Assembly: GCA_030268105.1 (NCBI GenBank)
Contig: BSDZ01000020.1
Span: 1,752,001 to 1,816,000 of the forward strand
Origin: Volvox africanus
Lineage: Eukaryota; Chlorophyta; Chlorophyceae; Chlamydomonadales; Volvocaceae
Length of the DNA: 64,000 nt
Direction: 5' to 3'
Below are positions 1 through 64,000 of the stretch, piece by piece. A program made the translations under genes and the position numbers. Numbering within the stretch: position 1 is the first letter of the stretch; every line of letters starts with the position of its first letter. A model generated the notes under the pieces. It was not told the DNA's origin, ran no database searches, and saw only the letters and a program-made list of their open reading frames with translations.

Positions 1-162
1 ACGGACAGTTCGTGCATCAAAAGAAAAACGTCTCCCTATCACCTGCTCCACTTGGTTTAAAACAGAGGGCAAAAGAGCCCGTACTGCACGGCACTTTGCT
101 ACCATCTGGCCCACAGCAAAGACCCCAGGTGGTGATCCCTCTATACCAGCCAGGGCAAGTTC
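1..162 (-). CDS. pol: pol N-terminus of C1 (partial)
   Basis: Open frame that continues gag in the same frame directly after the UAG at 163-165. The conceptual translation aligns with the start of family A pol: a PPG motif near residue 12 and an ALLPSVL motif near residue 30, where family A has ALLPCVL. No ATG lies near the junction, so expression as a Gag-Pol readthrough product is inferred. It is cut by the window edge before the protease. Confidence 0.75.
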
Positions 163-165
163 CTA
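124..165 (-). promoter_or_regulatory. Putative UAG readthrough signal of C1
   Basis: UAG occupies 163-165. It is followed by a 7-nt spacer (156-162), a 6-nt arm (150-155), a 20-nt loop (130-149) and a second 6-nt arm (124-129). The arms pair with one U-U mismatch, and an inner UGGU/ACCA pairing extends the stem. The geometry is the same as in families A and B. Recoding is inferred from the open frame and the stem; the pairing is read by eye, not folded. Confidence 0.6.
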
Positions 166-1542
166 GTGGTCCTTACCCTTATTTTTCTCCGCCCCCAGCG
201 TTGGGCAGGAGTCAACCCTATGTTGGTCGGAACCGCAACGGAGGCACATCCCATGTTGTTTACGGAAATGGAACTCCCGTCTAGTACATTTGAATGTGGT
301 TAAATATTCCGCTAGGTTCTGCTTGGGCCCCTTCTTCTGCACGTGGCCCCCTTTTGGGGCCAAGTGCCTCCCCTGCTGTCCGCCGCCCCTCTTAGACTTA
401 CCGGCGCCCTTAACCTGCCGCGGCTGATCCTCGTGCCCGGTGATGCCTGGACGAACGGATGCAGCCCGCGGTTTTTTGGTCGGGGGCGCCGGGGTCTCCT
501 CGTCAGGGTCGTCGCAGGCCATGTCCTGTACCGACAGCATGTTCATTTTGGGACGGGCCAGTTTGTCAGATTCCCGTCGGGCCAGTAACCTAAGTTCAGC
601 TCCCAGGGAGAACTGAACCAAGTCTGTATATGACTTAAAGGTTTTACCCGACAGGTCAGTTGCACAGTCCCCACTAAGGTCGGATGAGAGGCCCTGCTGA
701 AACCAAAACACACGCTCACTATCAGACAGGTCCGCAATGGGCGTGACAAGAGCCTCAAAGCGGCTCTGATAGGCAGAGACAGTTTCTCCAGGGCGCATGC
801 GATATTTGCCAGCATTTAATTTCAGGCGTGCCTCAGTGTCACGTGACTGGACCTGGGGTGCAAAACGGACAAGCAGTGCTTCTAGCAGTTCCTCAGATGT
901 ATAAGAATCCCTTGCGTTAGTCCATTGATCGTGCCATAATCTTGCCGCGCCTTCAAAGGCAGTGGCCAAGAAAAGACGGCGCGTAGAGTCCTGTTGACCC
1001 CCACGGGCTGTGGCAAAGTAGTTCCTAACATTACGGACAAAGGCCCGTGTTAGAGGCGCAGCAACTCGTCCTAAATCAGAAAGCTTAACATCCATAGGGA
1101 TATTCAGCTTAGGCACTGCGATCGCTATTTTTATCACCTCGTCCTCATGTCCAGTATGAGGAGGCCCAGGTGGCCTGGAAGAGGTGCCCGCAACAGCAGC
1201 ACAAGTTGTTGCGGCAGCAGCGGGAGCCATCCCAGGAATATCCACGGCACCAGGTGTCAAATGGTTTGACACTACAGCAGGGCCATGAACATAAAAAGGG
1301 GATGGGGCATAAATAGGTGATGTAGGTGCCTCAGGGGATGCTGTGCCGCCTTGCCTGGGAATAGGTGAAGGCTGGTTCGGAAGGTCGATACCACCTGCCA
1401 CAGCAGCATTTGGTGGCTGTGTCAACCTAGAGAGCCATTCCCACCTATTCGCTTGGCTAGCATTAGCAGCAATCCGGCCAACAAACTGAAAGGTGTTGGC
1501 AGCAAGAGCCGAGACAGCATTCGCTAAGTTCGAGGCTTGCAT
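163..1542 (-). CDS. gag: Gag polyprotein of C1
   Basis: Intact 459-residue ORF starting at ATG 1540-1542. It makes the structural protein that packages element RNA into cytoplasmic particles. The central part (about 140-320) carries the retrotransposon gag fold pattern seen in families A and B, with motifs such as FEGAARLWHDQW, YQSRFEALVTPIADL and VFWFQQGL. A basic, Lys/Gly-rich stretch precedes a canonical CX2CX4HX4C zinc knuckle (C433, C436, H441, C446) expected to bind RNA. The ORF ends in UAG and pol follows in the same frame. The N-terminal third is Ala/Pro-rich and unassigned. No lesions are seen. Confidence 0.88.
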   Translation of the reverse strand: MQASNLANAVSALAANTFQFVGRIAANASQANRWEWLSRLTQPPNAAVAGGIDLPNQPSPIPRQGGTASPEAPTSPIYAPSPFYVHGPAVVSNHLTPGAVDIPGMAPAAAATTCAAVAGTSSRPPGPPHTGHEDEVIKIAIAVPKLNIPMDVKLSDLGRVAAPLTRAFVRNVRNYFATARGGQQDSTRRLFLATAFEGAARLWHDQWTNARDSYTSEELLEALLVRFAPQVQSRDTEARLKLNAGKYRMRPGETVSAYQSRFEALVTPIADLSDSERVFWFQQGLSSDLSGDCATDLSGKTFKSYTDLVQFSLGAELRLLARRESDKLARPKMNMLSVQDMACDDPDEETPAPPTKKPRAASVRPGITGHEDQPRQVKGAGKSKRGGGQQGRHLAPKGGHVQKKGPKQNLAEYLTTFKCTRREFHFRKQHGMCLRCGSDQHRVDSCPTLGAEKNKGKDH

Positions 1543-2092
1543 ATTGTATGCCTGAAAGCCTAACAGATCGAACTGCGAGTGACTGTTCTGGCGAAAGGCA
1601 AAGCAAAGGCAAGGACCAGGGCCTACCCAACGCTTGGATGCCTTCGATGAACTTCAAAAATTTTGAAGTCCGCGCGTGAAGTTGATTTGCGATGGATCGG
1701 AGTGACTGGGCAGAAGTGCCGCTCCGAAGGGTCTGAGGTGTTGACACTGCAGAAGCACTCACGGCGGTTGGAACAAACACAATACCTTTCAAGTAATAGA
1801 GATATATATGTACTAGTGAAAGCCGAGGTGAATTCACGAAGTCGACTCCTCGTTGGATTCGATGCGAAGGTACTATCGAACCCGCAACTACAGGGATTCC
1901 TCAGCAAAACTGCAATACAAGTTCTAGATAGAAAGCAGTGTTGCAGGAAGATATTACCTAACAGAGAAGGCAGAATTGTCTAGGTCGCGAGCCACGTTGA
2001 CCGCGACTAACTTAGAGATTGACTTTAACAGAAAGCACAGCCAAACTCACAGAGAGCAGGTTCTAAGTGTCACTAGACTAATTTCGTGAATA

Positions 2093-2200
2093 TTACAGAC
2101 CGGTGGTAGCCGCAGCGAAAATGGCGGCGCTCAGCTCCTCAGGCAATGTCTCCATGTCCAGAGGGATGTCGGCAGGAGGAAGATCGTGGTCGATGTCCAT
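2093..2200 (-). CDS. Leader ORF, exon 1 of C1
   Basis: A 35-codon ORF opening at ATG 2198-2200 between the PBS and gag. Its end (PLD, then EEL, then FAAATTGL-stop) matches the 31-codon leader ORFs of families A and B (PLDTFAEDL, then DAAASGL-stop). The terminal Gly-Leu-stop coincides with a GTCTGTAAT string, the position of the proposed intron donor in A and B, and 100 nt of exon leave the same phase 1. I could not identify the acceptor in C1. Function unknown. Confidence 0.5.
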   Translation of the reverse strand: MDIDHDLPPADIPLDMETLPEELSAAIFAAATTGL

Positions 2201-2330
2201 TTATAAAAGGGCAGCTTGAGTGGCTTGAGCGCGTTGCGCGGTTAGAGTGGCTTGAGCAGTTACCACAGAAAGACTTGAGAAGGCTTGAACGATTTCAGCG
2301 GAAGACTTGACGAGACGTCCCAGGGAGGAA

Positions 2331-2344
2331 CGGTCTCGATACCA
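2331..2344 (-). other. Primer binding site of C1
   Basis: TGGTATCGAGACCG on the minus strand, starting 3 nt inside the 5' LTR. It should pair with the CCA end of a host tRNA to prime minus-strand DNA synthesis. The first 12 bases are shared with families A and B. The tRNA identity cannot be assigned without the host tRNA set. Confidence 0.7.
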
Positions 2345-2347
2345 GCT

Positions 2348-2770
2348 TGTTGTATATGGTACCCACGAAGGGTGGTATCAAAAGATACCGGTTGTTGTGC
2401 CAGAGCCCGATTAAGTAGAGCCGCCGACTAGGTCGTACTTGAGAGACCATAAGGCCTCGAACCGGGCGTGACCTTCAGAAGTCACCACTACAACCGGAGA
2501 TTCAGTGAACCAGGAACCAGATGTTCCACCATTTACCATTCAGGCGGTAAATGGCCCATTCCATACAGGTTATGGAGTAACCGACAGGTTCGGATGTTTC
2601 AGGAAGTCGGTTAGTATTGGTCGTCGACAGCCGAGACCAAATCCACAAATCGAATGCCAGATGGAAACATGAAACAGTTAATATGATAATTAAATATATT
2701 ATAAAATAAAATAATAAACAGATAATTATTATATCTTAATGAATTACCGAAATGCATTAAGGATACAACA
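2348..2770 (-). repeat. 5' LTR of C1 (423 bp)
   Basis: Reads TGTTGTATCCTTAATGC to ACCATATACAACA on the minus strand, with 6-bp inverted ends like the other families. The PBS abuts its inner end. It contains a very AT-rich stretch (about 2680-2745). The outer boundary is where A1 pol sequence begins (2771). Only this LTR of the pair is in the window, so no age estimate is possible. Confidence 0.8.
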
Positions 2771-2940
2771 AGAAGTCCCGTGCGTCCGTCAAGTGTGATG
2801 TGTCGCGCAATGACTCGCTCGATGTGTCCAAGTACACAAGGCAACAATGCCTTAACGGCTGGCCGTAAGGATGACCACCGACCACGCGTTAGTTCAGAAA
2901 TCCCAGGTGGTGCCCCCTCCGCAGGAACCCGGGCAAGCCC
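2771..2940 (-). pseudogene. pol: pol N-terminal fragment of A1
   Basis: Family A pol immediately after the UAG (2941-2943), ending at the C1 insertion. Only the first part of the unassigned pre-protease domain remains. It has no catalytic motifs and cannot act on its own. Confidence 0.75.
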
Positions 2941-4162
2941 CTATTTCGGCTGAGGTACAAACGGCGGCATTAGAGGGCAATCCTTCGTAGAATGACTCTC
3001 CGCACACCGTAGACAAACGTTGGCCAATTTCCGACGCTCGAATTCGGAACGATTGCAATTCCATTTTGGCATATACGTGTCGTCCGTGCGAGTCCGCTTC
3101 GCATTGGGGTCGGAACGCTGTGCGGCTGCCGTCGACGGCGCACCACCACGCTTCCTGTTTTTAGCCGGGTCCGTGCTCGGACCTGCTCCTCCTGACCCAC
3201 GGACACCCGAGCTAGCGCCCCCGCGCGCCTGGCGTTGCCGGTTGCTGCGTCGCGTCGCGGCAGTAGGCGTGGGGCGGGTCGCTCCGAAGTCCTGGTCAAG
3301 AGCTATGGCTTCCCCAAGCGGATCCTGCACTTGCACGGCATTTGCACGAGGGGCAGACTTGACTTCTTCCTCACCGGCAAGGAGTCGTATCTCCGTGCCC
3401 TTAGCAAAAGCGACCAAAGCATCATACGACTTGATCTGCGCTCCAACCAAGTCAGTAGCGCACCATTTAGCCAAAAGTTTCGTCAGGCCTCGCCTAAACC
3501 AAAAGACACGCTCGGATTCAGTGAGGTCAGCAATGGGAGTCACAAGTGCTTCGAAGCGTGACTGGTACGCAGGTACATTCTCATCCCGACGCATGTGGTA
3601 GCTACCGGCTGCCAAAACCTTACGAGCTTCCACATCGCGTGCTTGAACCTCAGTAGCGAATCGTGCAAGCAAAGCGGCGACCAACTCGTCAAAAGTATAG
3701 TTGTCCCGGGCGTTGGTCCAATTGCGATACCAGTCCTTCGCTGAGCCCTCGAGGGTGTTACCAACGAAGAGACACCTGATACCGTCATTATCGCCACCAT
3801 GAACAGCCTGGAGATACTTTTTAGCGTCACGCACGTACGCACGAGTTGCATCGGCTATGCTATGCCCTGGTGTCTTGTCGGTACGAACGAACGGGAATCG
3901 ACAATCTCATCACCTCAGGGATGTCATCATGCCCTCGAGCTTGAGGTAATGGCAGAACCCTTGTTCCAGCAGTGTTGTCCATATTCGTGTTCACTGCTGA
4001 ATGCGGCACAATTAAGTGAGCAGGGGTCTGAAGAAAAAGGGGCTCTTAAGTGGCTCGCGCGCCAACAGCCTCAAGACCTCTATCCGGTGCTCTAGCAGCC
4101 ACAACAAAATCGGGTTGGCTAGCTAGGCTAGTGTGCGGCGTATCGTCGTGTTCCGCGGACAT
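2941..4162 (-). pseudogene. gag: gag of A1 (frameshifted)
   Basis: Starts at ATG 4160-4162. The C-terminal 297 codons (2941-3834) are open and include the gag core (SAKDWYRNWTNARDNYTFDE) and the short zinc knuckle CX2CX3HX4C. Near 3880-3900 about 17 bp present in other copies are missing, which breaks the frame between the N-terminus and the core. The ORF ends in the family UAG, and the downstream stem arms are retained. Confidence 0.82.
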
Positions 4163-4561
4163 GGAGCACGAAACGATACCCTAGGTTTGCGTAATAGAAG
4201 CCGACTTCTATCGCAAAGGTAAGAGTACAAAGCGATTCGGTGAGCCTACCGACAGTACTCTTGAGAAGATTCAGTAAACTCAGCAAGTACTTGCCCAGCT
4301 GATTCCTGATCTCTGTAGTTTGGGCAATGAGAGTCGCCAACTGGTCCGGACGAAAGCCGGTCTCAGTCGCCGCAGCAAGCAATGCCGGTGCACTGAGATA
4401 ACCTGCGACTCAGAGCGTACACTTACACAACAAGTGCAGCAATCTAAGTAAAAGCAATTAAACAATTACAAACCGGAAGTGGCGGCGTCCAAAACGGCGC
4501 GGCCTAGGTCTTCGGCAAAAGTATCTAGCGGTCCTCGTGGTTCGTCGCTGGAACTCGCCAT
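4128..4561 (-). CDS. Leader ORF of A1 (two exons)
   Basis: Exon 1 runs 4561 down to 4474, a 71-nt intron covers 4403-4473, and exon 2 runs from 4402 to the stop at 4128. The donor and the CAG acceptor match the other family A copies. Exon 2 holds the conserved LIAQTTEI and SLLNLLKSTVG strings. It overlaps the gag start in another frame. Function unknown; see A5 for the full description. Confidence 0.5.
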
Positions 4562-4628
4562 AGAAAGAACCTACTTCCGATTAGACAAAGAGAGACAGGT
4601 AGGCAACGAACCTGTCTCGATACCAATT

Positions 4629-5451
4629 TGTTGTACCTCTCGTTCGTGTTTGCTCATAAGTATCTGCACGTCTGGAGACTTTCGACACCGATGCGCGAGC
4701 ACTTGCAAGTACAGCAAGGCAAGCGAGAGCAAACAGAGACAGCGGAAGACTTCAAGACGAAGAGAGATATAACTTACAGTTTTACAGATCGAACGATGCA
4801 ATGGACGAAATCGCCGTCAGCGCCGGAAGCAAGCAATCATCACGCGGCGGTGATTAGCGAAGTTCAGGCTTAGCTCGGGCTAAGTAGAATAGCGTATAGC
4901 AATAGTAATATAGAACACACAAGTGTTCTCCGGTATCGAATGTCTTGTCTTGCTTAGCCGTCCTCGCATCTGTTATACTCGCAGCATCGCAATGCCGTAC
5001 GATTCACATCAGGAGGCCGATCCTAGATGTGACAACCCTACTGCGTATAGGCGATGTCTACGCATAACAACGTATAAGCCTTTCCGGCATTCGCATGATG
5101 CAAGGGTCCGGATAACGATATCCGGTTGCAGGGCATGTATCGCGACGAGTGCGGCGCTCTCAACGTGTGCTTTAATGAAGTAATATTATATCAGATAATA
5201 TTACTTATCGTTTCGTATCACGAGCATAATGCGCACTTCAATGCTTCGGGCTTTCATGCATGCTAGGCGGATTTGCCATGATGCGATGTCGTGATGGATA
5301 ATGACAACATGCCAAATGCATATATAAATGTACACGAATACATTTATATCATGCAGATTCATTCATATGCAGTGTGTTCATCACAATAGCACTTCACCTT
5401 GTAGGATCACATCGACCTACACATCGGCGGGAAACTAACCGTAGCACAACA
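4629..5451 (-). repeat. 5' LTR of A1 (823 bp)
   Basis: Begins TGTTGTACC and ends GTAGCACAACA on the plus strand, so it is minus-oriented. The PBS (TGGTATCGAGACAGG, minus strand) lies just left of 4629. It belongs to the 823-824 bp LTR subtype shared with A2, A3 and A5. The right flank CCGAC is B1 LTR sequence; the matching duplicate would be off-window. Confidence 0.9.
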
Positions 5452-5755
5452 CCGACCCAACCATCGCGATCGTCGCATTCTCGCATACGCGTATGATTTA
5501 TGACGCAGATGAGGTAATAATATTTAAAGTATTATTACGTGAGATATTATGCCAATGGATAGATCGCGCATTAATTATCGATATTGAGTCAAACATGTTG
5601 ACCGACAGCGTGACGTCATAGGTGATAATGCAGCATCCTTGATTAGCTAGATATACTCAAGTATATCATGCTAATATGCTTGTATCATGCTTCACAATGC
5701 TTAAATGCGTTGCGGTCTTCATTGGTGCAAATGGTGATTGAACCGGCGTACAACA
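5452..5755 (-). repeat. 3' LTR of B1, truncated by A1
   Basis: Aligns base for base with 12187-12500 of the 5' LTR apart from scattered substitutions, ending GGCGTACAACA. The missing part lies beyond the A1 insertion. Immediately to its right a pyrimidine run is the polypurine tract on the minus strand. Confidence 0.88.
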
Positions 5756-5775
5756 ACTATCCCCCCTCCCGTATG
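5756..5775 (-). other. Polypurine tract of B1
   Basis: Minus strand reads CATACGGGAGGGGGGATAGT directly before the 3' LTR. This is the expected plus-strand DNA primer site. The tract is nearly identical to that of family A. Confidence 0.75.
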
Positions 5776-5814
5776 CAGCGTCCTCGCTGCATCGGACAGC
5801 ATCGACTGCAGAGA

Positions 5815-6072
5815 TCATTGGGTCTGCGTGGCACGTAGGCGAGCTTCTTCCAATAAGGGCTTCATTTCCGGCAAGAAGTTATGCATCGGCTCCCACGAAT
5901 TATGCTCGCTGGAATAGCCGGTCCACTTGACCAGATATTCGTGCACCTTACGCTTTTTTCATTGTCGACCTATACGACGAACCCGATAATCCAATATTCA
6001 CTCCACATCATACACTTTTTGCTTGCCTGCGATCCAGGTCTCAGGACCGGGGTCCATTACTGCAGGGGCATC
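5815..6072 (-). pseudogene. pol: Chromodomain of B1 pol
   Basis: Minus-strand translation contains the chromodomain signature HEYLVKWTGY followed by EHNSWEP and LLEEARLRATQTQ-stop, after a TWIAGKQK linker. Chromodomains at the integrase C-terminus direct integration toward modified chromatin in chromoviruses. A frame break near the Lys/Arg-rich strand (5950-5990) and the linker insertion separate it from the integrase. Confidence 0.75.
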
Positions 6073-6080
6073 GGTGTTGT

Positions 6081-6201
6081 GTGTAGGATAGGGGGGTACA
6101 TCACCCGTGGCCACTAACCTGGCAGTCCCTACCTTCCCCGGTGTTTTGGGGCACCCTCAACCAGTCTCCCATGCCGACTTCTCCAAAATCAGTGGTTTTT
6201 T
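6081..6201. repeat. 121-bp insertion in B1, second copy at 29387-29510
   Basis: Interrupts the B1 pol linker between GTEPITNNT and DAPAVMDPGPETW. It is flanked by the 8-bp direct repeat GGTGTTGT (6073-6080 and 6202-6209). The 124-bp block 6076-6199 matches 29387-29510 in inverse orientation with 3 mismatches and no gaps. It has no obvious terminal inverted repeats. It could be a small mobile element or filler DNA copied during break repair. Confidence 0.65.
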
Positions 6202-7497
6202 GGTGTTGTTTGTAATGGGCTCCGTACCACGATATGGACGAACGAGTGAAATATGAAACGTGGGGTGAATATTCATGTCAGAAGGTAGGGATAGCTCCAC
6301 AGCTACGTTTCCTACCATGCGAACAACGGGATATGGACCAATCCAGCGAGGTAACAATTTACGGGAACCGTCGGCGAGGGAATGCAAGTTCTTAGTGCTC
6401 AATAATACCATGTGTCCCACCGAAAATCTTATGTCTCGTTTGGATTTATTATAATAGTCCGTCGTCCGTTGTTGTGCCGCATCCAAACATGCCTTCACGT
6501 CTGTCATGCGGGATAGGAACGACTTGGCAAAGGTTTTAGCCGCTGGGATATTTATCTCCAACTCTCGCCACACGGGTAGCGCAGGATGATGGAATCCATA
6601 ATTCAGAAAGAAAGGGCTTTGACCTGTAGAGCTGTTAACAGCGTTGTTAAGCGCAAATTCTGCCGAAGTCAGAAATGTATCCCAAACAGAGGGTGTGCGC
6701 CCCGCGAAATTCCTCAACATGTCGCCCAGCGTGTGATTTGTGCGTTTGGTTTGCCCATCGGATTGTGGATGATATGCTGTGCTCAAATGAACGCGCATAC
6801 CGACGAGTTCACATAGCGCTTCCCAAAACTTAGACGTGAATTGACCGCCGCGATCTGATATCACATTTTTAGGAACGCCATGCAATCGGACCACGTTATC
6901 GAAAAATATTCATGCTGTTTGCTCAGCGGTGCAAGACGAGGTGCAGGGGGCTAAGTGAACCATCTTGGTCAAGCGATCGACCATAACGAACACCGAGTCG
7001 TATCCCCCCTCAGTTTTGGGCAGCGCGACTACAAAGTCCATTGAAACACTTTCCCAAGGGGCATCTGGTATAGGTAAGGGTTGTAACAAACCCTAGCCCT
7101 TACCGGATAGTGCTTTATTGCGCTGACATAAACTGCACCTTTGCACGAAATTTTCTGCATCCTTCACCACGCGCGGCCACCAGAACGAGCATCGTACGAG
7201 CTCTGCCAGACGCGTACTTCCAGGATGTCCTGCTAACGGATCCTCGTGGAACCGCGCAAGAATATCGTAGCGCAAAGCGTCATCGTTCGGCACGACGATT
7301 TGTGTGGTCGAACCATCTTTCCATAGCCACAAATCGTTGCGCTTGTACAGATGCTCCACATTACTCGGTGAAGCAAACCATGGATCGGTCTGATATGCCA
7401 TCTTGAGTCGTTGCGCGAGATCCACTGCTATCGGCACCTCCTGACTGCGCGAACGAGTAACCGGTGCTGCCAAAATTGCAGCATGTAATGATGGATG
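6202..7497 (-). pseudogene. pol: Integrase of B1
   Basis: The zinc-binding HHCC region lies at 7093-7473 (HEDPLAGHPGS, then CSLCQRNK). The catalytic core follows with [24 protein letters not shown] and HPQSDGQTKRTN; the last shows Lys where other copies have Glu, so the third DDE acidic residue appears changed. Nonsense codons fall after RNKALSGKG (near 7095) and just before FFDNVVRLHG (near 6905). It is separated from the upstream pol by the TGA at 7498-7500. Confidence 0.8.
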
Positions 7498-10005
7498 TCA
7501 ACTGAGGGCGTCAGCAATATTAATTCTGCCGGCGATATATTCCCAAGTACAGTCGAAACGAGATAGATATTCCATCCACCGGGCTTGTCGTTGATTAAGT
7601 GTGGGGACACTCTGCAAGAATGTCAGCGGTTTGTGGTCAGTCTTCAGCGTAAAAGGGCGGCCTTCGAGGTAACAGCACCACTCCTTCAAAGCATGTAGAG
7701 CTGCCAACTGCTCTCCGGTTGTATATTGGGTCTCCACACCCGAGAACTTCTTACTCGTGAAGGCAATCGGTCGTCCTTCCTGCAACAATACAGCGCCGCT
7801 TCCATGCAAGGAAGCATCCGATACAACTTCAACACGGAATGGAAACGAGTAATCAGGGAAAGAGAGGGTAACGTCGTCGGCGACGATTCGCTTGAGCTCT
7901 TCGAATGCCCGCTGACACGCGGGTGTCCAGGGTTCGAGGGAAGCGAAACCTCCTTTCTTCGTCAAATTCGTAAGTGGGGCCGCAATAATGGAGTATTTAT
8001 TGATAAACTTATGGAAGTAGTTGGTCAAACCCAAAAACTGGCCTAGTTCGGTGAGATTCTGTGGTGCGGGCCACTTGCGAACCACAGCCACTTTCCGAGA
8101 GTCCATCCTTATTCCAGTGGCCGACACGATGTGGCCCAAATACTCCACCTGAGGCTGCGCCCAAAAACACTTGGCGCGTTTAGCAAACAATTGCTCCCGC
8201 TTCATCACCTCAAGCACGAGCTCGAGATGCTTCAGGTGCTCCTCCCGCGTCTTGGAATATATTAAAATATCATCCAAATAACAAACGACGAACCTGTCGA
8301 TATACGGTCTGAACATGCGATCCATCACTGCTTGAAATGTGGCGGGCGCATTAGTAAGTCCAAACAAGACCGTGTACTCGAAGTGACCAAAGGGGGTCCG
8401 AAAAGCGGTTTTCGGAATATCAGAGGCAGCAATGCGTATCTGATTATACCCTTGTTGAAAGTCAATCGAGGAAAAATAAGCTGAGCCCTTCAGCTTATCG
8501 AGCAGGTCATCGACGCGCGGCAAAGGGTAGCGATTTTTAATCGTGGTCGCATTCAAGCCCCTATAATCAATGCACATGCGCAACGTCCCATCCTTCTTAC
8601 CGACAAACAATATCGGCGCAGAATATGGCGATGTGCTGGGCCGAATCATACCCTTTGCGAGCAGATCCCCCACTTGCCGCTTCACTTCATCTAGCTCCAT
8701 CGGGCTTAACCTGTACATAGGTCGTGAAACGGGTTGTGCTCCGGGCACAAGAGGGATCGTATGGTCAACAGGTCGCATAGGTGGGAGCCCTGGGATGTCA
8801 CCAAAGACATCAGCATATTTATGCAGGAGGGCTTCGACCTCAAGATCTTTCACGGTGGACTGCGCGGTGGTAGCATTCGATTGCACCCGTGGCCTCACAA
8901 GCAACACATGAGCACCTTTCCGTATCATCCGATCGGTTTCCTTGCACCCAATTAGCTTGGGTTCTTGACATCCGCTGACGATCGCCACCAAAGCAAAATT
9001 AACCTCAGGCGCCCCAACAGTTTCGCCCTCCTCTGGTGTGACATCTTGGTACGACAGGAAAGGTACCTTAGTCGATAGGTTCCCTTTGCACAAACTAAGT
9101 GTGGAGGACTCCATATCGATGCGCGCGCGGTACTGTCGTAATGTCGCGGCACCCAAAATGTACTGTGCCGTCTCCAAGAGACCTTGTAGCACATACGGCT
9201 GGGCCCTAACACGAAGAGGGCCTATCGACAGGCTCAGGGTGATCCTGCCCACGATGGGATGCTTACCTCCATCAGTGAGGGTAACCTGTGCACAATCAGA
9301 CGACTGAGGGGTCAACCCCAAAGCATTCACCTCCTTTGCCGAGATGAAGTCGTCGCTGGCGCCGGTATCCAAGAGCGCCTTCATCAGTCGACCTCCGAGG
9401 CCGATTTCGATAATAGGGACACGATTCCCTGTCGGAGTCGACTCCGCGGAAAGTAAAAGGGATCCTATGGCAGGCTCGAACCTGGTAGGATTTAAAAGAG
9501 GGGCCTCAAACCAAACTTCAGCAGCATAAGGTAGTTTAGGCAGCATCGTCGTTTTACCCGCCACATCCACACCGTTAAACAAAGCGGTGCCCGACTCAAA
9601 TCGGAGGACACATTGCATACCTTCCAACAAAGATGCCACTTTACGTTGGCTAAAAGAGGGAATTAATATACAAGCTGCAGTGTCCGGATTTCGACGGCGA
9701 TACCTCTTGTATCTGGTGAGCTGCTCGCACAGCTCAAATGAAGATGAAGGGATAAATAGAGTGATGTGGCCAGATAAATCGAGGGAAGAAAGAGGGCAAC
9801 GCGGTGCAAACAAATTACACAGCGGGTCGAAATGGTTTAGTCCCGTGCGCCCGTCGAGCAAAAAACGTCGCTCGATAGCCCGCTCGATTTGTCCAAAAAC
9901 AGAAGGTAAAAGGGCCCTTACAGCCGGAAGCAACGATGGCCAGCGGCCACATTCACTCTCTTCAATCCCGGGAGAAGTCCCTTCCTCCACATCCCGGGCA
10001 ACTTC
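7498..10005 (-). pseudogene. pol: pol of B1: pre-protease domain, protease, RT and RNase H
   Basis: A long open frame follows the UAG at 10006-10008. An unassigned domain of about 200 residues comes first, then protease ([11 protein letters not shown]), reverse transcriptase (YLDDILIYS) and RNase H (SDASLHGSGAVLLQ, KTDHKPL). One codon is missing in VLFGLTNAP (VLSFGLTNAP elsewhere) and residues are missing in TGEQLAALHAL. The frame ends at TGA 7498-7500, where other copies have CGA in ALSRHPSL. Catalytic motifs are present, but the premature end removes integrase. Confidence 0.85.
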
Positions 10006-10008
10006 CTA
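9967..10008 (-). promoter_or_regulatory. Putative UAG readthrough signal of B1
   Basis: UAG 10006-10008, spacer 9999-10005 (7 nt), arm CCCGGG 9993-9998, loop 9973-9992 (20 nt), arm CCCGGG 9967-9972. The six pairs are perfect. Spacing is identical to C1 and to all family A copies although the codons around it differ. Gag and pol share one frame across the stop. Confidence 0.65.
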
Positions 10009-11230
10009 AGTCGTCTTGGGTACGAAAGGTGGCAAAAGAGGGCATTCGCGAGTAGGGTGCTCTCCCGCACACCTCAAGCAAAGATTAGCGAACTTCCGAC
10101 GGTCAAACTCCGAACGTCGGCACTCCCACTTTTGCATATAAGGATCGTCTGTCCGGGGCTTCTTAACACTAGGAGCCACGTTCTGCATTGCAGCTACAGA
10201 CGGCGCGCTCTCTCTTCGCTTTCCTTTTGCATGGCCAGAGCTCGGCCCAGCTCCCGCAGACCCACGATTACTTGGGCTTTGGTGTCCGCGATTATCATAC
10301 CGTCTTTCCTTTCGAACGGCATGTGCGGCCGCCGAGGAGCATTGACGATCGGAACCCTGGTCCTTCGGTGTTGACTCCGAAGGTGGTTCCTGCGCTCACA
10401 TCTCGTGAATACGAGGATTGATTTGCTTAGCGTCTTTTCCAGCCAAGTTTCGAACTTCTGCACCTCTAGCAAAAGTTACTAAAGCATCATAAGATGAGAA
10501 TGGAATTCCACTGAGATCAGTGAAGGGATTCCGTAAGACCACGATGAAACCAGAAGATACGATCCTCCTCAGGAAAGTTAACAATAGGGGTTATCAGGGC
10601 CTCAAAACGGGACTGATAAGCAGGGACGGTCTCGTGTGGACGCATATGGTACGTGCCTTGTGCCAGCGTCTTACAAGCCTCGTTACTAAGCGAGCGAACT
10701 TCCGTAGCAAAGCGGGCGAGGAGAGCATCGATCAGGTTATCAAACGTGTATTTGCCTCTAGCGGTGGTCCATTCGTCATACCAATCCTTTGTGGCACCCT
10801 CAAGGGTATTTCCCACAAACAGGCATTTAATGGAGTTGCATCCCCCGCCGTGCACCGCTTGCAGATATTGCCTAGCGTCACAAACATAAGCCCTGGTCCT
10901 ATCCACGACGCTATGCCCTGAATTCTTTGCCTTTTTGTCAGCGGAAATATTGAGCTTGGGTACGGGGATAGTCAACTTCATTACCTCCGGTATTCCGACA
11001 GGTTCTTGCACCGCGGGTATTACCGGAGCCCATTATGCTCCAACTCCTTCACTTGTTGTAGCCGCTGCCGACAGTGGTACAATTAAATGTGAAGGGGTCT
11101 GAAGAACAATGGGGTCAGACATTATACGAGTCCTGACAGTATCGGGATCGGCAAAAACAGGTCTAGCGGCAAGACCGCTATCGGGTTGGCTAGCGGTGCC
11201 CAGATAGGAACTATCTTCGCGTCCCGACAT
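10006..11230 (-). pseudogene. gag: gag of B1 (multiple lesions)
   Basis: Starts with MSGREDSSYLGTASQPD at 11230. A stop interrupts near 11033 (GVGA-stop where B2 reads GAGAQQAP), and the frame shifts near 10520 and again near 10195-10470. The core motif DEWTTARGKYTFDNL and the knuckle CLRCAGEHPTREC (CX2CX3HX4C) are recognisable. The ORF ends in UAG before pol. It cannot yield full-length Gag. Confidence 0.8.
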
Positions 11231-11264
11231 AAGGCACGAACTTCTACTGGTGAACAGGAATTTG

Positions 11265-11627
11265 CTAGAAAATCTGTAAACAGGTAACGCAAGAGGAATT
11301 TTCGATTACTTGCATACCGACAGAACTCCTGAGTAGCTCGAGAAGGAAAGCGACGTAATCCGTAAGGCCGTCTCTTATCTCCGTAGTCTTCTGAATCAAA
11401 GCTTTAATCTGATCCGAGTCTAAGTATTGTCCGGCCAACACAGCATTTAATGTTGGCGTACGTTCACCTGCGGCTCACAATGCAAGCTCACAACGAGAAT
11501 ACAGCAACTAGTTACCAACAGATATCTAGGATTAGAAACCGGAAGCGGCGGCGTCCAAGACGGGGCGGCCGAGATCCTCAGCGAAGGTGTCTAAAGGGCT
11601 ACGGTGCGTGTCGTCGTCGCTTGCCAT
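11265..11627 (-). CDS. Leader ORF of B1 (two exons)
   Basis: Exon 1 is 11540-11627 (MASDDDTHRSPLDTF start), a 72-nt GT-AG intron covers 11468-11539, and exon 2 runs 11265-11467 to a TAG. Splicing restores a 96-residue frame in phase 1. Exon 2 keeps the pattern LI..TTEIR..L..Y...LL.LL.S.VG shared with family A although the DNA is diverged, which argues for protein-level selection. The gag frame lies +1 and overlaps its end. Function unknown. Confidence 0.55.
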
Positions 11628-11675
11628 CGCGAGAACCTACTTCCGATGAGGGACAATGAGACAGTCGTGAATTAA

Positions 11676-11690
11676 CCCGTCTCGATACCA
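11676..11690 (-). other. Primer binding site of B1
   Basis: TGGTATCGAGACGGG on the minus strand, 4 nt from the LTR end at 11695. It shares its first 12 bases with the PBS of A and C. Confidence 0.7.
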
Positions 11691-11694
11691 AATT

Positions 11695-12500
11695 TGTTGT
11701 ATCCTTCCTTCTTCAATCATGCACTGAATCTGCATGTCTGAATGTTAGCTAGTGCGCACTGTGCTTACGAACAGCAAGGCGATTCAATGCGAGTAAAGTG
11801 ACAGCGGAAGACTCAAGGTTAAGGAAAGATTCAACTTACAATAATCCTCGTTTACAAATCAGTAGATCGCCGTCAGACCCCGTGGGCAATGTTCATCACT
11901 CGGCTGCAGATGGAATGCTAGAATAGCTCAGGCCGAATATATATATGATTATATCGTATGTATGCGAATTAGATTGAGTTAAGTACGCAGGTACTTGGTC
12001 CAAAGTAGCGTAAGCCGACTTCGGTCTCTAGGCGGCCGTTCTCGCACCTATCACGTCGTGATACCGATGCGCAGTACAGGTCTCACTGGATTCCGATCTC
12101 AAGCGTGAGTACCTTTGTAGCACTGTTCTAAACATCGTGATATTAATGGATGCAACATATGTAATATGCGAAGGTCCGAATATCGATATATGGTTGCCGA
12201 CCCAACCATCACGATCGTCGCATTCTTGCATACGTGTATGATTTATGACACAGATGAGGTAATAATATTTAAAGTATTATTACGTGAGATATTATGCCAA
12301 TGGATAGATCGCGCATTAATTATCGATATTGAGTCAAACATGTTGACCGACAGCGCGACGTCGTAGGTGATAATGCAGCATGCTTGATTAGCTAGATATA
12401 CTCGAGTATATCATGCTAATATGCTTGTATGATGCTTCACAATGCTTAAATGCGTTGCGGTCTTCATTGGTGCAAACGATGATTGAACCGGCGTACAACA
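11695..12500 (-). repeat. 5' LTR of B1 (806 bp)
   Basis: Plus strand reads TGTTGTATCC to GGCGTACAACA. It contains AT-rich inverted repeats, including the 25-bp element at 12259-12283 that matches the position of the family A hairpin. Blocks of similarity show the A and B LTRs descend from one ancestor. Confidence 0.9.
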
Positions 12501-12582
12501 ATCAGGAACATAACTCCTCCTCGTGGTGCGTGGCTTATCATTATCATTATATGGTCATCATCATCATAATTATACCGCCAGG
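12501..12582. other. 82-bp non-LTR spacer between B1 and A2
   Basis: Low-complexity CAT/ATT-rich sequence with no ORF or repeat-family match. It is probably host DNA that received B1 and later A2. The last five bases (CCAGG) do not reappear after A2. Confidence 0.5.
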
Positions 12583-13406
12583 TGTTGTGCTACGGTTAGT
12601 TTCCCGCCGATGTGTAGGTCGATGTGATCCTACAAGGCGAAGTGCTATTGTGATGAACACATTGCATATGAATGAATCTGCATGATATAAATGTATTCGT
12701 GTACATTTATATATGCATTTGGCATGTTGTCATTACCCATCGCGACATCGCATCATGGCAAATCCGCCTAGCATGCATGAAAGCCCGAAGCATTGAAGTG
12801 CGCATTATGCTCGTGCTACGAAACGATAAGTAATATTATCTGATATAATATTACTTCATTACAGCACACGTTGAGAGCGCCGCACTCGTCGCGACACATG
12901 CCCTGCAACCGGATATCGTTATCCGGACCCTTGCATCATGCGAATGCCGGAAAGGCTTATACGTTGTTATGCGTAGACATCGCCTATACGCAGTAGGATT
13001 GTCACATCTAGGATCGGCCTCCTAGTGTGAATCGTACGGCATTGCGATACTGCGAGTATAACAGATGTGAGGACGGCTAAGCAAGACAAGACATTCGATA
13101 CCGGAGAACACTCGTGTGTTCTATATTACTATTGCTATACGCTATTCTACTTAGCCCGAGCTAAGCCTGAACTTCGCTAATCACCCCCGCGTGATGATTG
13201 CTTGCTTCCGGCGCTGACGGCGATTTCGTCCATTGCATCGTTCCGATCTGCAAGACTGTAAGTTATATCTCTCTTCGTCTTGAAATCTTCCGCTGTCTCT
13301 GTTTGCTCTCGCTTGCCTTGCTGTACTTGCAAGTGCTCGCGCATCGGTGTCGCAAGCCTTCAGACGTGCAGATACTTATGAGCAAACGCGAACGAGAGGT
13401 ACAACA
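12583..13406 (+). repeat. 5' LTR of A2 (824 bp)
   Basis: TGTTGTGCTACGG to GAGGTACAACA in sense orientation. Inverted repeats along it: 12828-12856 (12-bp stem), 12909-12926 (CCGGATATCGTTATCCGG), 13002-13030, 13106-13121 (GAACAC-TCGT-GTGTTC) and 13150-13165 (CTTAGC-CCGA-GCTAAG). TATA-like sequence occurs near 12688-12715. The string CTGTAAGT near 13256 is conserved among the LTRs and may be a TGTAA polyadenylation signal or a splice donor. Confidence 0.9.
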
Positions 13407-13409
13407 AAT

Positions 13410-13424
13410 TGGTATCGAGACAGG
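13410..13424 (+). other. Primer binding site of A2
   Basis: TGGTATCGAGACAGG beginning 3 nt after the LTR. It would pair with a tRNA 3' end reading CCTGTCTCGATACCA. The same 15-mer occurs in A1, A3, A4, A5 and A6. Confidence 0.75.
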
Positions 13425-13473
13425 TTCGTTGCCTAACTGTCTCTCTTTGTCTAATCGGAAGTAGGCTCTTTCT

Positions 13474-13907
13474 ATGGCGAGTTCCAGCGACGAACCACGA
13501 GGACCGCTAGATACTTTTGCCGAAGACCTAGGCCGCGCCGTTTTGGACGCCGCAGCTTCCGGTTTGTAATTGTTTAATTGCTTTTGCTTAGATTGCTGCA
13601 CTTGTTGTGTAAGTGTGTGCTCTGAGTCGCAGGTAATCTCAGTGCACCGGCATTGCTTGCCGCGGCGACTGAGACCGGCTTTCGTCCAGACCATTTGGCG
13701 ACTCTCATCGCCCAAACTACGGAGATCAGGACTCAGCTGGGCAAGTACTTGCTGAGTTTACTGAATCTTCTCAAGAGTACTGTCGGTAGGCTCACCGAAT
13801 CGTTTTGTACTCTTGCCTTTGCGATAGAAGTCGGCTTCTATTACGCAAACCTAGGGTATCGCTTCGTGCTCCATGTCCGCGGAACACGACGATACGCCGC
13901 ACACTAG
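13474..13907 (+). CDS. Leader ORF of A2 (two exons)
   Basis: Exon 1 13474-13561 (MASSSDEPRGPLDTFAEDL start), 71-nt intron 13562-13632 (GT to CAG), exon 2 13633-13907. Spliced length is 363 nt, giving 120 residues. Unspliced, the ORF stops after 31 codons. Exon 2 has an amphipathic-looking run LGKYLLSLLNLLKS. It overlaps the gag start by 35 nt in a different frame. Function unknown. Confidence 0.55.
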
Positions 13908-15108
13908 CCTAGCTAGCCAACCCGATTTTGTTGTGGCTGCTAGAGCACCGGATAGAGGTCTTGAGGCTGTTGGCGCGCGAGCCACTCAAGATCCCCTTTT
14001 CCTTCAGACCCCTGCTCACTTAATTGTGCCGCATTCAGCAGTTAACACCAATATGGACAACACTGCTGGACCAAGGGTTCTGCCATTACCTCAAGCTCGA
14101 GGGCATGATGACATCCCTGAGGTGATGAGATTGTCGATTCCCGTTCCTAGGCTCAATATTTTGCTGACCGACAAGACACCAGGGCATAGCATAGCCGATG
14201 CAACTCGTGCGTACGTGCGTGACGCTAAAAAGTATCTCCAGGCTGTTCATGGTGGCGATAATGACGGTATCAGGTGTCTCTTCGTTGGTAACACCCTCGA
14301 GGGCTCAGCGAAGGACTGGTATCGCAATTTGACCAACGCCCGGGGCAACTATACTTTTGACGAGTTGGTCGCCGCTTTGCTCGCACGATTCGCTACTGAG
14401 GTTCAAGCAAGCGATGTGGAAGCTCGTAAGGTTTTGGCAGCCGGTAGCTACCACATGCGTCGGGATGAAAATGTACCTGCGTACCAGTCATGCTTCGAAG
14501 CACTTGTGACTCCCATTGCTGACCTCACTGAATCCGAGCGTGTCTTTTGGTTTAGGTGAGGCCTGACGAAACTTTTGGCTAAATGGTGTGCTACTGACTT
14601 GGTTGGAGCGCAGATCAAGTCGTATGATGCTTTGGTCGCTTTTGCTAAGGGCACGGAGATACGACTCCTTGCCGGTGAGGAAGAAGTCAAGTCTGCCCCT
14701 CGTGCAAATGCCGTGCAAGTGCAGGATCCGCTTGGGGAAGCTGTAGCTCTTGACCAGGACTTCGGAGCGACCCGCCCCACGCCTACTGCCGCGACGCGAC
14801 GCAGCAACCGGCAACGCCAGGCGCGCGGGGGCGCTAGCTCGGGTGTCCGTGGGTCAGGAGGAGCAGGTCCGAGCTCGGACCCGGCTAAAAACAGGAAGCG
14901 TGGTGGTGCGCCGTCGACGGCAGCCGCACAGCGTTCCGACCCCAATGCGAAGCGGACTCGCACGGACGACACGTATATGCCAAAATGGAATTGCAATCGT
15001 TCCGAATTCGAGCGTCGGAAATTGGCCAACGTTTGTCTACGGTGTGCGGAGAGCCATTCCACGAAGGATTGCCCTCTAATGCCGCCGTTTGTACCTCAGC
15101 CGAAATAG
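13873..15108 (+). pseudogene. gag: gag of A2 (one nonsense codon)
   Basis: ATG 13873 (MSAEHDDTPHTSL), ending at UAG 15106-15108. The only large lesion is TGA at 14557-14559, where intact copies have CGA (FRRGLTKLL). The same codon is TGA in A6. The core (FVGNTLEGSAKDWYRN, YHMRRDENVPAYQS) and the knuckle (CX2CX3HX4C) are otherwise retained. Confidence 0.88.
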
Positions 15109-16722
15109 GGGCTTGCCCGGGTTCCTGCGGAGGGGGCACCACCTGGGATTTCTGAACTAACGCGTGGTCGGTGGTCATCCTTACGGCCAGCCGTTAAGGC
15201 ATTGTTGCCTTGTGTACTTGGACACATCGAGCGAGTCATTGCGCGACGCATCACACTTGACGGACGCACGGGACTTCTCTGCTTCGACCCGTTGTGTAAT
15301 TTGGTTACACCTCGCCGTCCCCTGTCGTCTATCGATCTGTCTAACCACGTGGTTTTGTTCATCCCCTCGTCTCTGCGTGAGATGTCGGAACAGTTGGCCA
15401 TATACAGGAGGTGTAGGCGTCAATATCCAGGCACCGCCGCATGTGTTTTACTCCCCGCTTTCTGTCGGCACAAGGCAGAGGCATCGTTAAGGGGTATGCG
15501 GCATGTCCACCGGTTCGAGCCGGGCACCGTTTTGTTTAATGGTGTGGATCGGGAGGGTACGCTGGCTCCGTGGCCAAGCACATCCTACTCGGTTGACGTT
15601 TGGTACGAAGTTCCTGACGGGGGTGCTGTAGGTTACGGACCCGCCCTAAGTGCACTGACGTTGTCTGCTGGGCAGTCGCTCGTAGATAACCGTGTCCCTG
15701 TGGTTCAGATCGGTTTGAATGGCCGTACCCTGAAGGCACTTGTTGACACCGGTGCCAGCGACGACTTCATCTCTGTCGCAGAGGTGAATGCGCTGGGGTT
15801 GTCCCCAGAGTCGTCTGATTGTCCACAGGTTACCCTTGCTGACGGGGGTAAGCATCCCATCGTGGGCAGGATTACCCTTAGCCTATCGATAGGCCCTTTG
15901 CGTGTTGTGACCCGGCCGTACGTGCTGCAGGGCTTAGCAGAGACTGCACCGTACATAATGGGGTCGTCGACATTACGGCAGTACCGCGCGCGCATCGACA
16001 TGGAGACCGCAACCCTGCATATGTGCAAGGGTACTCTGTCGATTAAGGTACCTTTCCTGTCGTTCGAACATGTCACACCAAAGGAGGGCGAAACTGAGGC
16101 GGTGCCTATGGTTAATTTCGCTGTGACCGCAATGGCCGCTCGAATCGAACCAGAGCTAGTCGGGTGTAAGGAGGCCGTCCGTTTGTTACGGAAGGGTGCC
16201 CACGGACTGCTTTTAAGGCCACGGGTGAGCTGTTGTGTCACCACCACGCAGATTTCTGTGGATCCTGAGGTTGAGGCCCTACTGTCGCAGTATGAGGACG
16301 TCTTTAAAGATATCCCTGGCCTACCACCTATGCGTCCTGTTGATCACACAATCCCTCTCGTGCCTGGAGCGCAGCCTACGGCCCGGCCAATGTACAGGTT
16401 GAGTCCATTGGAGCTGGACGAGGTGAAGCGCGAGGTGACGGATTTGCTCGCGAAGGGTATGATACGCCCCAGCACATCCCCGTATTCTGCACCGATTTTG
16501 TTTGTCAGTAAGAAGGATGGGACCTTGCGCATGTGCATCGATTACCGGGGGTTGAATGTGAATACGGTGAAAAATCGCTACCCTTTGCCACGCGTTGACG
16601 ACCTGTTGGATAAGCTGAAGGGCTCGGCTTATTTTTCCTCAATTGACTTACAACAGGGCTACAATCAGATTCGCATCGCTGCCTCTAATATCCCGAAAAC
16701 CGCTTTTCGGACGCCCTTCGGT
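15109..16722 (+). pseudogene. pol: pol of A2, part 1
   Basis: Same frame as gag across UAG 15106-15108; the recoding arms are at 15116-15121 and 15142-15147. It covers the pre-protease domain, protease ([12 protein letters not shown]) and reverse transcriptase up to TAFRTPFG, where A3 begins at 16723. The frame is open throughout. After the TSD TCGGT the protein resumes at 23918-23922 in the same frame. Confidence 0.9.
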
Positions 16723-17546
16723 TGTTGTACCTCTCGTTCGCGTTTGCTCATGAGTATCTGCACGTCTGGAGACTTTCGACACCGATGAGCGAGCACTTGC
16801 AAGTACAGCAAGGCAAGCGAGAGCAAACAGAGACAGCGGAAGACTTCAAGACGAAGAGAGATATAACTTACAGTCTTGCAGATCGGAACGATGCAATGGA
16901 CGAAATCGCCGTCAGCGCCGGAAGCAAGCAATCATCACGCGGCGGTGATTAGCGAAGTTCAGGCTTAGCTCGGGCTAAGTAGAATAGCGTATAGCAATAG
17001 TAATATAGAACACACGAGTGTTCTCCGGTATCGAATGTCTTATCTTGCTTAGCCGTCCTCGCATCTTATATACTCGCAGCATCGCAATGCCGTACGATTC
17101 ACATCAGGAGGCCGATCCTAGATGTGACAACCCTACTGCGTATAGGCGATGTCTACGCATAACAACGTATAAGCCTTTCCGGCATTCGCATGATGCAAGG
17201 GTCTGGATAACGATATCCGGTTGCAGGGCATGTGTCGCGACGAGTGCGGCGCTCTCAACGTGTGCTGTAATGAAGTAATATTATATCAGATAATATTACT
17301 TATCGTTTCGTAGCACGAGCATAATGCGCACTTCAATGCTTCGGGCTTTCATGCATGCTAGGCAGATTTGCCATGATGTGATGTCGCGATGGATAATGAT
17401 AACATGCCAAATGCATATATAAATGTACACGAATACATTTATATCATGCAGATTCATTCATATGCAGTGTGTTCATCACAATAGCACTTCGCCTTGTAGG
17501 ATCACATCGACCTACGCATCGGCGGGAAACTAACCGTAGCACAACA
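16723..17546 (-). repeat. 3' LTR of A3 (824 bp)
   Basis: TGTTGTACC to AGCACAACA on the plus strand, followed by ATTATCCCCCCTCCCG, the PPT on the minus strand (17547-17562). It differs from the 23095-23917 copy at roughly ten positions, for example CATCTTATATACT against CATCTGTTATACT. Confidence 0.92.
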
Positions 17547-17605
17547 ATTATCCCCCCTCCCGTATGCAGCGTCCTTGCTGCATCATACAGCATCGACTGC
17601 AGGGG

Positions 17606-20600
17606 TCATTGGGCTTGCGTGGCACGTTTGCGGGCTTCTTCAAGCAGGGGCTTCATGTCCTGTGAGAAGTTGCGTGTCGGTTCCCATGAGTTGTGCTCAT
17701 CGGTATACCCTGTCCACTTAACCAAGTACTCGTGTACTGTCCGCTTACGTCGGTGTCGGCCCACACGACGTGCGCGATAATCTAACACCCGCTCCACATT
17801 GTAAAACTTCTGTTTACCAGCGATCCAGGTCTCGGGAACTGGTTCGATCGCTGCGGGGGCGTTAGCAGGCTCAGGGACGGGTTCCGTACCACGATACGGA
17901 CGGACAAGCGATACGTGAAATGTGGGGTGAATAGTCATATCAGCGGGCAATGCAAGCTCCACAGCCACATTCCCAACCATGCGCACGACAGGATACGGAC
18001 CAATCCAGCGAGGTAAGAGTTTTCGGGATCCGTCGGCCAAGGAACGCAAGTTCTTGGTGCTTAGCAACACGAGTTGCCCTTTCGAAAACGTCACATCCTG
18101 CTTGGATTTGTTGTAATATTCCGTCGTTCGTTGCTGCGCCGCGTCCAAACATGACTTCGCGTCTGTGATTCGGGACATAAAAGACTTGGCAAAAAGTTTA
18201 GCAGCAGGCACGTTCACTTCCAACTCACGCCACACGGGTAGTGCGGGATGAAATCCGTAGTTGAGAAAGAACGGACTTTTGCCTGTTGAGCGGTTCACAG
18301 CGTTGTTAAGCGCGAATTCTGCCGCAGTCAAATACGTATCCCAAACAAGTGGTGTGCGACCAGCATAATTGCGCAACATATCACCCAACGTGCGATTTGT
18401 GCGTTCGGTTTGACCATCAGTCTGTGGGTGATACGCCGTGCTCAGGTTGACGCGCATGCCAACTAGTTTGCAGAGCGCTTCCCAAAACTTAGACGTGAAC
18501 TGCCCACCGCGGTCCGAAATCACATTTTTGGGAACCCCATGTAACCGAACCACATTGTCGAAAAACAAACGTGCGGTTTGCTCAGCCGTGCAGGATGATG
18601 TGCATGGTGCTAGATGAACCATCTTAGTCAGACGATCGACCATTACGAACACCGCATCATATCCCCATTCAGTTTTGGGCAGCGCGACTACGAAGTCCAT
18701 GGAAACACTTTCCCAAGGCGCATCCGGGACAGGCAACGGTTGCAACAACCCATGGCCCTTACCGGACAAAGCCTTATTGCGCTGGCACAGACTGCATGTC
18801 TGGACGAAGTTCGCTGCATCCTTAGCCAAACGAGGCCACCAAAAGGAACGTTGCACCAAGTCGATCAATCGCTTGCTACCAGGGTGTCCTGCTAACGGGT
18901 CCTCGTGGAACCGCGCAAGGATGTCGTAGCGTAGCGCGTCGTCGTTCGGAACGAAGATTTGTGTAGCTGCACCCTCCGTCCGTAGCCAAAGGCCATTCTG
19001 CTTGTGAAGGTTTTCTACATTAGCCGGGTTCGCAAACCAGGCGTCTGCGTTGTAGGCAACCTTCAACCGCTCCGCGAGGTCCGTCGTGATCGGTACCTCC
19101 TCGCTACGCGGCCGCACGACGGGCGCTGCCAAAATTGCAGCGTGTAGTGACGGATGTCGACTGAGAGCATCGGCAATATTCAATTTACCAGAAATATACT
19201 CCCAGGTGCAGTTGAACCTAGCTAGATATTCCATCCACCTAGCTTGACGGCGGTTCAACATCGGAACGCTTTGCAAAAACGTTAGGGGCTTGTGGTCAGT
19301 CTTTAAAGTAAACGGGCGTCCCTCGAGGTAACAGCGCCATTCCTTTAAAGCATGCAGCACGGCCAGAAGCTCCTGTTCCCCGGTGGTGTAGCGAATTTCC
19401 GCACCAGAAAACTTCTTACTCGTGAAGGCGATTGGTCGCCCTTCCTGTAACAATACAGCGCCGCTTCCAAATATTGAGGCATCAGACACTACCTCAACAC
19501 GAAATGGCAACGAGTAATCAGGGAATGCAAGGGTGACATCTTCGGCAACGATACGTTTGAGCTCTTCGAATGCCCGCTGGCATTGCGACGTCCACGACTT
19601 GAGCGAAACGAAAACGCCTTTGCGAGTTAAGTTAGTAAGCGGGGCCGCAATGATGGAATATTTTTCAATGAACTTTCGGAAATAATTGGTCAAGCCAAGG
19701 AACTTACGCAGCTCCGTGAGGTTCTGAGGCGCGGGCCAATCGCGAACCACGGCAACCTTCCGCGGGTCCATCTTCACACCGGTGGCCGACACAATGTGGC
19801 CCAAATATTCCACCTGAGGCTGCGCCCAAAAGCATTTGGCGCGTTTAGCAAACAATTGCTCCCGCCTCATAACGTCGAGCACGAGCCGAAGATGCTCCAA
19901 GTGCTCCTCGCGCGTCTTAGAATATACCAAGATGTCATCCAGGTAGCAAACAACGAACCTGTCGATAAACGGCCTAAACATTCGGTCCATAACCGCCTGA
20001 AACGTTGCAGGGGCATTAGTCAAACCAAACGATAGGACTGTATACTCAAAGAGACCGAAGGGCATCCGAAAAGCGGTTTTCGGGATATCAGAGGCAGCGA
20101 TGCGAATCTGATTGTAGCCCTGTTGTAAGTCAATTGAGGAAAAATAAGCCGAGCCCTTCAGCTTATCCAACAGGTCGTCAACGCGTGGCAAAGGGTAGCG
20201 ATTTTTCACCGTATTCGCATTTAACCCCCGGTAATCAATGCACATGCGCAAGGTCCCATCCTTCTTACCGACAAACAAAATCGGTGCAGAATACGGGGAT
20301 GTGCTGGGGCGTATCATACCCTTCGCGAGTAAATCCGTCACCTGGCGCTTCACCTCGTCCAGTTCCAATGGACTCAACCTGTACATTGGCCGGGCCGTAG
20401 GCTGCGCTCCAGGCACGAGAGGGATTGTGTGATCAACAGGACGCATAGGTGGTAGGCCAGGGATATCTTTAAAGACGTCCTCATACTGCGACAGTAGGGC
20501 CTCAACCTCAGGATCCGCAGAAATCTGCGCGGTGGTGACACAACAGCTCACCCGCGGCCTTAAAAGCAGTCCGTGGGCACCCTTCCGTAACAAACGGACG

Positions 20601-21392
20601 GCCTCCTTACGCCCGACTAGCTCTGGTTCGATACCAGCGGCCATTGCGGTCACAGCGAAATTAACCATAGGCACCGCCTCAGTTTCGCCCTCCTTTGGTG
20701 TGACATGTTCGAACGACAGGAAAGGTACCTTAATCGACAGAGTACCCTTGCACATATGCAGGGTTGCGGTCTCCATGTCGATGCGCGCGCGGTACTGCCG
20801 TAATGTCGAAGACCCCATTATGTACAGTGCAGTCTCTGCCAAGCCCTGCAGCACGTACGGCCGGGTCACAACACGCAAAGGGCCTATCGATAGGCTAAGG
20901 GTAATCCTGCCCACGATGGGATGCTTACCCCCGTCAGCAAGGGTAACCTGTGGACAATCAGACGATTGAGCCAGTGCCCGGCTCGAACCGGTGGACATGC
21001 CGCATACCCCTTAACGATGCCTCTGCCTTGCGCCGACAGAAAGCGGGGAGTAAAACACATGCGGCGGTGCCTGGATATTGACGCCTACACCTCCTGTATA
21101 TGGCCAACTGTTCCGACATCTCACGCAGAGACGAGGGGATGAACAAAACCACGTGGTTAGACAGATCGATAGACGACAGGGGACGGCGAGGTGTAAACAA
21201 ATTACACAACGGGTCGAAGCAGAGAAGTCCCGTGCGTCCGTCAAGCGTGATGCGTTGCGCAATGACTCGCTCGATGTGTCCAAGTACACAAGGCAACAAT
21301 GCCTTAACGGCTGGCCGTAAGGATGACCACCGACCACGCGTTAGTTCAGAAATCCCAGGTGGTGCCCCCTCCACAGGAACCCGGGCAAGCCC
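17606..21392 (-). pseudogene. pol: pol of A3 (protease deleted)
   Basis: After the UAG (21393-21395) the pre-protease domain is open to about 20974. There a net loss of about 275 bp (A5 equivalent 45640-45922) removes the DTG aspartate and shifts frame. From about 20970 to 17606 one long frame encodes RT (YLDDILVYS), RNase H (SDASIFGSGAVLLQ), integrase (HEDPLAGHPGS, CSLCQRNK, D,D35E with HPQTDGQTERTN) and chromodomain (HEYLVKWTGYTDEHNSWEP). It could only mobilise if Gag-Pol came from another copy. Confidence 0.9.
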
Positions 21393-22628
21393 CTATTTCG
21401 GCTGAGGTACAAACGGCGGCATTAGCGGGCAATCCTTCGTGGAATGGCTCTCCGCACACCGTAGACAAACGTTGGCCAATTTCCGACGCTCGAATTCGGA
21501 ACGATTGCAATTCCATTTTGGCATATACGTGTCGTCCGTGCAAGTCCGCTTCGCATTGGGGTCGGAACGCTGTGCGGCTGCCGTCGACGGCGCACCACCA
21601 CGCTTCCTGTTTTTAGCCAGGTCCGAGCGCGGACCTGCTCCTCCTGACCCACGGACACCCGAGCTAGCGCCCCCGCGCGCCTGGCGTTGCCGCTTGCTGC
21701 GTCGCGTCGCGGCAGTAGGCGTGGGGCGGGTCGCTCCGAAGTCCTGGTCAAGAGCTACGGCTTCCCCAAGCGGATCCTGCACTTGCACGGCATTTGCACG
21801 AGGGGCAGACTTGACTTCTTCCTCACCGGCAAGGAGTCGTATCTCCGTACCCTTAGCAAAAGCGACCAAAGCATCATACGACTTGATCTGCGCTCCAACC
21901 AAGTCAGTAGCGCACCATTTAGCCAAAAGTTTCGTCAGGCCTCGCCTAAACCAAAAGACACGCTCAGATTCAGTGAGGTCAGCAATGGGAGTCACAAGTG
22001 CTTCGAAGCGTGACTGGTACGCAGGTACATTTTCATCCCGACGCATGTGGTAGCTACCGGCTGCCAAAACCTTACGAGCTTCCACATCGCGTGCTTGAAC
22101 CTCAGTAGCGAATCGTGCGAGCAAAGCGGCGACCAACTCGTCAAAAGTATAGTTGCCCCGGGCGTTCGTCCAATTGCGATACCAGTCCTTCGCTGAGCCC
22201 TCGAGGGTGTTACCAACGAAGAGACACCTGATACCGTCATTATCGCCACCATGAACAGCCTGGAGATACTTTTTAGCGTCACGCACGTACGCACGAGTTG
22301 CATCGGCTATGCTATGCCCTGGTGTCTTGTCGGTCAGCGAAATATTGAGCCTAGGAACGGGAATCGACAATCTCATCACCTCAGGGATGTCATCATGCCC
22401 TCGAGCTTGAGGTAATGGCAGAACCCTTGGTCCAGCAGTGTTGTCCATATTCGTGTTCACTGCTGAATGCGGCACAATTAAGTGAGCAGGGGTCTGAAGG
22501 AAAAGGGGCTCTTGAGTGGCTCGCGCGCCAACAGTCTCAAGACCTCTATCCGGTGCTCTAGCAGCCACAACAAAATCGGGTTGGCTAGCTAGGCTAGTGT
22601 GCGGCGTATCATCGTGTTCCGCGGACAT
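21393..22628 (-). CDS. gag: Gag of A3
   Basis: Intact frame from ATG 22626-22628 to UAG 21393-21395, 411 residues. Contains the gag core and the knuckle CLRCAESHSTKDC. Particle assembly and RNA packaging are inferred from the family. The stop is followed by the same spacer, arm and loop arrangement as elsewhere in family A. Start chosen as the first ATG of the conserved MSAEHDDTPH sequence; the frame is open 9 nt further upstream. Confidence 0.9.
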   Translation of the reverse strand: MSAEHDDTPHTSLASQPDFVVAARAPDRGLETVGARATQEPLFLQTPAHLIVPHSAVNTNMDNTAGPRVLPLPQARGHDDIPEVMRLSIPVPRLNISLTDKTPGHSIADATRAYVRDAKKYLQAVHGGDNDGIRCLFVGNTLEGSAKDWYRNWTNARGNYTFDELVAALLARFATEVQARDVEARKVLAAGSYHMRRDENVPAYQSRFEALVTPIADLTESERVFWFRRGLTKLLAKWCATDLVGAQIKSYDALVAFAKGTEIRLLAGEEEVKSAPRANAVQVQDPLGEAVALDQDFGATRPTPTAATRRSKRQRQARGGASSGVRGSGGAGPRSDLAKNRKRGGAPSTAAAQRSDPNAKRTCTDDTYMPKWNCNRSEFERRKLANVCLRCAESHSTKDCPLMPPFVPQPK

Positions 22629-23027
22629 GGAGCACAAAGCGATACCCTAGGTTTGCGTAATAGAAGCCGACTTCTATCGCAAAGGCAAGAGTACAAAGCG
22701 ATTCAGTGAGCCTACCGACAGTACTCTTGAGAAGATTCAGTAAACTCAGCAAGTACTTGCCCAGCTGAGTCCTGATCTCCGTAGTTTTGGCAATGAGAGT
22801 CGCCAACTGGTCCGGACGAAAGCCGGTCTCAGTCGCCGCGGCAAGCAATGCCGGTGCACTGAGATTACCTGCGACTCAGAGCGTACACTTACACAACAAG
22901 TGCAGCAATCTAAGCAAAAGCAATTAAACAATTACAAACCGGAAGCGGCGGCGTCCAAAACGGCGCGGCCTAGGTCTTCGGCAAAAGTATCTAGCGGTCC
23001 TCGTGGTTCGTCGCTGGAACTCGCCAT
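22609..23027 (-). CDS. Leader ORF of A3 (two exons)
   Basis: Exon 1 22940-23027, intron 22869-22939 (71 nt), exon 2 from 22868 to the stop at 22609. The last codons differ from A2 and A5 (ends VRGTR). The intron length is the same as in the other six family A copies. Confidence 0.52.
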
Positions 23028-23094
23028 AGAAAGAACCTACTTCCGATTAGACAAAGAGAGACAGTTAGGCAACGAACCTGTCTCGATACCAAAT

Positions 23095-23917
23095 TGTTGT
23101 ACCTCTCGTTCGCGTTTGCTCATGAGTATCTGCACGTCTGGAGACTTTCGACACCGATGCGCGAGCACTTGCAAGTACAGCAAGGCAAGCGAGAGCAAAC
23201 AGAGACAGCAGAAGACTTCAAGACGAAGAGAGATATAACTTACAGTCTTGCAGATCGGAACGATGCAATGGACGAAATCGCCGTCAGCACCGGAAGCAAG
23301 CAATCATCATGTGGCGGTGATTAGCGAAGTTCAGGCTTAGCTGGGCTAAGTAGAATAGCGTATAGCAATAGTAATATAGAACACACGAGTGTTCTCCGGT
23401 ATCGAATGTCTTATCTTGCTTAGCCGTCCTCGCATCTGTTATACTCGCAGCATCGCAATGCCGTACGATTCACATCAGGAGGCCGATCCTAGATGTGACA
23501 ACCCTACTGCGTATAGGTGATGTCTACGCATAACAACGTATAAGCCTTTCCGGCATTCGCATGATGCAAGGGTCCGGATAACGATATCCGGTTGCAGGGC
23601 ATGTGTCGCGACGAGTGCGGCGCTCTCAACGTGTGCTGTAATGAAGTAATATTATATCAGATAATATTACTTATCGTTTCGTATCACGAGCATAATGCGC
23701 ACTTCAATGCTTCGGGCTTTCATGCATGCTAGGCGGATTTGCCATGATGCGATGTCGTGATGGATAATGACAACATGCCAAATGCATATATAAATGTACA
23801 CGAATACATTTATATCATGCAGATTCATTCATATGCAATGTGTTCATCACAATAGCACTTCGCCTTGTAGGATCACATCGACCTACGCATCGGCGGGAAA
23901 CTAACCGTAGCACAACA
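23095..23917 (-). repeat. 5' LTR of A3 (823 bp)
   Basis: PBS lies just left of 23095 on the minus strand. The right end CACAACA is followed by the TSD TCGGT and A2 reverse transcriptase sequence. One base is missing in the CTCGGGCTAAG hairpin relative to other copies. Confidence 0.92.
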
Positions 23918-26362
23918 TCGGTCACTTTGAGTATACGGTCCTATCGTTTGGTTTGACTAATGCCCCTGCGACGTTTCAGTCGGTTATGGACCGAATGTTT
24001 AGGCCGTTTATCGACAGGTTCGTTGTTTGCTATCTGGATGACATCTTGGTATATTCTAAGACGCGCGAGGAGCACTTGGAGCATCTTCGGCTCGTGCTCG
24101 ACGTTATGAGGCGGGAGCAATTGTTTGCTAAACGCGCCAAATGCTTTTGGGCGCAGCCTCAGGTGGAATATTTGGGCCACATTGTGTCGGCCACCGGTGT
24201 GAAGATGGACCCGCGGAAGGTCGCCGTGGTTCACGATTGGCCGGCGCCTCAGAACCTCACGGAGCTGCGTAAGTTCCTTGGCTTGACCAATTATTTCCGA
24301 AAGTTCATTGAAAAATATTCCATCATTGCGGCCCCGCTTACTAACTTAACTCGCAAAGGCGGTTTCGTTTCACTCGAGTCGTGGATGCCAGCGGGCATTC
24401 GAAGAGCTCAAGCGAATCGTTGCCGAAGATGTCACCCTTGCATTCCCTGATTACTTGTTGCCATTTCGTGTTGAGGTAGTGTCTGATGCCTCAATATTTG
24501 GAAGCGGCGCTGTATTGTTACAGGAAGGGCGACCGATCGCCTTCACGAGTAAGAAGTTTTCTGGTGCGGAAATTCGCTACACCACCGGGGAACAGGAGCT
24601 TCTGGCCGTGCTGCATGCTTTAAAGGAATGTCGCTGTTACCTCGAGGGACGCCCGTTTACTTTAAAGACTGACCATAAGCCCCTAACGTTTTTGCAAAGC
24701 GTTCCGACGTTGAACCGCCGTCAGGCTAGGTGGATGGAATACCTAGCTAGGTTCGACTGCACCTGGGAGTATATTTCTGGTAAATTGAATATTGCCGATG
24801 CTCTCAGTCGACATCCGTCGCTACACACTGCAATTTTGGCAGCGCCCGTCGTGCGACCGCGTAGCGAGGAGGTACCGATCGCGACGGACCTCGCGGAGCG
24901 GTTGAAGGTTGCCTAGAACGCAGACGCCTGGTTTGCGGACCCGGCTAATGTAGAAAACCTTCGCAAGCAGAATGGCCTTTGGCTACGGACGGAGGGTGCA
25001 GCTACGCAAATCGTCGTTCCGAACGACGACGCGCTACGCTACGACATCCTTGCGCGGTTCCACGAGGACCCGTTAGCAGGACACCCTGGTAGCAAGCGAT
25101 TGATCGAGTTGGTGCAACGTTCCTTTTCGTGGCCTCGTTTGGCTAAGGATGCGGCGAACTTCGTCCAGACATGCAGTCTGTGCCAGCACAATAAGGCTTT
25201 GTCCGGTAAGGGCCATGGGTTGTTGCAACCGTTGCCTGTCCCGGATGCGCCTTGGGAAAGTGTTTCCATGGACTTTGTAGTCGAGCTGCCCAAAACTGAG
25301 GGGGGATATGATGCGGTGTTCGTAATGGTCGATTGTCTGACTAAGATGGTTCACCTAGCACCATGCACATCATCCTGCACGGCTGAGCAAACCGCACGTT
25401 TGTTTTTCGACAATGTGGTTCAGTTACATGGGGTTCCCAAAAATGTGATTTCAGACCGCGGTGGGCAGTTCACGTCTAAGTTTTGGGAAGCGCTCTGCAA
25501 ACTAGTTGGCATGCGCGTCAACCTGAGCACGGCGTATCACCCACAGACTGATGGTCAAACCGAACGCACAAATCGCACGTTGGGTGATATGTTGCGCAAT
25601 TATGCTGGTCGCACACCACTTGTTTGGGATACGTATTTGACTGCGGCAGAATTCGCGCTTAACAACGCTGTGAACCGCTCAACAGGCAAAAGTCCGTTCT
25701 TTCTCAACTACGGATTTCATCCCGCACTACCCGTGTGGCGTGAGTTGGAAGTGAACGTGCCTGCTGCTAAACTTTTTGCCAAGTCTTTTATGTCCCGAAT
25801 CACAGACGCGAAGTCATGTTTGGACGCGGCGCAGCAACGAACGACGGAATATTACAACAAATCCAAGCAGGATGTGACGTTTTTGGAAGGGCAACTCGTG
25901 TTGCTAAGCACCAAGAACTTGCGTTCCTTGGCCGACGGATCCCGAAAACTCTTACCTCGCTGGATTGGTCCGTATCCTGTCGTGCGCATGGTTGGGAATG
26001 TGGCTGTGGAGCTTGCATTGCCCGCTGATATGACCATTCACCCCACATTTCATGTATCGCTTGTTCGTCCGTATCATGGTACGGAACCCGTCCCTGAGCC
26101 TGCTAACGCCCCCGCAGCGATATAACCAGTTCCCGAGACCTGGATCGCTGGTAAACAGAAGTTTTACGATGTGGAGCGGGTGTTAGATTATCGCGCGCGT
26201 CGTGTGGGCCGACACCGACGTAAGCGAACAGTACACGAGTACTTGGTTATGTGGACAGGGTATACCAGCGAACACAACTCATGGGAACCGGCACGCAACT
26301 TCTCACAGGACATGAAGCCCCTGCTCGAAGAAGCCCGCAAACGTGCCACGCAAGCCCAATGA
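23918..26362 (+). pseudogene. pol: pol of A2, part 2
   Basis: Continues RT from HFEYTVL through YLDDILVYS, RNase H, integrase and chromodomain. Lesions: an 8-bp deletion at about 24387 (frame change), TAG at 24914-24916 (Tyr in other copies) and TAA at 26123-26125 (Glu in other copies) just before the chromodomain segment 26171-26362. The integrase core keeps its acidic residues. Confidence 0.9.
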
Positions 26363-26406
26363 CCCCTGCAGTCGATGCTGTATGATGCAGCGAGGACGCT
26401 GCATAC

Positions 26407-26421
26407 GGGAGGGGGGATAAT
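26407..26421 (+). other. Polypurine tract of A2
   Basis: GGGAGGGGGGATAAT immediately before the 3' LTR, the plus-strand primer site. The same string precedes the 3' LTR of A4 and, on the minus strand, of A3. Confidence 0.8.
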
Positions 26422-27245
26422 TGTTGTGCTACGGTTAGTTTCCCGCCGATGCGTAGGTCGATGTGATCCTACAAGGCGAAGTGCTATTGTGATGAACACA
26501 CTGCATATGAATGAATCTGCATGATATAAATGTATTCGTGTACATTTATATATGCATTTGGCATGTTGTCATTATCCATCGCGACATCGCATCATGGCAA
26601 ATCCGCCTAGCATGCATGAAAGCCCGAAGCATTGAAGTGCGCATTATGCTCGTGCTACGAAACAATAAGTAATATTATCTGATATAATATTACTTCATTA
26701 CAGCACACGTTGAGAGCGCCGCACTCGTCGCGACACATGCCCTGCAACCGGATATCGTTATCCGGACCCTTGCATCATGCGAATGCCGGAAAGGCTTATA
26801 CGTTGTTATGCGTAGACATCGCCTATACGCAGTAGGGTTGTCACATCTAGGATCGGCCTCCTAGTGTGAATCGTACGGCATTGCGATACTGCGAGTATAA
26901 CAGATGTGAGGACGGCTAAGCAAGACAAGACATTCGATACCGGAGAACACTCGTGTGTTCTATATTACTATTGCTATACGCTATTCTACTTAGCCCGAGC
27001 TAAGCCTGAACTTCGCTAATCACCGCCGCGTGATGATTGCTTGCTTCCGGCGCTGACAGCGATTTCGTCCATTGCATCGTTCCGATCTGTAAGACTGTAA
27101 GTTATATCTCTCTTCATCTTGAAGTCTTCCGCTGTCTCTGTTTGCTCTCGCTTGCCTTGCTGTACTTGCAAGTGCTCGCGCATCGGTGTCGAAAGTCTCC
27201 AGACGTGCAGATACTTATGAGCAAACGCGAACGAGAGGTACAACA
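26422..27245 (+). repeat. 3' LTR of A2 (824 bp)
   Basis: Near-identical to 12583-13406 with only scattered substitutions. It ends at 27245 and is followed by unrelated DNA (CAGCGGGCC). Confidence 0.9.
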
Positions 27246-27453
27246 CAGCGGGCCTTCTGTCCGTACGTAGCTTGCTGATGTGCGGTTGCTTGATGACATT
27301 GTCGCGTCGCAGGTGCATCGACAACAAAAAGCAGTTTCAAGAATTCCAAATGATGATGGCATAAATATAAGTATACATACATACCAGGCAGGTAGGTACA
27401 TAACGTCATCGTGAATCATAAATCATGCATAATGAATAAGGTTGAGAACCACA

Positions 27454-27494
<41 letters not shown>
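27454..27494. repeat. Compound AC/AT microsatellite
   Basis: Nine AC units (27454-27471) run directly into an alternating AT tract (27472-27494). Confidence 0.95.
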
Positions 27495-28102
27495 CATTAG
27501 TGGCACCGATTGCTGGTCCAATACTACCTAGCTATGTATGTATTGCATAATTTTCATTTATTTGTTCATCCCGGCGGACATATACGCAGGCGTATGTGCA
27601 TGTGCCGTTTGTGTGTGTGTATGTATGCATCTTTCACGTGTATATCTGACACTCAGTTACGATTACCAGCTGTTGCTGCTGCTTCTGCATCTCGGTATAC
27701 CGCATATTAGTTGTATAATTATTAGCGGCGGCGACAACTTCAGTGACAGGCAGGGAGTGTGTGTGCAAGCGCAGCGGAAGATCGTCTCATTTATCTTCAC
27801 ATACATCAAGGCTACAAGAACGCAAACGATCACTAACGCGACTCTGCTACTGGTGGCCTTCTAGATTGGCGCCTGCACACTTCTCCTGCTGGCAGGCCTT
27901 CGAGGTGCGCACGTTAATTAACATTTAATATGCGACTAACAATCAATTAATTAATCAATCAATGAACCAATGAATGGTACTTCATTAGTTACCACACGTA
28001 CTCCACACATGTGACTGCATACACTGTCACCGGCACCTGCTCCCTCGCTCAAGCATCGACACCTATGAGCATGGATGTATGGATGATGGCGGGCGGATAA
28101 TG

Positions 28103-28189
28103 AAGGATGATCGATAATCATGATGATAATTATGGCAGGTGGTGGTGGTGGTGCTGATATGATTATGATGATAATGATAATGATGATTG
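28103..28189. repeat. GAT/AAT and GGT trinucleotide-rich tract
   Basis: Imperfect GAT/ATA repeats surround a short (GGT)n run near 28137-28153. Confidence 0.85.
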
Positions 28190-28466
28190 CAAATCCCAGA
28201 TTACGACATTTCACAACCACATTGGGGTAATATGCTTGAATAATTGTGGACTTATTTCCAGTTGGTCCAGTTTGAATCCATCCAGCCACCATTTGGCCTT
28301 CATTAACGTGTTACAAGACGACCAAGTCGCACCTGCTCAGCGTTCGCCCCAATATTACTTGCCACCAGAGAAAAAGTTTTGAAATATTTATATATAAAAT
28401 TTTTAAGATGCTAATTAATGCCAGTGCTAAAATTCAGAAAAATAACCGGTATTACCATCCTCACCG

Positions 28467-31353
28467 TCAGAATAATTTATTTGATGGGATTACCTTAATC
28501 TGTGTTTGAGTTATTTTTGACAGTTGCAGGGGCTCCCAGCCCCACGCCTTTACTTCCATAGCAGCCATGGTTGCACCCAGTCGCACACTAACCTGGCAGG
28601 GATGTAGCTGCATTCCCATCCCCTCCTCCCTCACTGCTTCTGCCACCTCGTCTGGCACTACGGGCAGCAGCTCCTCAGGGGGCGGCCCAACAAGGTTATT
28701 CAACACAAACTGTGACGTTTTGTCGCCATCCTTAGGATCTACCGGCTTCCTATCAGAGGCCCCACGTTTCCCCACAATTGGCCGCGGGGTCTGAACAATG
28801 CAAACACGCTCGATGACGGACTTGATCAAGGGGATCCACCCAAAGGAGGCATGTGGTGCACCAGGCTTCCTGCAGCGGGGGTGGGGGTGGGGGTGCGGTT
28901 TTGGGTTAGGCTCGAGTTCGACCTCTTTTTTCGCCCTCCCTTTGCCACCCACCACACCTGTACCATTTCAACGGTCGGAGGTGAAGCTCCCTGTTCCAGT
29001 CCTCCTTGGGTGCTTCGAACCACCTCACATACACCAAGTCATGGGTATCCTGCGTGTGTGTAATGCTGAGCAGAAGCTGTACCTGCGTTCCAAGCCAAAT
29101 TCATTTATGTCAGTGCCGGGAACCCCCTTCCCCCCCCCCACACAGCAAGACAGTAGAATCCCGACAAAAGGTGTGTGCTTACCCGCCCGTACCAAACGCC
29201 ATCTTCCTCGCTCCGAACCAACACATCACAAACAGCCGCCTTGGTACGGTTCCCAAACAGGGTCCCCGCGAGACGGCCGCCACGCACGTATACAACTGTG
29301 ACCTGCGAGCTGACCAGTAGCGGGGTTGACGCCTTAGTTGATTCGGCAGATTCCGCTGGATGCTGGTGGTGGGTGCTGAACCTGGGAAAACCACTGATTT
29401 CGGAGAAGTCGGCATGGGAGACTGGATGAGGGTGCCCCGAAACACCGGGGAAGGTAGGGACTGCCAGGTTAGTGGCCACGGGTGATGTACCCCCCTATCC
29501 TACACACAACTGTCTCGTACGGAGCATAGTACAGGTAGCATATCCGCCAAACAGTCACCTGTATCACGACGAACATGTTTGATGCAAGCAGCACTGGGCA
29601 GTGCAGCCAGTAGCAGTATCTATGCGAAGTTGTAATAAAAAGTTACCTGGCAGAGCTCAAGCTGGCTTTGAGAAAGGCCCCAGATGTCCTTCAGCTGCTT
29701 ACTTAAACACGAGGTCAGGTACTTGGCGCCGTCCACGGCCCCTGCATGACAAGGCATCATAGATTAATTCCAGCAGCCAGAGACAGACGAGTGTACCGGC
29801 AGTCAGCTGAACCTACCGGCAGAAGAGAATCACTGGCATGCCTCCAGCCAAGGCAAGGTCAAGCCGGTCCTCCCCATGGCGTGGGTCTTGCTGCTAATGA
29901 CTCTCGAACGCTTTATCGAGGTCGAGGACGGCAAACGAGGTTGTTAGATACAAGACTGCATCAACGTGGCAAGAACGGAAAATTTGCTGCACTAACCGCG
30001 TTGTCTGAAGTGGCCATGTCAGCTCCAGAGTCGTGGACTGGGCATGGCGAGACAATACCAAGTTTTCCAACAACCTGATAAGGAAGAATGTGATGCTGAG
30101 CACGATCCGTTAGGTATCATAAGGCAAGTGATGAACGGGCCTGACCTGCTCTTGGAGGGCGTCGTTCTTCTTGATTGTGAATTGCCATGCCGCTCGAAGG
30201 GTTTTATTGTAGCTCTCCTTTGGGCCCGTGGAAGTGAGATCGGTCATGCCAGACTGCCGGATGGCTTCTGCATACTTCCGCATGTGCAGGAGTTTTGGAA
30301 TGGAAGCCCAGCACTTGTACTCACTGAAGAAGCGCAGGATATCGGTCTGCAACCTGGGATGGACATGCAGGCCTTTACAAATTCTATAATGCCAGCCTTG
30401 CATGTGGAAATTGAGCGACCTACTGGAAAACGAGCTCCTCCAGTAAGGTGAGGCTCCCAGTGGTGTGCCTGGGCATGTCCCTGATCTGGATGTAGCGTGC
30501 ATAAGCTGCACAACAGGTACACAGCAGATGTGTTCGGGGATGAGTAGCTGCTGTTGACATCGATCCTCGCTGATTACGTATCCCTCCCTTGCGTACCAGT
30601 AAAGAATGCAGGAAGCCCGCACGGCAACCCATCGAATGGGTACAGGGCAATGCCCAGGAATGGCATCATGACGTCCCTCTCCTGCAGGAACTCAATTGAC
30701 AATACTTGATAGTTCTCCATCGCGCTCCCAGCCCGCCCTACATACCTCTGCACACGTCTTTTCGGCCCACAGGCTCTCCTTAGGGATTCTCTCTCCACGG
30801 TACAGGCGCCTGTACGAACAAAACCGGGCCTGAATCCTAGCAAAGATGCTGTCCTTACGGGACCTGCATGTGGCCTCGATGCACAGCTTCAGGGCCTCGA
30901 TCAGGTGGAGGGAGATGCCGTTGAAACACTGATGCAGTGTGTCAATTGGCACACACTGGTAGACATCAGTATTGGCGAAACCCCAAAAGGCCACCTTGTC
31001 TCCAGTGAGCCCCATCTCCGCAAGAGCCCTCTGGGTGGGCCCAGACCTCAGCACCTGTGGCCATCAAGGAATCTGCTTGAGAGATAGCATCGGCAGTGTA
31101 GTCACATTGAACAATTGAAACCGACCTCACGCATGTCTGCCTCCCTGCGTGCTGCAGGCCTGGAGTCGGGATCGCCTATTTCATCCTTCGTGGCTAGCGT
31201 GGAGACGTCCCTAAAATACTTGAGACCCAGCGCGCCCCATTGCTCTTGCAGGTCCGCGAGGAAGGCGCCAAGGGCCAGCCGGCACTCGTGGTGCTTACCA
31301 GCACTGTCGCGCATAGTTAGCAGCCTGTGTTTTGACAGAGGTTCCGTAGTCAA
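28467..31353 (-). pseudogene. Plavaka-like DNA transposase, interrupted or multi-exon
   Basis: Several minus-strand blocks in sequence order resemble Plavaka transposases (CACTA-related): CRLALGAFLADLQEQWG (31102-31353), LAEMGLTGDKVAFWGF then DTLHQCFNG (30692-31054), MENYQVLSIEFLQERDVM (about 30640-30730), FFSEYKCWASIPKLLHMRKY and STGPKESYNKTLRAA (30110-30622), and a C-terminal VIERVCIVQTPRPI block (28467-28955). A GT-AG intron of about 71 nt fits between the first two blocks (31055-31125). Other frame changes may be introns or decay. Assignment is from remembered family motifs only. Confidence 0.5.
29387..29510. repeat. 124-bp block shared with the B1 insertion
   Basis: Matches the reverse complement of 6076-6199 at 121 of 124 positions without gaps. 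It lies inside the Plavaka-like region, in a stretch readable on the minus strand (29105-29479). This copy has no flanking 8-bp repeat. Confidence 0.75.
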
Positions 31354-31478
31354 CAGCTGCTTGCTGTGTTATCTGAATGCATCATGCCTGCTGCGTACCC
31401 CTGACTTGCATCCTTGAAGGGCTTGAGGAACAACTCAAGTGAGGCCTGCTGCACACGCATCTTCAAAGCACGGAATCT

Positions 31479-31833
31479 CCTCGGCCCCGTCAGCTTGAAG
31501 GATGACTATGCACAGGACCTGCTCATTGTCTCTGCTCAAGTTTGACATGTAAAGAGCAACATCTCAATTTTCCGCCGGTGGCACTCGTCAATGCACAGGC
31601 TGGGACCTACAATCACCAGCCGGGCCTCACAGCGCATCCCGTCGTAATGGTACCACCCATCCGGACGAAGCCACTGCAAACCTGCAGCACTGATGTAGGC
31701 TGTATAGTGACCACCGTCACGGACTACCACAGCACGCAGCGAAAATGCTCTTCCGCCTACTAGGAGGTGGCCTAGCTCAGGCAGCATCTCCTTGGCCCCG
31801 CCAGCTTGATGGATGACTATGCAGAGGGCCTCC
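31479..31833 (-). repeat. Imperfect direct repeat inside the USP-like region
   Basis: About 45 bp at 31479-31525 recur at 31788-31833 with about five differences. On the minus strand both read as CIVI.QA.GA.E, suggesting duplication of an exon-sized piece about 310 bp apart. Confidence 0.5.
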
Positions 31834-32165
31834 ACAGGACTCACCAGGACGTCATACACGGTCATGGACCGGCAGCACGGACTCAACCTGTACCTAGCTG
31901 CACTAGCCGTGAGATAGTGCATCGACACCTCCACCCCCTGTGTCATCCCCAGTGCTCCCACAAAATGGTTCGGGGTGACACTGACAGCGTTATTGTACTG
32001 CCATCCCTGCATCTTGCTGGGCGCAAATTCTGGGCCGCTCCTGCCGCAGCCGCACCTCCCAACAGCCATTCCCCCTAGGCCCAGTCTGCTCCCTTGCACG
32101 GACGCCATCACCACCCAAATGTCCGCAACACACAGGACATGCACGAGGCTCAGCGACGGTCCCAC
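31536..32165 (-). pseudogene. Ubiquitin-specific-protease-like fragment
   Basis: A 209-codon minus-strand frame. Near its C-terminus it has LRAVVVRDGGHYTAYIS followed after about 12 residues by WYHYDGM, the His-box arrangement of C19 (USP) peptidases, and a final KIEMLLFTCQT. No Cys box is visible, so it is a fragment or needs upstream exons. The N-terminal 80 residues are unassigned. Similar domains sit beside some transposases, so it may belong to the same unit as 28467-31353. Confidence rests on these short motifs. Confidence 0.4.
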
Positions 32166-32250
32166 GGACCCGATGGCTCCTCAGACCCGGCACGTGAACG
32201 CGACAACCCCTGCCGGGGCCTCGATGGAAAGCCCAGGACACCCTCCCCTT
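32166..32250. other. Short spacer before D1
   Basis: GC-rich sequence with no recognised feature, ending CCCTT at the D1 LTR. Confidence 0.4.
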
Positions 32251-32558
32251 TGTTGTATCACCCCAAACTAGTGGTAGTGATAACTACCGGTTGATAGGAA
32301 GAGCAGAGCATAGGTACTCTGAGCTCAGTACGGAAAGCCTCCATAAAGAGCCGTAATCTCTAAGGAAGAGAAAACGTGGATATGTATTAAGGAATTACAT
32401 ATGATCAACCAGTGAAACCGAACTCAACTGAGTCTACCAGTGACCGTGTCACAGTTGCACTAGGGCATGCAACCCTTAGCCTCTATATTTGCACATAGAG
32501 GGTGTAGCCACGGGCTACTTACTTAGCAAGGAGCTAAGGCCGGTACTGTAATACAACA
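32251..32558 (-). repeat. 3' LTR of D1 (308 bp)
   Basis: Plus strand TGTTGTATCACCCC to GTAATACAACA, followed by a pyrimidine tract (ACTATTCCCCCTTTAGG) that is the PPT on the minus strand. An inner GATAACTACCGGTTG segment resembles part of the C1 LTR, hinting that C and D are related. Confidence 0.8.
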
Positions 32559-32570
32559 ACTATTCCCCCT

Positions 32571-33586
32571 TTAGGACTCGGCATCCTCGCAGCACCCTCG
32601 TGCACGGGCTCGAGCTGCTTCAAGATCAGGGATCAGGTCAGGGGTAAAGTTCTGCGCAGGTTCCCAGCTGTTTTGGTCGGAAGAATAACCCTTTCACTTG
32701 ACAAGGTACTCGTGCACCAGCCGTTTTCGTTTCTTCCCGATACGGCGAGCACAGTAGTCAAGAATGCGCTCAACCGAGTAGAGTGGTTCGTTGTTCAACA
32801 ATCTACTGGTATCGGTCCATCAGGACTGGTCCCGGGATTTCCAGAGGAAATATTGGATCCATTGGTAACCAACATATCTGGTACTGCCCTGTAAGGACGC
32901 AGCAGAGACACGTGGAAGGTGGGGTGAATACACATATTCGCGGGAAGGACAAGCTCGGCCGCTGCCTGACCAACCATGCGTTTCACAGGGTAAGGTCCCA
33001 CCCAACGCGGCAAAAGTTTGCGCGAACCTGTGGCGAGTTGCCATAGGTTTTTAGTACTGAGGAGTACGGAATCACCAGGCTTGAAGGTGGTTTCCTTCTT
33101 ACCACGGTTGTAGTACACAGTGGTATGCTGCTGTGCAACCTCAAGAAGGTGCTTAGCTTCAGTCATGTGGTCATTGTATGACCTCACGAAAGCTTTGGCA
33201 GCTGGGGCAGGCATATCCAACTCCCAAGCCAGTGGAATTGCGGGGTGGAAGCCATAGTTCAAGAAGAACAGAGACTGTCCCGTAGACCGGTTAACAGCAT
33301 TGTTCATGGCAAACTCAGCAGCAGATAGGAAAGTATCCCATGCACGAGGGTTATTGCCAGCGTAAGTACGCAGCATGTCACCAAAGGTGCGGTTCATGCG
33401 TTCCGTCTGCCCATCCGTTTGGGGATGGTATGCAGTGGAAAGGTTCACACGAACATTGACAAGGTCACCCAGGGATGCCCAGAACTTGCCACCGAACTGG
33501 GGCCCACGATCAGAAATGACCGACTTGGGTATGCCATGCAAACGCACGACATTATCAAAGAACAGACGAGCCGTCTGCTCTGCAGT
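32571..33586 (-). pseudogene. pol: Integrase core C-terminus and chromodomain of D1
   Basis: Reads TAEQTARLFFDNVVRLHG, SDRGPQFGGKFWASL and HPQTDGQTERMNRT (second Asp and Glu of D,D35E), then LLPRWVGPYPVKRMVG. The integrase frame stops at 32795. The chromodomain HEYLVK-stop-KGYSSDQNSWEP continues in another frame with TGA at 32694-32696, where the conserved Trp is expected, and ends at TAA 32571-32573. The catalytic first Asp lies beyond the A4 junction and is lost. Confidence 0.82.
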
Positions 33587-34416
33587 TGTTGTGCTACGGT
33601 TCATTTCCCGCCGATGCGTAGGTCGATGCGACCCTACAAGGCGAAGTGTTATCTTGATGAACGCATGAATGATTATTGCATATGAATGAACCTGCATGAT
33701 ATAGATGTATTCGCATACATTTATATATGCATTTGGCATGTTGTCATTATCCATCGCGACATCGCATCATGGCAAATCCGCCTAGCATGCATGAAATACC
33801 GAATCATTGGAGTGCGCATTATGCTCGTGCTATGAAACGATAAGTAATATTATTTGATATAATATTACTTCATTACAGCACACGTTGAGAGTGCCGCACT
33901 CGTCGCGATGCATGCCTTGCAACCGAATATCGTTATTCAGACCCTTGCATCATGCGAATGCCGGAAAGGCTTATACATTGTTATGCTTGGACATTGCCTA
34001 TACGCAGTAGGGTTGTCACACTTAGGATCGGCCTCCTAGTGTGAATCGTACGACATTGCGATGCTGCGAGTATAACAGATGCGAGGACGGCTAAGCAAGA
34101 TAAGACATTCGACACCGGAGAACACTCGTGTGTCCTACATTACTATTGCTATACGCAATTCTACTTAGCCCGAGCTAAGCCTAAACTTCGCTAATCACCG
34201 CCGCATGATGATTGCTTGCTTCCGGCGCTGACGGCAATTACGTCCATTGCACCGCTTCGATCTGTAAGACTGTAAGTTATATCTCTTCTTGTTTGAAGTC
34301 TTCTGCTGTCTCTGCTTGCTCGCACTTGCCTTGCTGTACTTGCAAGTGCTCACGCATTGGTGTCGCAAGCCTTCAGACGCGCAGATACTGATGAGCAAAC
34401 ACGGAGAGGTACAACA
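33587..34416 (+). repeat. 5' LTR of A4 (830 bp)
   Basis: TGTTGTGCTACGG to GAGGTACAACA. It belongs to the longer 830-834 bp subtype (GAACGCATGAATG insertion, GAAATACCGAATC) shared with the 3' LTR of A4 and with A6 and A7. The 18-nt palindrome reads CCGAATATCGTTATTCAG here. Confidence 0.9.
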
Positions 34417-34483
34417 AATTGGTATCGAGACAGGTTCGTTGCCTAACTGTCTCTCTTTGTCTAATCGGAAGTAGGCTCTTTCT

Positions 34484-34917
34484 ATGGCGAGTTCCAGCGA
34501 CGAACCACGAGGACCGCTAGATACTTTTGCCGAAGACCTAGGCCGCGCCGTTTCGGATGCCGCCGCTTCCGGTTTGTAATTGTTTAATTGCTTTTACTTA
34601 GATTGCTGCACTTGTTGTGTAAGTGTGTGCTCTGAGTCGCAGGTAATCTCAGTGCACCGGCATTGCTTGCCGCGGCGACTGAGACCGGCTTTCGTCCGGA
34701 CCATTTGGCGACTCTCATCGCCCAAACTACGGAGATCAGGACTCAGCTGGGCAAGTACTTGCTGAGTTTACTGAATCTTCTCAAGAGTACTGTCGGTAGG
34801 CTCACTGAATCGCTTTGTACTCTTGCCTTTGCGATAGAAGTCGGCTTCTATTACGCAAACCTAGGGTATCGCTTCGTGCTCCATGTCCGCGGAACACGAC
34901 GATACGCCGCACACTAG
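34484..34917 (+). CDS. Leader ORF of A4 (two exons)
   Basis: Exon 1 34484-34571, intron 34572-34642 (71 nt), exon 2 34643-34917; 120 residues when spliced. Sequence almost identical to A2. Confidence 0.55.
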
Positions 34918-36118
34918 CCTGGCTAGCCAACCCGATTTTGTTGTGGCTGCTAGAGCTCCGGATAGGGGTCTTGAGACTGTTGGCATGCGAGACACTCAAG
35001 ATCCCCTTTTCCTTCAGACCCCTGCTCACTTAATTGTGCCGCATTCAGCAGTTAACACCAATATGGACAACACTGCTGGACCAAGGGTTCTGCCATTACC
35101 TCAAGCTCGAGGGCATGATGACATCCCTGAGGTGATGAGATTGTCAATTCCCGTTCCTAGGCTCAATATCTCGCTGACCGACAAGACACCAGGGCATAGC
35201 ATAGCCGATGCAACTCGTGCGTACGTGCGTGACGCTAAAAAGTATCTCCAGGCTGTTCATGGTGGCGATAATGATGGTATCAGGTGTCTCTTCGTTGGTA
35301 ACACCCTCGAGGGCTCAGCGAAGGACTGGTATCGTGAATGGACCACCGCCCGGGGCGACTATACTTTTGACGAGATGATTGCCGCTTTGCTCGCACGGTT
35401 CGCTACTGAGGTTCAAGCACGCGATGTGGAAGCTCGTAAGGTTTTGGCAGCCGGTAGCTACCACATGCGTCGGGATGAAAATGTACCTGCGTACCAGTCA
35501 TGCTTCGAAGCACTTGTGACTCCCATTGCTGACCTCACTGAATCCGAGCGTGTCTTTTGGTTTAGGCGAGGCCTGACGAAGCTTTTGGCTAAATGGTGCG
35601 CTACTGACTTGGTTGGAGCGCAGATCAAGTCGTATGATGCTTTGGTCGCTTTTGCTAAGGGTACGGAGATACGACTCCTTGCCGGTGAGGAAGAAGTCAA
35701 GTCTGCCCCTCGTGCAAATGCCGTGCAAGTGCAGGATCCGCTTGGGGAAGCTGTAGCTCTCGACCAGGAACTCGGAGCGACACGCCCCACACCTACTGCC
35801 GCGACGCGACGCAGCAACCGGCAACGCCAGGCGCGCGGGGGCGCTAGCTCGGGTGTCTGCGGGTCAGGAGGAGCAGGTCCGAGCTCGGACCCGGCTAAGA
35901 GCAGGAAGCGTGGTGGTGCGCCGTCGTCGGCAGCCGCACAGCGCTCTGACCCCAATGCGAAGCGGACTTGCACGGATGACTCGTTTATGCCAAAATGGAA
36001 TTGCAATCGTTCTGAGTTCGAACGTCGGAAAGCGGCCAATGTTTGTCTACTGTGCGCAGAGAGCCATCCTACGAAGGATTGCCTGTTATTGCCGCCGTTT
36101 GTACCTCAGCCGATATAG
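34883..36118 (+). CDS. gag: Gag of A4
   Basis: Intact 411-residue frame from ATG 34883 to UAG 36116-36118. The core has DWYREWTTARGDYTFDEM, as in A6 (REWTTARGNYTFDEM), rather than the RNWTNAR form of A3 and A5. The knuckle is CLLCAESHPTKDC (CX2CX3HX4C). Packaging role as for the family. Confidence 0.9.
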   Translation: MSAEHDDTPHTSLASQPDFVVAARAPDRGLETVGMRDTQDPLFLQTPAHLIVPHSAVNTNMDNTAGPRVLPLPQARGHDDIPEVMRLSIPVPRLNISLTDKTPGHSIADATRAYVRDAKKYLQAVHGGDNDGIRCLFVGNTLEGSAKDWYREWTTARGDYTFDEMIAALLARFATEVQARDVEARKVLAAGSYHMRRDENVPAYQSCFEALVTPIADLTESERVFWFRRGLTKLLAKWCATDLVGAQIKSYDALVAFAKGTEIRLLAGEEEVKSAPRANAVQVQDPLGEAVALDQELGATRPTPTAATRRSNRQRQARGGASSGVCGSGGAGPSSDPAKSRKRGGAPSSAAAQRSDPNAKRTCTDDSFMPKWNCNRSEFERRKAANVCLLCAESHPTKDCLLLPPFVPQPI

Positions 36119-36157
36119 GGGCTTGCCCGGGTTCCTGTGGAGGGGGCACCGCCCGGG
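36116..36157 (+). promoter_or_regulatory. Putative UAG readthrough signal of A4
   Basis: UAG 36116-36118, spacer 36119-36125, arm CCCGGG 36126-36131, 20-nt loop, arm CCCGGG 36152-36157. In A5 the second arm is CCTGGG, so one G-C pair here corresponds to a G-U pair there. Confidence 0.62.
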
Positions 36158-39100
36158 ATTTCTGAACTAACGCGTGGTCGGCGGTCATCCTTACGGCCAG
36201 CCGTGAAGGCATTGTTGCCTTGCATACTTGGACACATCGAGCGAGTCATTGCGCGACACATCACGCTTGACGGACGCACGGGACTTCTCTGCTTTGATCC
36301 GTTGTGTAATTTGTTTACACCTCGCCGTCCCCTGTCGTCTATCGATCTGTCTAACCACGTGGTTTTGTTCATCCCCTCGTCTCTGCGTGAGATGTCGGAA
36401 CAGTTGGCCGTTTACAGGAGATGTAGGCGTCAATATCCAGGCACCGCCGCATGTGTTTTACTCCCCGCTTTCTGTCGGCGCAAGGCAGAGGCATCGTTAA
36501 GGGGTATGCGGCATGTCCACCGGTTCGAGCCGGGCACCGTTTTGTTTAATGGTGTGGATCGGGAGGGTACGCTGGCTCCGTGGCCAGGGACATCCTACTC
36601 GGTTGACGTTTGGTACGAAGCTCCTGATGAGGGTGCCGTAGGTTACGGACCCGCCCTAAGTGCACTTACGTTGTCTGCTGGGCAGTCGCTCGTAGATAAC
36701 CGTGTCCCAGTGGTTCAGATCGGTTTGAATGGCCGTACCCTGAAGGCACTTGTTGACACCGGTGCCAGCGACGACTTCATCTCTGTCGCAGAGGTGAATG
36801 CGCTGGGGTTGACCCCAGAGTCGTCTGATTGTCCACAGGTTACCCTTGCTGACGGGGGTAAGCATCCCATCGTGGGCAGGATTACCCTTAGCCTATCGAT
36901 AGGCCCTTTGCGTGTTGTGACCCGGCCGTACGTGCTGCAGGGCTTGGCAGAGACTGCACTGTACATAATGGGGTCTTCGACATTACGGCAGTACCGCGCG
37001 CGCATCGACATGGAGACCGCAACCCTGCATATGTGCAAGGGTACTCTGTCGATTAAGGTACCTTTCCTGTTGTTCGAACATGTCACACCAAAGGAGGGCG
37101 AAACTGAGGCGGTGCCTATGGTTAATTTCGCTGTGACCGCAATGGCCGCTCGAATCGAACCAGAGCTAGTCGGGCGTAAGGAGGCCGTCCGTTTGTTACG
37201 GAAGGGTGCCCACGGACTGCTTTTAAGGCCGCGGGTGGGCTGTTGTGCCACCACCGCGCAGATTTCTGTGGATCCTGAGGTTGAGGCCCTACTGTCACAG
37301 TATGAGGACGTCTTTAAAGATATCCCTGGCCTACCACCTATGCGTCCTGTTGATCACACAATCCCTCTCGTGCCTGGAGCGCAGCCTACGGCCCGGCCAA
37401 TGTACAGGTTGAGTCCATTGGAGCTGGACGAGGTAAAGCGCCAGGTGACGGATTTGCTCGCGAAGGGTATGATACACCCCAGCACATCCCCGTATTCTGC
37501 ACCGATTTTGTTTGTCGGTAAGAAGGATGGGACCTTGTGCATGTGCATTGATTACCGGGGGTTGAATGTGAGTATGGTAAAAAATGGCTACCCTTTGCCA
37601 CGCGTTGACGACCTGTTGGATAAGCTGAAGGGTTCGGCTTATTTTTCCTCGATTGACTTACAACAGGGCTATAATCAGATTCGCATCGCTGCCTCTGATA
37701 TTCCGAAAACCGCTTTTCGGACGCCCTTCGGTCACTTCGAGTATACGGTCCTATCGTTTGGTTTGACTAATGCCCCTGCGACGTTTCAGGCGGGCATGGA
37801 CCGAATGTTTAGGCCGTTTATCGACAGGTTCGTTGTTTGCTACCTGGATGACATCTTGGTTTATTCTAAGACGCGCGAGGAGCACTTGGAGCATCTTCGG
37901 CTCGTGCTCGACGTTATGAGGCGGGAGCAATTGTTTGCTAAACGCGCCAAATGCTTTTGGGCGCAGCCTCAGGTGGAATATTTAGGCCACATTGTGTCGG
38001 CCACCGGTGTGAAGATGGACCCGCGGAAGGTCGCCGTGGTTCGCGATTGGCCCGCGCCTCAGAACCTCACGGAGCTGCGTAAGTTCCTTGGCTTGACCAA
38101 TTATTTCCGAAAGTTCATTGAAAAATATTCCATCATTGCGGCCCCGCTTACTAACTTAACTCGCAAAGGCGTTTTCGTTTCACTCGAGTTGTGGATGTCG
38201 CAATGCCAGTGGGCATTCGAAGAGCTCAAACGAATCGTTGCCGAAGATGTCACCCTTGCATTCCCTGATTACTCGTTGCCATTTCGTGTTGAGGTAGTGT
38301 CTGATGCCTCAATATTTGGAAGCGGCGCTGTATTGTTACAGGAAGGGCGACCGATCGCCTTCACGAGTAAGAAGTTTTCTGGTGCGGAGATTCGCTACAC
38401 CACCGGGGAACAGGAGCTTCTGGCCGTGCTGCATGCTTTAAAGGAATGGCGCTGTTACCTCGAGGGACGCCCATTTACTTTAAAGACTGACCACAAGCCC
38501 CTAACGTTTTTGCAAAGCGTTCCGACGTTGAACCGCTGTCAGGCTAGGTGGATGGAATACCTAGCTAGGTTCGACTGCACCTGGGAGTACATTTCTGGTA
38601 AACTGAATATTGCCGATGCTCTCAGTCGACATCCGTCGCTACACGCTGCAATTTGAGCAGCGCCCGTCTTGCGACCGCATAACGAGGAGGTGCCGATCGT
38701 GACGGACCTCGCGGAGCGGTTGAAGGTGGCCTACAACGCAGATGCCTGGTTCTCGGAGCCGGCTAATGTAGAAAACCTTCGCAAGCAGAATGGCCTTTGG
38801 CTACGGACGGAGGGTGCAGCTACGCAAATCGTCGTTCCGAACGACGACGCGCTACGCTACGATATCCTTGCGCGGTTCCACGAGGACCCGTTAGCAGGAC
38901 ACCCTGGTAGCAAGCGGTTGGTCGAGTTGGTGCAACGTTCCTTTTGGTGGCCTCGTTTGGCTAAGGATGCGGCGAACTTCGTCCAGACATGCAGTCTGTG
39001 CCAGCGCAATAAGGGTCTGTCCGGTAAGGGTCATGGGTTGTTGCAACCGTTGCCTGTCCCGGATGCGCCTTGGGAAAGTGTTTCCATGGACTTCGTAGTC

Positions 39101-40180
39101 GCGCTGCCCAAAACTGAGGGGGGATATGATGCAGTGTTCGTAATGGTCGATTGTCTGACTAAGATGGTTCACCTAGAACCATGCATATTATCCTGCACGG
39201 CTGAGCAAACCGCACGTTTGTTTTTTGATAATGTGGTTAGGTTACACGGGGTTCCCAAAAATGTGATCTCGGACCGCGGTGGACAGTTCACGTCTAAGTT
39301 TTGGGAAGCGCTTTGCAAGCTAGTTGGCATGCGTGTCAACCTGAGCACAGCGTACCACCCGCAGACTGATGGTCAAACCGAACGCACAAACCGCACGTTG
39401 GGTGATATGTTGCGCAATTATGCTGGTCGCACACCTCTCGTTTGGGATACGTTTTTGACTGCGGCAGAATTCGCGCTTAACAACGCTGTTAACCGCTCTA
39501 CAGGCAAAAGTCCGTTCTTTCTTAACTACGAGTTTCATCCCGCGCTACCCGTGTGGCGTGAGTTGGAAGTGAACGTGCCTGCTGCTAAACTTTTTGCCAA
39601 GTCTTTTATGTCCCGAATCACAGACGCGAAGTCATGTTTGGACGCGGCGCAGCAACAAACGACGGAATACTACAACAAATCCAAGCAGGATGTGACGTTT
39701 TCGGAAGGGCAACTCGTGTTGCTAAGCACCAAGAACTTGCGTTCCTTGGCCGACGGATCCCGAAAACTCTTACCCCGCTGGATTGGTCCGTATCCTGTCA
39801 TGCGCATGGTTGGGAATGTGGCTGTGGAGCTTGCATTGCCCGCTGATATGACCATTCACCCCACATTTCACGTATTGCTTGTCCGTCCTTAACGTGGTAC
39901 GGAACCCGTCCCTGAGCCTGCTAACGCCCCCGCAGCGATAGAACCAGTTCCCGAGACCTGGATCACTGGTAAACAGAAGTTTTACGATGTGGAGCGGGTG
40001 TTAGATTATCACGCGCGTCATGTGGGCGGACACCGACGTAAGCGGACAGTACACGAGTACTTGGTCAAGTGGACAGGGTATACCAGCCAACACAACTCAT
40101 GGGAACCGGCACGCAACTTCTCACAGGACATCAAGCCCCTGCTCGAAGAAGCCCGAAAACGTGCCACGCAAGCCCAATGA
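36119..40180 (+). pseudogene. pol: pol of A4 (two nonsense codons)
   Basis: Open from the UAG through protease (DTGASDDF), RT (YLDDILVYS) and RNase H to TGA 38654-38656 (after RHPSLHAAI). It reopens for integrase (HEDPLAGHPGS, CSLCQRNK, SDRGGQFTSKF, HPQTDGQTERTN) to TAA 39890-39892 (a Tyr in other copies), then chromodomain to TGA 40178-40180. All catalytic residues I can see are retained, so inactivation is recent or partial. Confidence 0.9.
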
Positions 40181-40239
40181 CCCTTGCAGTCGATGCTGTA
40201 TGATGCAGCGAGGACGCTGCATACGGGAGGGGGGATAAT

Positions 40240-41073
40240 TGTTGTGCAACGGTTAGTTTCCCGCCGATGCGTAGGTCGATGTGATCCTACAAGGCGAAGT
40301 GTTATCTTGATGAACGCATGAATGGCTATTGCATATGAATGAACCTGCATGATATAAATGTATTCGCATACATTTATATATGCATTTGGCATGTCATCAT
40401 TGTGCATCATGACATTGCATCATGGCAAATTCGCCTAGCATGCATGAAATACCGAATCATTGAAGTGCGCATTATGCTCGTGCTACGAAACGATAAGTAA
40501 TATTATCTGATATAATATTACTTCATTACAGCACACGTTGAGAGTGCCGCACTCATCGCGATGCATGCCCTGCAACCGGATATCGTTATCCGGACCCTTA
40601 CATCATGCGAATGCCGGAAAGGCTTATACGTTGTTATGCGTAGACATCGCCTATACTCAGTAGGGTTGTCACACTTAGGATCGGCCTCCTAGTGTGAATC
40701 GTACGGCATTGCGATGCTGCGAGTATATCAGATGCGAGGATGGCTAAGCAAGACAAGATATTCGACACAGGAGAACACTCGTGTGTTCTACATTATTATT
40801 ACTATACGCTATTCTACTTAGCCCGAGCTAAGCCTAAACTTCGCTATTCACCGCCGCGTGATGATTGCTTGCTTCCGGCGTTGACGGCGATTACGTCCAT
40901 TGCACCGCTTCGATCTGTAAGACTGTAAGTTATATCTCTTCCTGTCTTGAAGTCTTCCGCTGTCTCTGTTTGCTCACGTTTGCCTTGCTGTACTTGCAAG
41001 TGCTCGCGCATCAGTGTCGAAAGCCTTCAGACGTGCAGATACTTATGAGCAAACACGAAGGAGAGGTACAACA
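40240..41073 (+). repeat. 3' LTR of A4 (834 bp)
   Basis: Starts TGTTGTGCAACGG after the PPT GGGAGGGGGGATAAT and ends GAGGTACAACA. Much more diverged from its partner than in other elements. Confidence 0.9.
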
Positions 41074-41396
41074 CTTACCCTCGACTAGCTCTGGTTCGAT
41101 TCCAGCGGCCATTGCGGTCACAGCGAAATTAACCATAGGCACCGCCTCAGCTTCGCCCTCCTTTGGTGTGACATGTTCGAACGACAGGAAAGGTACCTTA
41201 ATTGACAGAGTACCCTTGCACATATGCAGGGTTGCGGTCTCCATGTCGATGCGCGCGCGGTACTGCCGTAATGTCGAAGACCCCATTATGTACAGTGCAG
41301 TCTCTGCTAAGCCCTGCAGCACGTACGGCCGGGTCACAACACGCAAAGGGCCTATCGATAGGCTAAGGGTAATCCTGCCCACGATGGGATGCTTAC
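41074..41396 (-). pseudogene. pol: pol fragment of A6 between A4 and A5
   Basis: Encodes the protease-RT spacer ([17 protein letters not shown] to PELV) on the minus strand. It joins seamlessly, across the A5 insertion and its CTTAC duplication, to A6 sequence resuming at 48850. The RT, RNase H and integrase parts of A6 are missing because A4 abuts at 41073. Confidence 0.85.
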
Positions 41397-42220
41397 TGTT
41401 GTACCTCTCGTTCGTGTTTGCTCATAAGTATCTGCACGTCTGGAGACTTTCGACACCGATGCGCGAGCACTTGCAAGTACAGCAAGGCAAGCGAGAGCAA
41501 ACAAGGACAGCGGAAGACTTCTAGACGAAGAGAGATAGAACTTACAGTCTTACAGATCGGAACGATGCAATGGACGAAATCGCCGTCAGCGCCGGAAGCA
41601 AGCAATCATCACGCGGCGGTGATTAGCGAAGTTCAGGCTTAGCTCGGGCTAAGTAGAATAGCGTATAGAAATAGTAATATAGAACACGCGAGTGTTCTCC
41701 GGTATCGAATGTCTTATCTTGCTTAGCCGTCCTCGCATCTGTTATACTCGCAGCATCGCAATGCCGTACGATTCACATCAGGAGGCCGATCCTAGATGTG
41801 ACAACCCTACTGCGTATAGGCGATGTCTACGCATAACAACGTATAAGCCTTTCCGGCATTCACATGATGCAAGGGTCCGGATAACGATATCCGGTTGCAG
41901 GGCATGCATCGCGATGAGTGCGGCGCTCTCAACGTGTGCTTTAATGAAGTAATATTATATCAGATAATATTACTTATCGTTTCGTAGCACGAGCATAATG
42001 CGCACTTCCATGCTTCGGGCTTTCATGCATGCTAGGTGGATTTGCCATGATGCGATGTCGCGATGGATAATGACAACATGCAAAATGCATATATAAATGT
42101 ACACGAATACATTTATATCATGCAGATTCATTCATATGCAATGTGTTCATCACAATAGCACTTCGCCTTGTAGGATCACATCGACCTACGCATCGGCGGG
42201 AAACGAATCGTAGCACAACA
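41397..42220 (-). repeat. 3' LTR of A5 (824 bp)
   Basis: TGTTGTACC to AGCACAACA. Shares the variants CAAGGACAGCGG, GAACACGCGAGTG and AAACGAATCG with the 5' LTR and with no other element. Confidence 0.94.
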
Positions 42221-42236
42221 ATTATCCCCCCTCCTG
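42221..42236 (-). other. Polypurine tract of A5
   Basis: Minus strand CAGGAGGGGGGATAAT next to the 3' LTR. Confidence 0.8.
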
Positions 42237-42279
42237 TATGCAGCGTCCTCGCTGCATCATACAGCATCGACTGCAGGGA

Positions 42280-45200
42280 TTATTGGGTTTGCGTTGCGCG
42301 TTTGCGGGCTTCTTCAAGCAGGGGCTTCATGTCCTGTGAGAAGTTGCGCGCCGGTTCCCATGAGTTGTGCTCGTCGGTATACCCTGTCCATTTAACCAAG
42401 TACTCGTGTACTGTTCGCTTACGTCGGTGTCGGCCCACACGACGCGCGCGATAATCTAACACCCGCTCCACATCGTAAAACTTCTGTTTACCAGCGATCC
42501 AGGTCTCGGGAACTGGTTCGATCGCTGTGGGGGCGTTAGCAGGCTCAGGGACGGGTTCCGTACCACGATACGGACGGACAAGCGATACGTGAAATGTGGG
42601 GTGAATGGTCATATCAGCGGGCAATGCAAGCTCCACAGCCACATTCCCAACCATGCGCACGACAGGATACGGACCAATCCAGCGGGGTAAGAGTTTTCGG
42701 GATCCGTCGGCCAAGGAACGCAAGTTCTTGGTGCTTAGCAACACGAGTTGCCCTTTCGAAAACGTCACATCCTGCTTAGATTTGTTATAGTATTCCGTCG
42801 TTCGTTGCTGCGCCGCGTCCAAACACGACTTCGCGTCTGTGATTCGGGACATAAAAGACTTGGCAAAGAGTTTAGCAGCAGGCACGTTCACTTCCAACTC
42901 ACGCCACACGGGTAGCGCGGGATGAAACTCGTAGTTAAGAAAGAACGGACTTTTGCCTGTAGAGCGGTTAACAGCATTGTTAAGCGCGAATTTTGCCGCA
43001 GTCAAATACGTATCCCAAACAAATGGTGTGCGACCAGCATAATTGCGCAACATATCACCCAACGTGCGGTTTGTGCGTTCGGTTTGACCATCAGTCTGCG
43101 GGTGATACGCCGTGCTCAGGTTGACGCGCATGCCAACTAGTTTGCAGAGCGCTTCCCAAAACTTAGACGTGAACTGTCCACCGCGGTCCGAGATCACATT
43201 TTTGGGAATCCCGTGTAACCGAACCACATTATCGAAAAACAAACGTGCGGTTTGCTCAGCCGTGCAGGATGATGTGCATGGTGCTAGGTGGACCATCTTA
43301 GTCAGACGATCGACCATTACGAACACCGCATCATATCCCCCCTCAGTTTTGGGCAGCGCGACTACGAAGTCCATGGAAACACTTTCCCAAGGCGCATCCG
43401 GGACAGGCAACGGTTGCAACAACCCATGGCCCTTACCGGACAAAGCCTTATTGCGCTGGCACAGACTGCATGTCTGTACGAAGTTCGCCGCATCCTTAGC
43501 CAAACGAGGCCACCAAAAGGAACGTTGCACCAAGTCGATCAATCGCTTGCTACCAGGGTGTCCTGCTAACGGGTCCTCGTGGAACCGCGCAAGGATGTCG
43601 TAGCGTAGCGCGTCGTCGTTCGGAACGACGATTTGCGTAGCTGCACCCTCCGTCCGTAGCCAAAGGCCATTCTGCTTGCGAAGGTATTCTACATTAGCCG
43701 GGTCCGCGAACCAGGCGTCTGCGTTGTAGGCAACCTTCAACCGCTCCGTGAGGTCCGTCGCGATCGGTACCTCCTCGCTACGCGGCCGCACGACGGGCGC
43801 TGCCAAAATTGCAGCGTGTAGCGACGGATGTCGACTGAGAGCATCGGCAATATTCAATTTACCAGAAATATACTCCCAGGTGCAGTTGAACCTAGCTCGA
43901 TATTCCATCCACCTAGCTTGACGGCGGTTCAACGTCGGAACGCTTTGCAAAAACATTAGGGGCTTGTGGTCAGTCTTTAAAGTAAACGGGCGTCCCTCGA
44001 GGTAACAGCGCCATTCCTTTAAAGCATGCAGCACTGCCAGAAGCTCCTGTTCCCCGGTGGTGTAGCGAATCTCCGCACCAGAAAACTTCTTACTCATGAA
44101 AGCGATCGGTCGCCCTTCCTGTAACAATACAGCGCCGCTTCCAAATATTGAGGCATCAGACACTACCTCAACACGAAATGGCAACAAGTAATCAGGGAAT
44201 GCAAGGGTGACATCTTCGGCAATGATTCGTTTGAGCTTTTCGAATGCCCGCTGGCATTGCGACGTCCACGACTCGAGCGAAACGAAAACGCCTTTGCGAG
44301 TTAAGTTAGTAAGCGGGGCCGCAATGATGGAATATTTTTCAATGAACTTTCGGAAATAATTGGTCAAGCCAAGGAACTTACGCAGCTCCGTGAGGTTCTG
44401 AGGCGCGGGCCAATCGTGAACCACGGCAACCTTCCGTGGGTCCATCTTCACACCGGTGGCCGACACAATGTGGCCCAAATATTCCACCTGAGGCTGCGCC
44501 CAAAAGCATTTGGCGCGTTTAGCAAACAATTGCTCCCGCCTCATAACGTCGAGCACGAGCCGCAGATGCTCCAAGTGCTCCTCGCGCGTCTTAGAATATA
44601 CCAAGATGTCATCCAGGTAGCAAACAACGAACCTGTCGATAAACGGCCTAAACATTCGGTCCATAACCGCCTGAAACGTCGCAGGGGCATTAGTCAAACC
44701 AAACGATAGGACCGTATACTCAAAGTGACCGAAGGGCGTCCGAAAAGCGGTTTTCGGGATATCAGAGGCAGCGATGCGAATCTGATTGTAGCCCTGTTGT
44801 AAGTCAATTGAGGAAAAATAAGCCGAGCCCTTCAGCTTATCCAACAGGTCGTCAACGCATGGCAAAGGGTAGCGATTTTTCACCGTATTCGCATTAAACC
44901 CCCGGTAATCGATGCACATGCGCAAGGTCCCATCCTTCTTACTGACAAACAAAATCGGTGCAGAATACGGGGATGTGCTGGGGCGTATCATACCCTTCGC
45001 GAGCAAATCCGTCACCTGGCGCTTCACCTCATCCAGCTCCAATGGACTCAACCTGTACATTGGCCGGGCTGTAGGCTGCGCTCCAGGCATGAGAGGGATT
45101 GTATGATCAACAGGACGCATAGGTGGTAGGCCAGGGATATCTTTAAAGACGTCCTCATACTGCGACAGTAGGGCCTCAACCTCAGGATCCGCAGAAATCT

Positions 45201-46341
45201 GCGCGGTGGTGACACAACAGCTCACCTGCGGCCTTAAAAGCAGTCCGTGGACACCCTTCCGTAACAAACGGACGGCCTCCTTACGCCCGACTAGCTCTGG
45301 TTCGATTCGCGCGGCCATTGCGGTCACAGCGAAATTAACCATAGGCACCGCCTCAGTTTCGCCCTCCTTTGGTGTGACATGTTCGAACGACAGGAAAGGT
45401 ACCTTAATCGACAGAGTACCCTTGCACATATGCAGGGTTGCGGTCTCCATCTCGATGCGTGCGCGGTACTGTCGTAATGTCGACGACCCCATTATGTACG
45501 GTGCAGTCTCTGCTAAGCCCTGCATCACGTACGGCCGGGTCACAACACGCAAAGGGCCTATCGATAGGCTAAGGGTAATCCTGCCCACGATGGGATGCTT
45601 ACCCCCGTCAGCAAGGGTAACCTGTGGACAATCAGACGACTCTGGGGACAACCCCAGCGCGTTCACCTCTGCGACAGAGATGAAGTCGTCGCTGGCACCG
45701 GTGTCAACGAGTGCCTTCAGAGTACGGCCATTCAAACCGATCTGAACCACAGGGACACGGTTATCTACGAGCGACTGCCCAGCAGACAACGTCAGTGCAC
45801 TTAAGGCGGGTCCGTAACCAACGGCACCCCCATCAGGAGCTTCGTACCAAACGTCAACCGAGTAGGATAGGCGTGGCCACGGAGCCAGCGTACCCTCCCG
45901 ATCCACACCATTAAACAAAACGGTGCCCGGCTCGAACCGGTGGACATGCCGCATACCCCTTAACGATGCCTCTGCCTTGCGCCGACAGAAAGCGGGGAGT
46001 AAAACACATGCGGCAGTGCCTGGATATTGACGCCTACACCTCCTGTATATGGCCAACTGTTCCGACATCTCACGCAGAGACGAGGGGATGAACAAAACCA
46101 CGTGGTTAGACAGATCGATAGACGACAGGGGACAGCGAGGTGTAAACAAATTACACAACGGGTCAAAGCAGAGAAGTCCCGTGCGTCCGTCAAGCGTGAT
46201 GCGTCGCGCAATGACTCGCTCGATGTGTCCAAGTACACAAGGCAACAATGCCTTAACGGCTGGCCATAAGGATGACCACCGACCACGCGTTAGTTCAGAA
46301 ATCCCAGGTGGTGCCCCCTCCGCAGGAACCCGGGCAAGCCC
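42280..46341 (-). CDS. pol: Pol polyprotein of A5 (PR-RT-RNaseH-IN-chromodomain)
   Basis: 1353 codons open in the gag frame after UAG. Counting from the TTG at 46248: an unassigned domain 1-165; protease D182-T-G; RT about 360-650 with YLDD at 544-547; RNase H about 690-805 (D698, E733, D760, D802); integrase HHCC (H890, H897, C927, C930) and catalytic D960, D1021, E1057 (35 residues between the last two); chromodomain about 1258-1312 with KWTGY and NSWEP. It ends TAA at 42280-42282. It copies element RNA and integrates the DNA. No lesion seen; no envelope ORF follows. Confidence 0.93.
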   Translation of the reverse strand, partial: GLARVPAEGAPPGISELTRGRWSSLWPAVKALLPCVLGHIERVIARRITLDGRTGLLCFDPLCNLFTPRCPLSSIDLSNHVVLFIPSSLREMSEQLAIYRRCRRQYPGTAACVLLPAFCRRKAEASLRGMRHVHRFEPGTVLFNGVDREGTLAPWPRLSYSVDVWYEAPDGGAVGYGPALSALTLSAGQSLVDNRVPVVQIGLNGRTLKALVDTGASDDFISVAEVNALGLSPESSDCPQVTLADGGKHPIVGRITLSLSIGPLRVVTRPYVMQGLAETAPYIMGSSTLRQYRARIEMETATLHMCKGTLSIKVPFLSFEHVTPKEGETEAVPMVNFAVTAMAARIEPELVGRKEAVRLLRKGVHGLLLRPQVSCCVTTAQISADPEVEALLSQYEDVFKDIPGLPPMRPVDHTIPLMPGAQPTARPMYRLSPLELDEVKRQVTDLLAKGMIRPSTSPYSAPILFVSKKDGTLRMCIDYRGFNANTVKNRYPLPCVDDLLDKLKGSAYFSSIDLQQGYNQIRIAASDIPKTAFRTPFGHFEYTVLSFGLTNAPATFQAVMDRMFRPFIDRFVVCYLDDILVYSKTREEHLEHLRLVLDVMRREQLFAKRAKCFWAQPQVEYLGHIVSATGVKMDPRKVAVVHDWPAPQNLTELRKFLGLTNYFRKFIEKYSIIAAPLTNLTRKGVFVSLESWTSQCQRAFEKLKRIIAEDVTLAFPDYLLPFRVEVVSDASIFGSGAVLLQEGRPIAFMSKKFSGAEIRYTTGEQELLAVLHALKEWRCYLEGRPFTLKTDHKPLMFLQSVPTLNRRQARWMEYRARFNCTWEYISGKLNIADALSRHPSLHAAILAAPVVRPRSEEVPIATDLTERLKVAYNADAWFADPANVEYLRKQNGLWLRTEGAATQIVVPNDDALRYDILARFHEDPLAGHPGSKRLIDLVQRSFWWPRLAKDAANFVQTCSLCQRNKALSGKGHGLLQPLPVPDAPWESVSMDFVVALPKTEGGYDAVFVMVDRLTKMVHLAPCTSSCTAEQTARLFFDNVVRLHGIPKNVISDRGGQFTSKFWEALCKLVGMRVNLSTAYHPQTDGQTERTNRTLGDMLRNYAGRTPFVWDTYLTAAKFALNNAVNRSTGKSPFFLNYEFHPALPVWRELEVNVPAAKLFAKSFMSRITDAKSCLDAAQQRTTEYYNKSKQDVTFSKGQLVLLSTKNLRSLADGSRKLLPRWIGPYPVVRMVGNVAVELALPADMTIHPTFHVSLVRPYRGTEPVPEPANAPTAIEPVPETWIAGKQKFYDVERVLDYRARRVGRHRRKRTVHEYLVKWTGYTDEHNSWEPARNFSQDMKPLLEEARKRATQTQ

Positions 46342-46344
46342 CTA
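46303..46344 (-). promoter_or_regulatory. Putative UAG readthrough signal of A5
   Basis: UAG 46342-46344, spacer 46335-46341 (GGGCTTG), arm CCCGGG 46329-46334, loop 46309-46328, arm CCTGGG 46303-46308 (one G-U pair). A UGC/GCA pairing inside the loop is possible. The UAG is the only in-frame stop between the gag ATG and the end of pol in this otherwise intact element, which argues that it is functional rather than a mutation. Confidence 0.7.
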
Positions 46345-47559
46345 TTTCGGCTGAGGTACAAACGGCGGCATTAGAGGGCAATCCTTCGTAGAATGGCTCT
46401 CCGCACACCGTAGACAAACGTTGGCCAATTTTCGACGCTCGAATTCGGAACGATTGCAATTCCATTTTGGCATAAATATGTCGTCCGTACGAGTCTGCTT
46501 CGCGTTAGGGTCGGAACGCTGTGCGGCTGCCGACGACGGCGCACCACCACGCTTCCTGTTCCTAGCTGGGTCCGAGCTCGGACCTGCTCCTCCTGTACCA
46601 CGGACACCCGAGCTAGCGCCCCCGTTGCTGCGTCGCGTCGCGGCAGTAGGCGTGGGGCGGGTCGCACCGAGGCCCTGGTCGAGAGCTACAGCTTCCCCAA
46701 GCGGATCCTGCACTTGCACAGCATTTGCACGAGGGGCAGACTTGACTTCTTCCTCGCCGGCAAGGAGTCGTATCTCCGCGCCCTTAGCAAAAGCGACCAA
46801 CGCGTCATACGACTTGATCTGCGCTCCAACCAAGTCAGTGGCGCACCATTTAGCCAAAAGTTTCGTTAGGCCTCGCCTAAACCAAAAGACACGCTCAGAT
46901 TCGGTGAGGTCAGCAATGGGAGTCACAAGTGCTTCGAAGCGTGACTGGTACGCAGGTACATTTTCATCCCGACGCATGTGGTAGCTACCGGCTGCCAAAA
47001 CGTTACGAGCTTCCACATCGCGTGCTTGAACCTCAGTAGCGAATCGTGCGAGCAAAGCGGCGACCAACTCGTCAAAAGTATAGCTGCCCCGGGCGTTGGT
47101 CCAATTGCGATACCAGTCCTTCGCTGCGCCCTCGAGGGTGTTACCAACGAAGAGACACCTGATACCGTCATTATCGCCACCATGAACAGCCTGGAGGTAC
47201 TTTTTAGCGTCACGCACGTACGCACGAGTTGCATCGGCTATGCTATGCCCTGGTGTCTTGTCGGTCAGCGAAATATTGAGCCTAGGAACGGGAATCGACA
47301 ATCTCATCACCTCAGGGATGTCATCATGCCTTCGAGCTTGAGGTAATGGCAGAACCCTTGGTCCAGCAGTGTTGTCCATATTCGTGTTCACTGCTGAATG
47401 CGGCACAATTAAGTGAGCAGGGGTCTGAAGGAAAAGGGGCTCTTGAGTGGCTCGCGCGCCAACAGTCTCAAGACCTCTATCCGGTGCTCTAGCAGCTACA
47501 ACAAAATCGGGTTGGCTAGCTAGGCTAGTGTGCGGCGTATCGTCGTGTTCCGCAGACAT
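46342..47559 (-). CDS. gag: Gag of A5
   Basis: 405-residue intact frame, ATG 47557-47559 to UAG. N-terminal 90 residues variable; core about 95-270 (AYVRDAKKYLQAVHGGD, LEGAAKDWYRN, YQSRFEALVTPIADL); Arg/Ser/Gly-rich linker; knuckle C382, C385, H389, C394 in CX2CX3HX4C spacing, one residue shorter than the usual retroviral form. It is a few residues shorter than A3 and A4 because of a small in-frame loss in the linker (RRSNGGASS). Confidence 0.92.
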   Translation of the reverse strand: MSAEHDDTPHTSLASQPDFVVAARAPDRGLETVGARATQEPLFLQTPAHLIVPHSAVNTNMDNTAGPRVLPLPQARRHDDIPEVMRLSIPVPRLNISLTDKTPGHSIADATRAYVRDAKKYLQAVHGGDNDGIRCLFVGNTLEGAAKDWYRNWTNARGSYTFDELVAALLARFATEVQARDVEARNVLAAGSYHMRRDENVPAYQSRFEALVTPIADLTESERVFWFRRGLTKLLAKWCATDLVGAQIKSYDALVAFAKGAEIRLLAGEEEVKSAPRANAVQVQDPLGEAVALDQGLGATRPTPTAATRRSNGGASSGVRGTGGAGPSSDPARNRKRGGAPSSAAAQRSDPNAKQTRTDDIFMPKWNCNRSEFERRKLANVCLRCAESHSTKDCPLMPPFVPQPK

Positions 47560-47958
47560 GGAGCACGAAACGATACCCTAGGTTCGCGTAATAGAAGCCG
47601 ACTTCTATCGCAAAGGCAAGAGTACAAAGCAATTCGGTGAGCCTACCGACAGTACTCTTGAGAAGATTCAGTAAACTCAGCAAGTACTTGCCCAGCTGAG
47701 TCCTGATCTCCGTAGTTTGGGCAATGAGAGTCGCCAACTGGTCCGGACGAAAGCCGGTCTCAGTCGCCGCAGCAAGCAATGCCGGTGCACTGAGATTACC
47801 TGCGACTCAGAGCGTACACTTACACAACAAGTGCAGCAATCTAAGTAAAAGCAATTAAACAATTACAAACCGGAAGCGGCGGCGTCCAAAACGGCGCGGC
47901 CTAGGTCTTCGGCAAAAGTATCTAGCGGTCCTCGTGGTTCGTCGCTGGAACTCGCCAT
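47525..47958 (-). CDS. Leader ORF of A5 (two exons)
   Basis: Exon 1 47871-47958, 71-nt intron 47800-47870, exon 2 47525-47799; 120 residues. Exon 1 begins MASSSDEPRGPLDTFAEDL. After splicing, exon 2 continues GNLSAPALLAAATETGF and carries LIAQTTEIRTQLGKYL. The gag frame is +1 relative to exon 2 with a 35-nt overlap, so the product may be a separate small protein or may be joined to Gag by a second splice or frameshift I could not resolve. Confidence 0.58.
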
Positions 47959-48007
47959 AGAAAGAACAGTCTTCCGATTGGACAAAGAGAGACAGTTAGG
48001 CAACGAA

Positions 48008-48022
48008 CCTGTCTCGATACCA
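48008..48022 (-). other. Primer binding site of A5
   Basis: TGGTATCGAGACAGG on the minus strand, 3 nt inside the 5' LTR. Intact. Confidence 0.78.
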
Positions 48023-48025
48023 GTT

Positions 48026-48849
48026 TGTTGTACCTCTCGTTCGTGTTTGCTCATAAGTATCTGCACGTCTGGAGACTTTCGACACCGATGCGCGAGCACT
48101 TGCAAGTACAGCAAGGCAAGCGAGAGCAAACAAGGACAGCGGAAGACTTCTAGACGAAGAGAGATAGAACTTACAGTCTTACAGATCGGAACGATGCAAT
48201 GGACGAAATCGCCGTCAGCGCCGGAAGCAAGCAATCATCACGCGGCGGTGATTAGCGAAGTTCAGGCTTAGCTCGGGCTAAGTAGAATAGCGTATAGCAA
48301 TAGTAATATAGAACACGCGAGTGTTCTCCAGTATCGAATGTCTTATCATGCTTAGCCGTCCTCGCATCTGTTATACTCGCAGCATCGCAATTCCGTACGA
48401 TTCACATCAGGAGGCCGATCCTAGATGTGACAACCCTACTGCGTATAGGCGATGTCTACGCATAACAACGTATAAGCCTTTCCGGCATTCGCATGATGCA
48501 AGGGTCCGGATAACGATATCCGGTTGCAGGGCATGCATCGCGATGAGTGCGGCGCTCTCAACGTGTGCTTTAATGAAGTAATATTATATCAGATAATATT
48601 ACTTATCGTTTCGTAGCACGAGCATAATGCGCACTTCCATGCTTCGGGCTTTCATGCATGCTAGGTGGATTTGCCATGATGCGATGTCGCGATGGATAAT
48701 GACAACATGCCAAATGCATATATAAATGTACACGAATACATTTATATCATGCAGATTCATTCATATGCAATGTGTTCATCACAATAGCACTTCGCCTTGT
48801 AGGATCACATCGACCTACGCATCGGCGGGAAACGAATCGTAGCACAACA
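48026..48849 (-). repeat. 5' LTR of A5 (824 bp)
   Basis: Partner of 41397-42220. The right end is followed by the CTTAC duplicate and A6 pol sequence. Confidence 0.94.
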
Positions 48850-49593
48850 CTTACCCCCGTCAGCAAGGGTAACCTGGGGACAATCAGACAACTCTGGGGT
48901 CAACCCCAGCGCATTCACCTCTGCGACAGAGATGAAGTCGTTGCTGGCACCGGTGTCAACAAGCGCCTTCAGAGTACGGCCATTCAAACTGATCTGAATC
49001 ACTGGGACACGGTTATCTACGAGCGACTGCCCAGCAGACAACGTCAGTGCACTTAGGGCGGGTCCGTTACCTACGGCACCCTTATCAGGAGCTTCGTACC
49101 AAACGTCAATCGAGTAGGATGTCCCTGGCCACGGAGCCAGCATACCCTCCCGATCCACACCATTAAACAAAACAGTGCCCGGTTCGAACCGGTGGACACA
49201 CAGCATACCCCTTAACGATGCCTCTGCCCTGCACCGACAGAAAGCGGGGAGTAATACACATGCGGCGGTGCCTGGATATTGACGCCTACATCTCCTATAA
49301 ACGGCCAACTGTTCCGACATCTCACCCAGAGACGAGGGGATGAACAAAACCACGTGGTTAGACAGATCGATAGACGACAGGAGACGGCGAGGTGTAAACA
49401 AATTACACAACGGATCGATGCAGAGAAGTCTTGTGCGTCCGTCAAGCGTGATGCGTCGTGCAATGACTCACTCGATGTGTCCAAGTACGCAAGGCAACAA
49501 TGCCTTCACGGCTGGCCATAAGGATGACCACTGACCACGCGTTAGTTCAGAAATCCCGGGCGTTGCCCCCTCCACAGGAACCCGGGCAAGCCC
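48850..49593 (-). pseudogene. pol: pol of A6, N-terminal part
   Basis: Pre-protease domain and protease (LVDTGASNDFIS). TGA at 49468-49470 replaces a CGA (HIERVIA in other copies). The frame is otherwise open to the A5 insertion. Same frame as gag across UAG 49594-49596. Confidence 0.87.
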
Positions 49594-50829
49594 CTATATC
49601 GGCTGAGGTACAAACGGCGGCAATAACAGACAATCCTTCGTAGGATGGCTCTCTGCGCACAGTAGACAAACATTGGCCGCTTTCCGACGTTCGAACTCAG
49701 AACGATTGCAATTCCATTTTGGCATAAACGAGTCATCCGTGCAAGTCCGCTTCGCATTGGGGTCAGAGCGCTGTGCGGCTGCCGACGACGGCGCACCACC
49801 ACACTTCCTGCTCTTAGCCGGGTCCGAGCTCGGACCTGCTCCTCCTGACCCGCGGACACCCGAGCTAGCGCCCCCGCGCGCCTGGCGTTGCCGGTTGCTG
49901 CATCGCGTCGCGGCAGTAGGCGTGGGGCGTGTCGCTCCGAGTTCCTGGTCGAGAGCTACAGCTTCCCCAAGCGGATCCTGCACTTGCACGGCATTTGCAC
50001 AAGGGACAGACTTGACTTCTTCCTCACCGGCAAGGAGTCGTATCTCCGTACCCTTAGCAAAAGTGACCAAGGCATCATACGACTTGATCGGCACCCCAGC
50101 CAAGTCAGTAGCGCACCATTTAGCCAAAAGTTTCGTCAGGCCTCACTTAAACCAAAAGACACGCTCGGTTTCGGTGAGATCAGCAATGGGGGTCACAAGT
50201 GCTTCGAAGCGTGACTGGTACGCAGGTACATTTTCATCCCGACGCATGTGGTAGCTACAGGCTGCCAAAACCTTACGAGCCTCCAGATCACATGCTTGAA
50301 CCTCAGTAGCGAACCGTGCGAGCAAAGCGGCGATCATCTCGTCAAAAGTATAGTTGCCCCGGGCTGTGGTCCATTCGCGATACCAGTCCTTCGCTGAGCC
50401 CTCGAGGGTGTTACCAACGAAGAGACACCTGATACCATCATTATCGCCACCATGAACAGCCTGGAGATACTTTTTAGCATCACGCACGTACGCACGAGTT
50501 GCATCGGCTATGCTATGTCCTGCTGTCTTTTCAGTTAGCGAGATATTGAGCCTAGGAACGGGAATTGACAATCTCATCACCTCAGGGATGTCATCATGCC
50601 TTCGAGCTTGAGGTAATGGCAGAACCCTTGGTCCAGCAGTGTTGTCCATATTGGTGTGAACTGCTGAATGCGGCACAATTAAGTGAGCAGGGGTCTGAAG
50701 GACAAGGGGCTCTTGAGTGGCTCGCGTGCCAACAATCTCAAGACCTCTATCCGGAGCTCTAGCAGCCACAACAAAATCGGGTTGGCTAGCTAAGCTAGTT
50801 TGTGGTGTATCGTCGCGTTCCGCGGACAT
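49594..50829 (-). pseudogene. gag: gag of A6 (one nonsense codon)
   Basis: ATG 50827-50829 (MSAERDDTPQTS) to UAG 49594-49596. TGA at 50143-50145 falls on the same codon (CGA in intact copies) as the nonsense in A2. The knuckle is CLLCAESHPTKDC. Close to A4 in sequence. Confidence 0.87.
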
Positions 50830-51228
50830 GGAGCACGAAGCGATACCCTAGGTTTGCGTAATAGAAGCCGACTTCTATCGCAAAGGCAAGAGTACAAAAC
50901 GATTCAGTGAGCCTACCGACAGTACCCTTGAGAAGATTCAGTAAACTCAGCAAGTACTTGCCCAGCTGAGTCCTGATCTCCGTAGTTTGGGCGATGAGAG
51001 TCACCAAGTGGTCCGGACGCAAGCCGGTCTCAGTCGCTGCGGCAAGCAATGCCGGTGCACTGAGATTACCTGCGACTCAGAGCGTACACTTACACAACAA
51101 GTGCAGCAATCTAAGCAAAAGCAATTAAACAATTACAAACCGGAAGCGGCGGCGTCCAAAACGGCGCGGCCTAGGTCTTCGGCAAAAGTATCTAGCGGTC
51201 CTCGTGGTTCGTCACTGGAACTCGCCAT
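50795..51228 (-). CDS. Leader ORF of A6 (two exons)
   Basis: Exon 1 51141-51228, intron 51070-51140 (71 nt), exon 2 50795-51069. Open when spliced; LLNLLKGTVG in place of LLNLLKSTVG. Confidence 0.53.
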
Positions 51229-51295
51229 AGAAAGAACCTACTTCCGATTAGACAAAGAGAGACAGTTAGGCAACGAACCTGTCTCGATACCAGTT

Positions 51296-52128
51296 TGTTG
51301 TACCTCTCCTTCATGTTTGCTCATAAGTATCTGCGCGTCTGAAGGCTTTTGACACCGATGCGCGAGCACTTGCAAGTACAGCAAGACAAGCGCGAGCAAA
51401 CAGAGACAGCGGAAGACTTCAAACAAGAAGAGATATAACTTACAGTCTTACAGATCAAAGCGGTGCAATGGACGTAATCGCCGTCAGCGCCGGAAGCAAG
51501 CAATCATCACGCGGCAGTGAATAGTGAAGTTTAGGCTTAGCTCGGGCTAAGTAGAATAGCGTATAGTAATAACAATGTAGAACACACGAGTGTTCTCCGG
51601 TATGGAATGTCTTTTTTTGCTTAGCCGTCCTTGCATCTGTTATGCTCGCAGCATCGCAATGCCGTACTATTCACACTAGGAGGCCGATCCTAAGTGTGAC
51701 AATCCTACTGCGTATAGGCGGTGTCTACACATAACAACGTATAAGCCTTTCCGGCATTCGCATGATGCAAGGGTCCGAATAACGATATTCGGTTGCAAGG
51801 CATGCATCGCGACGAGTGCGGCGCTCTCAACGTGTGCTGTAATGAAGTAATATTATGTCAAATAATATTACTTATCGTTTCATAGCACGAGCATAATGTG
51901 CACTTTAATGATTCGGTTTTTCATGCATTGTAGGCGGATTTGCCATGATGCGATGTCGCGATGGATAATGATAACATGCCAAATGCATATATAAATGTAT
52001 GCGAATACATCTATATCATGCAGGTTCATTCATACGCAATAGTCATTCATGCGTTCATCAAGATAACATTTCGCCTTGTAGGGTCACATCGACCTACACA
52101 TCGGCGGGAAACGAACAGTAGCACAACA
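51296..52128 (-). repeat. 5' LTR of A6 (833 bp)
   Basis: TGTTGTACCTCTCCTTC to AGCACAACA. The hairpin palindrome reads CCGAATAACGATATTCGG, a paired G-C to A-T change relative to A2. The right flank is unrelated sequence (CCTGT). Confidence 0.9.
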
Positions 52129-52310
52129 CCTGTTTCTTTTGGCTGCAATAATTTCATCCCAGGACAGGCGTGCGACTTTAGTGCTGGGTGAATGTCGGAG
52201 CTGTTAGGGGCTGAGAATATGGATATTATCCATTTTAGGCACGACTTCCTAAGCAGTGTGGCATGAGAAAACGCTGCGAGAATCTCAAATTTGATAGCTG
52301 TTGCCTGTAC
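52129..52310. other. Unassigned segment left of the CTATAG array
   Basis: No ORF and no similarity to the LTR elements. Contains an inverted repeat around ATGGATATTATCCAT (about 52219). Possibly part of the same unit as the array, truncated by A6. Confidence 0.4.
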
Positions 52311-52722
52311 CAGATATAGTCAGCACTATAGTTGGACGACTATAGACCATGTCGACTATAGTACACGACTATAGTTGAGGTCGACTATAGATCGACTTTT
52401 CCCCCCCCAATCGACTTTTAGCCAATGCTGCGCGCTATAGTCGATCAGAAAAAATACAGACGGCTATAGTCGGCACTATAGTCGGACGACTATAGATGAT
52501 GTCGACTATAGTTCCGACTATGCCCCCCATATTAGCCGATGCTGCGCGCTATAGTCGATCAGGAAAAATACAGACGGCTATAGTCGGCACTATAGTCGGA
52601 CGACTATGGATGATGTCGACTATAGTATACGACTATAGTCGAGGTAGACTATAGATCGACTATGCCCCCCAATCGACTTTTAGCCGATGTTGTGCGCTAT
52701 AGTCGATCAGAAAAAATACAGA
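52311..52722. repeat. Palindromic CTATAG array, three imperfect units
   Basis: Units at about 52311-52461, 52462-52575 and 52576-52722 (151, 114 and 147 bp). They contain 17 CTATAG hexamers, mostly as CGACTATAG or CTATAGTCG half-sites of the palindrome CGACTATAGTCG, with the whole palindrome once near 52630. Each unit also has a C-run (6-8 C) and ends GCGCTATAGTCGATCAG(A/G)AAAAATACAGA. Unit 2 lacks about 35 bp. No coding potential. Confidence 0.9.
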
Positions 52723-52745
52723 TGTCCCGGCAAAGAAGGTCGTCG

Positions 52746-53902
52746 TTAGACAATCTGGCGACGTTCACCATCAGTACGGATCCATAGGCCGCACTCCTGC
52801 TTATAGGGCTCAAGATTGCGGGCATCCTTAAACCAGGAGTCAGAGGCATATCCCTGCACATTGCGTTGTGCAAAGCCAGAGGTAGCGACTTCAGAGGCAG
52901 CAGATTGACGCCGAGTGACCACAGAAAGGATCACGGCATGCAGGGATGGATGGCGACTCAATGCATCAGCAACATTGAGGGATCCGGGGAGATGCTCCCA
53001 GGTGAAGTTGAAACGTGCCATGTATTCCAACCAATGCGCCTGACAGTGGTTAAGGGTAGGGACACCCTGAAGGAAGGTCAAGGGCTTATGGTCTGTCTTT
53101 ACCACGAAGGGACGGCCCTCCAGGTAACAGCGTCATTCACACAAGGCATGAATGATAGCCAGAAGCTCTTGCTCACCGGTAGTATAGCTCGCTCCGCCAG
53201 AGAGAACTTCTTGCTGGTGAACGCAATGGGACACCCATTCTGCACCAGAACAGCGCCTGATCCTTGCAGCGAGGCATCAGAGATGAGCTCGACACGAAAG
53301 GGCAAGGAGTAATCAGGGAAATGCAGCACCATGTCATTAGCAACAGCGTGCTTGATCGCATCAAACGCAGCTTGGCAACCAGGGGTCCAAGCCTCAGGAG
53401 ACTGAAAAGCGTCTTTGCAAGTGAGTGACGTGAGAGGTGCAGCAAGGGAGGAGTACCCAGAGATAAACTTATGAAAGTAATTGGCAAGGCCCAAAAACTT
53501 GCGCAGCTCTGGCAAAGAGGTCGGAGTCGGCCAGTCCTTTACGGCAGCAGTCTTACGGGGGTCCATGCGGGTGCCATCGGCAGACACCACATGTCCCAAG
53601 TATTCCACCTGGGAAAGAGCCCAGTGGCACTTGGACTGCTTGGCATACAGCTGCTCACGCCGTAAGACCTCCAGCACCTGACGTAGATGCTTAAGGTGTC
53701 CCTCCTTAGTCTTCGAGTAGATCAGGATATCGTCCAGGTAACACACGACAAACTTGTCAATGTAGGACCTGAACATACGGTCAATGACAGCTTGAAAGGT
53801 CGCAGGGGCATTAGCCAAACCAAAGCTCAGGACCGTAAACTCGAAATGACCAAAAGGGGTACAGAAAGCCATCTTAGGAATGTCAGATTCCATGATATGG
53901 AT
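52746..53902 (-). pseudogene. pol: D2: RT and RNase H fragment of a family D-like element
   Basis: Minus-strand RT from QIHIMESDIPKMAF through YLDDILIYSKTKEGH and KFLGLANYFHKFI, then RNase H (SDASLQGSGAVLVQ; TDHKPLTFLQGVP; NVADALSRHPSL) to RRQIV at 52746, where coding sequence stops abruptly. A frame change lies near 53190. Diverged from A and B. The upstream RT is cut by the B2 LTR at 53903, with TGGAT (53898-53902) as the left target copy. Linking it to D1 is inference. Confidence 0.82.
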
Positions 53903-54716
53903 TGTTGTAGGCCAGTTCGATCACTGCTTATGTCAAAATAGGCTTACTTTCATCTAAGCGTGACCGGACGTGATATTAGCATTTTAGCATGATATATTCG
54001 AATATATCTAGCTAATGTAGCATGTTGCATTATCATTCAAGACATCATGCTGTCGGTCAACATGTTTGACTCGAGGCTGATATCGATGCGCGAACCCATT
54101 ATGGCATAATACATCAAGTAATAATATTTCAATTATTATTACATCATTCGTATCATGAACCACACGTGTATGTGGAAACGTGACAATCGCGATGGTTGGG
54201 TCGGCAACCGAATATCGATATTCGGACCTTTGCACACTGCATACGTTGCATCCATTAATATCACGGATTACGCAATATTTAGGACAGTGATATAATAGTA
54301 CTCACACTTGAGATCGGAATCCAGTGAGACTTGTACTGCACATCGGTATCCCGAATGTGATAGGTGCGAGGACGGCTGCCTAGAGACCGAAGTCGGCTCA
54401 AAGCTACTTTGGATTAAGTACCCACGTACTTAACTCAATCTGATTCCCATACATACACTTTACTCAATTATTATCGGCCTGAGCTATTCCAGCATATCAT
54501 TTCTAGCCGTATGATGAACGCTGCCCACGGGGTCTGACGGCAGACTTCTATTTCGCAATCAAAGATCATTGTAAGTTGAATCTTTCCTTGTTGACAAGTC
54601 CTCCACTGTCACATTGCTCGCACTGAAGTGTCTTGCTGTTCGTAAGCACCATGCACGTGTAGCTAACACTCAGACGTGCAGATTCAGTGCATGATCAAAG
54701 AAGGAAGGATACAACA
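53903..54716 (+). repeat. 5' LTR of B2 (814 bp)
   Basis: TGTTGTAGGCCAGTTC to GGATACAACA. Inverted copy of the LTR starting at 63205. Contains a TTAAGTAC-CCAC-GTACTTAA hairpin near 54414-54433. Confidence 0.88.
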
Positions 54717-54783
54717 AATTTGGTAGCGAGACGGTTCAATTCATGGCTGTCTCATTGTCCCTCATCGGAAGCAGGTTCTCGTG

Positions 54784-54879
54784 ATGGCGAGCGATGATGA
54801 CAATCACCGCAGCCCTCTAGATACATTTGCCGAGGATCTCAGCTGCGCCGTTTTGGACACCGCCGCTTCCGGTTTGTAA
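54784..54879 (+). CDS. Leader ORF exon 1 of B2
   Basis: MASDDDNHRSPLDTFAEDL start; exon 54784-54871, donor at 54872. The intron is split by A7: 36 nt remain at 54872-54907 and 36 nt at 62388-62423. Removing A7 and one TSD copy restores a 72-nt intron, the length seen in B1. Exon 2 is 62424-62638, giving 100 residues. Confidence 0.55.
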   Translation: MASDDDNHRSPLDTFAEDLSCAVLDTAASGL

Positions 54880-54907
54880 TTATAGCTGCTCGTTTATGAT
54901 TAGTTGC

Positions 54908-55740
54908 TGTTGTACCTCTCCTTCGAGTTTGCTCATGAGTATCTGCGCGTCTGGAGAATTTTTCAATACCAATGCGCGACCACTTGCAAGTACAGCAAGG
55001 CGATCAAGAGCAAACAAAGACAGCGGAAGACTTCAAGACAAGAAGAGATATAACTTACAACAATACAGACTGAAGTGATGCAATGGACGTGATCGCCGTC
55101 AGCGCCGGAAGCAAGCGATCATCATGCGGCGGTGATAAGCGAAGTTCAGGCTTAGCTCGGGCTAAGTATAAGAGCGATTAGCGATAATAATGTAGAACAC
55201 ACAAGTGTTCTCCGATATCAAAAATGTCTCGTCTTACTTAGCCGTCCTCACATCTGTTATACTCGCAGCATCGCGACGCCATACAACTCACACTAGGAGG
55301 CCGATCCTATGTGTGACAACCCTACAGCATATAGGCAATGTTCACGTATAACAACCGATAAGCCTTTCTGGCATTCACATGATGCAAGGGTCCAAATAAC
55401 GATATTCGGTTGCAAGGCATGTATCGTGACGAGTGCGGCACTCTCAACGTGTGCTGTAATGAAGTAATATTATATCAAATAATATTACTTATCGTTCCGT
55501 AGCACGAGCATAATGCGCACCTCAATGATTCGGTATTTCATGCATGCTAGGCGGATCAGCCATGATGTGAAGATATGTCACGATGCATAATGGTAACATG
55601 CCAAAGCAGATATAAATGTATGCGAATACATTTATATTTATGCGAGTTCATTCATATGCGTCATGCATTCAGCAATCGCACACCGCCTTGTAGCGTCGCA
55701 TTGACCTACGCATCGGCGGGAAACGAGCCGTAGCACAACA
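54908..55740 (-). repeat. 3' LTR of A7 (833 bp)
   Basis: TGTTGTACCTCTCCTTCGAG to AGCACAACA, followed by ATTATTCCCCCTCCCG, a PPT with one change. Confidence 0.92.
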
Positions 55741-55799
55741 ATTATTCCCCCTCCCGTATGCAGCGTCCTCGCTGCCTCATACAGCATCGACTGCAGGGG

Positions 55800-58700
55800 T
55801 TATTGGGTTTGCGTGGCATGCTTACGGGCTTCTTCGAGCAGAGGCTTCATGTCTTGCGAGAAGTCGTGTGCCGGTGCCCACGAGTTGTGCTCGCTGGTAT
55901 ACCCTGTCCACTTGACCAAGTACTCGTGTACTATCTGCTTACGTCGGTGTCTGCCCACGCGACACGCGCGATAATCTAACACCCACTCTTCATCGTAAAA
56001 CTTCTGGTTACTAGTGATCCAGGTCTAGGGAACTGGGTCAATCGCTACAGGGGTGTTAGCAGGCTCAGGGACGGGTTCCGTACCACGATAAGGACAGACA
56101 AGCGATACGTGAAATGTGGGGTGAATGGTCATATCAGCGGGCAATGCGAGTTCCACAGCCACATTCCCGACCATGCGCACGACAGGATACGGACCAATCC
56201 AGCGGGGTAAAAGTTTTCAGGATCCATCGGCCAAGGTGCGCAAATTCTTGGTGATCAGCAACACAAGTTGCCCTTCCGAAAACGTCATATCCTGTTTGGA
56301 TTTGTTGTAGTACTCCGTCGTTCGTTGCTGCGCCACGTCCAAACACGCCTTCGCGTCTGTGATACGGGACATAAAAGACTTGGCAAAGATCTTAGCAGCA
56401 GGCACGTTCACTTCCAACTCACGCCACACAGGTAGCGCGGGATGAAACCCATAGTTGAGGAAGAACGGACTTTTGCCTGTAGAGCGGTTAACAGCGTTGT
56501 TAAGCGTGAATTCTGCCGCAGTCAAAAACGTATCCCAAACGAGGGGTGTGCGACCAGCATAATTGCGCAACATATCACCCAACGTGCGGTTTGTGCGTTC
56601 GGTTTGCCCATCAGTTTGCGGGTGGTACGCTGTGCTCAGGTTGACTCGCATGCCAACTAGCTTGCAAAGCGCTTCCCAAAACTTAGACGTGAACTGTCCA
56701 CCACGGTCTGAGATCACGTTTTTGGGAACACCGTGTAACCAAACCACATTGTCAAAAAACAATCGTGCCGTTTGCTCAGCCGTGCAGGACGATGTACATG
56801 GTGCTAGGTGAACCATCTTAGTCAGACGATCGACCATCACAAACACCGCATCATATCCCCCCTCAGTTTTGGGCAGCGCAACTACAAAGTCCATGGAAAC
56901 ACTTTCCCAAGGCGCATCCGGGACAGGCAACGGTTGCAACAACCCATGGCCCTTACCGGACAAAGCCTTATTGCGCTGGCACAGACTGCAGTCTGTACGA
57001 AGTTCGCCGCATCGTTAGCCAAAGGAGGCCACCAGAAGGAACGTTGCACCAACTCGACCAACCACTTGCTACCAGGGTGTCCTGCTAACGGGTCCTCGTG
57101 GAACCGCGCAAGGATATCGTAGCGGAGCGCGTCGTCGTTCGGAACGATGATTTGCGTAGCTGCACCCTCCGTCCGTAGCCAAAGGCCATTCTGCTTGCGA
57201 AGGTATTCTACATTAGCCGGCTCCGAAAACCAGGCATCTGCGTTGTAGACAACCTTCAACCGCTCCACGAGGTCCGTCACGATCGGCACCTCCTCGTTAT
57301 GCGGTCGCAAGACGGGCGCTGCCAAAATTACAGTGTGTAGCGATGGATGTCGACTGAGAGCATCGGCAATATAAAGTTTACCGGCAATGTACTCCAAGGT
57401 GCAGTCGAACCTAGCTAGGTATTTCATCCACCTAGCCTGCCTGCGGTTCAGCATTGGAACGCTTTGCAAAAACGTTAGGGGCTTGTGGTCAGTCTTTAAA
57501 GTAAATGGGCGTCCCTCGAGGTAACAGCGCCATTCCTTTAAAGCATGCAGCACTGCCAGAAGCTCCTGTTCCCCGGTGGTGTAGCGAATCTACGCACCAG
57601 AAAACTTCTTACTCGTGAAGGCGATCGATTGACCTTCCTGTAACAATACAGTGCCGCTTCCATACACTGAGGCATCAGAAACAACCTCAACACGAAACGG
57701 CAACGAGTAATCAGGGAATGCAAGGGTGACATCTTCGGCAACGGTTCGCTTGAGCTCTTCGAATGCCCACTGGCATTGCGACATCCACGACTCGAGCAAA
57801 ACGAAAACGCCTTTGCGAGTAAAATTAGTAAGCGGGGCCGCAATGATGGAGTAGTTTTCAATGAACTTTCGGAAATAATTGGTCATGCCAAGGAACTTAC
57901 ACAGCTCCGTGAGGTTCTGAGGCGCGGGCCAATCGTGAACCACGGCGACCTTCCGCGGGTCCATCTTCACACCGGTGGCCGACACAATGTGGCCCAAATA
58001 CTCCACCTGAGGCTGCGCCCAAAAGCATTTAGCGCGTTTAACAAACAATTGCTCCCGCCTCATAACGTCGAGCACGAGCCGAAGATGCTCCAAGTGCTCC
58101 TCGCGCGTCTTAGAATAAACCAAGATGTCATCCAGGTAGCAAACAACGAACCTGTCGATAAACGGCCTAAACATGCGGTCCATAACCGCCTGAAACGTTG
58201 CATTGGTCAACCCAAACGATAGGACCATATACTCAAAGTGACCGAAGGGAGTTCAAAAAGTGGTTTTCGGGATATCAGAGGCAGCGATGCAGATCTGATT
58301 ATAGCCCTGTTGCAAGTCAATCGAGGAAAAATAAGCCGAACCCTTCAGCTTATCCAACAGGTCGTCAACGCATGGCAAAGGGTAGCGATACTTCACCATG
58401 CTCACATTCAACCCCCAATAATCGATGCACATGCGCAAGGTCCCATCCTTCTTACCAACAAACAAAATCGGTGCAGAATTCGGGGATGTGCTGGGGCGTA
58501 TCATACCCTTTGCAAGCAAATCCGTCACCTGGCGCTTCACCTCATCCAGCTCCAATGGACTCAACCTGTACATTGGCCGGGCCGTAGGCTGCGCTCCAGG
58601 CATGAGAGGGATTGTGTGATCAACAGGACGCATAGGTGGCAGCCCAGGGATATCTTTGAAGACGTCCTCATACTGCGCCAGTAGGGCCTCAACCTCAGGA

Positions 58701-59854
58701 TCCACAGAAGTCTGCACGGTGGTGGCAATGCAGCCCACCTGTGGCCTCAAAAGCAGTCCGTGGGCACCCTTCGGTAACAAACGGACAGCTTCCTTATGCC
58801 CGACTAGCTCTGGTTCGATTCGCGCGGCCATTGCGGTCACAGCGAAATTAACCATAGGCACCGCCTCAGCTTCGCCCTCCTTTGGTGTGACATGTTCGAA
58901 CGACAGGAAAGGTACCTTAATCGACAGAGTACCCTTGCACATATGCAGGGTTGCGGTCTCCATGTCGATGCGCGTGCGGTACTGCCGTAATGTCGAAGAC
59001 CCCATTATGTACGGTGCAGTCTCTGCCAAGCCCTGCAGCACGTACGGCCGGGTCACAACACGCAAAGGGCCTAACGATAGGCTAAGGGTGATCCTGCCCA
59101 CGATGGGATGCTTACCCCCGTCAGCAAGGGTAACCTGTGGACAATCAGACGACTCTGGGGTCAACCCCAGCGCATTCACCTCTGCGGCAGAGATGAAGTC
59201 GTCGCTAGCACCGGTGTCAACGAGTGCCTTCAGGGTACGGCCATTTAGACCAATCTGAATCACCGGGACACGGTTATCTACGAGCGACTGCCCAGCAGAT
59301 AACGTCAGTGCACTCAGGGCGGGTTTGAAACTTACGGAACCCTCATCAGGAGCTTCGTACCAAACGTCAACCGAGTAGGATGTTCCTGGCCACGGAGCCA
59401 GCGTACCCTCCCGATCCACACCGTTAAACAAAATGGTGCCCGGTTCGAACCGGTGGACACACCGCATACCCCTTAACGATGCCTCTGCCTTGCACCGACA
59501 GAAAGCAGGGAGTAATACACATGCGGCGGTGCCCGGATATTGACGCCTACATCTCCTGTTCACGGCCAACTGTTCCGACATCTCACGCAGAGACGAGGGG
59601 ATGAACAAAACCACGTGGTTTGACAGATCGATAGACGACAGGGGACGGCGTGGTGTAAACAGATTACACAGCGGATCGAAGCAGAGAAGTCCCGTGCGTC
59701 CGTCAAGCGTGATGCGTCGCACAATGACTCGCTCGATGTGTCCAAGTACGCAAGGCAACAATGCCTTCATGGCTGGCCGTAAGGATGACCACCGACCACG
59801 TGTTAGTTCAGCAATCCCGGGTGGTGCCCCCTCCGCAGGAACCCGGGCAAACCC
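55800..59854 (-). pseudogene. pol: pol of A7 (multiple lesions)
   Basis: Open from UAG 59855-59857 through the pre-protease domain, protease ([12 protein letters not shown]) and early RT to a stop at 58253-58255 (IPKTTF-stop). RT continues with YLDDILVYS but lacks three residues in FGLTNATFQ. TAG follows at 57590-57592 in RNase H, a 1-bp loss near 56990 after the zinc-binding region, TGA at 56217-56219 (CGA elsewhere) after the integrase core, and a TAG near 56027. The chromodomain is at 55800-55982. Non-functional. Confidence 0.88.
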
Positions 59855-59857
59855 CTA
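59816..59857 (-). promoter_or_regulatory. UAG readthrough signal of A7
   Basis: UAG 59855-59857, spacer 59848-59854, arm CCCGGG 59842-59847, loop 59822-59841, arm CCCGGG 59816-59821. Geometry preserved in spite of coding decay. Confidence 0.58.
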
Positions 59858-61082
59858 TTTCGGCTTAGGGACCAACGGCGGCAGGAACGGGCAATCCTTG
59901 GTAGGAAGGTTCTCCACGCACCGTAGGCAAACATTGGCCGCTTTCCGACGTTGGAACTCGGAACGATTGCAATTCCATTTTGGCATCAATGGGTCATCTG
60001 CGCTTTGCATCGGGGTCAGGGCCCTGTGCGGCTGCCGTCGAAGGCGCGCCCCCACGCTTCCTGCTCTTAGCTGGGTCCGAGCTCAGACCTGCTCTTCCTG
60101 ACCCGTGGACACCTGAGCTAGCGCCCCCACGCGCCTGGCGCTGTCTGTTGCTGCGTCGTGCCGTGACAACAGATGTGGGGCGGGTAGCTCCAAGTTCCTG
60201 GTCCAGAGCCACAGCTTCCCCAAGTGGATCCTGCGCCTGCACAGCATTTGCACGAGGGGTAGACTTGACTTCTTCCTCACCGGCAAGGAGTCGTACCTCT
60301 GTACCCCTAGCAAATGTTACCAAAGTATCGTACGACTTGAACGGCACCCCAGACAAGTCAGTAGCGCACCATTTAGCCAAAAGTTTCGTTAGGCCTCGCT
60401 GAAACCAGAAGACACGCTCATTCTCGGTGAGTTCAGCAATGGGGGTCACTAGTGCTTCGAAGCGTGACTGGTACGCAGGTACGTTTTCACCCCGACGCAT
60501 GTGATAGGTACCGGCCGCCAAAACCTTGTGAGCCTCCACATCACGCGCTTGCACCTCAGTAGCGAACCGTGCAAGCAGAGCAGCAATCAACTCGTCAAAA
60601 GTATAGTCAATCCAGGCGGTGGTCCATTCGTGATACCAGTTCTTCGCTGAGCCCTCGAGGGTGTTGCCAACGAAAAGACACCTGATACCATCATTATCTC
60701 CACCATGAACAGCCTGGAGGTACTTTTTAGCGTCACGCATGTACGCACGAGTTGCATAGGCTATGCTAGATCCTGGTGTCTTTTCACTCAGCGAGATCGT
60801 AAGCCTAGGAACGGGAATTGTCAATCTCATCACCTCAGGAATGGCAGCGTGCCCTTGCATTTGAGGTGGTGGTAGAACCCGTGGACCAGCAGTGTTGTCC
60901 ATATTCGTATTAACTGCTGAATGCGGCACAATTAAGTGAGCAGGGGTCTGAAGGACAAGAGGCTCTTGAGTGGCTCGCATGCCAACAGTCTCAAGACCTC
61001 TATCCGGAGCTCTAGCAGCCACAATAAAACTGGGTTGGCTTGCTAAGCTAGTCAGCAGTGTATCGTCGCGTCCCGCAGACAT
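59855..61082 (-). pseudogene. gag: gag of A7 (frameshifted)
   Basis: ATG 61080-61082 (MSAGRDDTLLTS). Open for 362 codons to about 60000, then a small deletion shifts frame before the knuckle at 59855-60055. The knuckle reads CLRCVENLPTKDC, with Leu where the zinc-binding His should be. The core is retained. Confidence 0.86.
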
Positions 61083-61485
61083 GGGACACGAAGCAATACC
61101 CTAAGCTTGCGTAATAGAAGACGACTTCTACCGCAAGGACAATGTAAGAGTACAAACGACTCGGTGAGCCTACCGACAGTACTCTTGAGAAGATTAAGTA
61201 GATTCAGCAAGTACTTGCCCAGCTGAGTCCTAATCTCCGTAGTTTGTGCGGTAAGGATCGCCAACTGGTCCGGACGCAAGCCGGTCTCAGTCGTTGTGGC
61301 AAGCATTGCCGGAGCGCTGAGATTACCTGCAACTCAGAGCGTACACTCACACAACAAGTGCAGCAATTTAGACAAGAGCAATCAAACGATTACAAACCGG
61401 ATGCGGCGGCGTCCAACATGGCACGGCCCAGGTCTTCGGCAAAAGTATCTAGCGGTCCACGTCGTTCATCGCTGGTACTCGCCAT
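61052..61485 (-). CDS. Leader ORF of A7 (two exons)
   Basis: Exon 1 61398-61485 (MASTSDERRGPLDTF), intron 61327-61397 (71 nt), exon 2 open to 61052. The C-terminal part differs from other copies because of a short insertion (VLLHCPCG). Confidence 0.5.
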
Positions 61486-61552
61486 GGAAAGAACCTACTT
61501 CCGATTTGACACAAAGAGACAGTTAGGCAACGAACATGTCTCGATACCAATT

Positions 61553-62382
61553 TGTTATACCTCTCCTTCGAGTTTGCTCATGAGTATCTGTGCGTCTGGA
61601 GAATTTTGATACTGATGCGCGAGCACTTGCAAGTACAGCAAGGCAATCAAGAGCAAACAAAGACAGCGGAAGACTTCAAGACAAGAAGAGATATAACTTA
61701 CAACAATACAGACCGAAGCGATGCAATGGACGTGATCACTGTCAGCGCCGGAAGCAAGTGATCATCACGTGGCAGTGATAAGCGAAGTTCAGGCTTAGCT
61801 CGGGCTAAGTATAAGAGCGATTAGCAATAATAATGTTGAACACACAAGTGTTCTCCGATATCAAAAATGTCTCGTCTTACTTAGCCGTCCTCACATCTGT
61901 TATACTCGCAGCATCGCGACGCCATACAACTCACACTAGGAGGCCGATCCTATGTGTGACAACCCTACAGCATATAGGCAATGTTCACGTATAACAACCG
62001 ATAAGCCTTTCTGGCATTCACATGATGCAAGGGTCCAAATAACGATATTGGTTGCAAGGCATGTATCGCGACGAGTGCGGCACTCTCAACGTGTGCTGTA
62101 ATGAAGTAATATTATATCAAATAATATTACTTATCGTTCCGTAGCACGAGCATAATGCGCGCCTCAATTATTCGGGAGTTCATGCATGTTAGGCGGATCA
62201 GCCATGATGTGAAGATATGTCACGATGCATAATGGTAACATGCCAAAGCAGATATAAATGTATGCGAATACATTTATATTTATGCGAGTTCATTCATATG
62301 CGTCATGCATTCATCACTAGCACACCGCCTTGTAGCGTCACATCGACCTACGAATCGGCGGGAAACGAACCGTAGCACAACA
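61553..62382 (-). repeat. 5' LTR of A7 (830 bp)
   Basis: Starts TGTTATACC (one change from TGTTGTACC) and ends AGCACAACA before the GTTGC duplicate. Confidence 0.92.
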
Positions 62383-62423
62383 GTTGCTGCGTTTTTGTTG
62401 CGAATCCGCACTGTGAGTCGCAG

Positions 62424-63204
62424 GTGAACGTACACCAACACTAAATGCGGTGCTGGCTGGACTGTACTTCAATCCCAAACAAATCAAGGCTTTGATTTCA
62501 CGAACTACGGAGATCAAAGACAGCCTCACCGATTACATCGCATTTCTTATCGGCCTACTCGGGAGTACTGTCGGTACGCGAGTAGGCAGAGAATCTTTCT
62601 GTGTTAGTTCACTAGCGAGTTGCCTAGCAAATCCCTGACCGAAAGCGTAGGCTCATGCTCTATGTCGGGTCGCGAAGATAGCTCTTTCTTAGGCACGGCA
62701 AGCCAACCTGATGTAGGCCTCGCCGCTAGAACAGTTTTCACTGACCCCGATACTGTGGAAACTTGCGTTACACAAGATCCCATTGTCCTTCAGACTCCTT
62801 CACACTTGATTGTACCACTGTCAGCAGTGGCTACAACAAGTGAGGGAGCTGGAGCGCAACAGGCTCCGGTAACGCCCGTGGTTCAAGAACCCATTGGCAT
62901 ACCGGAGGTAATGAAGTTGTCCAGCCCCGTGCCCAAGTTAAATATTTCCGCTGACGAGAAAGCAAAGAATACAGGACATAGCGTCGCGGATAGGACGCAG
63001 GCTTATGTTCACGATGCTAAGAAATATTTGCAAGCGGTTCATGGTGGGGGATGTGACTCTATCAAATGCCTTTTTGTTGGAAACACTCTTGTGGGTGTTG
63101 CGAAAGATTGGTATGATTAATGGTCTACTGCTAGGGTAGAATATACGTTCGATGAGCTGGTCTCCTCACTCGCTTTGCTACTGAAGTAAGATGCTGGCAC
63201 AAGG
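62424..63204 (+). pseudogene. gag: Leader exon 2 and gag N-terminus of B2
   Basis: Leader exon 2 (62424-62638) has LAGLYFNPKQIKALI and TTEIKDSLTDYIAFLIGLLGS. Gag begins at ATG 62662 (MSGREDSSFLGTASQPDVGL) and is open to TAA 63118-63120, where B1 reads DWYDEWTTAR (Glu). It continues briefly to 63204, where B3 cuts it. Confidence 0.8.
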
Positions 63205-64000
63205 TGTTGTATCCTTCCTTCTTTGATCATGCACTGAATCTGCACGTCTGAGTGTTAGCTACACGTGCATGGTGCTTACGAACAGCAAGACACTTCAGTG
63301 CAAGCAACGTGACAGCGGAAGACTTATAGATAAGGAAAGATTCAACTTACAATGATCTTCAGTTGCAAATTAGAAGTCTGCCGTCAGACCCCACAGGCAG
63401 CGTTCATCATCCGGCTGGAAATGATATGCTGGAATAGCTCAGGCCGATAATAAATGAGCAAAACGTATATATGGGAATTAGACTGAGTTAAGTACGTGAG
63501 TACTTAATCCAAAGTAGCTTTGAGCCGACTTCGGTCTCTAGGCGGCCGTCCTCACACCTATCACGTTCGGGATACCGATGTGCAGTACAGGTCTCACTGG
63601 ATTCCGATCTCAAGTGTGAGTACTATTATAGCACTGTCCTAAATATCGCGTAATCCGTGATATTAATGGATGCAACGTATGCAGTGTGCAAAGGTCCGAA
63701 TATCGATATTCGGTTGCTGACCCAACCATCGTGATCGTCGCGTTTCCGCATACACGTGTGGTTCATGATACGAATGATGTAATGATATTTGAAATATTAT
63801 TACTTGATGTATTATGCCATAATGGGTTCGTGCATCGATATCAGCCTCGAGTCAAACATGTTGACCGACAGCACGATGTCGTGAATGATAATGCGACATG
63901 CTACATTAGCTAGATATATTCAAATATATCATGCTAAAATGCTAATATCACGTCCAGTCACGCTTAGATGAAAGTAAGCCTATTTTGACATAAGTGGTGA
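63205..64000 (-). repeat. LTR of B3, runs off the window
   Basis: Plus strand TGTTGTATCCTTCC onward, the reverse complement of the B2-type LTR and lacking about 18 bp at the right edge. No PBS lies to its left, so it is the 3' LTR of a minus-strand element continuing rightward or a solo LTR. Carries the perfect palindrome CCGAATATCGATATTCGG (63696-63713) and a TTAAGTAC-GTGA-GTACTTAA hairpin (63488-63507). Confidence 0.82.

Follow-up and report, generated by a model that had tools for sequence, protein, structure and literature searches.

A single UAG that divides gag from pol within one reading frame can be a lesion, the true end of Gag, or a signal from which Gag-Pol is made. This question is raised by the window analyzed here, a stretch of 64,000 nucleotides of the Volvox africanus genome whose content is a nest of LTR retrotransposons. 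A preliminary description of its sequence had noted such a UAG, followed by a potential stem-loop, in three diverged families (A, B and C), and had compared it with murine leukaemia virus (MLV). From comparisons across the genome we conclude that the module is probably, with a likelihood of about 80%, a programmed UAG readthrough signal making Gag-Pol.

An in-frame UAG at nine gag-pol junctions

The best-preserved copy of the window is A5, a minus-strand element flanked by two LTRs that are 99.0% identical over 833 bp. Pfam domains follow one another in its pol in the order protease, reverse transcriptase, RNase H, integrase, SH3 and C-terminal chromodomain. This order, together with the C-terminal position of the chromodomain, identifies a Ty3/gypsy chromovirus, and on this evidence from A5 pol the window elements are chromodomain Ty3/gypsy retrotransposons. 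The gag frame of A5 carries a CX2CX3HX4C knuckle and ends 12 codons past its final cysteine, while pol encodes a linker, a methyltransferase-fold domain, protease, reverse transcriptase, RNase H, integrase, SH3 and chromodomain. The features are as follows.

48026..48858, minus strand: 5′ LTR of A5, 833 bp, ends approximate
46345..47577, minus strand: gag frame of A5, 411 codons stop to stop
46342..46344, minus strand: UAG stop codon of A5 gag, next base G
46335..46341, minus strand: 7-nt spacer of A5
46329..46334, minus strand: 5′ arm of the A5 base stem, CCCGGG
46309..46328, minus strand: 20 nt between the A5 arms, with pair 7 and a predicted inner helix
46303..46308, minus strand: 3′ arm of the A5 base stem, CCTGGG
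42280..46341, minus strand: pol frame of A5, 1353 codons plus TAA
41397..42229, minus strand: 3′ LTR of A5, 833 bp, ends approximate
2902..2943, minus strand: UAG and stem module of A1
15106..15147, plus strand: UAG and stem module of A2
21354..21395, minus strand: UAG and stem module of A3
36116..36157, plus strand: UAG and stem module of A4, CCCGGG/CCCGGG
49555..49596, minus strand: UAG and stem module of A6
59816..59857, minus strand: UAG and stem module of A7
9967..10008, minus strand: UAG and stem module of B1, CCCGGG/CCCGGG
124..165, minus strand: UAG and stem module of C1, 5′ arm CCCTGG with a mismatch

The layout of 42 nt proposed for six of these copies (UAG, 7-nt spacer, 6-nt arm, 20 nt, 6-nt arm) was exact in all six, and their arm sequences were as first described. 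The UAG was found in frame at the gag-pol junction in nine of nine copies, A1, A3 and A6 included, with 75 to 496 open codons upstream and 41 to 1353 downstream. The eight copies other than A5 are decayed or cut by the window edge (the pol frame of C1 leaves the window after 54 codons), and all nine have kept the UAG. The sole unbroken Pol of the window is that of A5. The statement that pol ends with TAA or TGA held for A5 (TAA at codon 1354) and for A4, whose TGA at codon 1354 is preceded in frame by a TGA at codon 846 and a TAA at codon 1258; in A1, A2, A3, A6, A7 and B1 the first downstream stops lie well within Pol and reflect decay.

On the strand opposite the gag end, 215-codon open frames recur (14448-15095, minus; 21406-22053, plus; 35458-36105, minus; 49607-50254, plus), as do 212-codon frames opposite the pol start (15705-16343, minus; 36715-37353, minus; 45107-45745, plus; 58620-59258, plus). 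These antisense frames are probably a by-product of codon usage.

Conservation of the UAG within and between families

The window contains 15 occurrences of the pattern TAG-N7-CCC[GT]GG, where shuffled sequence would be expected to give 0.58. Nine of these are the junctions; of the remaining six, five belong to copies of one further repeat and the last is a single site. A sense codon or a shifted frame in other copies had been named as the observation that would count against a functional stop. With the stop codon left open in the search pattern, TAG was retained in 1068 of 1070 A-type junctions genome-wide, and in 100 of the 100 C-type junctions listed among 212 that match. A further search for B and C types together matched 414 junctions, the pattern itself fixing TAG.

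A set of 52 loci was therefore considered whose choice was independent of the stop, each having been found with a 301-base DNA query or a Pol protein (L001-L008 and L069-L112, comprising 28 A, 21 C and 3 D copies; L001 is A5 and L079 is C1). The junction was placed by a peptide pattern located after the stop position in 51 of them and by eye in one. TAG was present in 52/52 and the following base was G in 51/52, while the octanucleotide after the UAG is not purine-rich.

Conservation within a family mostly reflects recent descent, so that the comparison between families is what counts. Protein identity between A and C is 0.31 at the gag end and 0.49 across pol codons 1-400, and their fourfold sites are near saturation (identity 0.14 over 21 gag sites and 0.32 over 111 pol sites). 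A and B are closer, with fourfold-site identities of 0.33 at the gag end and 0.59 in pol. Since A and C are nearly saturated at fourfold sites and yet have the UAG and the stem in common, ancestry alone does not explain the paired arms. A fourth family, D, was discovered by a search of the genome with metagenomic Pol protein; at its junction (three copies) a gag CCHC knuckle is followed by UAG, a 7-nt spacer, CCCAGG, 20 nt and CCTGGG. The gag knuckle of A and B, CX2CX3HX4C, is one residue shorter than the CX2CX4HX4C of C and D.

Five near-identical sites (L113-L117, group E) hold a gag tail, the UAG and a stem CCCAGGT/ACCTGGG and have no pol frame; they are a fossil or captured junction and are excluded from the count of living families. 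Searches with P0009 and P0008 returned only copies with frames of the C length and no new family. The Pol ORFs of the metagenomic sequences P0001-P0006 start at positions equivalent to A5 residues 5-37, which fits a break there, whatever its kind. Two scans of viral contigs gave 1 and 56 stretches with the pattern, among which no relative was confirmed. One C copy (L064, about positions 1546-1582) is broken directly after the 3′ arm, within its contig, by repeats resembling TTTTAGGG, which we take to be the Chlamydomonas-type telomere unit.

Pairing of the arms exceeds coding constraint

All six pairs of the base stem were formed in 51 of the 52 stop-independent loci. The mismatched 5′ arm CCCTGG, first described as one of the arm variants, does occur in C1 but is private to that copy: 20 of the 21 C copies of this set carry CCCAGG/CCTGGG and form the full six base pairs. 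Pair 4 varies between G-C, G-U and A-U. A seventh pair extends the stem into the 20-nt segment as U-A, U-G, A-U or C-G, and is absent in 18 of the 21 C copies. The 20-nt loop is thus exact in length but is predicted to be partly paired, through this seventh pair and an inner helix, the latter varying from family to family. Its apical part shows in all families a purine-rich GA-G core (module positions 24-30, counted from the start of the UAG), which may reflect a shared glutamate or a loop contact.

The arms also encode protein, and a lack of stem support after correction for this coding constraint had been named as a further observation that would count against the module. We kept the peptide of each copy and redrew its codons from the usage of the element, with 2000 draws per copy. 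The probability of reaching at least the observed number of the seven pairs was 0.006-0.010 in A (four copies), 0.006-0.007 in B (three copies), 0.006-0.076 in C (three copies, two of which have six of the seven pairs) and 0.015-0.016 in D (two copies). The stem thus withstands this correction, and the paired arms go beyond what coding constraint explains. Furthermore, one copy each of A, B and C was aligned over the gag end and the pol start and scanned for a six-pair stem formed in all three. Of 61,716 combinations of position and loop, 2 gave such a stem: the junction stem itself and a second at +767 whose loop is 30 nt long.

Codon use in the linker gives a more limited picture. Between A and C, identical and synonymous codons stand at 6:1 over codons 1-18 versus 62:118 over codons 19-400; the corresponding ratios are 5:2 versus 135:103 for A and B, and 3:3 versus 67:110 for B and C. 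Constraint below the protein level is therefore indicated by the A-C comparison only.

Covariation-aware folding of more copies, as the preliminary description had suggested, returned the same seven pairs with RNAalifold, two of which covary; two additional inner pairs appeared in the smaller of two alignments (12 rows from five groups). The covariation score was equalled by 0 of 500 shuffles both on this alignment and on 33 distinct rows, from which L012 (3′ arm deletion) was left out and in which identical rows were entered once, and slid versions of the stem scored lower. The counts of pairs changed on both sides and of pair types were not above those of shuffles in either alignment, and five of the seven pairs are invariant among the 12 family representatives, hence uninformative. 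For the majority of A, B and C rows, the search pattern fixed the stop and the 5′ arm and left the 3′ arm free. Because shuffles ignore relatedness, the synonymous-recoding and position and loop tests carry more weight.

A control was built into the searches with the loose pattern TAGG...TTGCCC, which gave 32 matches versus 5 for the reversed pattern. Among the 20 retrieved, 13 lie inside these elements, 12 of them with six pairs of six, whereas the 7 outside have 0-4 pairs.

Predicted folding of the junction

When the 81 nt starting at the UAG were folded without constraint, neither A5 (z +1.45) nor A4 (z +1.30) formed the stem. A ribosome positioned at the UAG would cover the first 10 nt of this segment. 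In a second scheme these 10 nt were omitted in 13 copies: folded from arm to arm, the mean stem probability was 0.98-1.00 in 12 of the 13 and 0.21 in C1, and in a 65-nt fold it was 0.73-1.00 in the same number of copies and 0.04 in C1.

Compared with dinucleotide shuffles, the folding energy of A is ordinary (z -0.6 to +1.7), and B and C reach at best z -2.5. Against the synonymous null, the P values for folding energy were 0.06-0.18 in A, 0.0005-0.012 in B, 0.015-0.054 in C and 0.002-0.006 in D. Folding energy alone is unremarkable for such GC-rich sequence, above all in A. Candidate second stems of a pseudoknot were seen as helices of 5-8 bp in single copies, none of them in a register common to A, B, C and D.

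Alternative explanations

It is very improbable that the UAG arose as a lesion in dead copies and was passed on by descent. The majority of the window copies are indeed broken, but from 450 nt before to 900 nt after the UAG the frame is free of further stops in 33/44 A, 5/18 B and 7/13 C copies, and the UAG is common to families saturated at fourfold sites. Still less credible is that the host decodes UAG as an amino acid, which would make gag-pol a single ordinary frame. Stop codons have been reassigned in other eukaryotes, including some green algae. A sense codon would, however, scatter through the frame, and the 1353 codons of A5 pol hold no further UAG. Pol copies that were scored had no stop of any kind in 33/34, 30/30 and 35/35 cases (overlapping sets, with nearly all frames 1356 long as in C). 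These unbroken Pol frames, free of further UAG, indicate that UAG is not a sense codon in the host, and an altered host code was rejected on the intact frames; scanning the window for tRNA genes yielded none, which is uninformative on the host code. The UAG could also be the genuine end of Gag, with Pol made by reinitiation or internal entry, by removal of the UAG through splicing, or by RNA editing. Ogre elements are described as splicing between gag-prot and pol (PMC6317226), and C has a methionine at pol codon 20. Against this stands the frame itself: in A, B, C and D pol directly continues the gag frame past the UAG, which neither splicing nor reinitiation needs. The first AUG of Pol comes no earlier than codon 92 in A and codon 130 in B, and the approximately 60 pol codons retrieved from D contain none, while a conserved folded domain begins at about Pol residue 28. 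Separate initiation would cost A and B this domain but could spare it in C, and we regard such a route to Pol as distinctly improbable.

The remaining alternative bears on the stem. The UAG and its near context might by themselves cause readthrough, the stem being incidental or serving, for example, packaging. Leaky stop contexts can suffice according to a survey of such signals (PMC3542737), the folding energies are modest, and the linker residues A, E and PG are common to the families and fix part of the arms. These points are outweighed, in our view, by spacings of 7 nt and 20 nt that are identical in all four families and in fossil group E, by pairing that is retained though codon 4 encodes R or Q, and by the excess of pairing over synonymous chance; 3′ structure is moreover described as general in type III signals (PMC3542737). 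An incidental stem is thus unlikely, and programmed readthrough promoted by the stem-loop is the preferred reading.

Discussion

Type III readthrough signals are described as a UAG with G, or else a purine-rich octanucleotide, directly after it, and with a structure typically about 8 nt after the stop (PMC3542737). The algal junctions agree in the UAG (52/52), the next G (51/52) and a stem, supported by sequence comparison, that begins at nucleotide 8 after the UAG. In MLV, the UAG is reported to be followed by an 8-nt spacer and a pseudoknot and to be read through at 5-10% (PMC4178896). The likeness to this gammaretrovirus first noted stands for the one-frame arrangement gag-UAG-G-pol and for a conserved, covarying 3′ stem near the published distance, 7-8 nt downstream (PMC4178896, PMC3542737). 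MLV uses a two-stem pseudoknot, whereas one stem-loop is supported here and no second stem common to the families was found, and the element is an algal chromovirus. The best reading is a type III-like signal with a stem-loop in place of the MLV pseudoknot. Epsilonretroviruses (UAG-R with an extended stem-loop) and tombusvirids (UAG-GGR with a proximal structure) are described as sharing the combination of UAG and 3′ structure (PMC3542737); their genes and hosts are unrelated to those studied here, and tombusvirids require long-distance pairing as well.

The preliminary description had contrasted the arrangement with the frameshift or single-ORF strategies common in Ty3/gypsy elements, and so overlooked the fission-yeast chromoviruses Tj1, Tosmo1-3 and Tcry1. 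In these, Gag is reported to be separated from Pol by an in-frame UGA set in a conserved 8-nt context (PMC10085805, PMC4600332), with GAA before the UGA and CT after it (PMC10085805), and Tj1 without the stop shows virtually no transposition (PMC10085805, PMC4600332). Chromoviruses with an in-frame stop are thus already known, and those of the alga are likewise Ty3/gypsy chromoviruses with the stop between Gag and Pol. They differ in having UAG instead of UGA, a gag CCHC knuckle that is described as absent from the yeast group, and a 3′ stem, the excerpts of the yeast reports naming no 3′ structure. Neither the UGA context nor a Gag lacking CCHC was found here. Tca2 of Candida albicans, a Ty1/copia element, is described with an in-frame UGA between gag and pol and a possible 3′ pseudoknot, and its junction alone gave no readthrough in Saccharomyces cerevisiae (PMC2194720). 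Superfamily and stop codon are different, and the failure of the Tca2 junction is a warning for the algal case. The Chlamyvir clade of chromodomain Ty3/gypsy elements is reported as algae-specific (PMC6317226, PMC3350952); the algal host fits, the likeness is by description only, and the excerpts mention no gag stop. Among the listed matches in the open-licence literature there was no report of a gag-pol stop in algal chromoviruses, a weak negative.

We propose that the majority of ribosomes would terminate at the UAG, which closely follows the zinc knuckle of gag, and would release Gag, whereas a minority would decode it with a near-cognate tRNA and continue in the same frame into Pol, so that a small fixed share of Gag-Pol would result. 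Beginning 7 nt past the UAG, the stem-loop would lie at the mRNA entry when the UAG is in the A site, where it is assumed to tip decoding over release. What the sequences show is the UAG with its frame, kept across families, and a conserved, covarying stem at constant spacing from it; the fold of the RNA in the cell, the readthrough with its rate and inserted amino acid, and the need for the stem are inferred. A wider proposal, which we consider evenly poised, is that UAG-G and one stem-loop at a fixed distance, without a pseudoknot, form an old and self-contained signal of green-algal chromoviruses, inherited by no fewer than four families that are close to or beyond saturation at synonymous sites and yielding a Gag-Pol with an unannotated methyltransferase-fold domain at the N terminus of Pol.

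If programmed readthrough is confirmed, the module would be, as far as the literature was searched, the first case in a green-lineage Ty3/gypsy element of a readthrough signal that includes a conserved RNA structure. Gammaretrovirus-like UAG readthrough with an RNA structure would then also have arisen in green-algal retrotransposons, alongside the UGA-based form known from fission yeasts. With four naturally diverged versions and more than 1000 junctions, this single genome offers a compact model for the minimal readthrough structure, and the host group has a laboratory genetic system in Chlamydomonas. For annotation, the stop dividing these gag and pol genes is probably no mutation; in the public V. 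africanus annotation, six of the 12 listed Gag proteins end with PPFVPxPK, at the UAG.
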